Shown here piece by piece: positions 1 through 64,000 of a stretch of DNA of 64,000 nt. Numbering within the stretch: position 1 is the first letter of the stretch; every line of letters starts with the position of its first letter. A program made the position numbers and the translations under genes. Below the pieces are notes generated by a model. The model made no database searches. It was not told the DNA's origin and was given only the letters and a program-made list of their open reading frames with translations. The stretch comes from an uncultured Pelagibacteraceae bacterium (GTDB taxonomy: Bacteria; Pseudomonadota; Alphaproteobacteria; Pelagibacterales; Pelagibacteraceae): NCBI GenBank assembly GCA_902619745.1, contig CACNFL010000001.1, forward strand, positions 1 to 64,000, given 5' to 3'.

Positions 1-438
1 TTTATAAGTATTTTATTTGCAATTTGTTTAGTAATTTATATGAAAAAATCTAAACTTGGACGTGCTATTAGGGCTACAGCGCAAAATGCAAGAGCAGCAA
101 AGATATTAGGCGTAGATACAGAAAAGGTTTATGCAGCAACATTTGGAATTAATGCGGCCCTTTGTGGTGTTGCAGGTGCTTTAATATCTATAACTTTTAC
201 TATACATCCTTATATGGGTTTACCTTACACAATAAGATCTTTTATGATCGTAATTGTTGCAGGACTTGGAAATTTACCTGGTGTTGCGATGTCAGGAATG
301 GGGCTAGGTGTATTTGAGGAATTTGCTGATTATATTTTAGGAACAGAATTTAGAATAGGATCAGTATTTTTGCTTTTAGTTTTAATACTTATTTACAGAA
401 GATTTAAACTTTCTAGAAAAAGAGAGTACTTAAAATAA
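1..438 (+). CDS. livH: Branched-chain amino acid ABC transporter permease LivH-type, C-terminal part (5' truncated by window edge)
   Basis: Frame is open from base 1; 'GRAIRATAQNARAAKILGVD' and 'VIVAGLGNLPGVAMSG' are LivH-family motifs; followed directly by livM, livG, livF. Confidence 0.88.
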   Translation, partial: FISILFAICLVIYMKKSKLGRAIRATAQNARAAKILGVDTEKVYAATFGINAALCGVAGALISITFTIHPYMGLPYTIRSFMIVIVAGLGNLPGVAMSGMGLGVFEEFADYILGTEFRIGSVFLLLVLILIYRRFKLSRKREYLK

Positions 439-1487
439 TGAAAAATAATTTAATTTTGTACATTGGAATTTTGATCTTTGGTATAGCAGCTCCATTTGTA
501 TTTCCAGCTTTTAAAGTTCAGTTATCAATACTATGTGTATTAATAGTTCTTGCAACTACCTGGAATATTCAAGGTGGTGAAATGGGGTATAATTCATTTG
601 GAAATATTCTCTTTTACGGTCTTGGTATGTATCTGTGTGCTTCTGTGCAAGTTGGAATGTTTTTCCCACTAGCTGAGTGGACTGAAAGTGGTGGAGAGAA
701 AACTTTTGTGCATACCCCTGCACAATTTTTTCAGGGTATGGCTGTCGGATTAATAGTTGCTGCAGTTGTACCAACTATTGTAGCAGGTTTAATTGGGTAC
801 TCTATTTTAGGATTAAGAGGACATTATTTTGCAATTTGTACATTAGGATTGGGTGTTGCAGCAGGTGAAATTTCTGGAGGAATTGAAATCATTGGAGCTG
901 GACAAGGTTTCACTACACCACCATTTCCTGACGTTGGAAGTTTAGATTCAAGAGGTGAATTTTTTTATTTCCTAAGTTTTTTTGTTTTAGTTCTGACCTT
1001 CGTAACTGTTAGAGCAATTTATACAACTAGATTTAAGTTGATATTAAATGCAATTAGGGACAATGAAGATAAAGCTGAGGCTATGGGAATTGAAACAATG
1101 AAATATAAAATTATTGGTTGGATGATATCAGCATTCTTCTGCGGTTTGGCAGGAGGAATAATGGGAGGTTTAGTTGGATATATCGACTCTACAGACGTCG
1201 CATTCGACGGAAGAGAGATGGGAGTATTCATGGTATTGATGGCAATACTTGGAGGCAAAGGAACACTTTGGGGTCCAATTATTGGTGCAACTGTTTTTCA
1301 TATTTTTAAAGAAGGCTTTTGGACATTCTTTTTGGGTTGGCAGTATGTTGCCTTAGGTGTTTTGATTGTTGTGATTGTAATTTATTTCCCAGAAGGAATT
1401 ATGGGATGGTTAAGAGAAAAATATCCAGAGAGATTTGGTGAAGTAGTTGATGAAAAGGATCGTAAAGCACAGGTAGAACTGAAATGA
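438..1487 (+). CDS. livM: Branched-chain amino acid ABC transporter permease LivM-type
   Basis: 'AIRDNEDKAEAMGIETMKYKIIGWMISAFFCGLAGG' motif, multi-TM, overlaps livG. Confidence 0.9.
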   Translation: MKNNLILYIGILIFGIAAPFVFPAFKVQLSILCVLIVLATTWNIQGGEMGYNSFGNILFYGLGMYLCASVQVGMFFPLAEWTESGGEKTFVHTPAQFFQGMAVGLIVAAVVPTIVAGLIGYSILGLRGHYFAICTLGLGVAAGEISGGIEIIGAGQGFTTPPFPDVGSLDSRGEFFYFLSFFVLVLTFVTVRAIYTTRFKLILNAIRDNEDKAEAMGIETMKYKIIGWMISAFFCGLAGGIMGGLVGYIDSTDVAFDGREMGVFMVLMAILGGKGTLWGPIIGATVFHIFKEGFWTFFLGWQYVALGVLIVVIVIYFPEGIMGWLREKYPERFGEVVDEKDRKAQVELK

Positions 1488-2224
1488 GTATTTTAGAAGT
1501 TAATAATGTAAGCAAATCGTTCGGAGGTGTAAAAGCGAACGTTGACATCTCAATGAATGTTGAAAAAGGAAAGATAGTTGGATTAATTGGACCAAATGGT
1601 TCTGGAAAAACCACGTTATTCAATTCGATTGTAGGCACTTACCCAATAGATAATGGATCTATTAAATTTAATGGCAAAGAAGTTTCAGAATTACCAGTTC
1701 CAGTAATTGCTAAGTTAGGATTATTGAGAACTTTTCAGCAAACTAGAATTTATGGAAAACTTAATTGTATAGAAAATATGCTTATTAGTCATAAAGGAAG
1801 TGACGCAGATTTAATGAAAATATTTTCAAAAATTCCACAAGAATTAACAGATAAAGCTGAAAATTTATTGAATTTCGTAGGGTTATTTCAAAAAAGAAAT
1901 CTAAGAGCAGGAGATCTATCTTTTGGTCAGCAAAAATTATTAGAACTGGCAATGGCATTGATGAACGAACCTGAAATGTTATTATTAGATGAGCCTACAG
2001 CTGGAATTAATCCAACTTTAATAAATGGTATTATTGATAGGTTAATTAAAGTAAACCAAGATTTTGGAATAACACTTTTGGTGATTGAGCATAACATGAG
2101 AGTTATTATGCAATTAGCAGAAAATATTTTTTGTTTAGCTCATGGTAAAATGTTAGCTAATGGATCACCTGATGAAATTAAAAATGATAAACGTGTCGTT
2201 GATGCGTATTTAGGAGCACAATAA
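1484..2224 (+). CDS. livG: Branched-chain amino acid ABC transporter ATP-binding protein LivG-type
   Basis: Walker A GPNGSGKTT, signature LSFGQQKLLELA, Walker B MLLLDEPTAGINP. Confidence 0.92.
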   Translation: MSILEVNNVSKSFGGVKANVDISMNVEKGKIVGLIGPNGSGKTTLFNSIVGTYPIDNGSIKFNGKEVSELPVPVIAKLGLLRTFQQTRIYGKLNCIENMLISHKGSDADLMKIFSKIPQELTDKAENLLNFVGLFQKRNLRAGDLSFGQQKLLELAMALMNEPEMLLLDEPTAGINPTLINGIIDRLIKVNQDFGITLLVIEHNMRVIMQLAENIFCLAHGKMLANGSPDEIKNDKRVVDAYLGAQ

Positions 2225-3009
2225 TGGCTAACCAATATGAAGTATTAGGAAAAGCTCCAACACCAGATGATTTAAAAAAATTATCTCCAAACGAAGTTCA
2301 TTTAACTATTAAAAATTTAAATGCAGGTTATGGAAAAATGGAAATTTTACATAACTTTGATTTATTCGTTAATAAAGCCCAGTCTTTGTGTTTAATTGGA
2401 CCTAATGGTGCAGGCAAATCTACAATTCTTCATTCAATATATGGTTTTACAAATATTTTTTCTGGCCAAATTGAACTTGAAGGAAAAGAAATTACAAATC
2501 TTACCCCAGCTGAAAAGTTAAAGTCAGTCGGTATAGCTTATATATTGCAGGATAACTCTGTATTTCCAGATATGACAGTAGAAGAAAACTTATTAATGGG
2601 AGGATATATAAAAGAAAAAACAGATGAGTCTTATGAAGAGGCTGAAAGAATTTTTGAAAAGTATGAAAGGTTAAGAAATAGAAGAAACCAACCTGCAAAA
2701 GTTTTATCTGGTGGAGAGAGAAGATTACTAGAAATATCTAGAGCGTTAGTTATGAAACCTTCAGTACTTTTAGTAGATGAACCATCAATTGGACTTGAAC
2801 CTAGATATATTGAGATGGTTTTTGAAATATTAAGAGATCTTCAGAAAAATGAAAAAAAAACAATCATTCTAGTAGAACAAAATGCCAAAAAAGGATTGGA
2901 GTTTGCAGATATAGGATACGTTTTAGTATCTGGGCAAACTGCCATTGCAGGTAAAGGAGACGACTTACTTCAAAATCCTGATGTTGGTAGATTGTTCCTA
3001 GGTGGATAA
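2224..3009 (+). CDS. livF: Branched-chain amino acid ABC transporter ATP-binding protein LivF-type
   Basis: GPNGAGKST, LSGGERRLLEISRAL, VLLVDEPSIGLEP; 'VEQNAKKGLEFADIGYVL'. Confidence 0.92.
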   Translation: MANQYEVLGKAPTPDDLKKLSPNEVHLTIKNLNAGYGKMEILHNFDLFVNKAQSLCLIGPNGAGKSTILHSIYGFTNIFSGQIELEGKEITNLTPAEKLKSVGIAYILQDNSVFPDMTVEENLLMGGYIKEKTDESYEEAERIFEKYERLRNRRNQPAKVLSGGERRLLEISRALVMKPSVLLVDEPSIGLEPRYIEMVFEILRDLQKNEKKTIILVEQNAKKGLEFADIGYVLVSGQTAIAGKGDDLLQNPDVGRLFLGG

Positions 3010-3713
3010 TGATTAATAAAAATTTTTTCTTTAAAGGATATAGATCTATATTTACACATGATAGTCCAGCTATTGCTCTTACTTGTTGCTTTATAGCAAT
3101 AGGAGCTCTCTTTAAAAATTTAGGCTTTAATATTCAGGAAAGTATTTTTTCAACTGTTTTGACTTATGCTTTACCGGGCTCACTAGTAATGGCTGAGTCC
3201 ATGTTAATTGGAGCATCTTTGTTAAATATTTTTTTGGCGGTTTGGTTTGTTAACGCAAGACTTTACCCTATGGCTGTATCCTTATTTCCGTTAATGATGC
3301 ACAAAAGTCAACCTAAGTGGAAGTATTACTTTTCTTGTCATTTCATTGCTGTTTCTGCTTGGCTAATCATGAAAAGCAATTACAAAAAAATTCCAAAAGA
3401 ATACAGAATTGATTATTGGATTGGTATTGGAAGTGCAACTGTAAGTGTATCGGTTATTGGAACATTTATAGGTTTCTCTTTTTCAGAATATTTGAATAAA
3501 GATATGATGATGGGATTAGCGATTCTTAATCCAGTTTATTTTTTATGCATGATGGTTGGGGCATCTAAGACTATACCGGTAACTCTATCAGTTTTGCTTG
3601 GAACTATATTGGGACCAATTATTTATTTATTCTCACCAGAGTGGTCAATTTTGTTAGCAGGAGTAATTGGTGGAACCATAGCTTATCTAGTAGGAGAGCA
3701 CAGTGTCAGCTAA
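3009..3713 (+). CDS. azlC: AzlC family permease
   Basis: ~234 aa multi-TM protein paired with a ~107 aa AzlD-like partner; AzlC-like 'ARLYPMAVSLFPLM' region. Confidence 0.75.
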   Translation: MINKNFFFKGYRSIFTHDSPAIALTCCFIAIGALFKNLGFNIQESIFSTVLTYALPGSLVMAESMLIGASLLNIFLAVWFVNARLYPMAVSLFPLMMHKSQPKWKYYFSCHFIAVSAWLIMKSNYKKIPKEYRIDYWIGIGSATVSVSVIGTFIGFSFSEYLNKDMMMGLAILNPVYFLCMMVGASKTIPVTLSVLLGTILGPIIYLFSPEWSILLAGVIGGTIAYLVGEHSVS

Positions 3714-4026
3714 TATTGTTTATGCAATTCTAGTTACGTCTCTGGCAACATTTTTGTCTAGATTTTTAGGTGCTCTGACTTCTCAAGGTATTAAGGAAAC
3801 ATCAAAACTTTTTAAGTGGTTTAATTGTTTAGCTTATGCAACTTTAGCAGCATTAATAGCAAGAACCATAATTTTTCCTGCTGGCGTGTTAATAGAAGCT
3901 AGTTATTACAGTAGATCAATTGTTGTATTTTTGTCCTTGTTTGTTTTTTTTATTTCTAAGAAAAACTTTGTTTATCCTACAATTTTCTCAGCTATTTGTA
4001 TGGCAATAATTAACAATTATATCTGA
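3703..4026 (+). CDS. azlD: AzlD family small membrane protein
   Basis: 107 aa, GTG start, overlaps azlC; AzlD-like hydrophobic profile. Confidence 0.7.
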   Translation: MSANIVYAILVTSLATFLSRFLGALTSQGIKETSKLFKWFNCLAYATLAALIARTIIFPAGVLIEASYYSRSIVVFLSLFVFFISKKNFVYPTIFSAICMAIINNYI

Positions 4027-4065
4027 TTAAATTGATTTATAAAATAAGGTAAAATAAAATTTAGA

Positions 4066-4977
4066 ATGCAAAAAATTACAGGCATAGACATTCAAAAACA
4101 CGATAAATCAAATAGGATTATAAAAATTAGTTTAGAAAATGATATAATAGATAAATTAATTTTCCCTTTTAATAAATTTGATTTAACAGCATTAGAGCTA
4201 AAACCATTTACAAGATTTACTTTAGCAAAAAGTTTAGATGATTTAACAAATAATAAATTAAGTGAATTAATGAATTCTATCATTAGAGATAGATCAACTG
4301 GCTGTTTTATAATAGGACCAAAAAATATAAATGCAAAAATAAATGATACCTTTTTAGTTAAGTTATCAACTGCAATAGCTCATCTTATTGGCATACCAAA
4401 TCATGATGCAATGGCAGGAAAATATTATGCTCGTTTCCATGTAAAACACGAGGATACTAGCGACTCTTATTTAAGGAAGGCTTATAGGAATATGGATCTT
4501 CATACAGATGGGACATATGTGAAAGATGTAACCGATTGGTTAATTATGACAAAAATTGATGAACAAAATGTTGAAGGTGGTGAAACAGCTATGTTACACC
4601 TTGATGACTGGGAACATTGTGATGATTTATACAATGATCCAGTTGGGAGGCAAAATTTTGTTTGGGGGTCACCAAAAAGTAAAAATATTGATTATAAGGT
4701 TGAGCATCCTGTATTTTCTTCAGATGAAAAAGGTAGACCAACAATCTCTTACATAGATCAATTTCCTGAACCACAAAATATGAAACAAGGAAATTTTTTA
4801 CAAAGATTATCTGATGGATTAGAAGAAAGTAAAAATAAAATAATTACGAAATTACCTGTAGGTTGTTCTGTGATTGCAAATAATTATTTCTGGCTTCATG
4901 GAAGAAAACCCTTCAAAGAAAACAAGGAATTAAGCAGAGAATTACTAAGAATTAGAGGTTCTTTTTTTGTTAATTAA
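4066..4977 (+). CDS. glaH: CsiD/GlaH-type 2-oxoglutarate-dependent dioxygenase (glutarate 2-hydroxylase-like)
   Basis: 'YARFHVKHEDTSDSYLRKAYRNMDLHTDGTYVKDVTDWLIMTKIDEQNVEGGETAMLHLDDWEH' closely resembles E. coli CsiD; HxD ... 'FWLHGR' iron ligands. Confidence 0.85.
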   Translation: MQKITGIDIQKHDKSNRIIKISLENDIIDKLIFPFNKFDLTALELKPFTRFTLAKSLDDLTNNKLSELMNSIIRDRSTGCFIIGPKNINAKINDTFLVKLSTAIAHLIGIPNHDAMAGKYYARFHVKHEDTSDSYLRKAYRNMDLHTDGTYVKDVTDWLIMTKIDEQNVEGGETAMLHLDDWEHCDDLYNDPVGRQNFVWGSPKSKNIDYKVEHPVFSSDEKGRPTISYIDQFPEPQNMKQGNFLQRLSDGLEESKNKIITKLPVGCSVIANNYFWLHGRKPFKENKELSRELLRIRGSFFVN

Positions 4978-5009
4978 TTCAATATAATCAATATAAAGTA
5001 TCCAAAATT

Positions 5010-5777
5010 ATGAATTTAGGTTTTATTGGTACTGGAAAAATTGCAGCTTCAGTGATTACTGGAATATGTAAATCAAAAATTTCTTATAAAAAAATAATTA
5101 TTTCACCAAGAAATAAAAAAATAGCTCTTGGGCTAAAAAGAAAGTTTAAAAAAATAGTTATTGCTAAGGATAATCAGCAAATTATAGATCAGTCTAATTG
5201 GGTATTTTTATCTGTGACGCCAACTGTTGGTGAAAAAATTATAAAAGATTTAAAATTTAAATCTAAACAAACCATTGTTAGCTTTATCTCGACTATAACT
5301 TTGTCACAATTAAAAAAAGCAATTAAAGTAAAAGCAAAAATTGTAAGAGCAATACCTCTACCTCCAATTTCATTAAAAAAAGGTCCAGTACCTATTTGCC
5401 CTCCCAATACAAAAGTAAAAGCATTTTTCAATAATTTGGGAACAACAGTAGAAATTAAAAATGAAAAATCTTCTATTAATTTTTGGTCAACTTCAGGAAT
5501 GATGGCACCTTTTTATGAGATGTTGAGAATGATGACGAATTGGTTGGTAAAAAGAGGAGTAAAAAGAAACAATGCTCAAAAATATATTACTTCTTTATTT
5601 TTAGCTTTATCTGAAGATGCAGTAGTAAATTCAAAAGACAATTTAAAAAATTTAGTTAAAGAATCTCAAACACCAAAAGGATTGAACGAGCAAGGTGTAA
5701 AAGAATTAACTAAGGCTGGATTTTATAAATCTCTTGAAAAAACTTTAAATAGCATTCACAGAAGACTAAACAAATAA
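5010..5777 (+). CDS. Pyrroline-5-carboxylate reductase family protein
   Basis: N-terminal Rossmann 'MNLGFIGTGKIAASVITGI'; P5CR-like C-terminal region. Confidence 0.65.
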   Translation: MNLGFIGTGKIAASVITGICKSKISYKKIIISPRNKKIALGLKRKFKKIVIAKDNQQIIDQSNWVFLSVTPTVGEKIIKDLKFKSKQTIVSFISTITLSQLKKAIKVKAKIVRAIPLPPISLKKGPVPICPPNTKVKAFFNNLGTTVEIKNEKSSINFWSTSGMMAPFYEMLRMMTNWLVKRGVKRNNAQKYITSLFLALSEDAVVNSKDNLKNLVKESQTPKGLNEQGVKELTKAGFYKSLEKTLNSIHRRLNK

Positions 5778-5782
5778 ATTAA

Positions 5783-6571
5783 ATGTCTGAGAATATTTTA
5801 GAGATTAATAATTTAAGCAAATATTTTGGTGGATTAGCTGCTGTTTCTGATTGTTCAATTAAAGTAAAAAGAGGAACAATAACAGGTATCATTGGACCTA
5901 ATGGATCTGGTAAAACAACTTTATTTAATTTAATTGCTGGAAACCTAAAATCATCAGGTGGAAATGTATTTTTTGATGAGGAAAACATTACAGACGTTCC
6001 ATCATATGAGTTATTTTCTAAAGGACTGTTAAGAACATTTCAAATAGCGCATGAGTTTTCAAATTTATCTGTTTTAGAAAATTTAATGATGGTGCCTGGA
6101 AATCAATCTGGAGAAAAAATAATGACTGCATTATTTAAGCCAGGTTTAGTTGCACAAGAAGAAGCTGTAGTTAAAGAAAAAGCGAAAGAAGTTGTTGAAT
6201 TTTTAAATCTAGGGCACTTATCAAATGAGCTTGCTGGAAATCTTTCAGGCGGACAAAAGAAATTATTAGAGCTTGGAAGAACGATGATGGTTGATGCAAA
6301 ATTAGTATTATTAGATGAAGTAGGGGCAGGAGTTAATAGAACTTTATTAAAAGATCTTGGAACTGCAATAGAAAAGTTAAATAAAGAGAAAGGTTATACT
6401 TTTTGTATGATCGAGCATGATATGGATTTCATTGGAAGGTTGTGTGATCCAGTAATTGTAATGGCTGAGGGATCAGTTTTGTTTGAAGGAAGTGTTGAAG
6501 AAGCAAAAAAAGATGAAAAAGTTATCGAAAGTTATCTTGGTAGAGGATCAAAATTAAAGGATTCAAATTAA
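5783..6571 (+). CDS. Second LivG-type ABC ATP-binding protein
   Basis: GPNGSGKTT, LSGGQKKLLELGR, LVLLDEVGAGVN; LivG-like. Confidence 0.9.
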   Translation: MSENILEINNLSKYFGGLAAVSDCSIKVKRGTITGIIGPNGSGKTTLFNLIAGNLKSSGGNVFFDEENITDVPSYELFSKGLLRTFQIAHEFSNLSVLENLMMVPGNQSGEKIMTALFKPGLVAQEEAVVKEKAKEVVEFLNLGHLSNELAGNLSGGQKKLLELGRTMMVDAKLVLLDEVGAGVNRTLLKDLGTAIEKLNKEKGYTFCMIEHDMDFIGRLCDPVIVMAEGSVLFEGSVEEAKKDEKVIESYLGRGSKLKDSN

Positions 6572-7278
6572 TGGCATATTTTGAGGGAATAGAAATGACA
6601 GGTGGATATGGTAATGGTCCTGATATTATTAGTTCGTGTTCAGTAAATGTTAATAAAGGTGAAATAGTCTCTATTCTAGGCCCTAATGGTGCTGGCAAAT
6701 CAACTGCTATGAAAGCAATGTTGGGCTTGCTCAATTTAAAATCTGGATCAGTAAAGATCGATGGCAAAGATATTTCAAAATTATCTCCTCAAGATAGAGT
6801 TAAACAAGGTATTTCTTTTGTCCCACAGACCAAAAATGTTTTTGCAGGAATGACTGTTGAAGAAAACTTAGAAATGGGTGCATTTCTTATTGAGAATGAA
6901 ATCAAAAATATAATTGAGGAAATTTACGAATTGTTTCCAATTTTAAGAGAGAAAAGAAATCAGATGGTTGGTGAGCTTTCTGGAGGTCAAAGACAGCAAG
7001 TAGCTCTAGGTCGAGCTTTAATGATTAAGCCCACAGTTTTAATGTTAGACGAGCCAACTGCAGGCGTATCACCAATTGTGATGGACGAATTATTTGATCA
7101 TATCGTCAAAGTTAAAAGAACAAATGTTGCTATCTTAATGGTAGAGCAAAATGCAAAACAAGCCTTAAGTATTTCAGATAGAGGCTACGTATTGGTTACT
7201 GGAGAAAATCGTTATTCAGGAACTGGAAAAGAATTATTAGACGATCCAAGAGTAAGAAGCTCTTTTTTGGGAGGGTAA
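6571..7278 (+). CDS. Second LivF-type ABC ATP-binding protein
   Basis: GPNGAGKST, LSGGQRQQVALGRAL, VLMLDEPTAGVSP; LivF-like. Confidence 0.9.
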   Translation: MAYFEGIEMTGGYGNGPDIISSCSVNVNKGEIVSILGPNGAGKSTAMKAMLGLLNLKSGSVKIDGKDISKLSPQDRVKQGISFVPQTKNVFAGMTVEENLEMGAFLIENEIKNIIEEIYELFPILREKRNQMVGELSGGQRQQVALGRALMIKPTVLMLDEPTAGVSPIVMDELFDHIVKVKRTNVAILMVEQNAKQALSISDRGYVLVTGENRYSGTGKELLDDPRVRSSFLGG

Positions 7279-7279
7279 T

Positions 7280-8290
7280 ATGGATTTTGTAAATGCGATA
7301 ATTCTTTTATTAAATTATATTTTTATTCCTGCATTAACTTATGGATCTCAGTTAGCACTGGGCGCAATATTTGTAACACTTATCTATGGAATTTTACGAT
7401 TTGCAAACTTTGCAACTGGTGACATGATGTCTTTTGGAACCATGATGACAATTTTGTTTACATGGTATTTTCAATCATTAGGTGTCTCTTTGGGTGTTTT
7501 ACCTACTGCTTTATTAGCTATCCCATTTGGAATTATTTTCATGATTCTTTACATGCTTTTAATAGATAAATTTGTCTTCAAATATTATAGACACCAGAAA
7601 AGCCCTCCAGTTCAGTTTGCAATGGTAAGTATTGGAGTAATGTTTGTAACTCAAGCAGTGGTAAGAATTATTATTGGACCTGGCGACAGAAGATTTTTTG
7701 ATGGTGAAAAATTCATTATTAAAGCACGTGAATTTAAGGAGATGACAGGCTTAAACGAAGGTCTTGCAATAAAATCAACTCAAGTCTTAACAATATTTGT
7801 TACAATAGTTTTGGTTTCTTTATTATTTTGGTTTCTAAATAAAACTAAAACCGGCAAAAGTATGAAAGCTTATTCTGATAATGAAGATCTTGCTTTGCTA
7901 TCAGGTATTGATCCAAAAAAAATAGTTTTGGTTACTTGGGTAATTGCTGGAATTTTAGCCACAATAGGTGGTGCTTTGTATGGTTTAGATAAAAGTTTTA
8001 AACCATTTACCTACTTTAATAATATGCTTCCTATTTTTGCTGCTGCAATAGTTGGAGGAATTGGAAATCCGTTTGGAGCCTTTTTAGGTGGATATGTAAT
8101 TGCTTTTTCAGAAATTTTATTAACTTATGCCTACAAGAAATTTTTTATGTATGTTTTACCAGAAAGTATGGAGCCAGATAGTTTAGTTCAACTTCTGTCT
8201 ACAGATTATAAATTTGCTGTATCATTCTCCATACTAGTGATAGTTTTAATATATCGGCCTTCAGGAATATTTAAGGGGAAAGTATTGTGA
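7280..8290 (+). CDS. Second LivH-type ABC permease
   Basis: 'LALGAIFVTLIYGILRFANFATGDMM' is the LivH N-terminal motif. Confidence 0.9.
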   Translation: MDFVNAIILLLNYIFIPALTYGSQLALGAIFVTLIYGILRFANFATGDMMSFGTMMTILFTWYFQSLGVSLGVLPTALLAIPFGIIFMILYMLLIDKFVFKYYRHQKSPPVQFAMVSIGVMFVTQAVVRIIIGPGDRRFFDGEKFIIKAREFKEMTGLNEGLAIKSTQVLTIFVTIVLVSLLFWFLNKTKTGKSMKAYSDNEDLALLSGIDPKKIVLVTWVIAGILATIGGALYGLDKSFKPFTYFNNMLPIFAAAIVGGIGNPFGAFLGGYVIAFSEILLTYAYKKFFMYVLPESMEPDSLVQLLSTDYKFAVSFSILVIVLIYRPSGIFKGKVL

Positions 8291-9657
8291 GAAAAAATTT
8301 AAATGTAATTGCAGCTTATAGCATCATGATGGTACTTATTCTTATGGTTGGTATATTTCAATCTTGGAATATAGCGTTATCAATATTTAATCTATGTTTG
8401 ATTTCTGCAGTGATGACAATGGGTGCAAATATTCAATGGGGATATGCTGGTTTAATTAATTTTGGGATTATGGGTTACACAGCTTTAGGCGGTCTAGCTG
8501 CGGTATTGATATCTGTCGATCCTGTTCAAGAAGCTTGGAGGGCAGGAGGTTTCGACGTTATAATGTCGTTATGGCTGATAGTAGTAATGGTATTAGTTAT
8601 ACGCTTTATTTTAAAAAGATTTGAAAAATCAAAAATAAGAACATACAGCATAGCTGCAATAATAATTTCAGGTATTTTGCTTATTAGATTTTCTGCAGAG
8701 CCTGGCATAGAAGCTATTGAAGCAGTTGATCCAGCTAAAACTGGTTTCCTAGGAGGATTTGGATTACCTATTATTTTTTCTTGGATAGTTGGAGCTCTTT
8801 TTGCGGGTGGTTTAGCTTTTATAGTAGGAAAAGTTGCGCTTGGTCTTAGAGCAGACTATTTAGCTATTGCCACTCTTCTTATTTCTGAAATTGTTATTGC
8901 GATCATTAAACATGAAGATTGGCTAACAAGAGGGGTAAAAAATGTTATTGGTTTAAAAAGACCTGCACCTTATGAAGTAGATCTTCAAACTACTGATTGG
9001 TTTATCAAATTGGTTGAAAAGTTTAATTCAGGAAAATTAAGTTTAATTGAGAATTTAGCTGATCGTCAAGCCGCTTTAAATCAACTTGTTATCGAAGGCT
9101 CATCTGTTTTTGTAAAACTATGTTACTCAGGATTATTCTTGGTAGTAGTTATTATTCTTTTAATTTTAACTCAAAAAGCACTTTATTCTCCTTGGGGAAG
9201 AATGATGAGAGCAATAAGAGACAATGAGGAGGCTGCAAATGCAATGGGTAAGAATGTTGTTAAACAACATTTATTAATTTTTATTTTAGGTTCAGCTATT
9301 GTTGGAATAGCAGGCGCAATGCTTGTTACTCAAGATGGTTTGTTTACTCCAGGAAGTTATAGACCTATGAGATATACTTTTTTGATTTGGGTGATGGTAA
9401 TTGTTGGGGGAAGTGGAAATAATTTTGGAGCAATTTTAGGAGGATTTGTTGTTTGGTTCTTATGGATTGAAGCTGCGCCAATATCATTATTTTTAATAAA
9501 TTTTTTCACCGCTGGAATTCCTGAAACAAATGCACTTAAAGCACATTTAATAGAAAGTGTTCCTTATTTTAGATTTTTAATGATGGGATTAGGATTATTA
9601 TTAATAATGAGGTATCGACCTAAAGGTATACTTCCAGAAAAAATAGAAATAAAGTAA
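8287..9657 (+). CDS. Second LivM-type ABC permease (enlarged, 456 aa)
   Basis: 'ANIQWGYAGLINFGIMGYTALGG', 'MRAIRDNEEAANAMGKNVVKQHLLIFILGSAIVGIAGAM'. Confidence 0.9.
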   Translation: MRKNLNVIAAYSIMMVLILMVGIFQSWNIALSIFNLCLISAVMTMGANIQWGYAGLINFGIMGYTALGGLAAVLISVDPVQEAWRAGGFDVIMSLWLIVVMVLVIRFILKRFEKSKIRTYSIAAIIISGILLIRFSAEPGIEAIEAVDPAKTGFLGGFGLPIIFSWIVGALFAGGLAFIVGKVALGLRADYLAIATLLISEIVIAIIKHEDWLTRGVKNVIGLKRPAPYEVDLQTTDWFIKLVEKFNSGKLSLIENLADRQAALNQLVIEGSSVFVKLCYSGLFLVVVIILLILTQKALYSPWGRMMRAIRDNEEAANAMGKNVVKQHLLIFILGSAIVGIAGAMLVTQDGLFTPGSYRPMRYTFLIWVMVIVGGSGNNFGAILGGFVVWFLWIEAAPISLFLINFFTAGIPETNALKAHLIESVPYFRFLMMGLGLLLIMRYRPKGILPEKIEIK

Positions 9658-9662
9658 ACTAA

Positions 9663-9734
9663 ATGAAATATATTATATTAGGTGCTGCTGCTGCTTGGGC
9701 TTTGTATATGGCTGATAAGTATTTATTCTTTTAA
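9663..9734 (+). CDS. Putative 23-aa small hydrophobic protein MKYIILGAAAAWALYMADKYLFF
   Basis: Not in supplied ORF track; ATG at 9663, TAA at 9732-9734 overlapping the downstream ATG at 9734 (TAATG); one hydrophobic segment. Confidence 0.4.
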   Translation: MKYIILGAAAAWALYMADKYLFF

Positions 9735-10903
9735 TGAATAAAAATCTTTCGTTACTTATTTTAAGTCAGATTTTTGCTTTTACAGCTGCCCCAGTCACCG
9801 TTTTTTTAAGCGGTATAATTGGTTCAAAATTTAGTCCAATAAAATCATTAGCAACTCTTCCAATGGCTTTGTCAGTTGTTGGAATTGCGTTATTTGCTTT
9901 TTTTGCTGCAAAACTAATGAGTATAATTGGACGTAAATTAGGATTTATTTATGCATCAATAGGAACAAGTCTAGCATCTCTTTTAACTGCATACTCTATA
10001 ATAATAGAAAGCTTTATCTTATATAATTTGGGATGCTTTTTAATTGGTGGAGGAATAGCTTTCAGTCATCAATATCGTTTTGCAGCAGTCGAGGTTGTAG
10101 ATAAGGATTACGCACCAAAAGCAATTTCTATCATTTTGTTAGCAGGAATAGGTTCGGCGTTTATTGGTCCAAACATTGCAAACATTTCGAAAGGATTTAT
10201 TTCAGATCATATGTATGCAGGTTCTTATCTTGCACTTGCCATTTTATCTATCTTATCAACAATATTTTTAATTTTTTATCAGGAACCAAAAACGATATCT
10301 AGTAATCAATATAAAACTGGAAGAAGTTTTTTTAAGCTTATCTCTCAACCTAGATTTCTACAGGCGCTCGTAGCTTCAGCTTTTGCCTATGCTGTAATGA
10401 CTTTTTTAATGACAGCAACTCCTATAAGCATGCATCTGATGGAGAAAATAAGTTTATCCAAGACTGGATTTGTTATTCAGCTTCATATAGCAGCTATGTT
10501 TTTACCTTCACTAGTTACAGGAAATTTAATTAAAAGGTTTGGTCATAGTAAAATAATGCATGTGGGAGTTTTATTGTTTTTAGTCACAATTATTACCAGT
10601 TTATTTGAACAGAATTATATTAACTATATGGTTGCACTTATTTTTCTGGGGCTAGGGTGGAATTTTTTATTCATTTCAGGAACAAGCTTACTTGTTTTGT
10701 GTTACAGAGAAGAGGAAAAATTTAGAGCTCAAGGGTATAATGATTTAATTGTTTATTCTATACAAGCATTAGCCAGTTTGTCTGCTGGAGTATTTCTTAG
10801 CTTAACTAGCTGGAAAACTATGAATTTAATATGTCTGATTTTTCTAATTATCATAGCTCTATCTACCATAAGAGCTGATTTAAAAAAAAACCCCAGTAAT
10901 TAA
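9734..10903 (+). CDS. MFS transporter
   Basis: ~12 TM, 389 aa, MFS-like 'AKLMSIIGRKLGFIYASIGTSLASLL'. Confidence 0.75.
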   Translation: MNKNLSLLILSQIFAFTAAPVTVFLSGIIGSKFSPIKSLATLPMALSVVGIALFAFFAAKLMSIIGRKLGFIYASIGTSLASLLTAYSIIIESFILYNLGCFLIGGGIAFSHQYRFAAVEVVDKDYAPKAISIILLAGIGSAFIGPNIANISKGFISDHMYAGSYLALAILSILSTIFLIFYQEPKTISSNQYKTGRSFFKLISQPRFLQALVASAFAYAVMTFLMTATPISMHLMEKISLSKTGFVIQLHIAAMFLPSLVTGNLIKRFGHSKIMHVGVLLFLVTIITSLFEQNYINYMVALIFLGLGWNFLFISGTSLLVLCYREEEKFRAQGYNDLIVYSIQALASLSAGVFLSLTSWKTMNLICLIFLIIIALSTIRADLKKNPSN

Positions 10904-10919
10904 ATTACTGGGGTTTTTT
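10891..10919. terminator. Intrinsic, probably bidirectional terminator
   Basis: CCCCAGTAAT-TAA-ATTACTGGGG (10-bp perfect stem, 3-nt loop) followed by TTTTTT, preceded by AAAAAAAAA; lies between convergent genes. Confidence 0.9.
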
Positions 10920-10935
10920 GAATTAAGATAAAAAA

Positions 10936-12117
10936 TTATCTTTGTTTTTTAGTTTTGAATTTTCCGCCTTTAACTTCTTGTTCTAAGAAAGAACCTTCAG
11001 CTTCACCAACATCAGTAAAAGTTACTCCAGTAGCACCTTCGTAATTTATCTTTTTACCTTTTGCTAATAAATCTAAACCTTTCTTAAGTTCACCTGGATA
11101 AATCTTTTTTCCAGGAGCGTTAGCAACATCCATTACATTTTTTGCAATAGATGCTCTGTCAGCAGAGTTACCTGCTTGCATTGCAAGAACGATTAAAGCA
11201 GCTGCATCGTAAGACTCAGCTGTGTATGGACCAGATGCTTCTACACCACCAGCTTTTGCAACTTCAGCAAATATACCAGCACCTTTGCCAGTAGAACCTG
11301 GCATTGATCCAAATGATTTACTTAAGTCTTTACCAAAAGCGTCAACTAAAGATTGACCGATCATACCATCTGATAAAACAAATTTATCAAATGCACCAGA
11401 GTCTAAAGAAGCTTGAATGATTCCTTTTCCTCCTTGGTCAAGATAACCAATAACAGCTACAGCATCACCACCAGCAGAAGCAAGAGTTGCTACTTCAGAT
11501 GAGTAATCTGCTTTTCCATCTTCGTGAGCAGTTACAGTTGTAACTTTAATACCATGAGCTTCAACTGCCGCTTTATATACATCAGCTAAACCTTTACCAT
11601 AGTCATTGTTAGTATAAGTGATTGCAACACTTTTTACTTTTCTATCTTTAGTTATGTCAGCTAAAATTTGACCACCTCTAGCATCTGATGGAGCAGTTCT
11701 AAAGAAGTACCCTTTATCATCTAGAGTTGTTAATCCTGGAGAAGTTGCAGAAGGTGAAATCATAACTACACCATTTGGTACAGCAACGTTTGTTGCAATT
11801 GCACCAGTTACACCTGAACAGTCTGCTCCCATGATTGCAGCTACACCACCTGATATTAAACCTTCAGCTGCTGCTGTCGCTGCTGCTGAGTCAACACAAG
11901 TTGAGTCTGCTCTCATAACTTCAATTTTTTTTCCACCTAATAGCGAACCTGAGTCTGATGCTTCTTTAAAAGCAAGCTCTGCAGATGCAGCCATAGCTGG
12001 AGTTAGAGATTCAATAGGACCTGTGAATCCTAAAATAATCCCCATTTTAATATCTGCCATTACTTTTGTTCCAAAAATAGAAACAAACATAAAAGCAGCG
12101 ATAAATAGTTTTCTCAT
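10936..12117 (-). CDS. LivJ/LivK-type branched-chain amino acid ABC transporter substrate-binding protein
   Basis: Signal peptide MRKLFIAAFMFVSIFGTKVMA then 'DIKMGIILGFTGPIESLTPAMAASAELAFKEA'; start moved from 12141 to the internal ATG at 12117 next to AGAGGAAG. Confidence 0.88.
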   Translation of the reverse strand: MRKLFIAAFMFVSIFGTKVMADIKMGIILGFTGPIESLTPAMAASAELAFKEASDSGSLLGGKKIEVMRADSTCVDSAAATAAAEGLISGGVAAIMGADCSGVTGAIATNVAVPNGVVMISPSATSPGLTTLDDKGYFFRTAPSDARGGQILADITKDRKVKSVAITYTNNDYGKGLADVYKAAVEAHGIKVTTVTAHEDGKADYSSEVATLASAGGDAVAVIGYLDQGGKGIIQASLDSGAFDKFVLSDGMIGQSLVDAFGKDLSKSFGSMPGSTGKGAGIFAEVAKAGGVEASGPYTAESYDAAALIVLAMQAGNSADRASIAKNVMDVANAPGKKIYPGELKKGLDLLAKGKKINYEGATGVTFTDVGEAEGSFLEQEVKGGKFKTKKQR

Positions 12118-12225
12118 TATCTTCCTCTTTATTGTTAACAATTTATAAAAGCTAATTTAAGTATGAATACAATTAATATTCAATGACAAAATTATCCTAT
12201 TTTAAAGAGGTTAATTGCTAGTGGA

Positions 12226-13707
12226 TTATCTTATTGAGAAAGGGTCAAGAGAAGGTTCGTCAGAGGTATAGAACCATGTTGTTTTTACCCTTGTGTAGTC
12301 TTTAATTGAATCAATTCCTGCTTCTTTTCCATATCCACTATCCTTAATACCCCCAAATGGAGCTGAAGGTGAAATTAATCTATAAGTATTTACAAATGTT
12401 ATTCCTGCTCGGATAGCATTAGATACCCTCATGCCTCTTGCGAGATCACTAGTATAAACACCTGAAGACAGACCATATTGATTGTCGTTCATTAATTCTA
12501 CTACCTCTTTTTCAGTATCAAATTTCATCACTGATAATACAGGACCGAAAAGTTCATTTTCAGCAGCTGGTAAATTATGATTATCACACTCAATAATTGT
12601 TGGAGGAAAATAATAACCTTCATTTGAAAAAGGATGTCTTTTACCACCACATTTAATTTTTCCACCTTGTTCAACAGTTAATTTAATATTTTTTTCTATT
12701 ACCTCTAATTGTTTGAAGTTACTTAGTGGACCCATTTCAGTATCAGAGTCCATTGGGGCACCTATTTTAATTTTTTCTGCTCTTGATGCTAATTTATCTA
12801 AAAATTCGTTATAAATTCCTTTTTGCAAGTACAACCTTGAACCTGCTATACAACTTTGACCACTTGCTCCAAATATTCCAGCAGTTATTCCATTAATTGC
12901 ATTTTCTTGTTTGGCATCATCAAAAACAGCTACAGGACTTTTTCCACCCAACTCCAAACTTACCTCAGATAAATTTTCTGCAGAGTTTCTGATTATATGT
13001 CTTGCAGTTTCAGGACCTCCTGTAAAAGCTACTTTCTCAACTAAGTTGTGAGTAGTTAAAGCTTTACCACACTGATCTCCAAAACCAGAAACTACATTAA
13101 CCACTCCTTTTGGTATTCCAGTTTCTTCAACTAACTTTGCAAACTCAAACATAGTTGCTGGCGCTAATTCAGAACATTTAATTACTACTGTATTACCCAT
13201 AGCTAAAGCAGGAGCAACTTTTGTTGCAGTTAAAAACATTTGAGAATTCCAAGGAATAATAGCTGCAATAACACCTATTGGAATTCTTGTTGTGATCGCT
13301 TGAATATTTGGTTTATCTATTGGAAGAACTGTTCCTTCAACTTTGTCAGCTAAACCTGCATAGTAATCATAATATTCTGCAATGTATTTTGCTTGTTGAT
13401 AAGTTTCTCTGTACAGTTTTCCTGTATCAATTGTTTCAATCTTTCCTAATAATTCAGAATTTTCTCTAAGTTTATTTCCGATTGCTCTTAAATATTTTGC
13501 TCTATCTCTTGCAATCATCTTTGGCCATTCACCTTCGAAAGCTTTTTGAGCAGCTTTCACAGCTCTATCAACATCATTTGCGCTAGCTTCAGGAACTGTA
13601 GCCCATGGCTTATTATTTTCTGGATTTAAAGTTTCAAAAGTTTTTTTTGTATCAGAGTCTACCCACTGACCATCTATAAACATTTGATATTTTTTTAATT
13701 CAGGCAT
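12226..13707 (-). CDS. NAD(P)-dependent aldehyde dehydrogenase
   Basis: 'VSLELGGKSPVAVFDD' and 'FGASGQSCIAGSRL' catalytic motifs. Confidence 0.9.
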   Translation of the reverse strand: MPELKKYQMFIDGQWVDSDTKKTFETLNPENNKPWATVPEASANDVDRAVKAAQKAFEGEWPKMIARDRAKYLRAIGNKLRENSELLGKIETIDTGKLYRETYQQAKYIAEYYDYYAGLADKVEGTVLPIDKPNIQAITTRIPIGVIAAIIPWNSQMFLTATKVAPALAMGNTVVIKCSELAPATMFEFAKLVEETGIPKGVVNVVSGFGDQCGKALTTHNLVEKVAFTGGPETARHIIRNSAENLSEVSLELGGKSPVAVFDDAKQENAINGITAGIFGASGQSCIAGSRLYLQKGIYNEFLDKLASRAEKIKIGAPMDSDTEMGPLSNFKQLEVIEKNIKLTVEQGGKIKCGGKRHPFSNEGYYFPPTIIECDNHNLPAAENELFGPVLSVMKFDTEKEVVELMNDNQYGLSSGVYTSDLARGMRVSNAIRAGITFVNTYRLISPSAPFGGIKDSGYGKEAGIDSIKDYTRVKTTWFYTSDEPSLDPFSIR

Positions 13708-14488
13708 TATTTATATGTTTCATTATTGCATTATTTACTTCGTCTGCATATTCAATAGTGCATAGATGTTTTCCATTTTTGATTTCAACATATGTAGAAT
13801 TTTGTATATCTTTGTTTAAATTTTTCGACATATCAGGTGTAGATCCTGGATCATCTGATCCTGTTATTATTAAAGTATTTGTTTTTATATTTTTTATATT
13901 TTCAGGATTATCCTCATAGTTTGCAAATACTTCATAAGCTTTTATAAAATTTTCTTGATCAATTCCTTTCTTGTTAAGAATTTTCATAAACTCATCATAT
14001 AACTCAGGATTTTGTTCAAGGTATTTATCTGAAAACCATCTCTTCATTGCCATTTGAGATATTGGCATATTTTTTTTTGCCAAATTCACTCTATCAATTA
14101 CATTTTGTCTTTCTTCTGTAGTCCTTTGGTATGTAGTGGATATTAGAGTTAAAGAATTCAAATAATTTTCATATTTTGAAGCAAATTCAATTGCAATCAA
14201 AGATCCGATTGAAAAGCCAATTAAATTTAATTTCTCTATCTTTAGGTTATTTACTAAATTTGATAATTGATCAGTAAAATTTTCCATTGTTAAATTTGGG
14301 TTTTTAAAAGGTGTTTTTCCATGTCCTAACAGATCGTAGGTTATAAATGAATTATTCTTAAAAAATTCAATTTGTGGTTTCCACATTTGTTGATTTAAAC
14401 CAACACCATGAATAAAAATTATTGGTAAAGAATTTTTATTATTAAAATAATAATGATTTTGATCGTTATCAAAATTGTAAGACATCAA
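13700..14488 (-). CDS. Alpha/beta hydrolase
   Basis: 'PIIFIHGVGLNQQMW', nucleophile elbow GFSIGS, C-terminal 'GKHLCTIEYAD'. Confidence 0.85.
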   Translation of the reverse strand: MMSYNFDNDQNHYYFNNKNSLPIIFIHGVGLNQQMWKPQIEFFKNNSFITYDLLGHGKTPFKNPNLTMENFTDQLSNLVNNLKIEKLNLIGFSIGSLIAIEFASKYENYLNSLTLISTTYQRTTEERQNVIDRVNLAKKNMPISQMAMKRWFSDKYLEQNPELYDEFMKILNKKGIDQENFIKAYEVFANYEDNPENIKNIKTNTLIITGSDDPGSTPDMSKNLNKDIQNSTYVEIKNGKHLCTIEYADEVNNAIMKHINNA

Positions 14489-15073
14489 TTAGTTATCGAT
14501 GCCCATCTCTTTCATATCCTGATATCTATCACCCGTTCTCGCATGAGCTCGTCCAGTTGGAGCGCCTCCAATTGCAACAACTATTTCATCTTCATTAGGT
14601 GCATCATGAATTGTAAATTCATGCGTTAGATAAAAAGGTCTTAATCCAGCATCAGTTTTATGCATCATTGGAATTGAAATTTTTGCTCCCGCAGGACCTC
14701 TAGTGTTAGTAAAACTTAAATAAGAAGTTCCACCAACGGCATCTCTAAATTTATTTCCAAATCTTAAAGTATGAATAAATGCAGATGCATGTTCTATTTC
14801 ACCATTCAATCCAACCATCGCAGCTTTCCCATAAGCTAAAATTTTTTCACCTGATCCAATTTCTTTTGTTAACTCTGGCACCAAAAGATCTCCTAATTGA
14901 GGTGCAAGATCTAATATTTCTGGTTTTAAATCTTCTACAAAACCTTTTCCGGCCCAAGGATTTTCTATAACAGCTGCAACCGAAACTAACAGAACAGGCT
15001 CTTTTGCTTTTTTTCCACCTTCAATAAAAGTTTTATCTACAAATTTTGCAAATTTTCTAAGTTTTAAATCCAT
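14489..15073 (-). CDS. DUF1185 / AA_synth family protein
   Basis: 194 aa; 'NPWAGKGFVEDLKPEILDLAPQLGDLL', 'GEIEHASAFIHTLRFG' and 'GGAPTGRAHARTGDRYQDMKEMG' typical of the family. Confidence 0.8.
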   Translation of the reverse strand: MDLKLRKFAKFVDKTFIEGGKKAKEPVLLVSVAAVIENPWAGKGFVEDLKPEILDLAPQLGDLLVPELTKEIGSGEKILAYGKAAMVGLNGEIEHASAFIHTLRFGNKFRDAVGGTSYLSFTNTRGPAGAKISIPMMHKTDAGLRPFYLTHEFTIHDAPNEDEIVVAIGGAPTGRAHARTGDRYQDMKEMGIDN

Positions 15074-15076
15074 TTA

Positions 15077-16243
15077 CTAGCTAGCTCTTTGAATGTTTGT
15101 ATCTATTGGTTTTATATTTGGAATAACTTCTTCAGTAAATAATTTGATGCTTCTCATGCAGTCTTCGTGTTTAATTCCTGGAAAGTTAGACCAGACTTGC
15201 AAATTTTGAAGATTTAATTCTTGCTGAAGTTCTTTTATTTTTTCTATTACAAACTCAGGTGTTCCAAATAAAAGATTTCTTTTATGAAGAAATTCATAAT
15301 TTAATAAATCTAGTTTATTTTTTGTCTCTGGTAATTTTTCATCTGGGTCCATATGATTTCCTAAACCTCTCCAATGACAAACCCATCTCATATAATTTAC
15401 GATATGTTCTCCAGCCATTTTTTCAGCCTCTTCCATAGTTTCTGCGACAAACATATCTCTAACCAAACTAATACCTTCACCCAGTGGTACATCTCTATTT
15501 TCAGCTTTAGATTTTGCCTCTTTATAAATTTCAAATCTTTTTTTCAAAGCTTTTACAGTTGGTATCCACATAATTGTATTAAGTCCATTTTCTGCCGCCC
15601 ACTGAATTGATCTTTCTCCATCAACCACTTGAGAAATTGGTGGAAAGGGTTTTTGATAAGGTTTTGGTAATACAGATATTTGTTTTAATTCATTTGTTTT
15701 TAAATCTACAACATTTTCTCTAGGGGGACTCATATCGTGCTGCCAAATAAAATTTGGTGAGGGATAAGTATAGAATTCACCTTGGTGAGAAAAGAAGTTC
15801 TCAGACCATGCTTTTTTCATTATGTCTAATGTTTCAGAAAATAATCTAAAATTTTTTGCTTGGTCTTTTAAGTCAGCCTCTTTATTCATGTTAATAGCTT
15901 CTCTTCCATAAACTCCTCTTCCAATACCAACTTCAACTCTTCCTTTTGACATTTGGTCAAGGGTTGCAATATCTTCCGCAAGTCTTATGGGATTATGAAA
16001 TGTAATTACGTTGCAAGCCTGTCCTAAACGAATATTTTTAGTTCTTGCAGCAGCATCAGTGCACATCATTAGTGGATTGGTACAAGACTCCATTCCTTCA
16101 TGATTAAAATGATGTTCGGTATACCATATAGAATTCCAATTATTTTGATCACAATATTCAGTGATCTCTCTAGCTTCATCTAAAAGTTGGGTATAAGGTT
16201 TTTTATCCCAATTAGTAGTGTTACAAAAATATCCAAAGTTCAT
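15077..16243 (-). CDS. Luciferase-like (LLM class) flavin-dependent monooxygenase
   Basis: 'MNFGYFCNTTNWDKKPYTQLLDEAREITEYCDQNNWNSIWYTEHHF' and 'GRVEVGIGRG'; start moved to 16243 because a perfect AAAGGAGG lies just upstream. Confidence 0.88.
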   Translation of the reverse strand: MNFGYFCNTTNWDKKPYTQLLDEAREITEYCDQNNWNSIWYTEHHFNHEGMESCTNPLMMCTDAAARTKNIRLGQACNVITFHNPIRLAEDIATLDQMSKGRVEVGIGRGVYGREAINMNKEADLKDQAKNFRLFSETLDIMKKAWSENFFSHQGEFYTYPSPNFIWQHDMSPPRENVVDLKTNELKQISVLPKPYQKPFPPISQVVDGERSIQWAAENGLNTIMWIPTVKALKKRFEIYKEAKSKAENRDVPLGEGISLVRDMFVAETMEEAEKMAGEHIVNYMRWVCHWRGLGNHMDPDEKLPETKNKLDLLNYEFLHKRNLLFGTPEFVIEKIKELQQELNLQNLQVWSNFPGIKHEDCMRSIKLFTEEVIPNIKPIDTNIQRAS

Positions 16244-16348
16244 AAAGCCTCCTTTAAAAATTAATTTAAAGACGACCGATCCCACTTTCGTAAATTTTTG
16301 AATTTAACGACGAGTTATGTATCGCTTTATAATTAAACCTTATTATTA

Positions 16349-17317
16349 CTAACGTTGATATTCAATAAATTTCTTTAGGGATTTGTTAAGAAATTTCTCG
16401 TAAATTGGACCATTATTTTTGAATTTGCTTCCATTTAAAAATGATTGGTTCATTTTGAAATCATAGGAAGGTTCAAAGAAAAAAGGAACAGAGAGTCTCT
16501 TACTTTTATTCCACAAAACTCTATGATTAGTTGCTTTAAATTTTCCTTTGCTTAGAAACTCCAAAGCTCTACCAGTGTTTACTACTAAAGCTTTTTTGTT
16601 AAATGGTACATCATACCATTTTTTATTTTTTCTATTTTGTACCTGCAATCCACCTTTTCTATCTTGATAAAGAACTGTGAATACGCCACTATCAACATGT
16701 GTTTCGCATCCAAGAGCAACCCCATCTTGTTTAGATATTTCTACCGGTTTTGTTTGATTAGGATAATAATTAAATCTTAATGTGCTTAATGTTTTTAATC
16801 TTGAAAAAGCTGCACTAGAAATATTAGGGTTTTTTTTATTAAGTTTTATTACACTTTTAAATAAAGTTTCACTTAATCTATAAATATTGTCAAAATATTT
16901 ATTTAAAATATTAATTGAGTTTTTATTAAAACATAAACTCAGATTAAGATGCTCTATGTACTGATTATTTATATTTGAAGAATATTTTTTAGTTACCTTT
17001 AAATCACCTATATCCAAACCTTCTTTTCCGTTCACATCATTAGGGAAATATCCTCTGTATAAATTTTTATTTTTTTTATTCCATTTTTTAGGTGACAATT
17101 CTCTTTTCTTGCTGTCTGGTAAATTAAAAAATTTATTTCCAACTTCACAAGTTTTTTTAATTTCTTTAAGATTAATTCCATGACCAGTAATTTGAAAAAA
17201 ACCTACATTGACACAAGCTTTTTCAATTTCTTTAATTGTTTTAAATGCATTCTGAGTTTCAAAATTATTTTTAATTAGTGATGATATATTGATTGTAGGT
17301 ATATACCTTTTATTCAT
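16349..17317 (-). CDS. Isopenicillin N synthase-like 2OG-Fe(II) oxygenase
   Basis: N-terminal 'ACVNVGFFQITGHGI', HxD 'ETHVDSGVFTVLYQDRKGGLQVQNR', 'TNHRVLW'. Confidence 0.85.
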   Translation of the reverse strand: MNKRYIPTINISSLIKNNFETQNAFKTIKEIEKACVNVGFFQITGHGINLKEIKKTCEVGNKFFNLPDSKKRELSPKKWNKKNKNLYRGYFPNDVNGKEGLDIGDLKVTKKYSSNINNQYIEHLNLSLCFNKNSINILNKYFDNIYRLSETLFKSVIKLNKKNPNISSAAFSRLKTLSTLRFNYYPNQTKPVEISKQDGVALGCETHVDSGVFTVLYQDRKGGLQVQNRKNKKWYDVPFNKKALVVNTGRALEFLSKGKFKATNHRVLWNKSKRLSVPFFFEPSYDFKMNQSFLNGSKFKNNGPIYEKFLNKSLKKFIEYQR

Positions 17318-18267
17318 CTTCTTACCGGAGTTTCAGTTGCAATATATTGATCTCTAACTCGCTCTCTCATATAAATATATATTCCAGCTGCTATGATGCA
17401 CGCAACTCCAATGAAGGTTCTAGTCGAAGGTATTTCGTTAAATAGAAAATAACCAGGGATCATCGACATTATAATTAAAGAATATTCGAACAATGAAACA
17501 ACCGATGGTGAAGCAACTATATACGCTGAAAAAATACATACAAAAGCAATTGATGCAGCAAAACCAAAAAATAAAATAAACTTCCAAGTATAATCAAAGT
17601 TTGAAAACCATTCTCTAAATATAAATTGAGTAGTGGGGTCAAAATTAGGATTATTAAGTTGACCATTGCCCATAAAAACATAGATAATACCACATAGTAT
17701 TAGCGCTATAAGGTAGAAATAAAAAAGTTGAGTATTAACGTCATCTTTATCAGACGTATATTTTGTTATTGTCATTGAAGCTGCATAAAAAAATGCGCAC
17801 AAAACTGGTAGTAGATTTTTATATTCAAAATCATCAAAGTTTGGATTTAAAACAATAAACACACCAATAAAACCAAACACAATTGCAGACCATCTTCTTA
17901 TACCAATAAATTCTTTCAAAAAAAATTTTGCAAAAATTGATACAAAAAATGGACATGAAAAAAACAAAGCATTTGCTGTAGCTAATGGCATATAGGTTAA
18001 AGAAATAAAGAACGCAGAAAAGGCTAAAAAGTGAAGAATTACTCTAACAAATGTTAAAAGGGGATAATAAGTTTTTAAAGAAACTTTTTGACCTCTAAAT
18101 TTTATGTAACCAAAAAGTAAAATAGCAGCAACAAAATATCTTCCAAAGAAAATTTCATAAAGTGCTGCTTTTTCAAAAATAAATTTGATTAAAGAGTCTT
18201 GCATTGCAAACAAAGTCATTGCTGCAATAATTAGAAGAATTCCCTTTGAGTTGTTATCAGTGCTCAT
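17314..18267 (-). CDS. DMT superfamily (EamA) transporter
   Basis: 10-TM pattern, 'FIGVFIVLNP' EamA repeat. Confidence 0.8.
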   Translation of the reverse strand: MSTDNNSKGILLIIAAMTLFAMQDSLIKFIFEKAALYEIFFGRYFVAAILLFGYIKFRGQKVSLKTYYPLLTFVRVILHFLAFSAFFISLTYMPLATANALFFSCPFFVSIFAKFFLKEFIGIRRWSAIVFGFIGVFIVLNPNFDDFEYKNLLPVLCAFFYAASMTITKYTSDKDDVNTQLFYFYLIALILCGIIYVFMGNGQLNNPNFDPTTQFIFREWFSNFDYTWKFILFFGFAASIAFVCIFSAYIVASPSVVSLFEYSLIIMSMIPGYFLFNEIPSTRTFIGVACIIAAGIYIYMRERVRDQYIATETPVRR

Positions 18268-18307
18268 TATGCACCTATATCAAAAAAAAAATCTCTCGAA
18301 TATTTAA

Positions 18308-18769
18308 TTATTTCTTCAATTTTGAGGTGAACATAAGACCTTCGTTAGAAAATTTTGACTTATTTTGTTCAATAAAGTCTCTCATTAATTTTATTTTTTC
18401 CTCCTCAAATTCTGTGACTTTCCTTTTGCTTAAATCTATATAAAGCGATATCCATTCCATTGAGGCTGAAAGGTTGTTAGTTTTTTGAGAAATCATTTCC
18501 ATTTTTAAATGAAGTCTTTTTTTGTCATGGTCGAAATAGGTTAGATTAACATTTACTTTTTCACCTTCTTTAACTTCATTTAAGTATTTAGTGTTTGTTT
18601 CAACAACCATAGTACTTCTATTAAGATCTTTTGCTGCAGTTCCTCCCATTTTAAATTTTTCAAGCGCAACTTCCCATGCTTGATCGAAAACAAGAACATA
18701 ATAAGCCATGTTCATGTGATTGTTGTAATCAACCCATTCCTGTTTTACTTCGAAAGTTTTTAATAACAC
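18308..18769 (-). CDS. Hotdog-fold acyl-CoA thioesterase (resembles the thioesterase part of carnitine dehydrogenase LcdH fusions)
   Basis: 'VKQEWVDYNNHMNMAYYVLVFDQAWE' thioesterase motif; 'DHDKKRLHLKMEMIS'. Confidence 0.75.
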   Translation of the reverse strand: MLLKTFEVKQEWVDYNNHMNMAYYVLVFDQAWEVALEKFKMGGTAAKDLNRSTMVVETNTKYLNEVKEGEKVNVNLTYFDHDKKRLHLKMEMISQKTNNLSASMEWISLYIDLSKRKVTEFEEEKIKLMRDFIEQNKSKFSNEGLMFTSKLKK

Positions 18770-18770
18770 T

Positions 18771-19796
18771 TTATGATCTTGTTAATGAAGACTGTAATTC
18801 TTGATTTGAAATGTATCCCTTTACATTTCCACTTTTATCAACCACTTCACAATTTGAATCTGAGCAAACAATTTTTGGTAAAAAATCTTCAATAAACTCA
18901 TCTTCATTTACTTTTATTAAGTTTGATTTATCTATATCATTAGCTTGATTAGCGGTTTTCATAATAATTTTTGCCTTGATAACTTTTGCTCTATTTACAT
19001 CTTTTACAAAAGCTTTTACATAATCATCAGCAGGGTTCATAATAATTTCCTCGGGAGTTCCTACTTGGACTAATTTTCCAGAGTTTAATATTCCGATATG
19101 ATCACCCAATCTTAATGATTCATCCAAATCATGTGTAATAAATACAATTGTTTTTTTTAATTCTGCTTGAAGATCAATTAATTGTTTTTGCATATCACTT
19201 CTAATCAGAGGATCTAGAGCACTGAAAGCTTCATCCATTAACATAATATCTGTATCAGTAGCTAACGCTCTTGCTAAACCAACACGTTGCTGCATTCCTC
19301 CTGATAATTGAGCAGGGTATTGATTTTCAAAACCAGTAAGACCAACTGCATCGATTTTTTCCATTGAGATTTTATTTCTCTCATCTTCACTTTTACCTTG
19401 CATTTCTAATCCGTAACCAACATTTTGAATCACTGTTTTATGTGGGAATAAACCAAATCTTTGAAATACCATGCTCATTTTATGTCTTCTAAATTCAATA
19501 AGCTTATCTTTATCAAGTGACATTACATTCGTGCCCTCAACTAAAATTTCGCCATCAGTTGGATCGATTAGTCTATTTAGATGTCTTATTAGTGTTGATT
19601 TCCCTGATCCTGATAAACCCATACAAACAAAGGTTTCTCCTTCTTCAATTTTAAGCGAAACATTATCTAATCCAACGGTATGACCTGTTTGCTCTAAAAT
19701 TTCATCTTTTGTTGCACCTTCTTTTACCATTGGCAGTACAGAAGATGGGTTGTTTCCAAAAATTTTGTATACGTTGTTAATCTCAATTTTTGACAT
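18771..19796 (-). CDS. Glycine betaine/proline-type ABC transporter ATP-binding protein (ProV/OpuAA-like)
   Basis: 'IEINNVYKIFGNNPSSVLPMVKEGATKDEILEQTGHTVGLDNVSL', GLSGSGKST, LSGGMQQRVGLARALATD, 'DEAFSALDPLIR'. Confidence 0.88.
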   Translation of the reverse strand: MSKIEINNVYKIFGNNPSSVLPMVKEGATKDEILEQTGHTVGLDNVSLKIEEGETFVCMGLSGSGKSTLIRHLNRLIDPTDGEILVEGTNVMSLDKDKLIEFRRHKMSMVFQRFGLFPHKTVIQNVGYGLEMQGKSEDERNKISMEKIDAVGLTGFENQYPAQLSGGMQQRVGLARALATDTDIMLMDEAFSALDPLIRSDMQKQLIDLQAELKKTIVFITHDLDESLRLGDHIGILNSGKLVQVGTPEEIIMNPADDYVKAFVKDVNRAKVIKAKIIMKTANQANDIDKSNLIKVNEDEFIEDFLPKIVCSDSNCEVVDKSGNVKGYISNQELQSSLTRS

Positions 19797-19921
19797 GATG
19801 CAATGTTCTAACAGTTACAATCATCATATGTAAAACAAATATTATACAACTTATAATTGTTTTAAGAAATAACGGTTGTATTTATTTGCTTTTACTTATT
19901 TTTTAAATAAAAATTTTATAT

Positions 19922-20653
19922 ATGGAGCAAACAGATAAAGATGTGCGACTAGAGTTGTCTGCTCTCTATAGAATTTTACATATGTACGGTATGACAGACC
20001 TTGCTAACCAATGTGCGGGCGCAAGATCTGCTGAAGATAAGAATTGTTCTTTCGTTCATCCATATGGAATGTTTTATGAAGAAATTACCGCTTCATCTTT
20101 AGTTAAAATTGATGAAAACGGAAAAAAATTAGACTCAGATGGACCTTGGTTAAACGACGGATGCATTAATCTTGCTCAATGGATTTTTAATAAAAGAAAT
20201 GATGTAAACTTTTATGTTCACGGACATGCTAACGATGTGATGGCAGTTGGTGGCACTAAAGAGGGTTTAATGTATCTTTCACAGGCTGCAGTTTACTTAA
20301 ATCATCTTGTTGGATACATTGATTATGAATTTGTTGAAGACAAGGACTTCGGAACTAAATTTGAAAACCTAATTAGCAAACACGACATTTTGATTACTAG
20401 AAATCATGGATATTACACAGTAGGAAAAACTGCAGCAGAAGCATTTTTCAGAGCTTATTATCTGGAGCAAGCATGTTCAGTTCAGGTAAAAAATCTTGCT
20501 ATGGGTTTAAATAAACATGAAATAGATAAACAAAAAGCTGCATATTTCTGGGAAAATATGAGTGACTCTGATGATTATAATTATGATGGAAAAACAGAGT
20601 GGGCTGCTTTATTAAGAAAACTAGAGAGAGAACATTCAAATTATAAAAATTAA
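19922..20653 (+). CDS. Class II aldolase/adducin family protein
   Basis: Zn-binding 'FYVHGHANDVMAVG', 'ITRNHGYYTVG'. Confidence 0.85.
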   Translation: MEQTDKDVRLELSALYRILHMYGMTDLANQCAGARSAEDKNCSFVHPYGMFYEEITASSLVKIDENGKKLDSDGPWLNDGCINLAQWIFNKRNDVNFYVHGHANDVMAVGGTKEGLMYLSQAAVYLNHLVGYIDYEFVEDKDFGTKFENLISKHDILITRNHGYYTVGKTAAEAFFRAYYLEQACSVQVKNLAMGLNKHEIDKQKAAYFWENMSDSDDYNYDGKTEWAALLRKLEREHSNYKN

Positions 20654-21804
20654 TGGAACAAAATTTTACAATTAAAAATATAACTAAAAATTCTACAAAT
20701 TTAGAAGTTGACTGGAGCGATGGAAAAAAAAGTAAATTTAATTATTTATGGCTAAGAGACAATTGTCCAACTGCACACGATAAAGACTCACGTCATAGAA
20801 TGTTTAATATTTTAAAAGTATCAAACAATATTAATCCAAAAAAATTTGCAGTAAATAATGAAGGCAAGCTTGAAATTGAATGGAGTGAAGGAGACCACGT
20901 AAGTTATTATGATCAAAGTTGGTTAAGAGAAAACTGCTATACAATAAAAAATAATTTAGAATATAAATCGCCATATCAACTTTGGGACAATTCTTTACAA
21001 AATGACCTGAATTCAATTGAGATTGAACATGATGAAATTATGAGTTCAGATGAAGGGCTTGTCAGATGGTTAGAACTTTTACATCATACTGGAATTGCTA
21101 TAGTAAAAAATGCTCCAACTGAAAATAATTCTGGCTTTAAAATTTTAAACAGAATTAGCCATACCAGAGAAACTTTTTTTAAAACACCATTTGAAGTAAT
21201 TAATATTCCTAAACCAAATAATTCTGCATACACAGCGCATGCTTTAAGAAATCACATGGATTTACCATGGTTTGAAACACCACCTGGATATCAATTTCTT
21301 CATTGTTTAGTAAATTCTGCAACTGGAGGAGACTCATCCGCCGTAGATGGCTTTGCAGTAGCGGATTATTTGAGAAAAAATGAGAAAGAAATATTTGATA
21401 CGCTAGTAAACGTTCATTTAAAATTTAGAGACATGGATTATACACAAGTGTCTGTTAGAAGTTATTACGCACCCGCGATATCTCTAACAAAAGATAATGA
21501 TTACCATGATATTCGGTTTAGTGTAGCAACTATGGATGCTTTAGATTGTCATCCTGATTTGATGGATAAAGTTTACAAAGCTCATCACCGATTTGGAAAT
21601 TTACTTCATGACGATCAATTCCAGATTAAATTTAGATTAGGACCAGGTGATATTTTTTCTTTTAACAATAGACGATTATTACACGGTAGAACTGAATATG
21701 ATCCAAACTCAGGACATAGACATTTACAAGGTTATTACATGGATCGAGATGAAATTATTGGAAGACTAAGATATTTAAAAAATTCGGTTAACTCCAACCA
21801 GTAA
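20653..21804 (+). CDS. Gamma-butyrobetaine dioxygenase-like TauD-family 2OG-Fe(II) oxygenase
   Basis: N-terminal DUF971-like 'FNYLWLRDNCPTAH...SRHR', then 'NHMDLPWFETPPGYQFLHCL' and 'FNNRRLLHGRTEY' as in BBOX1. Confidence 0.82.
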   Translation: MEQNFTIKNITKNSTNLEVDWSDGKKSKFNYLWLRDNCPTAHDKDSRHRMFNILKVSNNINPKKFAVNNEGKLEIEWSEGDHVSYYDQSWLRENCYTIKNNLEYKSPYQLWDNSLQNDLNSIEIEHDEIMSSDEGLVRWLELLHHTGIAIVKNAPTENNSGFKILNRISHTRETFFKTPFEVINIPKPNNSAYTAHALRNHMDLPWFETPPGYQFLHCLVNSATGGDSSAVDGFAVADYLRKNEKEIFDTLVNVHLKFRDMDYTQVSVRSYYAPAISLTKDNDYHDIRFSVATMDALDCHPDLMDKVYKAHHRFGNLLHDDQFQIKFRLGPGDIFSFNNRRLLHGRTEYDPNSGHRHLQGYYMDRDEIIGRLRYLKNSVNSNQ

Positions 21805-23218
21805 CATTCTTTACTTCAAGATATTCCTCAAGGCCCCAAACACCTCCTTCTCTCCCATTACCTGATTGTCTGTAACCACCAAATGGAGTTCCGGCATCTG
21901 CTCCATTTCCATTAATGTAAACACATCCGGATCTTAATTTTTTAGCAACACGATGTGCTTTTTCTCTATCTTCAGTTTGCAAATAATTTCCAAGACCATA
22001 AGAAGTATCGTTTACAATATTGACCGCCTCATCTTCAGTTTCAAAGGGAATTATAGATAACACAGGTCCAAAAATTTCTTCTTTAGCAATTCTCATTTCA
22101 TTAGTTACATCTGTAAATATAGTTGGTTTGATAAAGTATCCTTTGTTCAAACCGTTTGGTAGCTCGGGCCCACCTGCTGCAAGAGTTGCACCTTCAGAAA
22201 TTCCACTTTCAATAAGATTTATAATTTTATTATATTGAACTTTAGAGATGACTGGTCCTATATGATCCCCTTTTTTTGAAGCTTGATCTACTTTAATTTT
22301 ATTTGCTTCATCTACGGCTTCTTTAACAGCTCTTTCATAAATTGATTTCTCAACAAGCATTCTTGTTGGTGCATCACAAGATTGACCAGAATTACTCATT
22401 ACATTTCTAATGCCATCTCTTACTGCATCTTTATAACTATCAGCAAAAACAATGTTTCCACCTTTACCACCTAATTCAAGACAAACTCTTTTAATTGTTT
22501 CTGCAGCGTTTTTTGAAATTAATCTTCCTGCTCGTGTTGAACCTGTGAAAGAAACCATATCAATATCAGGGTGGCTTGAAATGTGGGTTCCTACTCCTGC
22601 ACCGTCTCCATTTACTAAATTAAATACACCTTTTGGAAAACCTGCTTCATCAATCATTTCTGCAAATAGCATTCCAGAAATAGGAGCAATTTCTGATGGT
22701 TTTAAAATCATTGTACATCCAGTTGCGAATGCTGGAACAACCTTCAAAGCAATTTGATTAATTGGCCAATTCCACGGTGTGATTAATCCACAAACTCCAA
22801 TTGGCTCATAATAGATATGATTATTTGATTTATTATCAAAGTGTTCATCAAATTTAAAATTTTTTAATCTTAAAATAAAATCATCTAAATGATCTTTCCC
22901 TGAAGCTGTTTGAACATCTGTTGCCCAATCCATTGGTGCACCCATTTCTAGAGAAATAGCCTCAGCCATTTCATTAAATCTTTTTTTATAAACTGATGAC
23001 AATTTTTCAAGTAAACTGAGCCTTTCTTCCTTGCTTGTTTCTTTCCAAGTCTCAAAGGCATCTTTTGCTGATTTAACAGCTAAATCTGTGTCTTCTTTTG
23101 AACCTAAAGAAATAATAGCAAAAGGGTCCTCATTGCATGGATTGATGACTTCAAAATCATTTTTTTTTACTGGATCAACCCATTGACCATTAATATAAAA
23201 TTTTCTTTTATCTAACAT
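21788..23218 (-). CDS. NAD-dependent aldehyde dehydrogenase
   Basis: 'VCLELGGKGGNIVFAD', 'SNSGQSCDAPTRMLV'; paralogue of 36252..37685. Confidence 0.92.
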   Translation of the reverse strand: MLDKRKFYINGQWVDPVKKNDFEVINPCNEDPFAIISLGSKEDTDLAVKSAKDAFETWKETSKEERLSLLEKLSSVYKKRFNEMAEAISLEMGAPMDWATDVQTASGKDHLDDFILRLKNFKFDEHFDNKSNNHIYYEPIGVCGLITPWNWPINQIALKVVPAFATGCTMILKPSEIAPISGMLFAEMIDEAGFPKGVFNLVNGDGAGVGTHISSHPDIDMVSFTGSTRAGRLISKNAAETIKRVCLELGGKGGNIVFADSYKDAVRDGIRNVMSNSGQSCDAPTRMLVEKSIYERAVKEAVDEANKIKVDQASKKGDHIGPVISKVQYNKIINLIESGISEGATLAAGGPELPNGLNKGYFIKPTIFTDVTNEMRIAKEEIFGPVLSIIPFETEDEAVNIVNDTSYGLGNYLQTEDREKAHRVAKKLRSGCVYINGNGADAGTPFGGYRQSGNGREGGVWGLEEYLEVKNVTGWS

Positions 23219-23238
23219 TTTCTATCTTAACACATTAA

Positions 23239-24180
23239 TTAAATTTCATATCCTTTTTCCTCAGGTTCATTATCAACCAACTCATCAGGAAAACCATTGG
23301 CTCTAAAATTAATATTATTTAAATCCTCCATCCTTTTCACAATCATTGATGACCAAGCTCTGGAACCATATTTTTTTTGACCATCTTTAAAAATTTCAAC
23401 TATTTGTGGAGAAATTTCTAGAGGAACATTTAGTTTTTTTGCAAGATTATCAAATAGACTTGTGTCTTTTAAAACCAAATCCATTGTAAAATTTATATTA
23501 TAAGATCCATTTAATATAACCTGACTTTCGGTTTCATGCACAAATGAATTACCAGAGGAAATAGCAATTCCTTTATAAGTTTTTGCTAAATCTAAATTAG
23601 ATTTTTTTGCTACAGTCCAAGCCTCACCTAATGCAACTAAATGTGCAGATGCTAGATAATTTGTAATTACTTTTAATACACTTGCTGTACCAAGCTCACC
23701 AGTGTGCAATATTTTTCTCCCCATAACAGTTAATGCAGGTAAAATTTTTTCAAATGCTTTTCTTTCTCCACCAACGAATATAGCAATATTACCTGTTGCT
23801 GCTCTATGACACCCGCCACTCACAGGTCCATCCAAAGGGATAGCTTTTTTTTCTATTACTTTTTTCCCAAGTCTTTTTACTTCATTTTCGTCTGTGGTAC
23901 TCATTTCTAACCAGATTTTATTCTCTGAGAGACCATTTATAATTCCATCGTCAGCCTCCATTACTTCAGCGGATACTTCAGGAGAAGGAAGAGAGGTAAT
24001 GATTAAATCGGATTGTTCAGCTAATTGTTTTGGAGACTTTGCAACTTTAGCACCTAAGTCTTTCAAAGAATTTGTTAAAGTTTCATCTAAATCTCTTACT
24101 GTAAGATCAAAGTTATTTCTTAATAAACTTCCTGCAAGTTTTCCTCCAACGTTACCTAAACCGATAAATCCAATTTTCAT
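23239..24180 (-). CDS. Beta-hydroxyacid dehydrogenase family (3-hydroxyisobutyrate dehydrogenase-like)
   Basis: 'MKIGFIGLGNVGGKLAGSLLRN', 'LDGPVSGGCHRAATGNIAIFVGG', 'TNYLASAHLVALGEA'. Confidence 0.85.
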   Translation of the reverse strand: MKIGFIGLGNVGGKLAGSLLRNNFDLTVRDLDETLTNSLKDLGAKVAKSPKQLAEQSDLIITSLPSPEVSAEVMEADDGIINGLSENKIWLEMSTTDENEVKRLGKKVIEKKAIPLDGPVSGGCHRAATGNIAIFVGGERKAFEKILPALTVMGRKILHTGELGTASVLKVITNYLASAHLVALGEAWTVAKKSNLDLAKTYKGIAISSGNSFVHETESQVILNGSYNINFTMDLVLKDTSLFDNLAKKLNVPLEISPQIVEIFKDGQKKYGSRAWSSMIVKRMEDLNNINFRANGFPDELVDNEPEEKGYEI

Positions 24181-25049
24181 TTTATTTCCTCTTGTTTTTT
24201 GTTTTTTGTAAATACAATTAAAATCACACCAACTATGATTATTGCACCACCTATAAATAATTCTGGAGTTGGCTTTTCTCCTAAAAGAAAAATAGCAGCC
24301 AATAAACCTGTTGGCGGTATCCCCATAGTTACAATCGGTAGTACTTTATAAAGTGGGTTGTTTTTCAAAACATAATAGAAACAACCATAAGTAATTGGTT
24401 GCATGATGAAACCTATATAAATTGCAATAATCCAATGATCAAATTTTGCATTTGTTAGATAATTAATTGTGTTTCCATCAATTATTGCAGATAGCATCAC
24501 TAATATTGGTCCAGAGAATAATGCTAACCAAGCAACTAACGCTAAAGGATTTATTTCTTTACTTAAAGGTTTAACCATAACTTGCCCAAGAGCCCATATA
24601 GCTGAACCTAAAATCGTAAGTCCAATTCCAATAAATTTTCCATCCAAGTTAGGAGATCCAGTTAAAATATAAACACCAACAAAAGCGATAGCTATACCAA
24701 TCAAAGCTCTAAGAGTTGGTTTTTCTTTAAGCATGAAGTAAGCAAAAATAACTCCAAATGGAACCTCTGTTTGAACCAAAAGAACTGCTGCAGATGCATC
24801 AATTAAATCTAAACCAGTATATGTAATACTATATTGCAATGTATTAGCGACTAATGATGCAGCAAAAATTCTTTTTAAATATCCTTTTGGAATTGGAAAC
24901 CACCAAATTAATAATGAAGCAGCAAATGTAAATCTGATACCCATTAAAAGAATAGGAGGAAAAGATTCAAATGCTGGTTTAGCTATTACAAAACCAAAGC
25001 CTAAAAAAATAGGCACCAAGCATGCTACGAAAGTGTCTTTTATATTCAT
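24177..25049 (-). CDS. DMT superfamily (EamA) transporter
   Basis: 10-TM EamA repeats, 'AIAFVGVYILTG'. Confidence 0.82.
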   Translation of the reverse strand: MNIKDTFVACLVPIFLGFGFVIAKPAFESFPPILLMGIRFTFAASLLIWWFPIPKGYLKRIFAASLVANTLQYSITYTGLDLIDASAAVLLVQTEVPFGVIFAYFMLKEKPTLRALIGIAIAFVGVYILTGSPNLDGKFIGIGLTILGSAIWALGQVMVKPLSKEINPLALVAWLALFSGPILVMLSAIIDGNTINYLTNAKFDHWIIAIYIGFIMQPITYGCFYYVLKNNPLYKVLPIVTMGIPPTGLLAAIFLLGEKPTPELFIGGAIIIVGVILIVFTKNKKQEEIK

Positions 25050-25107
25050 ACCTATTTTTTATATTAATGATTATTAAAGAACTTCTGATATATTCACCTT
25101 TTAAAAT

Positions 25108-25854
25108 ATGAATTCAACAAAAATAGATCCTAAATATATTACCAAATCAAATCCAAGAATTGGACTTATTGCGCTTGCAAGCGATTTTATGATTGAAAGA
25201 GATTTTATAAACGTAATCAAAGACAGAGAAGTTGATTTTTTTGTAAATCGTATTGAATGCTACAACCCGCTAACAAAAGAAAATTTGATCAAAATGTCAA
25301 ACAAAGTAACTGAGGTAACAAAGGATATATTACCTGATCAGAATATCGATTGCGTTGTTTATGGCTGTACCTCTGGAACAATAGCTGCAGGTTATGAATC
25401 TATTGAGAAAAAAGTAAAAGCTGCAAAACCTATGGCAGAGGTGACAACTCCAAGTACCGCTGCAATTAAAGCTTTAAAGAAGTTAAATATAAGTAAGATA
25501 AGTCTATTTACACCTTATAGCAAAAAACTTAACGATGAAGTTTTGGAATATTTTAAAAACGAAGGGTTTGAAGTTACTTCAAATTCTTACTTTGATATAG
25601 AAGCTGATTACGATATCGGAAAAGTTGATCAGAATTATTTATTTAATGTTCTATCTGAAATAGATTTAAATGGGGCAGAGGCACTCTTTGTTTCTTGTAC
25701 TGCTTTACCAGTGTTGCCAATTATTGATAAATTAGAGAAAAAATTAAATACTACAGTTTTATCTAGCAATCAGGCTTTAATTTGGGATACGCTTGTTAAA
25801 ATAAACAAAAATAATTCTGTCGAAGGATTTGGTAAATTATTTAAAGAAAATTAA
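25108..25854 (+). CDS. Maleate isomerase/Asp-Glu racemase superfamily protein, EutA-like (ectoine utilisation)
   Basis: 'CVVYGCTSGTIAAG' and 'ALFVSCTALPVLPIIDKLE' paired catalytic Cys motifs; overlaps a DoeA-like gene. Confidence 0.72.
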   Translation: MNSTKIDPKYITKSNPRIGLIALASDFMIERDFINVIKDREVDFFVNRIECYNPLTKENLIKMSNKVTEVTKDILPDQNIDCVVYGCTSGTIAAGYESIEKKVKAAKPMAEVTTPSTAAIKALKKLNISKISLFTPYSKKLNDEVLEYFKNEGFEVTSNSYFDIEADYDIGKVDQNYLFNVLSEIDLNGAEALFVSCTALPVLPIIDKLEKKLNTTVLSSNQALIWDTLVKINKNNSVEGFGKLFKEN

Positions 25855-27023
25855 TGTTGTTCACAAAAGAAGAATATAAGCAAAGATTAACAAAAGTTAA
25901 AAAAATGATGCAAGAAAAAGGCATCGATCTTTTAATCTCACATGACACTAACAACATGAATTACCTAACAGGTTATGATGCTTGGTCATTTTATTATGCT
26001 CAATGCGCAATTGTTCATATAGATGCAGACGAGCCTCTATGTTTTGTTAGGGCTCAAGATGCAGGTGGCGCATATATTAAAACTTATTTAAAGGATGAGA
26101 ATATTTTAGTTTATGACGAAAATTATATTCATACTTGGCCAAAACATCCTTATGATAATTTGGTAGAGATTATAAAAGAAAGAAAATGGGATAATTCATG
26201 CATTGGATTAGAAATGGATGCGCATTACTTCACTGCGTTTTGTTATGAAAAAATAAAGCAAGGATTACCTAATGCAAAAATCAAAGATAGCGATCGTTTA
26301 GTTAATTGGGCAAGGTTAGTAAAATCAGATGCTGAAATAGGTTTTATGAAATCTGCTGCAAAAATTTCTGAAAAAGGAATGAAAACTGCAATGGAGGTTA
26401 TTAAACCAGGAGTAAGACAGTGCGATGCAGTAGGTGAAATTCAAAAAACTTTATTCTATGGAACAGAAGAATTTGGAGGAGAATATTCTAGTATTGCAAC
26501 ATTACTTCCAACAGGGAAAGGTACTTCAGCTTCGCATTTAACAGCAACACAAGATAAATTTGTGGAGGGTGAGGCTACAATTATTGAATTATCTGGGGTT
26601 TATAAGAGATATCATTCTCCAATGGCAAGAACAGTTCTGCTTGGAAAACCCAATCAATTAAAGATTGATACAATGAACAAAACAATTGAAGCTTTAAATG
26701 CAGGCATAAGTCAAATTAAACCTGGGAATACAGCGGATGATGTTGCACAAGCTTTTTGGAAAATATTAGATAAATACGGAATAGAAAAAAAATCTCGAAC
26801 AGGTTATTCGATTGGAATTGGTTATCCTCCAGATTGGGGCGAACACACTCTTAATATTTATAAGGGAGATATGACAGTTTTAGAACCTAATGTTTGCTTT
26901 CATATGATAGCAGTGATGCAGTTCGGTGATTGGGGTGTTGAAGCATCTGAGGCTATAAGAGTTACAGAGAATGGATCAGAATTGTTCTGTAATTTTCCAA
27001 AAGAGCTTCATATTAAGAGTTAA
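25854..27023 (+). CDS. M24 family hydrolase, ectoine hydrolase DoeA/EutD-like
   Basis: 'DTNNMNYLTGYDAWSFYYAQCAIVHID' and M24-like C-terminal 'GIGIGYPPDWGEHTLNI'; pairing with EutA-like gene. Confidence 0.72.
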   Translation: MLFTKEEYKQRLTKVKKMMQEKGIDLLISHDTNNMNYLTGYDAWSFYYAQCAIVHIDADEPLCFVRAQDAGGAYIKTYLKDENILVYDENYIHTWPKHPYDNLVEIIKERKWDNSCIGLEMDAHYFTAFCYEKIKQGLPNAKIKDSDRLVNWARLVKSDAEIGFMKSAAKISEKGMKTAMEVIKPGVRQCDAVGEIQKTLFYGTEEFGGEYSSIATLLPTGKGTSASHLTATQDKFVEGEATIIELSGVYKRYHSPMARTVLLGKPNQLKIDTMNKTIEALNAGISQIKPGNTADDVAQAFWKILDKYGIEKKSRTGYSIGIGYPPDWGEHTLNIYKGDMTVLEPNVCFHMIAVMQFGDWGVEASEAIRVTENGSELFCNFPKELHIKS

Positions 27024-27068
27024 TTAGCTATTGAAATCTATTTATACAAATGTTTTATATTCACCTTT

Positions 27069-28154
27069 ATGTCTAAAAATCCAGAGTTTGTTAAATTCGA
27101 TAAAGTAGATAAAAGTTATGACGGTAAGGTTCTTGTAGTCAAAGATCTTCAATTAGATATTGCAGAAGGTGAATTCATTACAATGCTTGGTCCATCTGGT
27201 TCAGGTAAAACAACTTGTTTAATGATGTTGGCTGGTTTTGAAACACCAACTCACGGCGAAATATTATTAGATGGAAATATAATTTCGAATATTCCTCCAC
27301 ATAAAAGAGGGATCGGAATGGTTTTCCAAAACTATGCATTGTTTCCACATATGACAGTTTATGAAAATTTAGCTTTTCCATTAAGAGTAAGAAAAGTTGA
27401 AAAAGATGAAATAGATAAAAAAGTTGATAAAGCATTATCGATGGTTTCATTAAGTGGTTTTGAAACTAGAATGCCTGCTCAACTTTCTGGTGGTCAGCAA
27501 CAAAGAGTAGCAGTTGCAAGAGCTTTAGTATTTGATCCAGCAGTAGTATTAATGGATGAACCACTTGGAGCACTAGATAAAAATTTAAGAGAAAGCATGC
27601 AATATGAAATAAAACATATTCATGAAAGTATTGGTGTAACAGTTGTATATGTAACTCATGATCAAAGTGAGGCATTAACTATGTCAAATAGGATTGCAGT
27701 ATTTAATGATGGAAAGGTTCAACAACTTTCAAATCCAGCGGAACTTTATGAGAAGCCAGTAAATTCTTTTGTTGCTGAATTTATTGGGGAAAACAATACT
27801 TTTAATGGAGAGGTGATTGATATTGCTAAAGATAAATGCAAAGTTAAATTAGCAAATTCAGAAATATTAGCTAATCCAATTTCTGTTAAGTCAAAAGGAG
27901 AAAAAACAACAGTCTCATTGAGACCTGAAAGAGCGTTAATAAATCCAACTGATAAAATGGACAACATGTTTACTGGAAAAATTGAGGAAGTAATTTATCA
28001 TGGTGATCATACAAGAGTTAGATTAAATCTTTTAGGAAGTTCTGAGTTTATTCTAAAAGTTCCTAACAGCACATCCAATTTAGAATTAAAAGTTAGCCAA
28101 GATATAAATATTGGTTGGAATAGTGTTGATGCTAGAGCATTAGACCCAAAATAA
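27069..28154 (+). CDS. potA: Spermidine/putrescine-type ABC transporter ATP-binding protein
   Basis: GPSGSGKTT, LSGGQQQRVAVARAL, VVLMDEPLGALDKNLR, C-terminal TOBE region. Confidence 0.88.
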   Translation: MSKNPEFVKFDKVDKSYDGKVLVVKDLQLDIAEGEFITMLGPSGSGKTTCLMMLAGFETPTHGEILLDGNIISNIPPHKRGIGMVFQNYALFPHMTVYENLAFPLRVRKVEKDEIDKKVDKALSMVSLSGFETRMPAQLSGGQQQRVAVARALVFDPAVVLMDEPLGALDKNLRESMQYEIKHIHESIGVTVVYVTHDQSEALTMSNRIAVFNDGKVQQLSNPAELYEKPVNSFVAEFIGENNTFNGEVIDIAKDKCKVKLANSEILANPISVKSKGEKTTVSLRPERALINPTDKMDNMFTGKIEEVIYHGDHTRVRLNLLGSSEFILKVPNSTSNLELKVSQDINIGWNSVDARALDPK

Positions 28155-28243
28155 TCCTATTTAAAATATTCACATCTAATGCACGTAACTAATGACAAAA
28201 TCAGCTGTTGACTTAATCTTCCCTATTTGTTGTACTTTTACTT

Positions 28244-28261
28244 ATATAAATTAATTTATAT
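28244..28261. promoter_or_regulatory. 18-bp perfect AT palindrome upstream of potD
   Basis: ATATAAATTAATTTATAT, starts 39 bp upstream of the ATG at 28283; function unproven. Confidence 0.3.
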
Positions 28262-28282
28262 CAACGTTTAAACGGAGGAATA

Positions 28283-29401
28283 ATGAGAAAAATAAGTAAA
28301 TTATTACTAGCTCTTTCTTTTGTTGTATCTCTTACTTCTTCAGCCTTTGCTGTTACAGTAGCATCATGGGGTGGAGCTTACACAGAGTCTCAAAAGCTTG
28401 GGTATGGTGATCCTACTGCTAAAGCGCTTGGAGTAGAAATCAACTGGGTTGACTATTCTGGTGGTTTATCAGAAATCAAAGCACAAAAAGAAGCGGGTGC
28501 TATAACTTGGGATATCATAGACTTATTTGCATTCGATACTATTAACGGATGTGATGAAGGTTTATTTGTTAAATTTGATTTTGACAAAGACTTCCCAGCT
28601 GCACCAGATGGAACTCCTGCAAGTGAAGACTTCTTCACAGGAATGCCAAGTGAATGTGCTGTAGGTAACATTTTATATTCTTGGAATTATGCTTTTGACA
28701 CAAGAGCATTCGGTGGTAAAGAGCCTAAAACAATTAAGGATTTCTTTAACACTAAAAAATTCCCTGGAAAAAGAGCAATCTATAAAAGTGCTTTAACAAA
28801 CTTAGAAATCGCTTTAGCAGCTGACGGTGTTAAGTTGGGTGATGGCGGAACTAGAGTTTACAGAAAACTTTTAGAAGATGGTGGAATCGACAGAGCGATG
28901 AATAAAATCAAAGCATTATGTACAGATCCAAATGGTGGATGTGTATTCTGGTCTGCAGGTGCTCAACCACCTGAATTATTAGTTGCTGGTGAAGTTGTAA
29001 TGGCAACTGGTTGGAACGGAAGATTCTTTAACGCTGAAGTTGGAGAGAACGCTCCAATTAAACAAGTATGGGATGGTCAAGGTCTTGACTACGAATATTT
29101 CGCACTTGTTAAAGGTGGACCGGATGAAGCAAATGCTAAAAAAGCTTTAGCTATGATGACTAACACTGAAATGTTAGCTGGTAGCGCGAAGTACATTGCA
29201 TATGCTCCATGGAGAAAATCATCTCTTGATGTAATTACTGCTGGTGAGCCTTGGTACAAAGATGGTAAAACTAACATGATGCCACAAATGCCAACTGCTC
29301 CTGCAAACACTAAGAACTATTTCTTAGTAGACCCATTCTTCTGGGCTGATAACAATACTGAGATCAGTGAGAAGTGGGAAGCAATGAAAGCAGGTCTATA
29401 A
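28283..29401 (+). CDS. potD: Spermidine/putrescine-type ABC transporter substrate-binding protein
   Basis: Signal peptide MRKISKLLLALSFVVSLTSSAFA; 'VASWGGAYTESQK'; strong GGAGG Shine-Dalgarno. Confidence 0.85.
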   Translation: MRKISKLLLALSFVVSLTSSAFAVTVASWGGAYTESQKLGYGDPTAKALGVEINWVDYSGGLSEIKAQKEAGAITWDIIDLFAFDTINGCDEGLFVKFDFDKDFPAAPDGTPASEDFFTGMPSECAVGNILYSWNYAFDTRAFGGKEPKTIKDFFNTKKFPGKRAIYKSALTNLEIALAADGVKLGDGGTRVYRKLLEDGGIDRAMNKIKALCTDPNGGCVFWSAGAQPPELLVAGEVVMATGWNGRFFNAEVGENAPIKQVWDGQGLDYEYFALVKGGPDEANAKKALAMMTNTEMLAGSAKYIAYAPWRKSSLDVITAGEPWYKDGKTNMMPQMPTAPANTKNYFLVDPFFWADNNTEISEKWEAMKAGL

Positions 29402-29438
29402 TTTCAGTTTTAAACACTGAATTTATATAATATATTTA

Positions 29439-29469
29439 GGGCGGTTATTTTTAACCGCCCTATTTTTTT
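29439..29469 (+). terminator. Intrinsic terminator/attenuator between potD and permease genes
   Basis: GGGCGGTTA-TTTT-TAACCGCCC, then TATTTTTTT. Confidence 0.9.
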
Positions 29470-30735
29470 ATGAGCTCTGAAACAAAACAAATTTTAACAA
29501 CTGACGGAATACCTTTAGAGGTCAGTTTAAAAAAAGCTGAAAAGAAGAATAAAATAAAGGCATTTCTTCTTGTAGCTCCATTATTATTATTTCTTGTAAT
29601 TACTTATATCTTTCCAATTGGAGATATGTTTATGAGGAGTGTTGATGACAGAATGGTCACCAATATGCTTCCAAAAACATTTAAAGCGATGGAGAAATGG
29701 GAAAATTTAGATGAGTTACCTCCAGAAGAAGTATATCGAGGTTTTTATGAGGATTACAAACTACTTGCTGAAAATCAACAGCATGGAAAATTAGGACAAA
29801 GATTAAATAAAGAAAAAAATGGTTTTAATACGATTACCAAAAAACTTTTTAGACAAATCAAAAGAAAAAAAATTGATGAAAGCGCTAGTTTAAAAGAGCA
29901 AATCAATAAACTTCATAAAAGATGGAGAGATGTAGAGTATTGGCAAGCAATTAAAAGAACTGCACCTCCCTATACAGCTTCAAAATATCTAAAGGGAATG
30001 GACATGTATTTTGCTGCTGATGGTAGCATAGCCCAAGTAGATGAAGATAGAAGAATACACAGAATTCTGTGGCTTAGAACATTAGAAATTGCCTTTTTTG
30101 TTACACTTTTTTGCTTCTTTATGGGATACCCAATAGCTCATTTATTAGCAACACTACCAATGAAATACAGCAACTTATTAATGATTTGTGTGCTGCTTCC
30201 TTTCTGGACATCTTTACTTGTAAGGACAGCTAGTTGGATGATTTTGTTGCAACAGCAAGGAATAGTGAATGACTTCTTTGTGATGATTGGTTTAGTTGCG
30301 GACGATAACAGGCCAGAAATGATGTACAATAAGGTTGGGACATATGTTGCAATGACACAGATCTTATTGCCATTTATGGTTCTTCCACTTTATAGCGTTA
30401 TGAAGACTATCTCACCAAGCTTAATGAGAGCTGGAAAATCATTAGGTGGAACACCTTTTGTTGCGTTTTGGAAAGTTTACTTCCCTTTAACAATACCAGG
30501 TATTGGTGCCGGATGTTTATTAGTTTTCATTTTAGCGATTGGGTACTATATAACCCCAGCTTTAGTTGGAGGTGCCTCAGGAACATTAATAAGTAATCAG
30601 ATTGCGTTTCACATGAAGACCACTCTTGATTGGAGTTTCGCATCAGCTATGGGATTAATGTTGTTGACTGGAGTTTTAGTTATTTATTGGATTTATAATA
30701 AATTAGTTGGAGTTGATAATATTAAATTAGGATAA
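29470..30735 (+). CDS. potB: Pot-type ABC transporter permease 1 (PotB-like, with long insert)
   Basis: TM1 'FLLVAPLLLFLVITYIFPIGDMFMRS'; 'SLGGTPFVAFWKVYFPLTIPGIGAG' EAA-type loop. Confidence 0.85.
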   Translation: MSSETKQILTTDGIPLEVSLKKAEKKNKIKAFLLVAPLLLFLVITYIFPIGDMFMRSVDDRMVTNMLPKTFKAMEKWENLDELPPEEVYRGFYEDYKLLAENQQHGKLGQRLNKEKNGFNTITKKLFRQIKRKKIDESASLKEQINKLHKRWRDVEYWQAIKRTAPPYTASKYLKGMDMYFAADGSIAQVDEDRRIHRILWLRTLEIAFFVTLFCFFMGYPIAHLLATLPMKYSNLLMICVLLPFWTSLLVRTASWMILLQQQGIVNDFFVMIGLVADDNRPEMMYNKVGTYVAMTQILLPFMVLPLYSVMKTISPSLMRAGKSLGGTPFVAFWKVYFPLTIPGIGAGCLLVFILAIGYYITPALVGGASGTLISNQIAFHMKTTLDWSFASAMGLMLLTGVLVIYWIYNKLVGVDNIKLG

Positions 30736-30736
30736 T

Positions 30737-31591
30737 ATGGCATTACCAAGTTATACAGAAACAAGATACAGAATTTGGCACTATATTTATATTGCTATTT
30801 GTACTTTTGTATTTTTCTTTCTAATTGCACCTTTATTTGTAATTTTTCCATTATCATTTAATGCGGAGGAATTTTTGGTTTTCTCTGAAGGGATGAAAAA
30901 TCTTGATCCTGATGCATTCTCATTAAGATGGTATAAAGATATGATTTATGGGACTAAAAATCCTTGGGGATTAGCCGCAAAAAATAGTTTTATAATTGCA
31001 ATATTCGCAACCATTGGTTCAATAATTTTAGGTACTTTGGCTGCTTTAGGTTTGAGTAGCAGGCATATGCCATACAAAGGAATTATAATGGCTACTTTAA
31101 TCTCACCAATGATAGTTCCTTTAATTATTTCTGGGGTTGCAATTTTCTTTTTTATGGCAAAAGCTGGTTTAGCCGCAACACATACAGGAATAGTGTTAGC
31201 ACATATAATTTTAGGTACTCCATTTGTTGTCATTACTGTGACAGCAACACTTTCTGGTTTTGATCACAGTGTGACAAGGGCTGCAGCGAGTTTAGGGAGT
31301 AATCCAGTAAACACATTTATGAAGATCACTCTTCCATTAATATTACCCGGTGTTATTTCGGGTGGATTGTTTGCTTTTGTAACTTCATTTGACGAAGTTG
31401 TAGTAGTGTTGTTTTTAGCAGGTTTAGAAAATACAACTATTCCTGTACAAATGTGGACTGGATTAAGAGAGCAATTAAGTCCAACAATTCTTGCTGTAGC
31501 AACATGTTTAATTCTCTTATCAACCTTAATACTAGTATCAGCTGAATTATTGAGAAGAAGATCTGAGAGATTAAGAGGAATAAATAGATAA
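30737..31591 (+). CDS. potC: Pot-type ABC transporter permease 2 (PotC-like)
   Basis: 'AAASLGSNPVNTFMKITLPLILPGVISG' EAA-type loop, 'SFDEVVVVLFLAG'. Confidence 0.87.
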   Translation: MALPSYTETRYRIWHYIYIAICTFVFFFLIAPLFVIFPLSFNAEEFLVFSEGMKNLDPDAFSLRWYKDMIYGTKNPWGLAAKNSFIIAIFATIGSIILGTLAALGLSSRHMPYKGIIMATLISPMIVPLIISGVAIFFFMAKAGLAATHTGIVLAHIILGTPFVVITVTATLSGFDHSVTRAAASLGSNPVNTFMKITLPLILPGVISGGLFAFVTSFDEVVVVLFLAGLENTTIPVQMWTGLREQLSPTILAVATCLILLSTLILVSAELLRRRSERLRGINR

Positions 31592-31627
31592 TTTACCCAA
31601 ATAATTTAATCATATATAGAAGTTGGT

Positions 31628-33850
31628 ATGGAAATTAAAAAAGTTGTAGTTATTGGTTCTGGTACAATGGGCAGCGGTATTGCAGCCCATTTATGTAATG
31701 CAGGTGTACCAGTTACTCTTTTAGATTTAACTACTGAAATCAGCGAAAAAGCTAGAGAAAGAATTCATAAATCTAGACCTCCTTTGCTAATAGATAAAAG
31801 TAAAATTAACAATATTAATGTTGGAAATATTGAAGAAAATTTTGACGTAGTAAAAGATGCAGATTGGGTGGTAGAGGCGGTTGTAGAAAGAATTGATATT
31901 AAACATAATATTTATGAGAAGATATTTAAGAACAGAAAAAAAGGCGCAATAGTTTCATCAAACACATCATCAATTCCAATTAAAGTTTTATCAGAAAAAC
32001 TAAATGATGAAGAAAAAAAAGATTTTTGTATCACTCACTTTTTTAATCCAGTTAGATACATGGGATTGTTAGAAATTGTTAAAAACGAAAATAACGATTT
32101 AAATAAAATCAATTCTTTAAAGAAATTTTGTGAAGTAGAGCTCGGTAAGGGTGCTATAGTTTGCAACGATACCCCAGGTTTTCTAGGTAATAGAATTGGT
32201 GTTTATGCAATGCAAGTTGCTATGACAGAAGCATTCAAAATGAAACTTTCAATAGAAGAAGCTGATGCAGTTTTTGGTAGACCGATGGGAATACCCAAAA
32301 CAGGAGTATTTGGATTATATGATCTAATTGGAATTGATTTGATGGCTGATGTATTAAAAAGTTTTATTAAGGAACTTTCAGAAAAAGATGAATTTCAAAT
32401 TGTTGCAAAAGAAATTCCATTAGTCAAAAAATTAATTGAAACAGGCTATACAGGGCGTAAAGGAAAAGGCGGCTTTTATAGAATGAATAAAAGTGGAGAT
32501 CAAAAAATTTTAGAAGCGATAAATTTAGAAACAGGAGAGTATTCGGCAACAAAAAAAATAGATTTAGGAATTGAGACTGTTGATATTAGTAATTTAATTA
32601 ATCGAAAAGATAAGTTTGGAGAATATGCCTGGATTGTAATTTCAAAAATAATTAAATATGCATCTTCACTTGTTCCAGGAATTACTGATAAGTTTAACGA
32701 TATTGATGAAGCTATGAGACTAGGTTTTAATTGGGCAATGGGACCATTCGAAATGTTGAGATCAATAGGAGTTAATAATTTCTTTGAGAGAATTGATAGC
32801 TTTGAAAATAATAAATTTTTAGAAAATTTATCAAAATCAAAAGATGAAAACTTCTATGGAGAAAGACAACTTTATACAGATATTCAAACTCTAGGAAAAA
32901 TAAGACCATCAGCAATTAAACTAGATAAAAATAATTCAGCTGAAATTCATCGATTTAAAGATTTTAATATTGTTGAATTTACAACAAAAGCTTGTGCATT
33001 AGACTATGATTCAATGGATGCATTGAAAAATGCAACCGATAAACCTTTAATAATAATTAATGAAAGCATGCAATTTTCAGCAGGTGTGAATTTAAGTTAT
33101 ACTATGAATTTTGCTGACAAAGGTGATTTTAAATCAATTGAAAAATTTATTAAATATTTTCAAGATACTTGCAAAACTTTAAAATACTCTAAGTACCCAG
33201 TTGTATCAGCACCTTCTGGACTTACACTTGGAGGAGGCTTTGAGGTTTTAGTTCAAAGTAATTTTGTTGCCTCACACACAAATTTAGTTATTGGATTAGT
33301 TGAAACTATTGTTGGATTAGTTCCAGCAGGTGGAGGATGTAAAGAAATGTTGTGGAGATGGTCACAAACAGAGGAAGCAAAATTAGATCCAGATTATGCC
33401 CCACTAAAAGTTTTTGATATTATTGGTTATGCTAAAACAGCCACATCTCCAATCGAGGCTGAGCCATTAAAGTATTTACGACCAGAAGATAAAAAAATAA
33501 TGAACAGAAATAGCCTTTTTGAGGAAGCAAAAAATTTAATTAATCAAAATACTGATTTTGTTCCTCCAGAAGAGTGTAAATTTAAGCTTTCCGGAAAGCT
33601 GCTGAAAGATAAAATGATTAAGGTTTTAGAGAAATTATACAACGAAAAGGTAATTTTAGATCATGGTATGCATGTTGGAACTGAGCTTGCAAACGTTTTA
33701 AGTGGTGGAGACACTACTATTGAAAAAGTATTGTCAGAGGATGATCTGTATAAACTAGAACTAGATTCTTTTATGAGATTGATAGAAACAAAACAAACTC
33801 AAGAAAGAATTAAACATACATTATCGACAGGAAAACCTTTAGTTAATTAG
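31628..33850 (+). CDS. 3-hydroxyacyl-CoA dehydrogenase / enoyl-CoA hydratase fusion, FadN-like order (HAD N-terminal, ECH C-terminal)
   Basis: N-term 'VVVIGSGTMGSGIAAHLCNAGVPVTLLDL', 'THFFNPVRYMGLLEIV'; C-term crotonase-like 'GLTLGGGFEVLVQS' and 'GLVETIVGLVPAGGG'. Confidence 0.85.
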   Translation: MEIKKVVVIGSGTMGSGIAAHLCNAGVPVTLLDLTTEISEKARERIHKSRPPLLIDKSKINNINVGNIEENFDVVKDADWVVEAVVERIDIKHNIYEKIFKNRKKGAIVSSNTSSIPIKVLSEKLNDEEKKDFCITHFFNPVRYMGLLEIVKNENNDLNKINSLKKFCEVELGKGAIVCNDTPGFLGNRIGVYAMQVAMTEAFKMKLSIEEADAVFGRPMGIPKTGVFGLYDLIGIDLMADVLKSFIKELSEKDEFQIVAKEIPLVKKLIETGYTGRKGKGGFYRMNKSGDQKILEAINLETGEYSATKKIDLGIETVDISNLINRKDKFGEYAWIVISKIIKYASSLVPGITDKFNDIDEAMRLGFNWAMGPFEMLRSIGVNNFFERIDSFENNKFLENLSKSKDENFYGERQLYTDIQTLGKIRPSAIKLDKNNSAEIHRFKDFNIVEFTTKACALDYDSMDALKNATDKPLIIINESMQFSAGVNLSYTMNFADKGDFKSIEKFIKYFQDTCKTLKYSKYPVVSAPSGLTLGGGFEVLVQSNFVASHTNLVIGLVETIVGLVPAGGGCKEMLWRWSQTEEAKLDPDYAPLKVFDIIGYAKTATSPIEAEPLKYLRPEDKKIMNRNSLFEEAKNLINQNTDFVPPEECKFKLSGKLLKDKMIKVLEKLYNEKVILDHGMHVGTELANVLSGGDTTIEKVLSEDDLYKLELDSFMRLIETKQTQERIKHTLSTGKPLVN

Positions 33851-34493
33851 AATTAAACATTCTAAAGGTTTTAATATAATCAGGTCTTAAAACATAAATT
33901 GCCTTATTACCCATTTTAATTTTAGTTAATATATCTAAACCATAAATTACTTTACCAATTGGAGTATATTCACCTTGATAAATTGGAATTTCTTTTAATG
34001 TAATAAAGAATTCACTATCTTCTGTATCAAATTCTGTTGCTCTAGCAAAACCAACACTTCCTTCTGTAAATTTAAAATCGTTGGTCAGTTCTGATTTTAA
34101 CAATCCCAGTCCAGACTTTCCGCTACCAATTTTAGAATAATCTAAATTATTTATATTTCCATACTCAATATCTCCAGCCTGTACAAAAGTATTTTCTGAA
34201 ACTTTATAAAAAGCAGAACCATCATACATTTTTTTTTCGATTAAAATTTTAAATCTTTCCACCGCTTTAGGAGAAATTTCTGGATAAAGTTCAATTATTA
34301 CATTTCCACACTCAACATTCATTACTGCAATATTATCTGGATCATTAAAATTAAGTTTACTTAAATTATTTTTTTCTACAAATAGACATTTATTTTTTAA
34401 TAAAAAAAAAGATGTAAAAGCAAAAATTGAAAGACAAATTAAAAATATAAATAAAATTTTTTCTGATTTTGAGGCTTTAATAGTTTTAATCAT
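33843..34493 (-). CDS. Membrane-anchored cyclophilin-type peptidyl-prolyl isomerase
   Basis: N-terminal TM; 'VIELYPEISPKAVERFKILIEKKMYDGSAFYKV'. Confidence 0.82.
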   Translation of the reverse strand: MIKTIKASKSEKILFIFLICLSIFAFTSFFLLKNKCLFVEKNNLSKLNFNDPDNIAVMNVECGNVIIELYPEISPKAVERFKILIEKKMYDGSAFYKVSENTFVQAGDIEYGNINNLDYSKIGSGKSGLGLLKSELTNDFKFTEGSVGFARATEFDTEDSEFFITLKEIPIYQGEYTPIGKVIYGLDILTKIKMGNKAIYVLRPDYIKTFRMFNSN

Positions 34494-35218
34494 AAAATAT
34501 TTTTATCTATTTTAGCTAAGTTAAATTTTATAAAATTCACTTTATTACTTAGGATTTTGTCACTATTAATTTTATCTTTAATTGTTTCCTTATCAGTCAT
34601 TAAAAATGAAAAAATTTCTGCCATATCTTCAGATGGGATAGATTTAGAATATTCTGTTAAAAAACCATCAGTTTTTTCATACAGATCTAAATTTAATCTA
34701 TCAGAACAAGTTGAACATTCAGCATAATTAAATGATGTTAGATTAAAAGAAGAAAATTTATCCTCGTCGAAATATTCAATGTGAGTGTTTTGTATCATAT
34801 GAAAAATTTCATGGTGCATCATTCTTTCAAAATATTTTTTATTAAAACTAATATCTAAAATTAATGTCCTGTTTTTATTATCAGGGATTCCCCCAGTATT
34901 AATTTCAGAGATGAATAAATTTTCACAAAATACAATATATTTTAATTTTATCTTATTAAGAAAATTAGAATTATATCGATTAAGATTTTTTTCAATTAAA
35001 GGAAATTTTGAATTTAAATTATTTATATTAACTTTATCGCAAGAAATGTTCTTATTTACACCAATTTTAAAATTACCTTTAGCGCTCAAATAACGAATAT
35101 TATTATCGTTTTTTAATTTATAAATTTCTAAATTTGGAATTTTTATCAGATTATAAATTTCATCAGCATTTACATGCGAAATATGAAAAATAAGAATAAA
35201 TAAAAATAAAATTTTCAT
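34490..35218 (-). CDS. Exported putative zinc metallopeptidase, family unassigned
   Basis: Signal peptide MKILFLFILIFHISHVNA; HExxH-type 'MMHHEIFHMIQNTH'; 'PSEDMAEIFSFLM' possible third ligand. Confidence 0.6.
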   Translation of the reverse strand: MKILFLFILIFHISHVNADEIYNLIKIPNLEIYKLKNDNNIRYLSAKGNFKIGVNKNISCDKVNINNLNSKFPLIEKNLNRYNSNFLNKIKLKYIVFCENLFISEINTGGIPDNKNRTLILDISFNKKYFERMMHHEIFHMIQNTHIEYFDEDKFSSFNLTSFNYAECSTCSDRLNLDLYEKTDGFLTEYSKSIPSEDMAEIFSFLMTDKETIKDKINSDKILSNKVNFIKFNLAKIDKNIL

Positions 35219-35271
35219 TAAATTATTATAGACGAATTAGATGAGATAATATTATCTTAGATTATTAAAAA

Positions 35272-36231
35272 ATGAAAAAAGAAAGAAACAAAAATCCAAT
35301 TCAACCAGTTAGCGGAACTAAAGTTCCAAGATTTGCTGGCCCAAGCACATTTGCAAGATTACCTGAACTAAGAGATGTGGAAAGTTGTGACGTTGCAATT
35401 GTTGGAATTCCGTTTGATGCTGGCACAAGTTATCGACCCGGAGCAAGATTTGGTCCACAAAGCATCAGGCAAGCTTCTAGACATTTGAGAACTAATTATC
35501 ATCCTAATTATGATGTTGAGCCTTTTAAAATCCAACAAGTAGCTGATGCTGGTGATATCGCTTGCAACCCATTTAGTATTGATGAAGCAATTAAACAAAT
35601 AGAAGTAGGCGCAACAGATTTATTAAATAAGGTTGGAGGAATTATAAGTCTAGGTGGAGACCATACTATTGCTGTACCATTGTTAAGAGCAATCAATAAA
35701 AAAAATAAGGGCCCTGTATCTTTAGTTCATTTTGATGCCCACTTAGATACTTGGGACACATATTTTGGTGCACCTTATACTCACGGAACTCCATTCAGAA
35801 GAGCTAGAGAAGAAGGATTATTTTTAGATGATGCTTCTATGCATGTTGGAATTCGAGGACCACTTTATAGTAGAGATGATATTAAAAATGATGAAAGTTT
35901 TGGATTTAAAATAATTCATTGTGATGAGTTTCAAACAGAAGGAACCGATAAAATAGCAGAAAGAATTAGAAAAAGAGTGGGAGACAATCCTTTATACTTA
36001 TCAATTGATATTGATGTTTTAGACCCTGCATTTGCTCCAGGTACTGGTACACCAGAAATTGCAGGGATGACTACAAGAGAAATGGTAAATGTTTTAAGAG
36101 GTTTGTCTGGATTAAATTTAGTTTCAGCAGACGTCGTTGAGGTTTCTCCAGCATATGATCATGCAGAAGTAACTTCTTTAGCAGCAGCAACTATTGTTTA
36201 TGAATTGACTAATTTATTTGCAAAAACATAA
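35272..36231 (+). CDS. Ureohydrolase family protein (agmatinase / guanidinobutyrase-like)
   Basis: 'SLGGDHTIAVPLLRAI', 'HFDAHLDTWD', 'SIDIDVLDPAFAPGTGTPE' Mn ligands. Confidence 0.9.
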   Translation: MKKERNKNPIQPVSGTKVPRFAGPSTFARLPELRDVESCDVAIVGIPFDAGTSYRPGARFGPQSIRQASRHLRTNYHPNYDVEPFKIQQVADAGDIACNPFSIDEAIKQIEVGATDLLNKVGGIISLGGDHTIAVPLLRAINKKNKGPVSLVHFDAHLDTWDTYFGAPYTHGTPFRRAREEGLFLDDASMHVGIRGPLYSRDDIKNDESFGFKIIHCDEFQTEGTDKIAERIRKRVGDNPLYLSIDIDVLDPAFAPGTGTPEIAGMTTREMVNVLRGLSGLNLVSADVVEVSPAYDHAEVTSLAAATIVYELTNLFAKT

Positions 36232-36251
36232 AGAAAGGATAACGTCAAAAT

Positions 36252-37685
36252 ATGTTAGACAAAAAAAATTTTTACATTAATGGAGCGTGGATTAAGCCAA
36301 ATAGCTCTGAGGAAATTAAAGTAATTGATCCTGCTACCGAAGAAAATTGTGCAGTAATCACTTTGGGGAGCAAAGCTGATGTTGATAATGCTGTTAATGC
36401 AGCTAAAGATGCCTATGAGTCTTGGGCCTTCTCTTCTAAAGAAGAAAGAATTGGATTATTAGAAAAACTTTATGAAAATTATAAGAAAAGATGGGCAGAT
36501 ATTGCAGAAGCTATCACTCTTGAGATGGGTGCTCCAAAAGATTTTGCAACAAAATTACAAGCAGGTACAGGAGCAAGTCATATCAAATCATTTATTAGAT
36601 ATTTAAAAAATTTTGAATTTGAAAAACCTTTAGGAGATCATGCTCCAAATCAAAGATTAATTTATGAACCAAAAGGTGTTTGTGCATTAATAACACCATG
36701 GAATTGGCCGATGAACCAAGTTTGCCTAAAAGTAATGCCAGCAATTGCATCAGGTTGCACAATGGTCTTAAAACCATCAGAGTTAGCACCGTTATCCTCA
36801 ATGATACTTGCTGAAATAATTGATGAGGTAAAATTTCCAAAAGGAGTATTTAATTTAGTTAATGGTGACGGAGCAACAACGGGTGATGCTCTTACAAGCC
36901 ATCCAGATATTAATATGATATCTTTTACTGGATCAACAAGAGCAGGAGCTTTGATTTCACAAAATGCTGCTAAAGATTTTAAAAGAGTAAGCTTAGAATT
37001 AGGAGGCAAGGGTGCAAATATAATTTTTAAAGATGCTGATCCAGAAGCTATTGAAAGAGGTGCTTTAAGATGTTTTAGAAATTCTGGACAATCTTGTAAT
37101 GCACCGACAAGAATGTTAGTTGAAAAATCAATGTATGAAGAAGCTATTGAGAGATTAAAAAAATATACCGAAAGTTTTGAGGTGGGTGATCCTAAAAAAG
37201 AAGGAGAACATATAGGTCCAGTTATTTCAGAAACTCAATACAATAAAATACAAACTTTAATCCAAAAAGGAATAGATGAAGGTGCAAAATTAGTTGCTGG
37301 AGGAACAGGTAAACCTGATGGATTAGACAAAGGTTACTTTGTTAAACCAACTGTTTTTGCAGATGTAAATAATGATATGGAAGTTGCAAGAACAGAAATT
37401 TTTGGACCTGTTTTATCTGTTATTCCTTTTGAAACAGAAGAAGATGCAATTAAAATTGCAAATGATACTGCTTATGGACTAACAAACTATATCCAAACCA
37501 AAGACTCTCAAAAAGTACAAAGAGTTGCAAGAAAATTAAGATCTGGAATGGTTGATGTTAATGGAGCTGGTATTGCAGTTGATGCACCTTTCGGTGGTTT
37601 TAAACATTCCGGAATAGGTCGAGAAGCAGGTGAACACGGTTTAGAGGAATTTTTAGAGGTAAAAGCCGTAGGTGGTTGGAGTTAA
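36252..37685 (+). CDS. NAD-dependent aldehyde dehydrogenase
   Basis: 'VSLELGGKGANIIFKD', 'RNSGQSCNAPTRMLV'; paralogue of 21788..23218. Confidence 0.92.
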   Translation: MLDKKNFYINGAWIKPNSSEEIKVIDPATEENCAVITLGSKADVDNAVNAAKDAYESWAFSSKEERIGLLEKLYENYKKRWADIAEAITLEMGAPKDFATKLQAGTGASHIKSFIRYLKNFEFEKPLGDHAPNQRLIYEPKGVCALITPWNWPMNQVCLKVMPAIASGCTMVLKPSELAPLSSMILAEIIDEVKFPKGVFNLVNGDGATTGDALTSHPDINMISFTGSTRAGALISQNAAKDFKRVSLELGGKGANIIFKDADPEAIERGALRCFRNSGQSCNAPTRMLVEKSMYEEAIERLKKYTESFEVGDPKKEGEHIGPVISETQYNKIQTLIQKGIDEGAKLVAGGTGKPDGLDKGYFVKPTVFADVNNDMEVARTEIFGPVLSVIPFETEEDAIKIANDTAYGLTNYIQTKDSQKVQRVARKLRSGMVDVNGAGIAVDAPFGGFKHSGIGREAGEHGLEEFLEVKAVGGWS

Positions 37686-38860
37686 TTTACTGATTTATCT
37701 TTTACACCCTCTAAAAACTTAAGACATTTTTTCATTTCATTTAATTCTATGAACTCGTCAATTTTGTGAGCTTGTTCTATGGATCCAGGTCCGCAAACAA
37801 CTGTACTGATACCTAATTCTTGAAATAAACCAGCTTCTGTTCCAAAAGAAACTACTTCTCTAGAATTATCACCAGTTATATTTGATACAAATTCACATGC
37901 CTCAGACTCATCTAATCTGTTAAAACCAACGACTTCACCTATCACTTCTTTTTTAATATAAGAATCTGGAAATACTTTTTTCATTTCTGGTAGGAGTACT
38001 TCATTTGCATATTTATCAATTTCTTTCGTAACAAATTCTCCATCTTCTTTAACAACTGGTCTTGTTTCCCATTCAACACTACATTTATCTGCAATGACAT
38101 TATGAGCAATACCACCTTTAATTCCACCAATTGATAAAGTTGAATGTGAAGGATCAAAAATACTATCTTTTTGAACTCTTTTTTTTAATTCTTCTCTAAT
38201 TTCTAAAAGTTTTCCAACATATCTAGTAGCATATTCAGCTGCATTTACTCCTAAATGTGGTTTAGAACTATGTCCCGCAAGTCCTCCAAAGTGAACTGTG
38301 TATTCATTCATACCTTTGTGGGCATCAATAATTTTCATTTTAGTTGGTTCACCAATTATACAAATTCCATTTTTGATTTCTCTTTTTTTTAATTCCTCTA
38401 TTAATAAAGGGGCTCCAATACATGCAGTCTCTTCATCAAATGTGTAACAGAAATGTAAGTCTCTATCTAAATTACTTTCTTTGAAGATAGGTGCATAAGC
38501 AAGTGTACATGCAATAAAACCTTTCATATCACATGATCCTCTTCCATATAATTTATCATTTTTAATAGTTGCAACGAATGGATCACTGCTCCAACCTTTA
38601 GATACGGGAACCACATCAGTGTGACCGGATAATATAATTGGTTTTTTTGTGCTTTGATTTTTTGCTTTTAGAGTTCCAAAAAGATTTACTCTTTTTTTAT
38701 CATCATCATAAACTTTGAAAGTATCTATTCCGATGTTATTTAAAATTTTTTCACAATAATCAATTAAATTACTGTTATCTTGACCTGAGATAGTTTTAAA
38801 TGCGATTAAGTCAGTTAAAATCTTGATTGATTTTTCATATAAATTGTTATCTATACTCAT
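37682..38860 (-). CDS. argE: M20 family deacetylase, acetylornithine deacetylase ArgE-like
   Basis: 'ILSGHTDVVPV', 'YGRGSCDMKGFIA', 'FDEETACIGAP', 'GPGSIEQAHKIDEFI'. Confidence 0.82.
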   Translation of the reverse strand: MSIDNNLYEKSIKILTDLIAFKTISGQDNSNLIDYCEKILNNIGIDTFKVYDDDKKRVNLFGTLKAKNQSTKKPIILSGHTDVVPVSKGWSSDPFVATIKNDKLYGRGSCDMKGFIACTLAYAPIFKESNLDRDLHFCYTFDEETACIGAPLLIEELKKREIKNGICIIGEPTKMKIIDAHKGMNEYTVHFGGLAGHSSKPHLGVNAAEYATRYVGKLLEIREELKKRVQKDSIFDPSHSTLSIGGIKGGIAHNVIADKCSVEWETRPVVKEDGEFVTKEIDKYANEVLLPEMKKVFPDSYIKKEVIGEVVGFNRLDESEACEFVSNITGDNSREVVSFGTEAGLFQELGISTVVCGPGSIEQAHKIDEFIELNEMKKCLKFLEGVKDKSVN

Positions 38861-38884
38861 AAACTTAAAACACTATATTATATT

Positions 38885-39229
38885 ATGATTAAAGAGCAAA
38901 TTACCTATAATGATTTTGATAAAGTAGATATTAGAATTGGTACTGTAATTTCTGTAAAAAAAAATGAAAAGGCGAGAAAGCCATCTTTAGTGGTTGAAGT
39001 TGATTTTGGAAGCGAAATTGGCATTAAACAATCTTCCGCTCAAATTACTCATTATTATAATGAGGAGAATTTAAAAGGAAAACAAGTTATTGCTGTTTGT
39101 AATTTTCCTGAAAAAAATATTGCTGGAATAGTTTCTCAAGTATTGGTTTTAGGAGCAATTGATGCCGATGGCAAAGTTACACTTGTTCATCCTTCTCAAA
39201 AAGCAGAAAACGGATTACCGATTGCTTAG
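38885..39229 (+). CDS. csaA: tRNA-binding domain protein CsaA-like
   Basis: 'FDKVDIRIGTVISV', 'IGIKQSSAQITHYY', 'VSQVLVLGA'. Confidence 0.85.
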   Translation: MIKEQITYNDFDKVDIRIGTVISVKKNEKARKPSLVVEVDFGSEIGIKQSSAQITHYYNEENLKGKQVIAVCNFPEKNIAGIVSQVLVLGAIDADGKVTLVHPSQKAENGLPIA

Positions 39230-39231
39230 TA

Positions 39232-39825
39232 ATGCATCCTGAAATTCTTTCTATAACTTTATTCGGAATCGTTGCGGCATTCACTCCTGGACCTAATAAT
39301 TTTGTTGCTTTCTATTCTGGTTTCAATTTTGGCATTCTAAGAACACTACCGCATATAATTGGTGTAACTTTAGGATTTCCTTTTTTGTTGTTATGTTTAG
39401 CTCTAGGGCTGATAAACATTTTTAAGCTTTATCCTTTAATCCAAGAGATATTAAAATATTTAGGAACTCTATTTTTAATTTATTTAGCATATAAAATTTC
39501 TTTTTCAGGACCTTCTGATCAGGAAAATAAAAATAAAAATCCAATAAAGTTCCATGAAACTTTTATTTTTCAATTTTTAAATCCTAAAGGGGTTATTGCA
39601 TCGATTATTATTGTTTCTACTTATATTAATCCAGGAGAAACCTTTGTAAGTTATACGACTCAGATTATCATTATGGCTTTAATTGTTTCGGTGACTAGTA
39701 TAACTCTGTGGACTTTTTTAGGTAAATTTTTTAGGAAATTCGCGACAAATCAGAAATTTATTAATTACTTTAATTATGCTATGTCACTGCTTCTTTTAAC
39801 AAGCATAATAACTTTTTATTTATAA
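39232..39825 (+). CDS. LysE family transporter
   Basis: 'IVAAFTPGPNNFVAFYSGFNFG', 'FQFLNPKGV'. Confidence 0.85.
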   Translation: MHPEILSITLFGIVAAFTPGPNNFVAFYSGFNFGILRTLPHIIGVTLGFPFLLLCLALGLINIFKLYPLIQEILKYLGTLFLIYLAYKISFSGPSDQENKNKNPIKFHETFIFQFLNPKGVIASIIIVSTYINPGETFVSYTTQIIIMALIVSVTSITLWTFLGKFFRKFATNQKFINYFNYAMSLLLLTSIITFYL

Positions 39826-39826
39826 T

Positions 39827-42496
39827 ATGACTCCAGGAAACAAAAATTCTTACAATTCATTAAAAAAAATTAAAGTTAATGACAAAGAGTATAATTATTA
39901 TTCTTTAAATGAATCAGAAAAAAATGGACTTGAAGGAATAAATAAACTTCCAAAATCTCTAAAAGTTTTACTAGAAAATTTATTAAGATACGAAGACGAC
40001 TTAAGTGTAACGAAATCTCAAATAGAGGCGATTAAAAATTGGCTAAAAACTAAAAAATCTAAAACTGAAATTGCATATAGACCAGCAAGAGTTTTGCTTC
40101 AAGATTATACAGGAATACCTGCGGTTGCAGATTTAGCTGCAATGAGAGAAGCAGTCAAAGAAAAAAATAAAGATCCAAATACAATCAATCCATTATCTGC
40201 AGTTGATCTTGTAATTGATCACTCTGTACAAGTCGACCAATCTGCAAAAGCAGATTCTTTTGAAAAAAATGTCGATATAGAATTTGAAAGAAATGGTGAA
40301 AGATATTCTTTTTTAAAATGGGGACAACAGGCATTTGATAATTTTAGAATAGTTCCACCAGGAACAGGAATTTGTCACCAAGTAAATCTAGAATATTTAT
40401 CAAAAGTTGTTTGGTCAGAAGAATTTAAAGGGGAAAAATATCTTTTTCCAGATACTTTAGTTGGAACAGACAGTCATACAACAATGGTAAATGGCTTATC
40501 TGTTTTAGGATGGGGTGTTGGAGGAATTGAAGCTGAAGCAGGAATGTTAGGTCAACCAATTTCTATGTTAATACCAGAAGTAATTGGTTTCGAAATGAAA
40601 AACAAATTGCCAGAAGGAACCACTGCAACAGATTTAGTTTTAACTGTTGTTAAAATGTTAAGAGATAAAGGTGTGGTTGGTAAGTTTGTTGAGTTTTATG
40701 GAGAGGGTTTAAAAAATTTAACTCTTGCAGATAGAGCTACAATTGCAAACATGGCACCAGAATATGGTGCTACTTGTGGTTTTTTTCCTATCGATGAAGA
40801 AACATTAAAGTATTTAAAATTTTCTGGAAGAGATCAACAAACTGTTGATATCGTAGAAAATTATGCCAAGGAACAAGGTTTATGGGCGAGTAACGAGATA
40901 GAATTTACTGACATTATATCTTTAGATATGTCCACAGTTGTGCCAACTATTTCAGGACCGAAAAGACCACAAGACAAAGTTCTTTTAACAGATGCACCTA
41001 GTTCGTTTCAAAAAGTATTGCAGGAAGCTACAAATAAAAATGAAAAATCAATTTCAAAAGTAACAAATACAGATTATGAAATTAAAGATGGTTCAATATT
41101 AATTGCAGCAATAACATCTTGTACAAACACTTCTAATCCAAATGTTCTAATTGGGGCTGGACTATTAGCAAAAAAAGCTATTGAAAAAGGTTTACAGGTT
41201 AAACCCTGGGTAAAAACTTCTTTAGCACCTGGGTCTCAAGTAGTTACAGACTATTTGGCAAAAGCTGGATTAAACACTTATTTAGATCAGCTTGGCTTTA
41301 ATTTAGTTGGGTACGGCTGTACAACTTGCATTGGAAATTCAGGACCACTTCCAGAAAATATTGTAGAAGCGATCCAAAAAGAAAATATTTATGCAGTTTC
41401 AGTTTTATCAGGAAATAGAAATTTCGAGGGAAGAATTTCTCCACATATAAAAGCTAACTATTTGGCTTCACCTCCACTTGTTGTTGCATATGCAATAGCT
41501 GGGCATATGGAAGTTGATTTGTACAAAGATCCATTGGGAAAAGATAAAGAAGGAAAAGATGTATTTTTAAAAGATATTTGGCCTTCAAATAAAGAGATAG
41601 AAGAAACTTTAAAAGATTCACTTAATGCTGAGATGTTTATACAAAGATACTCAAATGTTTCTGAGGGCCCAACTCAATGGCAAAAAATTAAAACTGATAA
41701 AAGCAGTATCTATAATTGGGATGAGAGATCAACATATGTAAAAAAACCTCCATTTTTTGACTCTTTACCAGATAAACCAGAAGGATTTAAAGAAATTAAG
41801 GATGCAAGACCATTATTAATCTTAGGTGATATGGTTACTACTGACCATATATCGCCAGCTGGTAGTATTCAAAAGGATAGTCCAACTGGTGAATATTTCA
41901 TGGAACACCAAATTTTGCCAAAAGATTATAATTCATATGGTTCAAGAAGGGGTAACCATGAAGTTATGATGCGAGGAACTTTTGCAAATATAAGAATTAG
42001 AAATGAAATGGCTCCAGGTACAGAGGGTGGTTTTACAAAGTTATATCCAGAAGAAAAAGTTCTTCCTATATATGATGCAGTTGTTGAATATAAAAAAAGA
42101 GGAACAGATTTAGTTGTAATTGGTGGAAAAGAGTATGGAACTGGATCGTCTAGAGATTGGGCAGCTAAAGGAACAAAATTACTTGGAATAAAAGCAGTAA
42201 TCGCAGAGAGTTTTGAAAGAATTCACCGATCTAATTTAATTGGAATGGGAATATTACCGTTACAATTTATCGAAGATCTAAATAGAAAAAATCTAAAATT
42301 AATTGGTTCTGAATTAATTAGTATTCAAAATATAGAAAAGGGCGTTAATCCCTCAGATGAAGTGACAGTCGAAATTAAATATGCCTCTGGCGAAATAAAG
42401 AAAATTAAAACTTTATGCAGAATTGATACAAAAAATGAATTAGAGTATTATAAAAATGGAGGTATTCTGCAGTACGTTTTAAGGAATATGATTTAG
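39827..42496 (+). CDS. acnA: Aconitate hydratase AcnA
   Basis: 'TDSHTTMVNGLSVLGWGVGGIEAEAGMLGQP', 'TSCTNTSNP', 'GYGCTTCIGNSGPL', 'GSSRDWAAKGT'. Confidence 0.96.
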   Translation: MTPGNKNSYNSLKKIKVNDKEYNYYSLNESEKNGLEGINKLPKSLKVLLENLLRYEDDLSVTKSQIEAIKNWLKTKKSKTEIAYRPARVLLQDYTGIPAVADLAAMREAVKEKNKDPNTINPLSAVDLVIDHSVQVDQSAKADSFEKNVDIEFERNGERYSFLKWGQQAFDNFRIVPPGTGICHQVNLEYLSKVVWSEEFKGEKYLFPDTLVGTDSHTTMVNGLSVLGWGVGGIEAEAGMLGQPISMLIPEVIGFEMKNKLPEGTTATDLVLTVVKMLRDKGVVGKFVEFYGEGLKNLTLADRATIANMAPEYGATCGFFPIDEETLKYLKFSGRDQQTVDIVENYAKEQGLWASNEIEFTDIISLDMSTVVPTISGPKRPQDKVLLTDAPSSFQKVLQEATNKNEKSISKVTNTDYEIKDGSILIAAITSCTNTSNPNVLIGAGLLAKKAIEKGLQVKPWVKTSLAPGSQVVTDYLAKAGLNTYLDQLGFNLVGYGCTTCIGNSGPLPENIVEAIQKENIYAVSVLSGNRNFEGRISPHIKANYLASPPLVVAYAIAGHMEVDLYKDPLGKDKEGKDVFLKDIWPSNKEIEETLKDSLNAEMFIQRYSNVSEGPTQWQKIKTDKSSIYNWDERSTYVKKPPFFDSLPDKPEGFKEIKDARPLLILGDMVTTDHISPAGSIQKDSPTGEYFMEHQILPKDYNSYGSRRGNHEVMMRGTFANIRIRNEMAPGTEGGFTKLYPEEKVLPIYDAVVEYKKRGTDLVVIGGKEYGTGSSRDWAAKGTKLLGIKAVIAESFERIHRSNLIGMGILPLQFIEDLNRKNLKLIGSELISIQNIEKGVNPSDEVTVEIKYASGEIKKIKTLCRIDTKNELEYYKNGGILQYVLRNMI

Positions 42497-42498
42497 TT

Positions 42499-43143
42499 AT
42501 GGACGAAGATTTATCAATTATAAATACCAATACTAGAAATGAAAAAATTAAGAATTTTTTTGTAAACAATAAAAATAAAATTATTTCAGGTATAATTATT
42601 TTAATAATTATTATAGTAGGTGTTTTCAGTTACGATAAATATTTAATTAATAAAAAAAAAGATATCTCAGATAGTTATAATTCTATAATCATCGATTATT
42701 CTGAAAAAACAAAAGAAAAAACAGCTAGCAGTCTGATTGAAATAATAAACAAGAAAGACCCAACTTATTCACCTTTATCTCTTTATTTCATCATTGATAA
42801 TAATCTTGTAAGTGATCAGTCCAAAATCAATTCATTATTTGATGTATTGATAAACGATACTTCATTAGACAGTGAGATTAACAACTTAATTATATACAAG
42901 AAGGCACTCTACAATGCAGATAACGCTCAAGAGGGTGATCTTTTAAATATGTTAAATCCACTGATCAATTCAAAAAGTGTCTGGAAATCACATTCTTTAT
43001 ATTTAATGGCAGAATATTTTTATGCAAATAATCAAAAACAAAAAGCTAAAGAATTTTTCAACCAAATAATAGCTTTAGAAAATTCAAATCCAGATATAAG
43101 ACTTCAAGCAGAGAAAAGATTGAACAGAGACTTGAGTGAATAA
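42499..43143 (+). CDS. Membrane-anchored TPR-like protein (alphaproteobacterial BamB-partner type)
   Basis: N-terminal TM 'IISGIIILIIIIVGVFSYDKYL', helical repeats, overlaps the BamB-like gene. Confidence 0.55.
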   Translation: MDEDLSIINTNTRNEKIKNFFVNNKNKIISGIIILIIIIVGVFSYDKYLINKKKDISDSYNSIIIDYSEKTKEKTASSLIEIINKKDPTYSPLSLYFIIDNNLVSDQSKINSLFDVLINDTSLDSEINNLIIYKKALYNADNAQEGDLLNMLNPLINSKSVWKSHSLYLMAEYFYANNQKQKAKEFFNQIIALENSNPDIRLQAEKRLNRDLSE

Positions 43144-44434
43144 ATTAATTTTTACTTTCATTGTATTATTTTTTCTTAACAATTGTTCATTTAACGAAAA
43201 CTCAAGAATTTGGAAAGACAAAGAAAATAAATTAGAAACAGATAAAAAAATAACAAAAGTTTTTGCTGAGGAAAATCTAAGTGTTTCAGAATTTAATAGA
43301 GATTTAAAATTTGATCTATCATCAATAAAAATAAATAATAAAAAAAATGAAAATCAAAATAATCTTGGTTTGCAAAATTACAAAGGTGAATTAAAAAAGA
43401 TTGGTAACTTTAAATTTTCAAAGTTAGAGGAATTAAATCAATTAAATTTCAAACCGATTTTTTTGAACAATGGAATAATTTTTTTTGATAAAAAGGGTAC
43501 AATTATAAGGTATGACAATAACCAGAAAATTATTTGGAAAAAAAACCACTATTCAAAAGCTGAAAAAAAATTAAAGCCAAAGCTTAATTTTTTAGTAGAC
43601 GGTCAAAATCTTTTAGTGGCTGATAGTATAGCAAAATATTATTCAGTAAATATAAGCACTGGAGAACTAAATTGGTCAAAAAATAATGAGTATCCATTTA
43701 ATTCAAATATTAAAAAGTATAAAGATAAAATATTTGTTATTGATTATAAAAACACTCTTAGATGCTACAAAATCAAAGATGGTTCTGAATGTTGGAATTT
43801 GCAAACAGAGGACTCATTTACAATTTCAAATGCTAAATATTCTTTAATTATTTTAAACGATAATGTTATTTTTAGTAATTCTATAGGAGATATTACAGCT
43901 GTAGATATTGAAACTGGCTTAATAACTTGGCAACTACCTACACAGAGTAGCTCGATAATAAATGAAACTTATAATTTTAAGACTTCTAAACTAGTATCAG
44001 ATGGAAATTCTGTATTTTTTTCAAACAATAAAAACCAGTTTTATTCAATTAATTTAAAAACAGGAATCACTAACTGGATTAATGAAGTAAATTCTAATGT
44101 AAAACCAATTTTGGTTGGAAATGTAATTTTCACAATTTCTAATGAAGGTTATTTACATTTAATTGATAAAAATAAAGGCAATATAGTTCGAATTACAGAT
44201 CTATTTGTTAATTACAAAGATAAAAAAAGAAAAAATATCCATCCAATTGGTTTTGTGATTGGAGACAAAAATTTATTTTTAACTAACTCAGATGGTAAAA
44301 TGATCATAGCTGGGATTGAAGATGGAAAAATAACTAAAATTGAAAAAGTTTCTGGCGGATTAGTCTCTGAACCGTTTATATTTAACAACAATTTATATGT
44401 AGTAAGAAATGGTTCAATTGTACAATATAACTAA
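43136..44434 (+). CDS. bamB: BamB-like PQQ-repeat beta-propeller lipoprotein
   Basis: GTG start; lipobox FLNNC; repeated 'G.L.W' blades such as 'STGELNWSKN', 'ETGLITWQLPT', 'KTGITNWINEV'. Confidence 0.78.
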   Translation: MNKLIFTFIVLFFLNNCSFNENSRIWKDKENKLETDKKITKVFAEENLSVSEFNRDLKFDLSSIKINNKKNENQNNLGLQNYKGELKKIGNFKFSKLEELNQLNFKPIFLNNGIIFFDKKGTIIRYDNNQKIIWKKNHYSKAEKKLKPKLNFLVDGQNLLVADSIAKYYSVNISTGELNWSKNNEYPFNSNIKKYKDKIFVIDYKNTLRCYKIKDGSECWNLQTEDSFTISNAKYSLIILNDNVIFSNSIGDITAVDIETGLITWQLPTQSSSIINETYNFKTSKLVSDGNSVFFSNNKNQFYSINLKTGITNWINEVNSNVKPILVGNVIFTISNEGYLHLIDKNKGNIVRITDLFVNYKDKKRKNIHPIGFVIGDKNLFLTNSDGKMIIAGIEDGKITKIEKVSGGLVSEPFIFNNNLYVVRNGSIVQYN

Positions 44435-44436
44435 AC

Positions 44437-44868
44437 ATGTTCTTAAAATTTTTAGAAAAAATTGGCAGAAAAAAAGTTGTATTAGATAGAGGACCTTCAC
44501 ATCCCAAGTTTAAAGAGGCAAAGCCTTGGATGAATCGTTACTATGTTTTGATGAGGTATCGACCTAAATGGTTTCCATTCAATATATTAATTCATGAGAT
44601 GCTAGCAGATGATCATGGAGAAGGAGTTCATAATCACACTTTTCCTTATATTACTATAATTTTAAGAGGTGGCTATTGGGAAACACTGAGCAATGGCAAG
44701 TTTTGGCGCCCACCAGGGTATATTGGTTTTAGATCAGCGAATAATTTACATCGAGTAGATTTAGAACCAGGAACCAAACCATTAACTTTATTTATCTCAG
44801 GTCCATTTGGGCTAAGGAAAGGACCAAGATCAGAGTATGGTATTGACTTTAAAACTAAAAAAAATTGA
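44437..44868 (+). CDS. Cupin-like protein
   Basis: 'HGEGVHNHTFPYITIILRGGYWE' metal-site motif. Confidence 0.6.
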   Translation: MFLKFLEKIGRKKVVLDRGPSHPKFKEAKPWMNRYYVLMRYRPKWFPFNILIHEMLADDHGEGVHNHTFPYITIILRGGYWETLSNGKFWRPPGYIGFRSANNLHRVDLEPGTKPLTLFISGPFGLRKGPRSEYGIDFKTKKN

Positions 44869-45923
44869 TGCCAAAAAAAATTGAAAAAGAATTCATATCT
44901 TATTGTGAAAATCAAAATTTAGAAGTTAATCCTAATCAAATCAAAGTTATTAAAAAATTAGAAGATTACTATAATAGTAATTACAAATCATTTTTTTCAA
45001 AATTATTTTCCAAAAAAAAATCTAAAAAAGGATTTTATTTATATGGTGGTGTAGGGGTTGGTAAAACAATGATTTTAAACTTCTTTTATGATCATCTTGA
45101 AGAAAAAAAATTAAAAAAACATTTTAATGAATTTATGTTAGGTTTTCATGATTTTGCCCATGAGCAAAAAGAAAAAAATGAAGAAAATGTAATCAATCAA
45201 TTTGTTCAAAATTTAAAATCAAAAGCTTCATTAGTTTATTTCGATGAGTTCCAAGTAACAAACATTGTTGATGCAATGATTTTAGGAAAACTATTTGAAC
45301 AAATATTTAAAGAAGATATTAAAATTATTCTTACTTCAAACACTAAAATTTCAGAACTTTATAAAGAAGGTCTTCAACGCGAACAATTTGTACCTTTTAT
45401 AAAAATAATGGAAGATCAATCCATCGAGTATGAGTTAAAAATTGAGGATGATTATAGAAAATCTAATGATAATCAAAAACAAAGATATTTTTTTCCACTT
45501 AATCAAGAAACCAATTTTAAGATTAATAAATTTTTTAGAACCATAACAAAGAATAAAAAACAATCTTCAATAACAATTAATGTTAAAGGAAGAGAATTTA
45601 AAATAGAAAACTTTTATGAGGGAATTGTTAGGTGTGATTTTAATCAACTTTGTGATCAAAATTTAGGAGCGGAAGATTATTTAGAAATAGTTAAAAACTG
45701 TAAATTTATGGTAATAGATCAAATACCTCAATTTAATGATGTAAATTCAAATCAACAACAACGTTTTATCACTTTGTTAGATGTAATTTATGATAAAAAT
45801 ATTTCATTAGCAGTTACAGCTGATATAAATTTAGATCAATTTACCTCTTCAAGATTGTTAGAAAAACCATTTAAACGAACCATTAGTCGTTTGTATGAGC
45901 TTACATCGAAGGAGTATAATTAA
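44865..45923 (+). CDS. zapE: AFG1/ZapE family ATPase
   Basis: 'GFYLYGGVGVGKTMILNFFYD', 'LVYFDEFQVTNIVDAMILG'. Confidence 0.9.
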   Translation: MMPKKIEKEFISYCENQNLEVNPNQIKVIKKLEDYYNSNYKSFFSKLFSKKKSKKGFYLYGGVGVGKTMILNFFYDHLEEKKLKKHFNEFMLGFHDFAHEQKEKNEENVINQFVQNLKSKASLVYFDEFQVTNIVDAMILGKLFEQIFKEDIKIILTSNTKISELYKEGLQREQFVPFIKIMEDQSIEYELKIEDDYRKSNDNQKQRYFFPLNQETNFKINKFFRTITKNKKQSSITINVKGREFKIENFYEGIVRCDFNQLCDQNLGAEDYLEIVKNCKFMVIDQIPQFNDVNSNQQQRFITLLDVIYDKNISLAVTADINLDQFTSSRLLEKPFKRTISRLYELTSKEYN

Positions 45924-46342
45924 TGAAACAAGAATTTTATAATCTTCAAATTAAGACTAATGGTCAAAAGTTATATGAATTTACTAATGATACAATTCAA
46001 TGGATTAGTCAAAATACCTTTAAAAATGGTATTCTTAATTTAAGCATTCAGCACACAAGCGCCTCATTAATTGTTCAAGAAAATGCAGATCCAGATGTAC
46101 AAACAGATTTAATAAATTATTTTGATAAATTAGCTCCTATGGATAACAAACTATATATTCATACTACGGAGGGAAAAGATGATATGCCTGCACATATTAA
46201 ATCTGTATTAACAAATAATCAAATTTCTCTAAGTGTGAAAGATAGTGAATTGTTGCTTGGAACTTGGCAGGGCATATATTTATTTGAACACAGATTAGAG
46301 GCTCAAAAAAGAACTATAATTCATCATTTTATTGGAGAATAA
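45923..46342 (+). CDS. yjbQ: YjbQ/UPF0047 family protein
   Basis: 'LSIQHTSASLIVQENADPDVQTDLINYF', 'LLLGTWQGIYLFEHR'. Confidence 0.92.
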   Translation: MKQEFYNLQIKTNGQKLYEFTNDTIQWISQNTFKNGILNLSIQHTSASLIVQENADPDVQTDLINYFDKLAPMDNKLYIHTTEGKDDMPAHIKSVLTNNQISLSVKDSELLLGTWQGIYLFEHRLEAQKRTIIHHFIGE

Positions 46343-46350
46343 AATTAAAT

Positions 46351-47772
46351 TTATTTTTTCTTTAAAGATTGAAACGCTTCAAGAGCTGCAGCTCTAGCTT
46401 TTTCATGAACAACAATAGGGCCCGGGTAATCTTTGCCAATAATTGTTTTTATAGCTTCTTGATACTTTAATTCCATTTCCCATGGTTTATGAATAAATTT
46501 ATTTGGTACATTTTTAAGTTCAGGAACCCATTTTTTTACATAATTACCTTCTTTATCAAATTTTTCACCCTGAAGTATTGGATTGAATATTCTAAAATAA
46601 GGTGCTGCATCTGCACCACAGCCAGCAACCCATTGCCATTGAGCAACATTATTTGCTTTGTTAAAATCTAGTAGACAATTTCTAAAATGCTTCTCACCTT
46701 CAGTCCAATTAATTCTCAAATGTTTGACTAAAAATGAACCAACAACCATTCTTATTCTATTATGCATCCATCCAGTCTCATACAATTCTCTCATACCTGC
46801 ATCGACAATAGGATAACCGGTCATTCCTTTTTTCCACACTTTTAAGAATTTCTCATTTTTTGCCCAAGGGAATTTATCAAATTCTTTTCTAAAATTTCCT
46901 TTTAAGAATTCAGGGAAATAATTAATTAAACTATGTGAAAACTCTCTCCAACCAAGCTCATTAATATATTTTCTATAACCAATTCCTTTTGATTTAATTT
47001 CAGAACATTTTTTCCAAATACTGCCTACATGAATTTGGCCATGTTTGATGTAAGGAGATAATTTAGAGGTTCCTTCAATAGATGGTATATCTCGAGAAGT
47101 TCCATAATCCTTAATTTTATTTTCAATTAAATTTTTAAGTATTTTTTTTGATTCATTTTCTGAAACTTTCCAATATTTTTCAAATTTATTATACCAATTT
47201 TTTTTTGGTAAAATATCTATTGGTTCAATACACTTTTTAAAATATGTAATCTTTTTAATTTTCTTTTTAACAATATAATTTTTGCTTGGTGGTTGATTTA
47301 AATAAACTTGCTCCGCATTTCTCCAAAAAGGGGTAAACACTTTAAAGGGAGTTCCATCATTTTTTGTTATCTCTTGAAATTCATTTAAAACATTTCCTTT
47401 AAAATATTTATAATTGATTTTATTTTTAATAAATAAGTCACGTATTTTTTTTCCTTTAGCTATTACATCTGGCTCATAAATTTTATTCCAATAAACCGAA
47501 AGCTTATCCTTTTTATTAAATTTAGAAAAAATTTCTAATTCGTCACCTTTTACTATTTCAAGATTAATTTTATAATCTGATAATTCTTTTTTTAAAGTTT
47601 CTAGAGATTTAAAAACCCACCATTTTTGAGCTTCTCTTTTGTTATCAAAATCATTGTTATTATAAATATATAATGCAATTACATTATCATGATATTGTGT
47701 GGCAAAAGATAAAGCAGGATTATTTTCAATTCTAAAATCCTCTCTAATCCAAAAAATACCTATGCTACTCAT
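46351..47772 (-). CDS. phrB: Deoxyribodipyrimidine photolyase
   Basis: 'IGIFWIREDFRIENNPAL', 'GMTGYPIVDAGMREL', 'WMHNRIRMVVGSFLVKHL'. Confidence 0.92.
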   Translation of the reverse strand: MSSIGIFWIREDFRIENNPALSFATQYHDNVIALYIYNNNDFDNKREAQKWWVFKSLETLKKELSDYKINLEIVKGDELEIFSKFNKKDKLSVYWNKIYEPDVIAKGKKIRDLFIKNKINYKYFKGNVLNEFQEITKNDGTPFKVFTPFWRNAEQVYLNQPPSKNYIVKKKIKKITYFKKCIEPIDILPKKNWYNKFEKYWKVSENESKKILKNLIENKIKDYGTSRDIPSIEGTSKLSPYIKHGQIHVGSIWKKCSEIKSKGIGYRKYINELGWREFSHSLINYFPEFLKGNFRKEFDKFPWAKNEKFLKVWKKGMTGYPIVDAGMRELYETGWMHNRIRMVVGSFLVKHLRINWTEGEKHFRNCLLDFNKANNVAQWQWVAGCGADAAPYFRIFNPILQGEKFDKEGNYVKKWVPELKNVPNKFIHKPWEMELKYQEAIKTIIGKDYPGPIVVHEKARAAALEAFQSLKKK

Positions 47773-47776
47773 TAGT

Positions 47777-48907
47777 TTAATTTTGGTTAATTAACTTTTG
47801 ATACATTTCTTGATCAGTATCTCCCTCACAACCAAAAACCAAAACATTAGATTTTTCATTTAGATCTAATTTTTCTTTAATTACATGATCTTCACAACTT
47901 GTAATCAGACTGATTACGCCAGGTGCCGAGTTTTCTCCTGCAATTATTTTATCATCACTAAAGCTTGAATTTCCAAGTAGTTTCATAGTTTTTGCAATAT
48001 CATCATCTGGTAAACTAATACAATGTTTAACTGAATTTTTGAGTATTTCCCATGGGACCAATGATACTTCACCACAAGACATACCACCCATTAAGCTTTC
48101 TCTTTTAATATCTATTTTTTCTATTTTTCCAGTTTTAATGCTTTCCATTACACACGCGGCACTATCCGGTTCAACAACTATAATTGATGGAACATAGTTC
48201 AAATATCTTGCAATACCTGCAACCATAGCAGCAGCCATGCCACCAACACCAGCCTGTAAAATGATGTGAGTTATTTTCTCTTCCTGGATTTGATTAGCTA
48301 TTTCTTTCATCATGACTGTATAACCTGCCATTGTATACTTGGGGACAACCATATAATCTTTCCAAGCAACATCCTGAACTATTTGCCAATTATTTTCAGT
48401 AGACTGTTTTATGCATTCCATCAAAGATTTTTCATAATTACCTTTTACTTTTACTACATCTGCCCCAAGTGCGGCCATAGCTTTGCCTCTTGCATCACTT
48501 ACAAATTCACTAATGAATATTTTACAGCTTAGACCTAATCTTTTAGCACCCCAGGCAACTGATCTTCCATGATTGCCAGCAGTAGCTGTTGCTACCACTA
48601 TATCTTTATTTCCTTTGGTTACTTTTTCTACCGCATAAGCTCCACCTAAAGCTTTAAAAGATTTTAAATCAAATCTTTTATTTTCATCTTTATAAAAAAT
48701 TTTTTTTAAATTTAATTCTTTTGAAAGTTTATTTAAAGAAAGCAGGGGAGTAGGATAATAACCTTCCCACTCAGAAATACTCTTATAAGCATCATCAATT
48801 TCTTCTGAGGTTAAAGAATTAAGAATTTCTTTTTTGTTAAATGAGTAATTTTTATTGTCTGTAAATTCCGTGTATTTCCATTGATGACCGTTAGATAATA
48901 TAGTCAT
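47777..48907 (-). CDS. dpaL: Diaminopropionate ammonia-lyase-like PLP enzyme
   Basis: 'FDLKSFKALGGAYAV' PLP-Lys, 'ATAGNHGRSVAWGAKRLG', 'QAGVGGMAAAM', 'FGCEGDTDQEMYQ'. Confidence 0.82.
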   Translation of the reverse strand: MTILSNGHQWKYTEFTDNKNYSFNKKEILNSLTSEEIDDAYKSISEWEGYYPTPLLSLNKLSKELNLKKIFYKDENKRFDLKSFKALGGAYAVEKVTKGNKDIVVATATAGNHGRSVAWGAKRLGLSCKIFISEFVSDARGKAMAALGADVVKVKGNYEKSLMECIKQSTENNWQIVQDVAWKDYMVVPKYTMAGYTVMMKEIANQIQEEKITHIILQAGVGGMAAAMVAGIARYLNYVPSIIVVEPDSAACVMESIKTGKIEKIDIKRESLMGGMSCGEVSLVPWEILKNSVKHCISLPDDDIAKTMKLLGNSSFSDDKIIAGENSAPGVISLITSCEDHVIKEKLDLNEKSNVLVFGCEGDTDQEMYQKLINQN

Positions 48908-48910
48908 GTA

Positions 48911-50236
48911 CTAACAATCTAAAGTATTATCTTTTTCCCACTTTGTAACATCTTTTGTTTTATCAAAACTATCTTTTGATTTGAATTCATTCATCTCTGA
49001 ACTTCTTAACTTTATATAACTTTCAATAACATCTTTGCCAAAAGCATCATTCATATCTTTATTATTTTTTAATAAATTTAATGATTGTGCAAGTTCATCA
49101 GGTAGTTTAGGTAAGTCTGGATATTTAGCGTGGTCTTCATACATATTACAATCCAAAGGTTTACCTGGATCAACTTTATTTTTTAAACCATATAGACCAG
49201 CTGCTAAAACACTTGCTTGCAATAAGTAAGGATTAGCAGAACCATCCATTAATCTTAATTCAAATCTTCCAGGATCAGGGATTCTTATCATGTGTGTTCG
49301 ATTATTACCTGTGTAAGAAATACTACTCGGTGACCATGATGCTCCAGATTTTGTAGGTGGCGCATTTATTCTTCTGTAACTATTGATTGTTGGGTTAAAA
49401 AACGCAGATAAAGATGAAGCATTTTTAATTACTCCACCTAAAAAATTATAGGCCATTTTACTTAAACCAAGTTTATCTTTATTATCTAAGAATTTATTTT
49501 TATTACCCTGCCAAACTGATACGTGAGCATGACAACCATTGCCGGTTAAATTTCCAAATGGCTTAGGCATAAATGTTGCTCTTAATCCGTGCTTTTCAGC
49601 AATTGTTTTTACCATAAACTTAAAAAAGGTATGTCTATCTGCAGTTTTTAGGCAATCTGAATAATCCCAATTCATTTCAAATTGACCGTTAGCATCCTCG
49701 TGATCGTTTTGATAAGGGCCCCATCCCATTTCAATCATACAGTCACAAATTTCCTTAATTAAATCATACCTTCTCATTAATGCAGATTGGTCATAACAAG
49801 GTTTAGACTGAGTATCTCTTAGATCTGCAATTGAGTTTCCGTCAGGTGAAATTAAAAAATATTCACACTCAACGCCCGATTTCATTGTTAAATTTTGTTT
49901 TTTTAATTTTTTTATTTGATTTTTTAACGTCACTCTGGGTGACGCATCTACTGGTTTGCCATTCATCCACAAGTCAGATGCTAACCATCCAACTTCTTTA
50001 TTCCATGGAAGTTGAATTAAACTATCTGGGTCGGGAATTCCAAACATGTCTGAATCAGCAGGTGTCATATCTAACCATGCTGCAAATCCAGCAAAACCAG
50101 CTCCTGCATTTTGCATTTCTTTTATTGCATGAGCAGGTACTAATTTTGATCTTAATACACCAAATAAATCTACAAAACTGATTAAAAAATATTTAATTTT
50201 TTTTTGCTTAGCAATTTGAAATAAATTTTTAGACAC
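48911..50236 (-). CDS. Glutamine synthetase family ligase (GlnT/GmaS-like)
   Basis: 'KKIKYFLISFVDLFGVLRSKLVPAHAIKEMQNAGAGFAGFAAWLDMTPAD', 'GNGCHAHVSVW', 'NRTHMIRIPDPGRFELRLMDGSANPYL'. Confidence 0.85.
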   Translation of the reverse strand: MSKNLFQIAKQKKIKYFLISFVDLFGVLRSKLVPAHAIKEMQNAGAGFAGFAAWLDMTPADSDMFGIPDPDSLIQLPWNKEVGWLASDLWMNGKPVDASPRVTLKNQIKKLKKQNLTMKSGVECEYFLISPDGNSIADLRDTQSKPCYDQSALMRRYDLIKEICDCMIEMGWGPYQNDHEDANGQFEMNWDYSDCLKTADRHTFFKFMVKTIAEKHGLRATFMPKPFGNLTGNGCHAHVSVWQGNKNKFLDNKDKLGLSKMAYNFLGGVIKNASSLSAFFNPTINSYRRINAPPTKSGASWSPSSISYTGNNRTHMIRIPDPGRFELRLMDGSANPYLLQASVLAAGLYGLKNKVDPGKPLDCNMYEDHAKYPDLPKLPDELAQSLNLLKNNKDMNDAFGKDVIESYIKLRSSEMNEFKSKDSFDKTKDVTKWEKDNTLDC

Positions 50237-50253
50237 AACCTAAGTTAACATAA

Positions 50254-50403
50254 TTATTTAAAAAAAGATAAAATTGTTTCTTTATAATAAATTAAATTTA
50301 CAACAATAATTACAATTATAGCTAGTATCACACCATACTTAGCTTTAGGAAATGCTACACCTCTCATTTTTGAGGGTCTTAATTCTTCTTTATTATCTTC
50401 CAT
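50254..50403 (-). CDS. Putative 49-aa single-TM protein MEDNKEELRPSKMRGVAFPKAKYGVILAIIVIVVVNLIYYKETILSFFK
   Basis: Absent from supplied ORF track (<60 aa); charged N-terminus then one hydrophobic helix; fills an otherwise empty gap downstream of a terminator. Confidence 0.5.
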   Translation of the reverse strand: MEDNKEELRPSKMRGVAFPKAKYGVILAIIVIIVVNLIYYKETILSFFK

Positions 50404-50422
50404 AAATTTAGAACATAAAAAA

Positions 50423-50446
50423 GGGCGCTACATTTAAGTAGCGCCC
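50423..50446 (-). terminator. Intrinsic terminator of the amt transcript (minus strand)
   Basis: GGGCGCTAC-ATTTAA-GTAGCGCCC; minus-strand T6 tract follows (AAAAAA at 50417-50422). Confidence 0.88.
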
Positions 50447-50461
50447 AAATTTTAATTTAAA

Positions 50462-50692
50462 TTACCAGTCGGTAATATTGCTTTTATGGTCATTGGCACC
50501 ATGTCTTTTTCTTGCTAGTCGTGAAAGTTCTTCACTTTCATTTCTCGCAGTCAAAACATGCCATCCAAGCCAGATAACTATACCTAAAATAACCAGTAGA
50601 GTTTCGCTAGATCCAGCTCCAGGATAAATTGCGCCCGCAACCTCTTCAGCAGGTTTATTTAGATGATCTATCCAGTTTGTTACTGTAGCCAT
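50462..50692 (-). CDS. Small single-TM protein downstream of amt
   Basis: 76 aa, hydrophobic 'ETLLVILGIVIWLGWHVL'; start 11 bp after the amt stop, own downstream terminator. Confidence 0.7.
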   Translation of the reverse strand: MATVTNWIDHLNKPAEEVAGAIYPGAGSSETLLVILGIVIWLGWHVLTARNESEELSRLARKRHGANDHKSNITDW

Positions 50693-50703
50693 ATTTTTCT
50701 CCT

Positions 50704-52104
50704 TTACCTGGTTGCTGATGAAACTGCTTTTTCATCTTCTTTAGCAGACTCCATCATTTCATAGTCTAATCCAGCTATTTCAACTTCACGAGGGATTCTT
50801 AATTTACCCATACCGTTTAGTATCTTAGCCAAGATATAGCCTGGTAACATTCCAAGAACTCCAAACATTATTATCGCTCCTATGAATTGTCCCAGTGGGT
50901 TGATTGATGCGTAAGTCGATCCGTCCCACATAGCTCCAACACTGTAACCAGATGAAGGATAACCATTTAAAACAAATCCACAAATCACAAGACCTACAAA
51001 ACCAGCATAACCATGTACAGCAACTGCTCCAACTGCATCATCGATTTTGAACTTACGTTCAACCCAGTAATGTAGTTTGTATGCAATCACAACACCGATC
51101 ATACCTATGATCATTGCTTGAATTGGATGATATAAATCATTTCCAGCCGAAGCACAGATAACACCTGCTAGTCCACTTGAGTAAGTCCAGAAAGGATCAC
51201 CTTTAGCAATCCAATAACCGGCTAATAAACCTCCTGATAACGACATCAAGAAGTTAAAAGTAATACCACTAAGTGTAGTGGGGGTTACGTAAATGTTCGT
51301 AGCTGTCCAATACGATATACCTTCCATTCCATATTCAGGCCCAAGATCAAATATCGGTATATTACATGCCGCATAGAATCCCCAGAAACCAGTATAAATT
51401 AGAAATAATCCAACTGTAACTAGCCAAGGATTTCTTGGTCCTATATTTCTTGGTTCACCGCTTGATGAGAATTTTCCAATTCTTGGACCTAAAACAACAA
51501 GAACACCTAAAGCAAATCCACCAGCAATAGCGTGAATTACTCCTGATGCATAAGCATCATGATATCCTAAGAGTTTTAACATCCATCCATCAAAGTGCCA
51601 TCCCCAAGCAGCATCAATTGTCCAAAACACAGATCCAATTGCAATTGCTAAAATTCCAAATGCAAAAGTTGTTATTCTTTCAATGATTGCTCCTGAAACA
51701 ATAGAAGCAGCTGTCCATGAGAATAGTAAGAACGCAGCCCAGAATACACCACTTATGTGGTCACCTAAGTTAACCGCCATATATTCTGTATTTGGCATAT
51801 ACCATTTCGCACTAAAAGTACTTTCATCGGTAATCAATGCAGCACTTTCATTCATTATTGAAGGGGCTAGACCCGGTCCTGTTGGGAATGCCCAGTAAAT
51901 CCACCAACCAAAGAAAAACCAAGTTACTGTTACCAAAGGTATTAACATTGTATTTTTCATAAGAGTATGTTGATGGTGTTTGTATCGAGAAGCTCCAACC
52001 TCATACATACAGAACCCGACGTGAATTAAAAACATCAATACTACTGTTATCCAATAGTAAAATTCTGTAAATATGGTTGTTAGAGCGCCTAACTGATCAG
52101 TCAT
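50704..52104 (-). CDS. amt: Ammonium transporter (Amt family)
   Basis: 'FLLFSWTAASIVSGAIIERI', 'WGWHFDGWMLKLLGYHDAYASGVIHAIAGGFALGVLVVLGPR', 'VAVHGYAGFVGLV'. Confidence 0.93.
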   Translation of the reverse strand: MTDQLGALTTIFTEFYYWITVVLMFLIHVGFCMYEVGASRYKHHQHTLMKNTMLIPLVTVTWFFFGWWIYWAFPTGPGLAPSIMNESAALITDESTFSAKWYMPNTEYMAVNLGDHISGVFWAAFLLFSWTAASIVSGAIIERITTFAFGILAIAIGSVFWTIDAAWGWHFDGWMLKLLGYHDAYASGVIHAIAGGFALGVLVVLGPRIGKFSSSGEPRNIGPRNPWLVTVGLFLIYTGFWGFYAACNIPIFDLGPEYGMEGISYWTATNIYVTPTTLSGITFNFLMSLSGGLLAGYWIAKGDPFWTYSSGLAGVICASAGNDLYHPIQAMIIGMIGVVIAYKLHYWVERKFKIDDAVGAVAVHGYAGFVGLVICGFVLNGYPSSGYSVGAMWDGSTYASINPLGQFIGAIIMFGVLGMLPGYILAKILNGMGKLRIPREVEIAGLDYEMMESAKEDEKAVSSATR

Positions 52105-52171
52105 ATTCTCTCTCCATATTAGTTTACGGAAGCCTATTAAATTTTACGATTCGATACAAATATAAAAAGAC

Positions 52172-52203
52172 TTAAAAACCTAGTATGCGCACTAGGTTTT
52201 TAA
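52172..52203. terminator. Intrinsic terminator between the mgs-like run and amt
   Basis: TTAAAAACCTAGT-ATGCGC-ACTAGGTTTTTAA, 13-bp perfect stem. Confidence 0.8.
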
Positions 52204-52228
52204 AAATTATCAACTTTTAATTGAAATA

Positions 52229-52639
52229 TTAAAATTTTAAATATGCTTTTTTCAAATCAACAAGAGGGTGTTTTGGAGACATTTGAAACTTAACTAAAAG
52301 TTCTCTTGCAATCATATCTCTATCTTGTTGATTATTTGGTAGCTTAATTGATTTTGGAATTGTTACCCAACCGTTAGCATTTCTACAAAATACTGCGGGT
52401 CTATCATCTTCATAGCCCATATGGACATCTTCCAACCAATTTAAATCATCCCACCCCATCGCTTCTATATATTTCTTAAGAAATGGAGTTAGTTTAGAAT
52501 AGTCAGGTAAAAGATTAACGTCGTATCTGTAACCAATAGACTGACCAATCATTTTTTCTCTGGCAGTCTCTTTCTTTTTACCTAACTGACCTTTAATCTC
52601 TTTTGTTTTTACTGCTTTTTTATTTTTTTTCTTTGGCAT
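52229..52639 (-). CDS. Uncharacterised protein, last gene of the mgs-like run
   Basis: 136 aa; Lys-rich N-terminus MPKKKNKKAVKTKEIKG; 9 bp from the upstream gene. Confidence 0.7.
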   Translation of the reverse strand: MPKKKNKKAVKTKEIKGQLGKKKETAREKMIGQSIGYRYDVNLLPDYSKLTPFLKKYIEAMGWDDLNWLEDVHMGYEDDRPAVFCRNANGWVTIPKSIKLPNNQQDRDMIARELLVKFQMSPKHPLVDLKKAYLKF

Positions 52640-52647
52640 AGTTACCT

Positions 52648-54060
52648 CTATATTTTGTGGTAGTTATCAACACCAACTGTGTAGTTAGTTCCAGCTAATG
52701 GAACTTTTGCTAAAGCTGATGCTTCTGATGTTAAAGCAGCTAAATCTTCAGGTTCTAGAGAATGGATATTTGTTTTTCCACACGCTCTAGCTAACAACTG
52801 AGCTTCTAAAGTCATTGAGTGAAGATAATTGTAAACTCTTAGTGCAGCATCATCAGGATTTAATCTAGCTCTAAGCTTAGGATCTTGTGTTGCAACACCA
52901 ACTGGACATCTTCCAGTGTGGCAGTGATAACATTCACCTGCTTTTACACCCATTTCTTTTTCAAAGTTTGCTTCTGGAATATCTTTATTACAGTTAAGTG
53001 CAATCATAGATCCAGTTCCAATCGCAATTGCATCAGCACCTAAAGCTAAAGCTTTAGCCATGTCAGCACCGTCTCTTACTCCACCTGCATAAATTAATGT
53101 TACTTTTCCAGTTTTACCAACATCATCGATTGCTCTTCTAGCTTCTCGAATTGCAGCAATACCAGGAATACCAGTATTTGCAGCAGCGATATGTGGGCCA
53201 GCTCCAGTAGAGCCTTCCATTCCATCTAAGTAAATAGAGTCAGGATCACATTTTGCAGCCATACGCACATCATCATAAACTTTAGATGCACCTAACTTTA
53301 ATTGAATCGGCACTTTATTTTTTGTTAACTGTCTTAGCTCTTCTACTTTTAAAGCTAAATCATCTGGTCCTAACCAGTCAGGGTGTCTCGCCGGAGATCT
53401 TTGGTCAATACCAGATGGTAATGATCTCATCTCAGCAACTTGGTCAGTAACTTTTTGACCCATTAAATGTCCTCCCATTCCAACTTTTTGACCCTGTCCA
53501 ATAAATACTTCAATACCATCTGCTAATTGTGCATGATGAGGATTAAAACCATATCTCGATTGAATACATTGGTAGTACCATTTTTCAGAATATCTTCTTT
53601 CATCAGGTATCATTCCACCTTCACCAGAACATGTAGCACTACCTGCCATAGTTGCTCCTCTTGCTAAAGCAGTTTTTGCTTCATAAGAAAGGGCACCGAA
53701 ACTCATTCCTGTAATATAAACCGGAATGTCTAACTCAATTGGATTTTCACATCTTGGTCCAATAACAGTTTTCGTTTCACATTTTTCTCTGTAACCTTCG
53801 ATTACAAATCTAGTTAGTGTTCCAGGTAAGAAAACTAAATCATCAAAAGTAGGAATTTTTTTCATCAATGCCATTCCTCTCATTCTGTATCTTCCTAATT
53901 GAGATTTAATATGAATGTCGTCTATTACTTCAGGTGTGAAGATAGCGTTATGACCTAATAAACTTTTATTTCTTTTACCTTCTTCATGTGCATGGACATC
54001 AGCTTTTCCACCAACACCTTTTCCATTTTTTTTAACTTTTTTAGATTTTTTCTTAGGCAT
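52648..54060 (-). CDS. mgsC: FMN-binding glutamate-synthase-like protein (N-methylglutamate synthase subunit C-like)
   Basis: 'PIQLKLGASKVYDDVRMAAKCDPDSIYLDGMEGSTGAGP', Fe-S motif 'CYHCHTGRCPVGVATQDP'. Confidence 0.82.
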   Translation of the reverse strand: MPKKKSKKVKKNGKGVGGKADVHAHEEGKRNKSLLGHNAIFTPEVIDDIHIKSQLGRYRMRGMALMKKIPTFDDLVFLPGTLTRFVIEGYREKCETKTVIGPRCENPIELDIPVYITGMSFGALSYEAKTALARGATMAGSATCSGEGGMIPDERRYSEKWYYQCIQSRYGFNPHHAQLADGIEVFIGQGQKVGMGGHLMGQKVTDQVAEMRSLPSGIDQRSPARHPDWLGPDDLALKVEELRQLTKNKVPIQLKLGASKVYDDVRMAAKCDPDSIYLDGMEGSTGAGPHIAAANTGIPGIAAIREARRAIDDVGKTGKVTLIYAGGVRDGADMAKALALGADAIAIGTGSMIALNCNKDIPEANFEKEMGVKAGECYHCHTGRCPVGVATQDPKLRARLNPDDAALRVYNYLHSMTLEAQLLARACGKTNIHSLEPEDLAALTSEASALAKVPLAGTNYTVGVDNYHKI

Positions 54061-54914
54061 TATATTGCTCCCTTCTTCTCTGTAGGTTCCAAATTGTCAT
54101 AATTCCAAAGTTTCTTACCAGCTACAATTTTTTTCATTTTACTAACGTCAAAATTTTCACCAATCTCAGCTACTTTTAATTTTCTTTTAAGCCAATCTTG
54201 ATCACTTTTAGTTAATTCAGCGTCAACTGCATCACTACCATATGATCCAATTTCTCCACCTACGAAAATTGTCCCATCATACATTGAGTCACCTAAATTT
54301 ATCCCTACGTCTCCAAGAATAATTATTCTTCCTCTTTGCATCATAAATCCAGTAAATGCACCGGCGTCACCACCAATTATTATAGTTCCACCTTTCATAT
54401 CAATTCCAGTTCTGGCACCAACACTGCCTTTACAAATTAAATCTCCACCTCTAATTGCCGCACCAAAACAAGATCCAGCATTTTTTTCGATCACTACTTT
54501 ACCAGCCATTAAATTTTCTGCACATGACCACCCAACTCTTCCATTAATTCTAACTATTGGACCATCACAAGAACCCATTCCAAAGTATCCTAAACTTCCT
54601 TCAAAAATTAAATTTAGTTTATTTAAAATACCAACTCCAAGACTGTGTTTACCTTGAGGGTTTTTTATTACTATTGTTCCATATCCTTGGCTCATTAAAT
54701 TATCGATTTCTTTATTAGCCTCTGGCGCTGTCATATCCTTAACATCAAGATCAGTTCTTTTATTAAAATCTACATCGTATGTGCCAAAGTAGTAAAAGTT
54801 TTCTGCTTCATCAGGATTAAAGAATTTTTGCTGAGTTCTCCCTGTTAAAACCTCAGTGTGCATACCCATTGATTGGGCTTTTGATTTTTTCGATACTGTT
54901 TTTAGATTTGCCAT
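54060..54914 (-). CDS. mgsB: GXGXG-domain protein (N-methylglutamate synthase subunit B-like)
   Basis: Glycine-rich beta-helix repeats 'GSVGARTGIDMKGGTIIIGGDAGAFTGFMMQRGRIIILGDVG'. Confidence 0.82.
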   Translation of the reverse strand: MANLKTVSKKSKAQSMGMHTEVLTGRTQQKFFNPDEAENFYYFGTYDVDFNKRTDLDVKDMTAPEANKEIDNLMSQGYGTIVIKNPQGKHSLGVGILNKLNLIFEGSLGYFGMGSCDGPIVRINGRVGWSCAENLMAGKVVIEKNAGSCFGAAIRGGDLICKGSVGARTGIDMKGGTIIIGGDAGAFTGFMMQRGRIIILGDVGINLGDSMYDGTIFVGGEIGSYGSDAVDAELTKSDQDWLKRKLKVAEIGENFDVSKMKKIVAGKKLWNYDNLEPTEKKGAI

Positions 54915-55846
54915 ACTTTAACCTCCCCATCAAACGGATCATATGTATCAATTTCTTGTGGTAACACAGATCTAATTGCAATTTCTTCAGATCCCATAGC
55001 AACCAAATCATCAGACTCATATAACACCAATGGTTTTGCAGCCATTGTATCTTTTGCCATTCCTAAGGAGTCTTTTGTTGCAACAAAGTAAGTAAATACA
55101 CCATCTAAACCCGTTAAAGATGCTTTCATTCCTTCTTCTAAAGTTGCCCCATCTCTCATTTTTTCAGCAATATAAACAGCAATTAATTCCGAGTCACACT
55201 CAGACATAAATCTCATACCTTTATTTTCCAAAACTCTTCTGTTATTCCAATAGTTTGTTAATTGTCCATTATGAACTACAGATACATCGCTAAATGGGTA
55301 TCCCCAGAAAGGATGGGCAGATTTGATATCTACACCAGACTCTGTTGCCATTCTAGCATGACCTATAGCATGTGTTCCAACAACTTTATCTAAGCTATAT
55401 CTATCACAAACCATTTTAGCGTTTCCAAGATCTTTAATCACTTCTAACGATTTACCCATTGAAAGAATTTCTACACCAGGAATACTTTCTATACGTTGTG
55501 AAAATTCTAACAGATCCTTAACATTATAATCAAGTTCATATCTTAAAGAGTAGGGAAGAGTTCTTTCTTCTTTAACTACTTTAGCTCCCATTTCGGCTAG
55601 AGTTTGATCTACAATTTTTTTTCTTTCATCATAAACAGACACATCTTCCATAATTGATGAGCTTCCTTCTCCAACGTTTTCTCCAACTTTAAAACGCATA
55701 ATAAAGTTTTTACCGTCTGTATCTCCATACAAAGCGTAACCTGTAGAATCTTCTCCTCTATGTTTTAATGCTTGAAGCATACCTTGTAATTCGCTCCCTA
55801 CATTTGAGGATTTTCCTCTATGAATTAAACCTGCTATCCCACACAT
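54902..55846 (-). CDS. mgsA: Class II glutamine amidotransferase (N-methylglutamate synthase subunit A-like)
   Basis: 'MCGIAGLIHRGKSSNVG' Cys2 nucleophile, 'VVHNGQLTNYWNNR'. Confidence 0.85.
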   Translation of the reverse strand: MCGIAGLIHRGKSSNVGSELQGMLQALKHRGEDSTGYALYGDTDGKNFIMRFKVGENVGEGSSSIMEDVSVYDERKKIVDQTLAEMGAKVVKEERTLPYSLRYELDYNVKDLLEFSQRIESIPGVEILSMGKSLEVIKDLGNAKMVCDRYSLDKVVGTHAIGHARMATESGVDIKSAHPFWGYPFSDVSVVHNGQLTNYWNNRRVLENKGMRFMSECDSELIAVYIAEKMRDGATLEEGMKASLTGLDGVFTYFVATKDSLGMAKDTMAAKPLVLYESDDLVAMGSEEIAIRSVLPQEIDTYDPFDGEVKVWQI

Positions 55847-55878
55847 ATTTTTATACCCTTTCTATATTTTTTTAAGAC

Positions 55879-57354
55879 CTACGGTAGACAATCAAGATAA
55901 GTATCCAGATCCCATTGCGTTGTTGCACCAAGAAATCTTTCCCACTCATCGTTTTTGTACCAATGGAAAACTTTATACATTTCATCTGGCATTGCAGATT
56001 TGATTACTTCATCCTCTGCCAGTCTATCCAAAGCTTCACCTAAACTTAATGGAAGTTTTTTAACATCTTTACCAGCTTTTTGAGCTTCATAAATATTTCT
56101 AGATTCTGGAGCTGCTGGTTTCATTTTCTTACTTATACCTTCGTCGCAAGCTTTTAATAAAGCAGCACCTAATAAGTAAGGATTGTGCATTGAGTCTACT
56201 GATCTATACTCAAATCTTCCTGGAGCAGAAACTCTTAAACCACAAGTTCTATTTTGATATCCCCAATCAGCATAAACGGGAGCCCAAAATCCTTGATCCC
56301 ATAATCTTCTGTAAGAATTTACAGTTGAAGATCCAAGAGCTGTTAATGCTGGCAAGTGTTTCATGATACCTGCAATTGATTGCAAACCAATTTTACCTGG
56401 CATTTGCATATCTTTTGTATCAGGCATGAAAGTATTTGTTCCTCCCTCAACATAACTAAATACCCCATCAACTCCTGGTAAAGATTTATGACCAAGTCTG
56501 TTGACTTTAACTTTTCCACCTTTCCATAAAGACATGTTTGTATGGCAACCACTTGCAGAAACACCCATAAAAGGTTTTGTCATAAAGCAAGCAATTAAAT
56601 TATGTTCTCTAGCTACTTGTGCACAAATTTGTCTGTAAGTAGATAATCTATCCGCATTTCTTAAAACGTTGTCATATGTCCAATTTAATTCTAGTTGACC
56701 TGGGGCATCTTCGTGGTCACCTTGAATCATATCAAGGCCCATAGCATTTGCATATTCTATTACTTGCATAAATACTGGTCTTAATGACTCGAATTGATCA
56801 ATATGGTAACAGAAAGGTTTTGAGAAACCTTTACCTGACGGTGTTCCATCTTCATTTTTAGTCAACCACATCATTTCAGGCTCTGTACCTACTCTTAATT
56901 CTAGCCCGTGTTTCTTTTTAAATTCATCCATGAAAATTCTTAAATTTCCTCGACAATCTGAAGTTAAATGACCGCCTGGATTTTGTCTTTCTTCTCTGTT
57001 TCTAAAACAAGTGCAGAAAACTCTTGCAACTCTTTTATCCCAAGGTAATTGCACGAAAGTTTCAGGATCAGGAATTCCCACAAGCTCCATAGCCTCTGGT
57101 CCGTATCCAATGTAATTATTATGACGATCTAAAAATAAGTTTGCAGTAGAACCATAAACTAATTGAAAACCTTTCTCTGCAGTCCTTTCCCAATGGTCAG
57201 CAGGGATACCTTTTCCAACAACTCTTCCTGTGACTGAAATGAATTGAAAATAAATATAAGTTATTCCTAATTCTTTAATTTTTGCTCTTACGTCTTTTAC
57301 TAATTTCGCACGTCCTGGTTGGTTAACGTGTTTTTCTAGATCTGTCATTTTCAC
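55879..57354 (-). CDS. Glutamine synthetase family ligase (type III / GMAS candidate)
   Basis: 'QGDHEDAPGQLELNWTYDNVLRNADR', 'SASGCHTNMSLWKGGK', 'NRTCGLRVSAPGRFEYRSVDSMHNPYLLGAALL'. Confidence 0.85.
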   Translation of the reverse strand: MKMTDLEKHVNQPGRAKLVKDVRAKIKELGITYIYFQFISVTGRVVGKGIPADHWERTAEKGFQLVYGSTANLFLDRHNNYIGYGPEAMELVGIPDPETFVQLPWDKRVARVFCTCFRNREERQNPGGHLTSDCRGNLRIFMDEFKKKHGLELRVGTEPEMMWLTKNEDGTPSGKGFSKPFCYHIDQFESLRPVFMQVIEYANAMGLDMIQGDHEDAPGQLELNWTYDNVLRNADRLSTYRQICAQVAREHNLIACFMTKPFMGVSASGCHTNMSLWKGGKVKVNRLGHKSLPGVDGVFSYVEGGTNTFMPDTKDMQMPGKIGLQSIAGIMKHLPALTALGSSTVNSYRRLWDQGFWAPVYADWGYQNRTCGLRVSAPGRFEYRSVDSMHNPYLLGAALLKACDEGISKKMKPAAPESRNIYEAQKAGKDVKKLPLSLGEALDRLAEDEVIKSAMPDEMYKVFHWYKNDEWERFLGATTQWDLDTYLDCLP

Positions 57355-57417
57355 CCCTCAATGAATTTAATTTATTCAAACGTAGCTGAAAAATTTATTT
57401 GTGTCTAGGCTTAGAGT

Positions 57418-58746
57418 CTAGCTCCAAGGAAACGGACTGTTCGAAGTAGGGTGAAGTTCTCCCTTCTCGTAACGGTTGAATCTAAATGGTTTTAACAAAT
57501 CACTTTCAGTACCAAGAATTTCTTTTGCAACAAGCTCACCAACTCCAATCATTTTGTATCCGTGGTTTGCATCTGCAATCATGTAAACGTTTTCAAAAAA
57601 CCTATCAAAGATTGGAAAAGAGTCTGGCGTCATGCATCCAAGACCACCCGAAGGTCCTTTTCTATATAAATCAGATTTACCTTCAAATCTTTTTTGACAA
57701 TGTGCTAAAGCTGAACACCACATTTCACTAAATGCATCAGTTGTTTGATACTCAGGAGACTCAATTCCATAAGGATCAACATTAACCTGATCAAAATGTT
57801 TTTTGACTATGTAGGGTGAAGTACCACCTTGGACACCTAATCCTTCGATATCAGGTTTATAATAAATTCCCCAAATTTTATCTGTTAATAATTTTTTAGT
57901 TTTGTCTGAATATAACGGAGCAGTCGAGTCTACATGAACTACAGGTGGTTGTTTTCCATCATTTGTTTTCAAAAAATCTGGTTCAACACCAATAACGCCT
58001 TCTTGTAACATCCAGTAAGTCCACATATCAGTTTCATGCATTTTACCATCTTTACCTTTGATATTTGCTGTCTTAGGTAATTCCAACATGTTCCAAAAAT
58101 CTCTCGCCCAAGGACCTGCTCCAATAACGACTTGTTCACATTCAATTATACCTTTGTCTGTTTCTACTCCTGTAACAGCTTGACTATTACTTCCTTTTTT
58201 AAATCCTGTTACTTTTACACCTTTCATCACTTGCACACCATTAGATGTAGATTTACTTTCTAGTGCTTTAATTGAATCTTTATTAAAAGCGTATCCACCT
58301 TTTTTTTCATGTAGTACTGAAGTGATACCTTGTGCTTGCCAATCATCAAAAATACCCTTCATATAATTTGAACAATCTTTTTCACCTTCTATAAATACTG
58401 ACTCGTATCCAATGGCTTTTTGTTGTTCATAAATAGTTGCAACATCTTCATGCATTACCTCTGGTGATATTTGCAAATAACCAACTGGATTGTATTTAAA
58501 TGCTTTAGGATCACTCTCCCATACAGAAACTGAGTGAGCCATTAACTCTCTCATTGCTGGTTGGAAATAATTATTTCTTACAACACCACAAGCAATTCCG
58601 CTTGCACCAGCTGCAGTATCTTTTTTTTCTAATACAACTATGTCTCCAGGATTTTTGTAAGTATCAGAAAGTTTCCAAGCAGTACTTAGACCGTGAATTC
58701 CACCACCGATTATAACTACTTTTGCTTTCGAAGGTAATGTCGTCAT
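57418..58746 (-). CDS. FAD-dependent amine oxidoreductase (DAO superfamily; sarcosine / N-methylglutamate dehydrogenase-like)
   Basis: 'AKVVIIGGGIHGLSTAWKLSD', 'VVIGAGPWARDFW', 'GGLGCMTPDSFPIFD'. Confidence 0.82.
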   Translation of the reverse strand: MTTLPSKAKVVIIGGGIHGLSTAWKLSDTYKNPGDIVVLEKKDTAAGASGIACGVVRNNYFQPAMRELMAHSVSVWESDPKAFKYNPVGYLQISPEVMHEDVATIYEQQKAIGYESVFIEGEKDCSNYMKGIFDDWQAQGITSVLHEKKGGYAFNKDSIKALESKSTSNGVQVMKGVKVTGFKKGSNSQAVTGVETDKGIIECEQVVIGAGPWARDFWNMLELPKTANIKGKDGKMHETDMWTYWMLQEGVIGVEPDFLKTNDGKQPPVVHVDSTAPLYSDKTKKLLTDKIWGIYYKPDIEGLGVQGGTSPYIVKKHFDQVNVDPYGIESPEYQTTDAFSEMWCSALAHCQKRFEGKSDLYRKGPSGGLGCMTPDSFPIFDRFFENVYMIADANHGYKMIGVGELVAKEILGTESDLLKPFRFNRYEKGELHPTSNSPFPWS

Positions 58747-58847
58747 ATGAAAACATTATTTTTTGCAAATAGTAATTAATATAATTTTTTATAGAACTAA
58801 AAATTATATATATAATTTAGATATTTCGATTTTTGTGAAATTTATCG

Positions 58848-59198
58848 CTAATAACTTATATTTTTTAAGGTATCCAGGTATTCATTAAATTCTTTAACAA
58901 AAGAATCACTAGGTATTATATTTTTTACCCTTTGGTCTGTTGATGTTTTTTCAAGACGAAAGAATCCTTTTTCACAAGCTTCATTAATAATCAATGCAGA
59001 TTTAGGTCTAGATGTTTTAAACAATTTAGTTTTAAGTTCCTCAACAGATAGTTTTTTATTTTCTTTATGTGCAGACATTACTAATAACATCATATGATAG
59101 TGAGAAGGAGATTTTCTAAAAAAATAGTTACTGGCTGTATGCGATTGCCTCATCTGATCTTCCCAAAAATCTAATAACGTCTTTTTTTCTTTTGGCAT
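58848..59198 (-). CDS. Putative winged-helix (MarR-like) regulator
   Basis: 116 aa; 'LSVEELKTKLFKTSRPKSALIINEACEKGFFRLEKTSTDQRVKNI' resembles a helix-turn-helix plus wing. Confidence 0.55.
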   Translation of the reverse strand: MPKEKKTLLDFWEDQMRQSHTASNYFFRKSPSHYHMMLLVMSAHKENKKLSVEELKTKLFKTSRPKSALIINEACEKGFFRLEKTSTDQRVKNIIPSDSFVKEFNEYLDTLKNISY

Positions 59199-59203
59199 TA
59201 TTT

Positions 59204-61543
59204 TTAAGCTCTGACTCTTGATTTGGTTGGATCGTAGAATGGAAAACCAACAACTTTAGCACCAATCCTTTTTTGATGACCATCGATTTTACCTATTTCA
59301 ACTTCAGTACCGATTTCTGAGTATTGAACATCTATTCTACAAAGAGCAATATTTTTATTCAAAGTAGAGGACAAGCATCCACTAGTAACTATACCAACCT
59401 GTGATCTTCCAATATGAACACAGTCTCCATGGCCTGCTATTTCTTTTCCATTAAGTTCTAGGCCTACCAATTTCTTTTGTGGGTTAGCTTTTCTTTTAAT
59501 CAATTCCTCTTTACCAATAAAATCTTCTTCTTTTGTTTTCAGTGGAACGGCAAAACCAATACCAGCTTCAAAAGGATCTTGCTCCCCATCAAACTCTGCG
59601 CCAAATAAAATTAAACCTGCCTCAATTCTTAGTTTGTCTAAGGCAGCAAACCCTGCTGGTATCAATCCATCATCTTTACCTGCTTCCATTAATTTATCCC
59701 AAACTTTAGGAGCATGTTTTGGATGACACCAAACTTCATAACCTAATTCACCAGTATAACCTGTTCTAGAAACAATTAATGGAATACCTTGAAGCTCTTC
59801 TATTCTACAAATTGTAAATCTAAACCAGCCCAACTCATCTATCGAAGGCTGTGTTGGTGGTGTAAAGATAATTTTTTTTAAAATTTCTCTACTTTTTGGA
59901 CCTTGCAAAGATACATTGCTAATTTGATCAGTAGAGTTTTTAACAATAGCATTAAAATTCTTTTTCTTTGCAATTTCTTTTAGCCATTCTCCACCATATT
60001 CATCTCCACATATCCATCTAAAACCTGTTTCGCTTAATCTTAAAAGAGTTCCATCATCGAACATCATTCCATTTTCGTAACACATTGCAGAATATACAAC
60101 CTGTCCAACAGAAAGTTTTTTTATATTTCTTGTAAGAGTGTAGTTCATTAACTCTTCAGCATCAGGACCAATTATTTCAAACTTTCTTAGTGATGATAGA
60201 TCAATTAAAACAGCATCATTTCTACAAGCATTGTACTCATTAACCAAACCATGTTTGGTGTAATCGTTTGGAAGCCAAAACCCTCTAGCATCAACAAAGT
60301 TTCTAGTTAATTTTGAAGTTCTTTCATAAAAACCAGAATTTCTAGTAAGTTTATTTTCAGAGTCTGTTTTCATTCTAAAACCAAATGACTTTTTAAATTC
60401 TTTGTTTTTGTCGTAAGTTCTAACAAATATATTAGTAGGATTCCATGAATTACAAGGATCTATATCACTTGGACATGCGGTTGTTCCTATTGTTAAATCT
60501 TTTAAAGCCTTAAACATTACATAATCACCAGGTCTTGAATATGATTCATCGGAAATAACAGAATTCAATCCTCCAGCAGAGGTGTTAAAAAACAAATTAA
60601 TTGCATGCCAACCTTTTTGTTTCTGAACACCGTATTTCGACATACTTTCAGTTAAATTATCCGAACAGTTTGGATGACCAAAATACCCCGCATCTTCATA
60701 ATATTTTGAAGTACATGCAAGATTAAAAGTATCGTGTTTTCCAACAGTATCTCTTATTACTTCAACAAGTGGTTCATGATCTGTGTCATAAAATTTAGAG
60801 AACAAACCTGGTCCTGGGAAAATATTACCCATGAATGTTCTTGTGGTTTGCCAGTCTAATCCTTTTTCAATTCCTTTTTCTAATTTTCTTGTATCAAATG
60901 CCACAAAGTCAGAACATTGTCTGCCAGTTGGACTTATCACTTGAATATAATCTCCTTCTTTAACCTCATAAGATATTGAAGTTTCTTTATTTATATTTTC
61001 TTCATAAACAGGTTCGAAAACAGGATCAGGAATTACATTTAATTCCTTGTCATTAACAATTTTAGCTCTTTTAACAAATATAGTTAAATCAGTTGGTGGA
61101 TTTTGTTTTGTAACATCCATATCTTCGCCAGGTGCTGAAAATATTGCGTAACATTTATCTTTTGATTTTAATTTAATTTTTTCACCAGGTTCTGTGTCTA
61201 AATCAAATATAATTGATGATTTTGAATTAGAAATTTTTAAATTTCTTTTTTTTAATTGATAGTTGGTTGCTAAAATTGTTTCATCATTCTCACTAAGAAT
61301 ATTCATAATGTAATTTTTTTCATTATTTGATTTTAAATTTAAAATTCCAACATCAGATTTACCATCTTTGTTAAAACAAATTATTTCACAAATTTGATTA
61401 CCCTCATTATTAATAATTTCCAATTCATCATCAGGAAAAATTTGAAAAGCAGTTAGACCACCACCATTAACAACGTGTCTTTCAACTCCAGGTGGTAAAA
61501 TATTTAAACCAGGATATTTAATATCTTTACTTGTTCCTATCAT
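59204..61543 (-). CDS. tdm: Trimethylamine N-oxide demethylase-like protein (DUF1989 + GcvT aminomethyltransferase fusion)
   Basis: DUF1989-like 'QVISPTGRQCSDFVAFDTRKL...CTSKYYEDAGYFGHPNCSDNL...GTTACPSDIDPCNSWNPTNI' followed by GcvT 'SRTGYTGELGYEVWCHP', 'LDKLRIEAGLILFG'; 779 aa. Confidence 0.8.
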   Translation of the reverse strand: MIGTSKDIKYPGLNILPPGVERHVVNGGGLTAFQIFPDDELEIINNEGNQICEIICFNKDGKSDVGILNLKSNNEKNYIMNILSENDETILATNYQLKKRNLKISNSKSSIIFDLDTEPGEKIKLKSKDKCYAIFSAPGEDMDVTKQNPPTDLTIFVKRAKIVNDKELNVIPDPVFEPVYEENINKETSISYEVKEGDYIQVISPTGRQCSDFVAFDTRKLEKGIEKGLDWQTTRTFMGNIFPGPGLFSKFYDTDHEPLVEVIRDTVGKHDTFNLACTSKYYEDAGYFGHPNCSDNLTESMSKYGVQKQKGWHAINLFFNTSAGGLNSVISDESYSRPGDYVMFKALKDLTIGTTACPSDIDPCNSWNPTNIFVRTYDKNKEFKKSFGFRMKTDSENKLTRNSGFYERTSKLTRNFVDARGFWLPNDYTKHGLVNEYNACRNDAVLIDLSSLRKFEIIGPDAEELMNYTLTRNIKKLSVGQVVYSAMCYENGMMFDDGTLLRLSETGFRWICGDEYGGEWLKEIAKKKNFNAIVKNSTDQISNVSLQGPKSREILKKIIFTPPTQPSIDELGWFRFTICRIEELQGIPLIVSRTGYTGELGYEVWCHPKHAPKVWDKLMEAGKDDGLIPAGFAALDKLRIEAGLILFGAEFDGEQDPFEAGIGFAVPLKTKEEDFIGKEELIKRKANPQKKLVGLELNGKEIAGHGDCVHIGRSQVGIVTSGCLSSTLNKNIALCRIDVQYSEIGTEVEIGKIDGHQKRIGAKVVGFPFYDPTKSRVRA

Positions 61544-61642
61544 TTTAATTTTTAAATATAGTTATATTTTTTATCATCATTTTTATTGTTTAAATATATA
61601 TATATTTTTTAGAACTAATAATTCTTTACCTACCTATTCGTT

Positions 61643-61672
61643 TTGTCATAGACTATTGAATATTAATATTAA
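61643..61672 (+). promoter_or_regulatory. Candidate sigma70-like promoter of the tmoX-like gene
   Basis: TTGTCA (61643-61648), 18-nt spacer, TATTAA (61667-61672); pattern match only. Confidence 0.25.
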
Positions 61673-61685
61673 TAGAGGGGTATAC

Positions 61686-62630
61686 ATGAAAAAAATAATA
61701 TCATTACTATCTGCTCTAGTTATTTCTGTAGTAAGTTTTGCAGGAATTTCTAACGCTGATAGCAAGAAGCCTATCGTTATCCCAACTCATAACTGGTCAA
61801 GTCAAATTGTAATGGCCTACGTTATTGGTGGAATTTTCGAAAGTATGGGCAATAACGTTAAATACGTTAACGCAGACTCACAAGCAGTTTATGAGTCAAT
61901 TAGAATTGGAGATGTAACTATATCTCACGAGGTATGGGAATCTGCATTTGGTAAATCTTTTACTACTGCTTTAGATAAAGGTGGTTTATTAGATTGGGGT
62001 GATCATGAAGCAAGAACTCTTGAGGATATGGGATATCCAAACTGGGTTGCTGAAAAAGGATTATGCCCAGGTTTACCAGACTGGACAGCTTTAAAAAATC
62101 CAGATTGTGCTAAAAACTTTACAACACCTGATTCACCAGATGGAAAAGGAAGAATGTTGGAAGGTCCACAAACTTGGCATGGTGACTTAATTCCACAAAG
62201 GGTTGATGCACTAGGTTTAGGTGATTTATGGTGGGTTAAATTTGCTGGAAGTGCTGATGCACTTTGGGCAGAGTTAGCTGCAGCTGAAAAAGAAGGAAGA
62301 GGAACAATTATCTTCAACTGGACGCCTAACTTTACAGATGGTGCTGGTTTTACATTTATTGACTTCCCTCCATACACAGCTGGTTGCAGACCAGAAGATG
62401 GTGGAGATGGTAAATGTGGTTCTCCTGATGGATACTTGAAAAAAGCAGTTCATGAGGATTTCCCAAAAACTCATCCTGATGCAGCAGCAACGTTTAAGAA
62501 AATGTCATTCTCTACAAGTCAAATTGGTGCAATGGCAGCTTTAGTTGACGTTGACAAAATGACTCACGAAGATGCAGCTAAAAAATGGTTAGCTGATAAC
62601 AAGTCAGTTTGGCAAGCTTTTACTAAATAA
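61686..62630 (+). CDS. tmoX: Glycine betaine/TMAO-type ABC transporter substrate-binding protein (OpuAC/TmoX-like)
   Basis: Signal peptide MKKIISLLSALVISVVSFAGISNA; 'PIVIPTHNWSSQIVMAYVIGGIFESMG', 'EVWESAFG'; start moved to the ATG after GAGGGG. Confidence 0.75.
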   Translation: MKKIISLLSALVISVVSFAGISNADSKKPIVIPTHNWSSQIVMAYVIGGIFESMGNNVKYVNADSQAVYESIRIGDVTISHEVWESAFGKSFTTALDKGGLLDWGDHEARTLEDMGYPNWVAEKGLCPGLPDWTALKNPDCAKNFTTPDSPDGKGRMLEGPQTWHGDLIPQRVDALGLGDLWWVKFAGSADALWAELAAAEKEGRGTIIFNWTPNFTDGAGFTFIDFPPYTAGCRPEDGGDGKCGSPDGYLKKAVHEDFPKTHPDAAATFKKMSFSTSQIGAMAALVDVDKMTHEDAAKKWLADNKSVWQAFTK

Positions 62631-62650
62631 GGATAAAAGTTAAAATTTTA

Positions 62651-62687
62651 AATCTCCCCCAACATTGTTGGGGGGGATTTTTTTTTA
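62651..62687 (+). terminator. Intrinsic terminator after the tmoX-like gene
   Basis: AATCTCCCCCAAC-ATT-GTTGGGGGGGATT (13-bp stem with one G-U pair) followed by a T run. Confidence 0.92.
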
Positions 62688-62711
62688 AATAATTTTGTGT
62701 AAAATATATTT

Positions 62712-63089
62712 ATGAAAAGATCTATTTTTGTTTTTCTTTTAAGCTTTCTGGTTTGCTCATCAGTCTTTGCACGAAGTACAGGCTGTAAAGAAGGTAATTG
62801 TGATAATGGCTATGGTAAGTGGGTTTATACCGATAAAACAACTTATGAAGGAGAATGGGTTTCAACAAAAAAACAAGGACAAGGTGTAGAGACTTGGCCA
62901 AATGGATATATTTATAAAGGAGAATTCAAAAACAGTGTCTGGAGCGGAATAGGTACATTAACATTTCCTGATGGTTCTACTTACGAAGGAGAGTGGGCGA
63001 ACGGTTTTATGAATGGTCAAGGAACATTTACTTGGGCAGATGGAAAACAAAAAACAGGTATTTGGAAGAACGGCAAGTTACAAGAATAA
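62712..63089 (+). CDS. Exported MORN-repeat protein
   Basis: Signal peptide MKRSIFVFLLSFLVCSSVFA; repeats YEGEWVSTKKQGQGVETWPNG / YKGEFKNSVWSGIGTLTFPDG / YEGEWANGFMNGQGTFTWADG. Confidence 0.85.
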   Translation: MKRSIFVFLLSFLVCSSVFARSTGCKEGNCDNGYGKWVYTDKTTYEGEWVSTKKQGQGVETWPNGYIYKGEFKNSVWSGIGTLTFPDGSTYEGEWANGFMNGQGTFTWADGKQKTGIWKNGKLQE

Positions 63090-63640
63090 TGTCTAAAGAA
63101 AATTATATTAATAAAATAAAAGATTTACCTGAGTCTTTAAGACAATTTATTGGTCTTATATTTATTACTCTAATAGTAATTTTATCTTTTAGTATTTTAA
63201 ATGGAATTTTTGGACAAGGTGATGATTTAGTAAAAAGAATGAAGTTAGAAGAAGAAAGAATTGCTGAAGAAAAAAAACTAAGTGAGTTAATATCTAAACT
63301 ACCCTCTGGAATATTGGTCTCATTTGATGGAACTGATCACTACAAATTAACAGATGAAGTATATGAGCAGGTTTGTAAAGCTACAAAGCTAATTCCTCAA
63401 AGAGCAATAATGGGAGCTAATTTCTTAAATTTTAGAGCACATGAGCTTTATACAATTAATGGAAATAAAATTGATGAAACTTTTGTAGAGTGGGATCAAG
63501 AAAAAGGTAAATGTTTTGCAGGTTTTACGGTTAGTGGAAATAATGTAGGTGTTGATGAAAGTATTACTATAAGTGGAGAGGCTTTAAGTTTTTTAAGCAC
63601 AGGAATTGATACAAGAGTTTATTTTATTAAAAATTTTTAA
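63089..63640 (+). CDS. Unknown single-TM protein coupled to the MORN gene
   Basis: Start MSKENYINKIKDLPESLRQF at 63089 (TAATG overlap) preferred over the 62993 start; TM 'FIGLIFITLIVILSFSILNGIFG'. Confidence 0.72.
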   Translation: MSKENYINKIKDLPESLRQFIGLIFITLIVILSFSILNGIFGQGDDLVKRMKLEEERIAEEKKLSELISKLPSGILVSFDGTDHYKLTDEVYEQVCKATKLIPQRAIMGANFLNFRAHELYTINGNKIDETFVEWDQEKGKCFAGFTVSGNNVGVDESITISGEALSFLSTGIDTRVYFIKNF

Positions 63641-63705
63641 TGAGGAAAGGCAACAATTATTAACATTTTAATTTTATAGAATTTAATATAACTTTAAAAC
63701 AATTT

Positions 63706-64000
63706 ATGTCTGAGACTGTAATCAAATGCGAGTCGGTTTATAAAATTTTTGGAGAAAATGCCAAAAAGATGCTTGAAGAATCTAATGGCAACGTAGATGC
63801 AAAAACCTTTCAAGAAAAAGGATGTATAGTTGGAGTTAATAACGCTTCTTTTGAAGTTGCCAAAGGAGAAATGTTAGTAGTGATGGGATTATCTGGTTCG
63901 GGTAAATCAACTTTGCTTCGATGTATATCAAGACTAACAGATGCAACAGGTGGAAAAATTTTCATAGAAGGTCAAGATTTACTTGAATTAAACAATAAAG
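63706..64000 (+). CDS. tmoW: ProV/TmoW-like ABC transporter ATP-binding protein, N-terminal part (3' truncated)
   Basis: MSETVIKCESVYKIFGENAKKMLEE...GVNNASFEVAKGEMLVVMGLSGSGKSTLLRCISRLTDATGGKIFIEGQDL; Walker A present; absent from ORF track because no stop in window. Confidence 0.82.
   Translation, partial: MSETVIKCESVYKIFGENAKKMLEESNGNVDAKTFQEKGCIVGVNNASFEVAKGEMLVVMGLSGSGKSTLLRCISRLTDATGGKIFIEGQDLLELNNK

Follow-up and report, generated by a model that had tools for sequence, protein, structure and literature searches.

In a 64,000-nucleotide stretch of DNA from an uncultured Pelagibacteraceae bacterium (the window), we found a compact catabolic operon that probably directs the oxidative ring opening of an N-methylated pyridine carboxylate (homarine and trigonelline are the likeliest candidates) by a route resembling that of the trigonelline degradation (tgn) genes. 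SAR11 bacteria are the most abundant heterotrophs of the surface ocean. The operon encodes a luciferase-like monooxygenase (LLM), a DUF1185 protein, an alpha/beta hydrolase and an aldehyde dehydrogenase (ALDH).

A conserved four-gene operon

The operon runs on the minus strand from position 16243 to 12226, in the order LLM (15077..16243, 388 amino acids), DUF1185/AA_synth protein (14489..15073, 194 amino acids), hydrolase (13700..14485, 261 amino acids from the ATG) and ALDH (12226..13707, 493 amino acids). Beyond ALDH, on the same strand, lies a gene for a LivJ-type binding protein with a signal peptide (10936..12117). The sequence-only reading that drew attention to this region had described all five genes, and profile searches bore it out: PF00296, PF06684, Abhydrolase_1, Aldedh (538 bits) and Peripla_BP_6, respectively, all scored above cut-off. 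It had also given the internal junctions as 3 bp, 0 bp and an 8-bp overlap. The 3 bp between LLM and DUF1185 and the 8-bp overlap of hydrolase and ALDH are as described; the 0 bp between DUF1185 and hydrolase holds only with a TTG start at 14488, and the junction is 3 bp with the ATG at 14485. Its remark on an unusual, perfect Shine-Dalgarno sequence at the monooxygenase was correct as well, as the strong match AAAGGAGG (16248..16255, minus strand), 5' of LLM, occurs just twice in the window when both strands are counted. A promoter scan returned no more matches than were found in shuffled sequence.

We surveyed the best 80 SAR11 loci, drawn from 395 relatives, and scored conservation wherever more than 3.5 kb of sequence was available downstream of LLM. 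All three partners were intact and on the same strand in 65 of 65 such loci, and the three junctions fell within -17 to +9 bp across SAR11 loci, with a single outlier of 135 bp. This conservation of the LLM-DUF1185-hydrolase-ALDH order is far beyond chance, and the four genes are a real, tightly packed catabolic operon. The closest relatives of the LLM, at 97-100% identity, are from Pelagibacteraceae. Because DUF1185 of the operon type is present in only 87 of 397 Pelagibacteraceae genomes (47 of the 140 high-quality ones), the operon is accessory. The 2OG-Fe(II) oxygenase and EamA genes located upstream (16349-18267) were considered as further members and rejected, since other genes replace them in many loci.

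Features of the predicted proteins

The predicted structure of the LLM (pLDDT 88.4) found its top PDB fold matches in RslO1 and bacterial luciferase, and matched 3,6-diketocamphane monooxygenase as well. This predicted fold suggests that the enzyme, a putative ring-opening oxygenase, is FMN-dependent. The operon contains no PF01613 flavin reductase, and none was found in the genome of the window (77% complete) or among ten further SAR11 genomes; each of these eleven genomes encodes a PF03358 flavoprotein. Thus, if it is FMN-dependent, the LLM must draw its FMNH2 from an unlinked reductase.

The DUF1185 protein scores 218 bits against PF06684 (cut-off, 27 bits) and retains the E-x-E-H and R-x-H-x-R motifs, which correspond to the Glu, His and Arg interface residues described for BB2672. 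In the hydrolase, S92, D212 and H240 are invariant and form an intact triad, and ALDH carries E252 and C286. The rates at which these proteins diverge differ. Within SAR11, LLM and DUF1185 evolve slowly (82-100% identity), and the hydrolase evolves fast (46-98%). A low identity between this hydrolase and the tgn-type enzymes may therefore reflect rate, whereas for the slowly evolving LLM a low identity suggests that the oxygenase was genuinely exchanged.

Gene content around DUF1185 varies in some loci. One SAR11 operon (L170, genome G423) carries between LLM and DUF1185 a gene for a TPP-dependent enzyme of 565 amino acids (L170:11145-12842) that resembles Xsc and acetolactate synthase, and that is 59% identical to an enzyme adjoining DUF1185-hydrolase in a non-SAR11 cluster (L163). 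Four further loci (L145, L149, L158 and L159) contain DUF1185-hydrolase pairs in whose vicinity neither an LLM nor an ALDH was recognised. These pairs suggest that DUF1185 and the hydrolase act as a unit.

Relatives outside SAR11

The best plasmid-borne DUF1185 matches (54-61% identity) reside in clusters that comprise a GntR regulator, DUF1185, hydrolase, flavin reductase, LLM and ALDH; some add NIPSNAP, a Pot-type ABC transporter or a succinate semialdehyde dehydrogenase (SSADH). These clusters occur in rhizobia (Rhizobium, Shinella), Leisingera, Pantoea and Acinetobacter. By gene content, rather than by comparison with the ADP1 reference sequences, they are the gene set of trigonelline degradation. 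As Perchat et al. reportedly described in 2018, this pathway leads from trigonelline through N-methylformamido-methylene hydroxybutyrolactone and a succinate derivative to methylamine, formate, CO2 and succinate semialdehyde. The sequence-only reading had suggested that the module might be undescribed. In kind it is not, since tgn-type clusters have matching DUF1185 and ALDH proteins and the same set of genes. The guess of an N-heterocyclic substrate was well placed.

The four proteins differ in how closely they resemble their plasmid counterparts: in this direct comparison, identity is 54-59% for DUF1185 and about 50% (49-53%) for ALDH, but 22-28% for the hydrolase and about 25%, over the full length, for LLM. 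The trees show a corresponding pattern. In the LLM tree, the 17 TgnA-type cluster LLMs lie on one side of a branch with 100/100 support, and the SAR11 LLMs lie opposite, together with that of a non-SAR11 locus, L120 (G211). The hydrolase tree splits 16/16, with SAR11 in the non-tgn half (100/100). The DUF1185 tree splits likewise, with SAR11 outside the tgn-type half, on a sister branch, except that L163 and L164 are placed in the tgn half. All cluster ALDHs, by contrast, group together (100/100) and are separated from the remaining ALDHs in the tree.

Gene order outside SAR11 had been proposed as a check, and the order of the operon does occur there: L120 encodes a PF01613 flavin reductase, an LLM 55% identical to that of SAR11, a DUF1185 (64%), a hydrolase and an ALDH, in the SAR11 order. 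Another locus, L121 (G226), contains two SAR11-type LLMs, a Pot-type ABC set, ALDH, DUF1185 and hydrolase. Twenty further DUF1185 neighbourhoods mostly contain TgnA-type LLMs, and some have DUF1185 and hydrolase alone.

A proposed pathway and the methylamine genes

Several lines of evidence favor the tgn-like reading: the gene set shared with the DUF1185-hydrolase-flavin reductase-LLM-ALDH clusters, together with the strong similarity of DUF1185 and ALDH; the L120 cluster; and the intact operon, with conserved junctions, in every locus scored. The known functions of tgn proteins point the same way, as TgnA/TgnB is a ring-opening oxygenase (PMC8269262), and TgnF is a DUF1185-type protein that acts with TgnE, stimulating TgnE-dependent oxidation of succinic semialdehyde (PMC7913881). 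Finally, the reading is supported by the methylated-amine genes of the window and by the enrichment of gmaS with the operon, both described below.

By analogy with tgn, the LLM, supplied with FMNH2 by a housekeeping reductase, would cleave the ring to an N-formyl-N-methyl enamine bearing an aldehyde, which the TgnC-like ALDH would oxidize to the carboxylate. The hydrolase, as a TgnD-like N-formyl enamide hydrolase, would then release formate and methylamine, and the remaining product would be succinate semialdehyde if the substrate is a 3-carboxylate and 2-oxoglutarate if it is a 2-carboxylate. The TgnF-like DUF1185 protein, whether accessory or enzyme, may aid the lower part of the pathway. 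The order proposed earlier from the sequence (import, oxygenation, hydrolysis, aldehyde oxidation) thus keeps its oxygenation step, but loses import by LivJ (see below), and the tgn analogy puts hydrolysis last.

The methylamine would be assimilated through the gmaS and mgs-like genes of the same window. A methylated-amine region at 48911-61543 contains gmaS, an Amt family (ammonium transporter) gene, an mgs-like trio, a second gmaS-like gene, DAO and a TMAO demethylase, the last scoring just below cut-off. The gmaS-type glutamine synthetase (48911..50236, minus strand; TIGR03105 over cut-off) is the predicted sink for methylamine, and the trio (Glu_synthase, GXGXG and GATase; 52648..55846, minus strand) is a putative Mgs for N-methylglutamate synthesis. 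The genome also has two SoxD-family genes. Among high-quality genomes, gmaS is present in 40 of 47 with the operon and 48 of 93 without it (Fisher p ~9e-5, phylogeny ignored), an enrichment that may arise if both share variable regions. The gmaS and mgs-like genes and this enrichment are consistent with methylamine release by the operon pathway.

Other observations count against a tgn-like pathway: the distance of the LLM from the TgnA type, in another clade; the position of hydrolase and DUF1185 outside the tgn branch; an operon with neither SSADH nor reductase, in a group where eleven genomes yielded no PF01613; and the TPP enzyme inserted in L170, which the scheme does not explain.

LivJ and the neighboring transporter genes

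The sequence-only reading had made LivJ the fifth member of the module. As a dedicated importer LivJ would be conveniently placed, since it is adjacent and on the same strand in the window and in most loci. The sequence-only reading also noted that the facing liv set (LivMHFG, 5783-9657) contains no binding protein of its own, which is borne out, and that LivJ could serve that set, which the distribution supports: among loci with more than 6.5 kb of sequence beyond ALDH, LivJ and LivM were both present in 47 and both missing in 8, and one further locus had LivJ without LivM within its sequenced stretch. The operon thus does without these neighbors in 8 loci; in one of them (L062), ALDH is followed by genes for ketopantoate hydroxymethyltransferase, GMP synthase and IMP dehydrogenase. 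Conversely, two genomes that lack the operon (G207 and G297) retain EamA-LivJ facing LivMHFG-P5CR intact. In G297 this unit adjoins EutA, the position that the operon occupies in many other strains, which indicates that the operon was inserted beside a separate transporter unit. Nor is LivJ tightly coupled to the operon, because the ALDH-LivJ gap, 108 bp in the window, widens to about 935 bp in loci with an inserted EamA gene. We conclude that LivJ lies outside the operon and is independent of it, and that a five-gene module with its own importer is improbable.

A symmetrical hairpin, CCCCAGTAATTTAATTACTGGGG, with A and T runs on its flanks, lies at 10885-10921, where the LivJ and MFS genes converge. 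From its sequence it is probably a bidirectional terminator, although a scan did not list it.

A possible alternative importer for the substrate is a PotABCD-type ABC system, encoded with EutA-like and DoeA-like genes at 25108..31591 on the plus strand. Of the 54 SAR11 loci with enough upstream sequence, 17 have this block next to the operon in divergent orientation. The block looks like a combination of ectoine-utilization genes and a transporter of the betaine or polyamine type. Its PotD-like binding protein (28283-29401) matches PDB 8jv1 (E 6e-177) and may be the counterpart of SAR11_1336, an ABC system reported to import DMSP and, among further substrates, betaines (PMC13310141).

Candidate substrates

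Both trigonelline and homarine fit the tgn-like reading, as would possibly other N-heterocycles; homarine is slightly ahead because it is abundant, because TgnAB is argued to be unfit for it, because a role of Mgd has been reported, and because the operon has no SSADH. A homarine catabolism pathway was reportedly published in 2026 (Ferrer-Gonzalez et al., Nat Microbiol, doi 10.1038/s41564-026-02313-7), and overlap with the operon is possible. That the operon is the SAR11 form of this pathway, a narrower version of the tgn-like reading, is a tentative proposal. Homarine is abundant in marine particles and was reported to account for as much as 3% of the particulate carbon (PMC8269262), although the concentrations were later corrected downward (PMC10134881). 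Homarine degradation would call for another oxygenase if, as has been argued, TgnAB cannot accommodate it sterically (PMC8269262), and the oxygenase of the operon does differ from TgnA. Mgd reportedly takes part in homarine catabolism, which fits an N-methyl product (PMC13390433). However, no N-methylglutamate-forming reductase is specifically linked to the operon. The P5CR-like gene (5010-5777) was considered as an imine reductase specific to homarine and rejected, as it is single-copy in 10 of 10 SAR11 genomes, with or without the operon. This gene and LivGFHM adjoin a CsiD/GlaH glutarate dioxygenase gene (4066-4977, over the NCBIfam cut-off). Elsewhere in the window, a gamma-butyrobetaine dioxygenase-like protein (20653-21804, below the equivalog cut-off) is encoded beside an aldolase II gene.

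Degradation of trigonelline itself, with TgnA replaced by a non-orthologous LLM, is likewise a narrower version and is somewhat doubtful. It would account for an ALDH that remains in the TgnC-like clade, and trigonelline is found in seawater, where a marine roseobacter is among the bacteria able to grow on it; the compound is, however, far scarcer in the sea than homarine (PMC8269262). The missing SSADH and the distinct clades of LLM, hydrolase and DUF1185 also argue against it. We think it quite unlikely that the operon degrades a cyclic ketone or lactone, with the LLM as a type II Baeyer-Villiger enzyme and the hydrolase as an enol-lactonase. The fold match to 3,6-diketocamphane monooxygenase and a hydrolase profile nearest to 3-oxoadipate enol-lactonase would suit such a route, but neither match is close (22% identity; PcaD 126 bits, cut-off 256), and this reading would not explain why tgn-type clusters contain close relatives of DUF1185 and ALDH.

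Significance and comparison with known systems

The operon differs from tgn in its first enzyme, and probably allows about one-third of SAR11 to use a related plankton metabolite. More speculatively, it may represent a second type of pyridinium-betaine operon, in which the substrate-defining LLM was exchanged and the DUF1185-hydrolase-ALDH block retained; about one-third of Pelagibacteraceae would thereby gain access to homarine or another N-methylpyridine with no dedicated flavin reductase and, in some strains, an additional TPP-dependent enzyme. With DUF1185 in 47 of 140 high-quality Pelagibacteraceae genomes, the operon is a concrete candidate for identifying consumers of N-methylpyridine metabolites. 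It also frames the role of DUF1185, which is kept with the hydrolase, and usually with ALDH, while the oxygenase changes.

Among known systems, the Rut pyrimidine pathway likewise combines an LLM with an alpha/beta hydrolase, but was rejected: the SAR11 hydrolase scores 74 bits against RutD (cut-off, 238), and RutA was not among the matches listed. Homarine catabolism shares with the operon a marine N-methylpyridine carboxylate as (candidate) substrate. The Mgd route deals with the N-methyl group of homarine, and the window contains gmaS and mgs-like genes, the partners of that route. The closest likeness is to tgn of the Acinetobacter baylyi ADP1 type. Like tgn, the operon unites LLM, DUF1185, alpha/beta hydrolase and ALDH; its ALDH is TgnC-type (about 50% identity, shared clade at 100/100) and its DUF1185, with 218 bits to PF06684 and 54-61% identity, is TgnF-type, though on a sister branch. 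Its hydrolase may be TgnD-type: superfamily, position and intact triad would fit, but identity is 22-27% and the branch is a sister one. Unlike tgn, the SAR11 operon has an LLM that is not TgnA-type (about 25% identity, separate clade at 100/100), a hydrolase and a DUF1185 outside the tgn-type branch, a different gene order, and no flavin reductase (TgnB), SSADH or GntR regulator.
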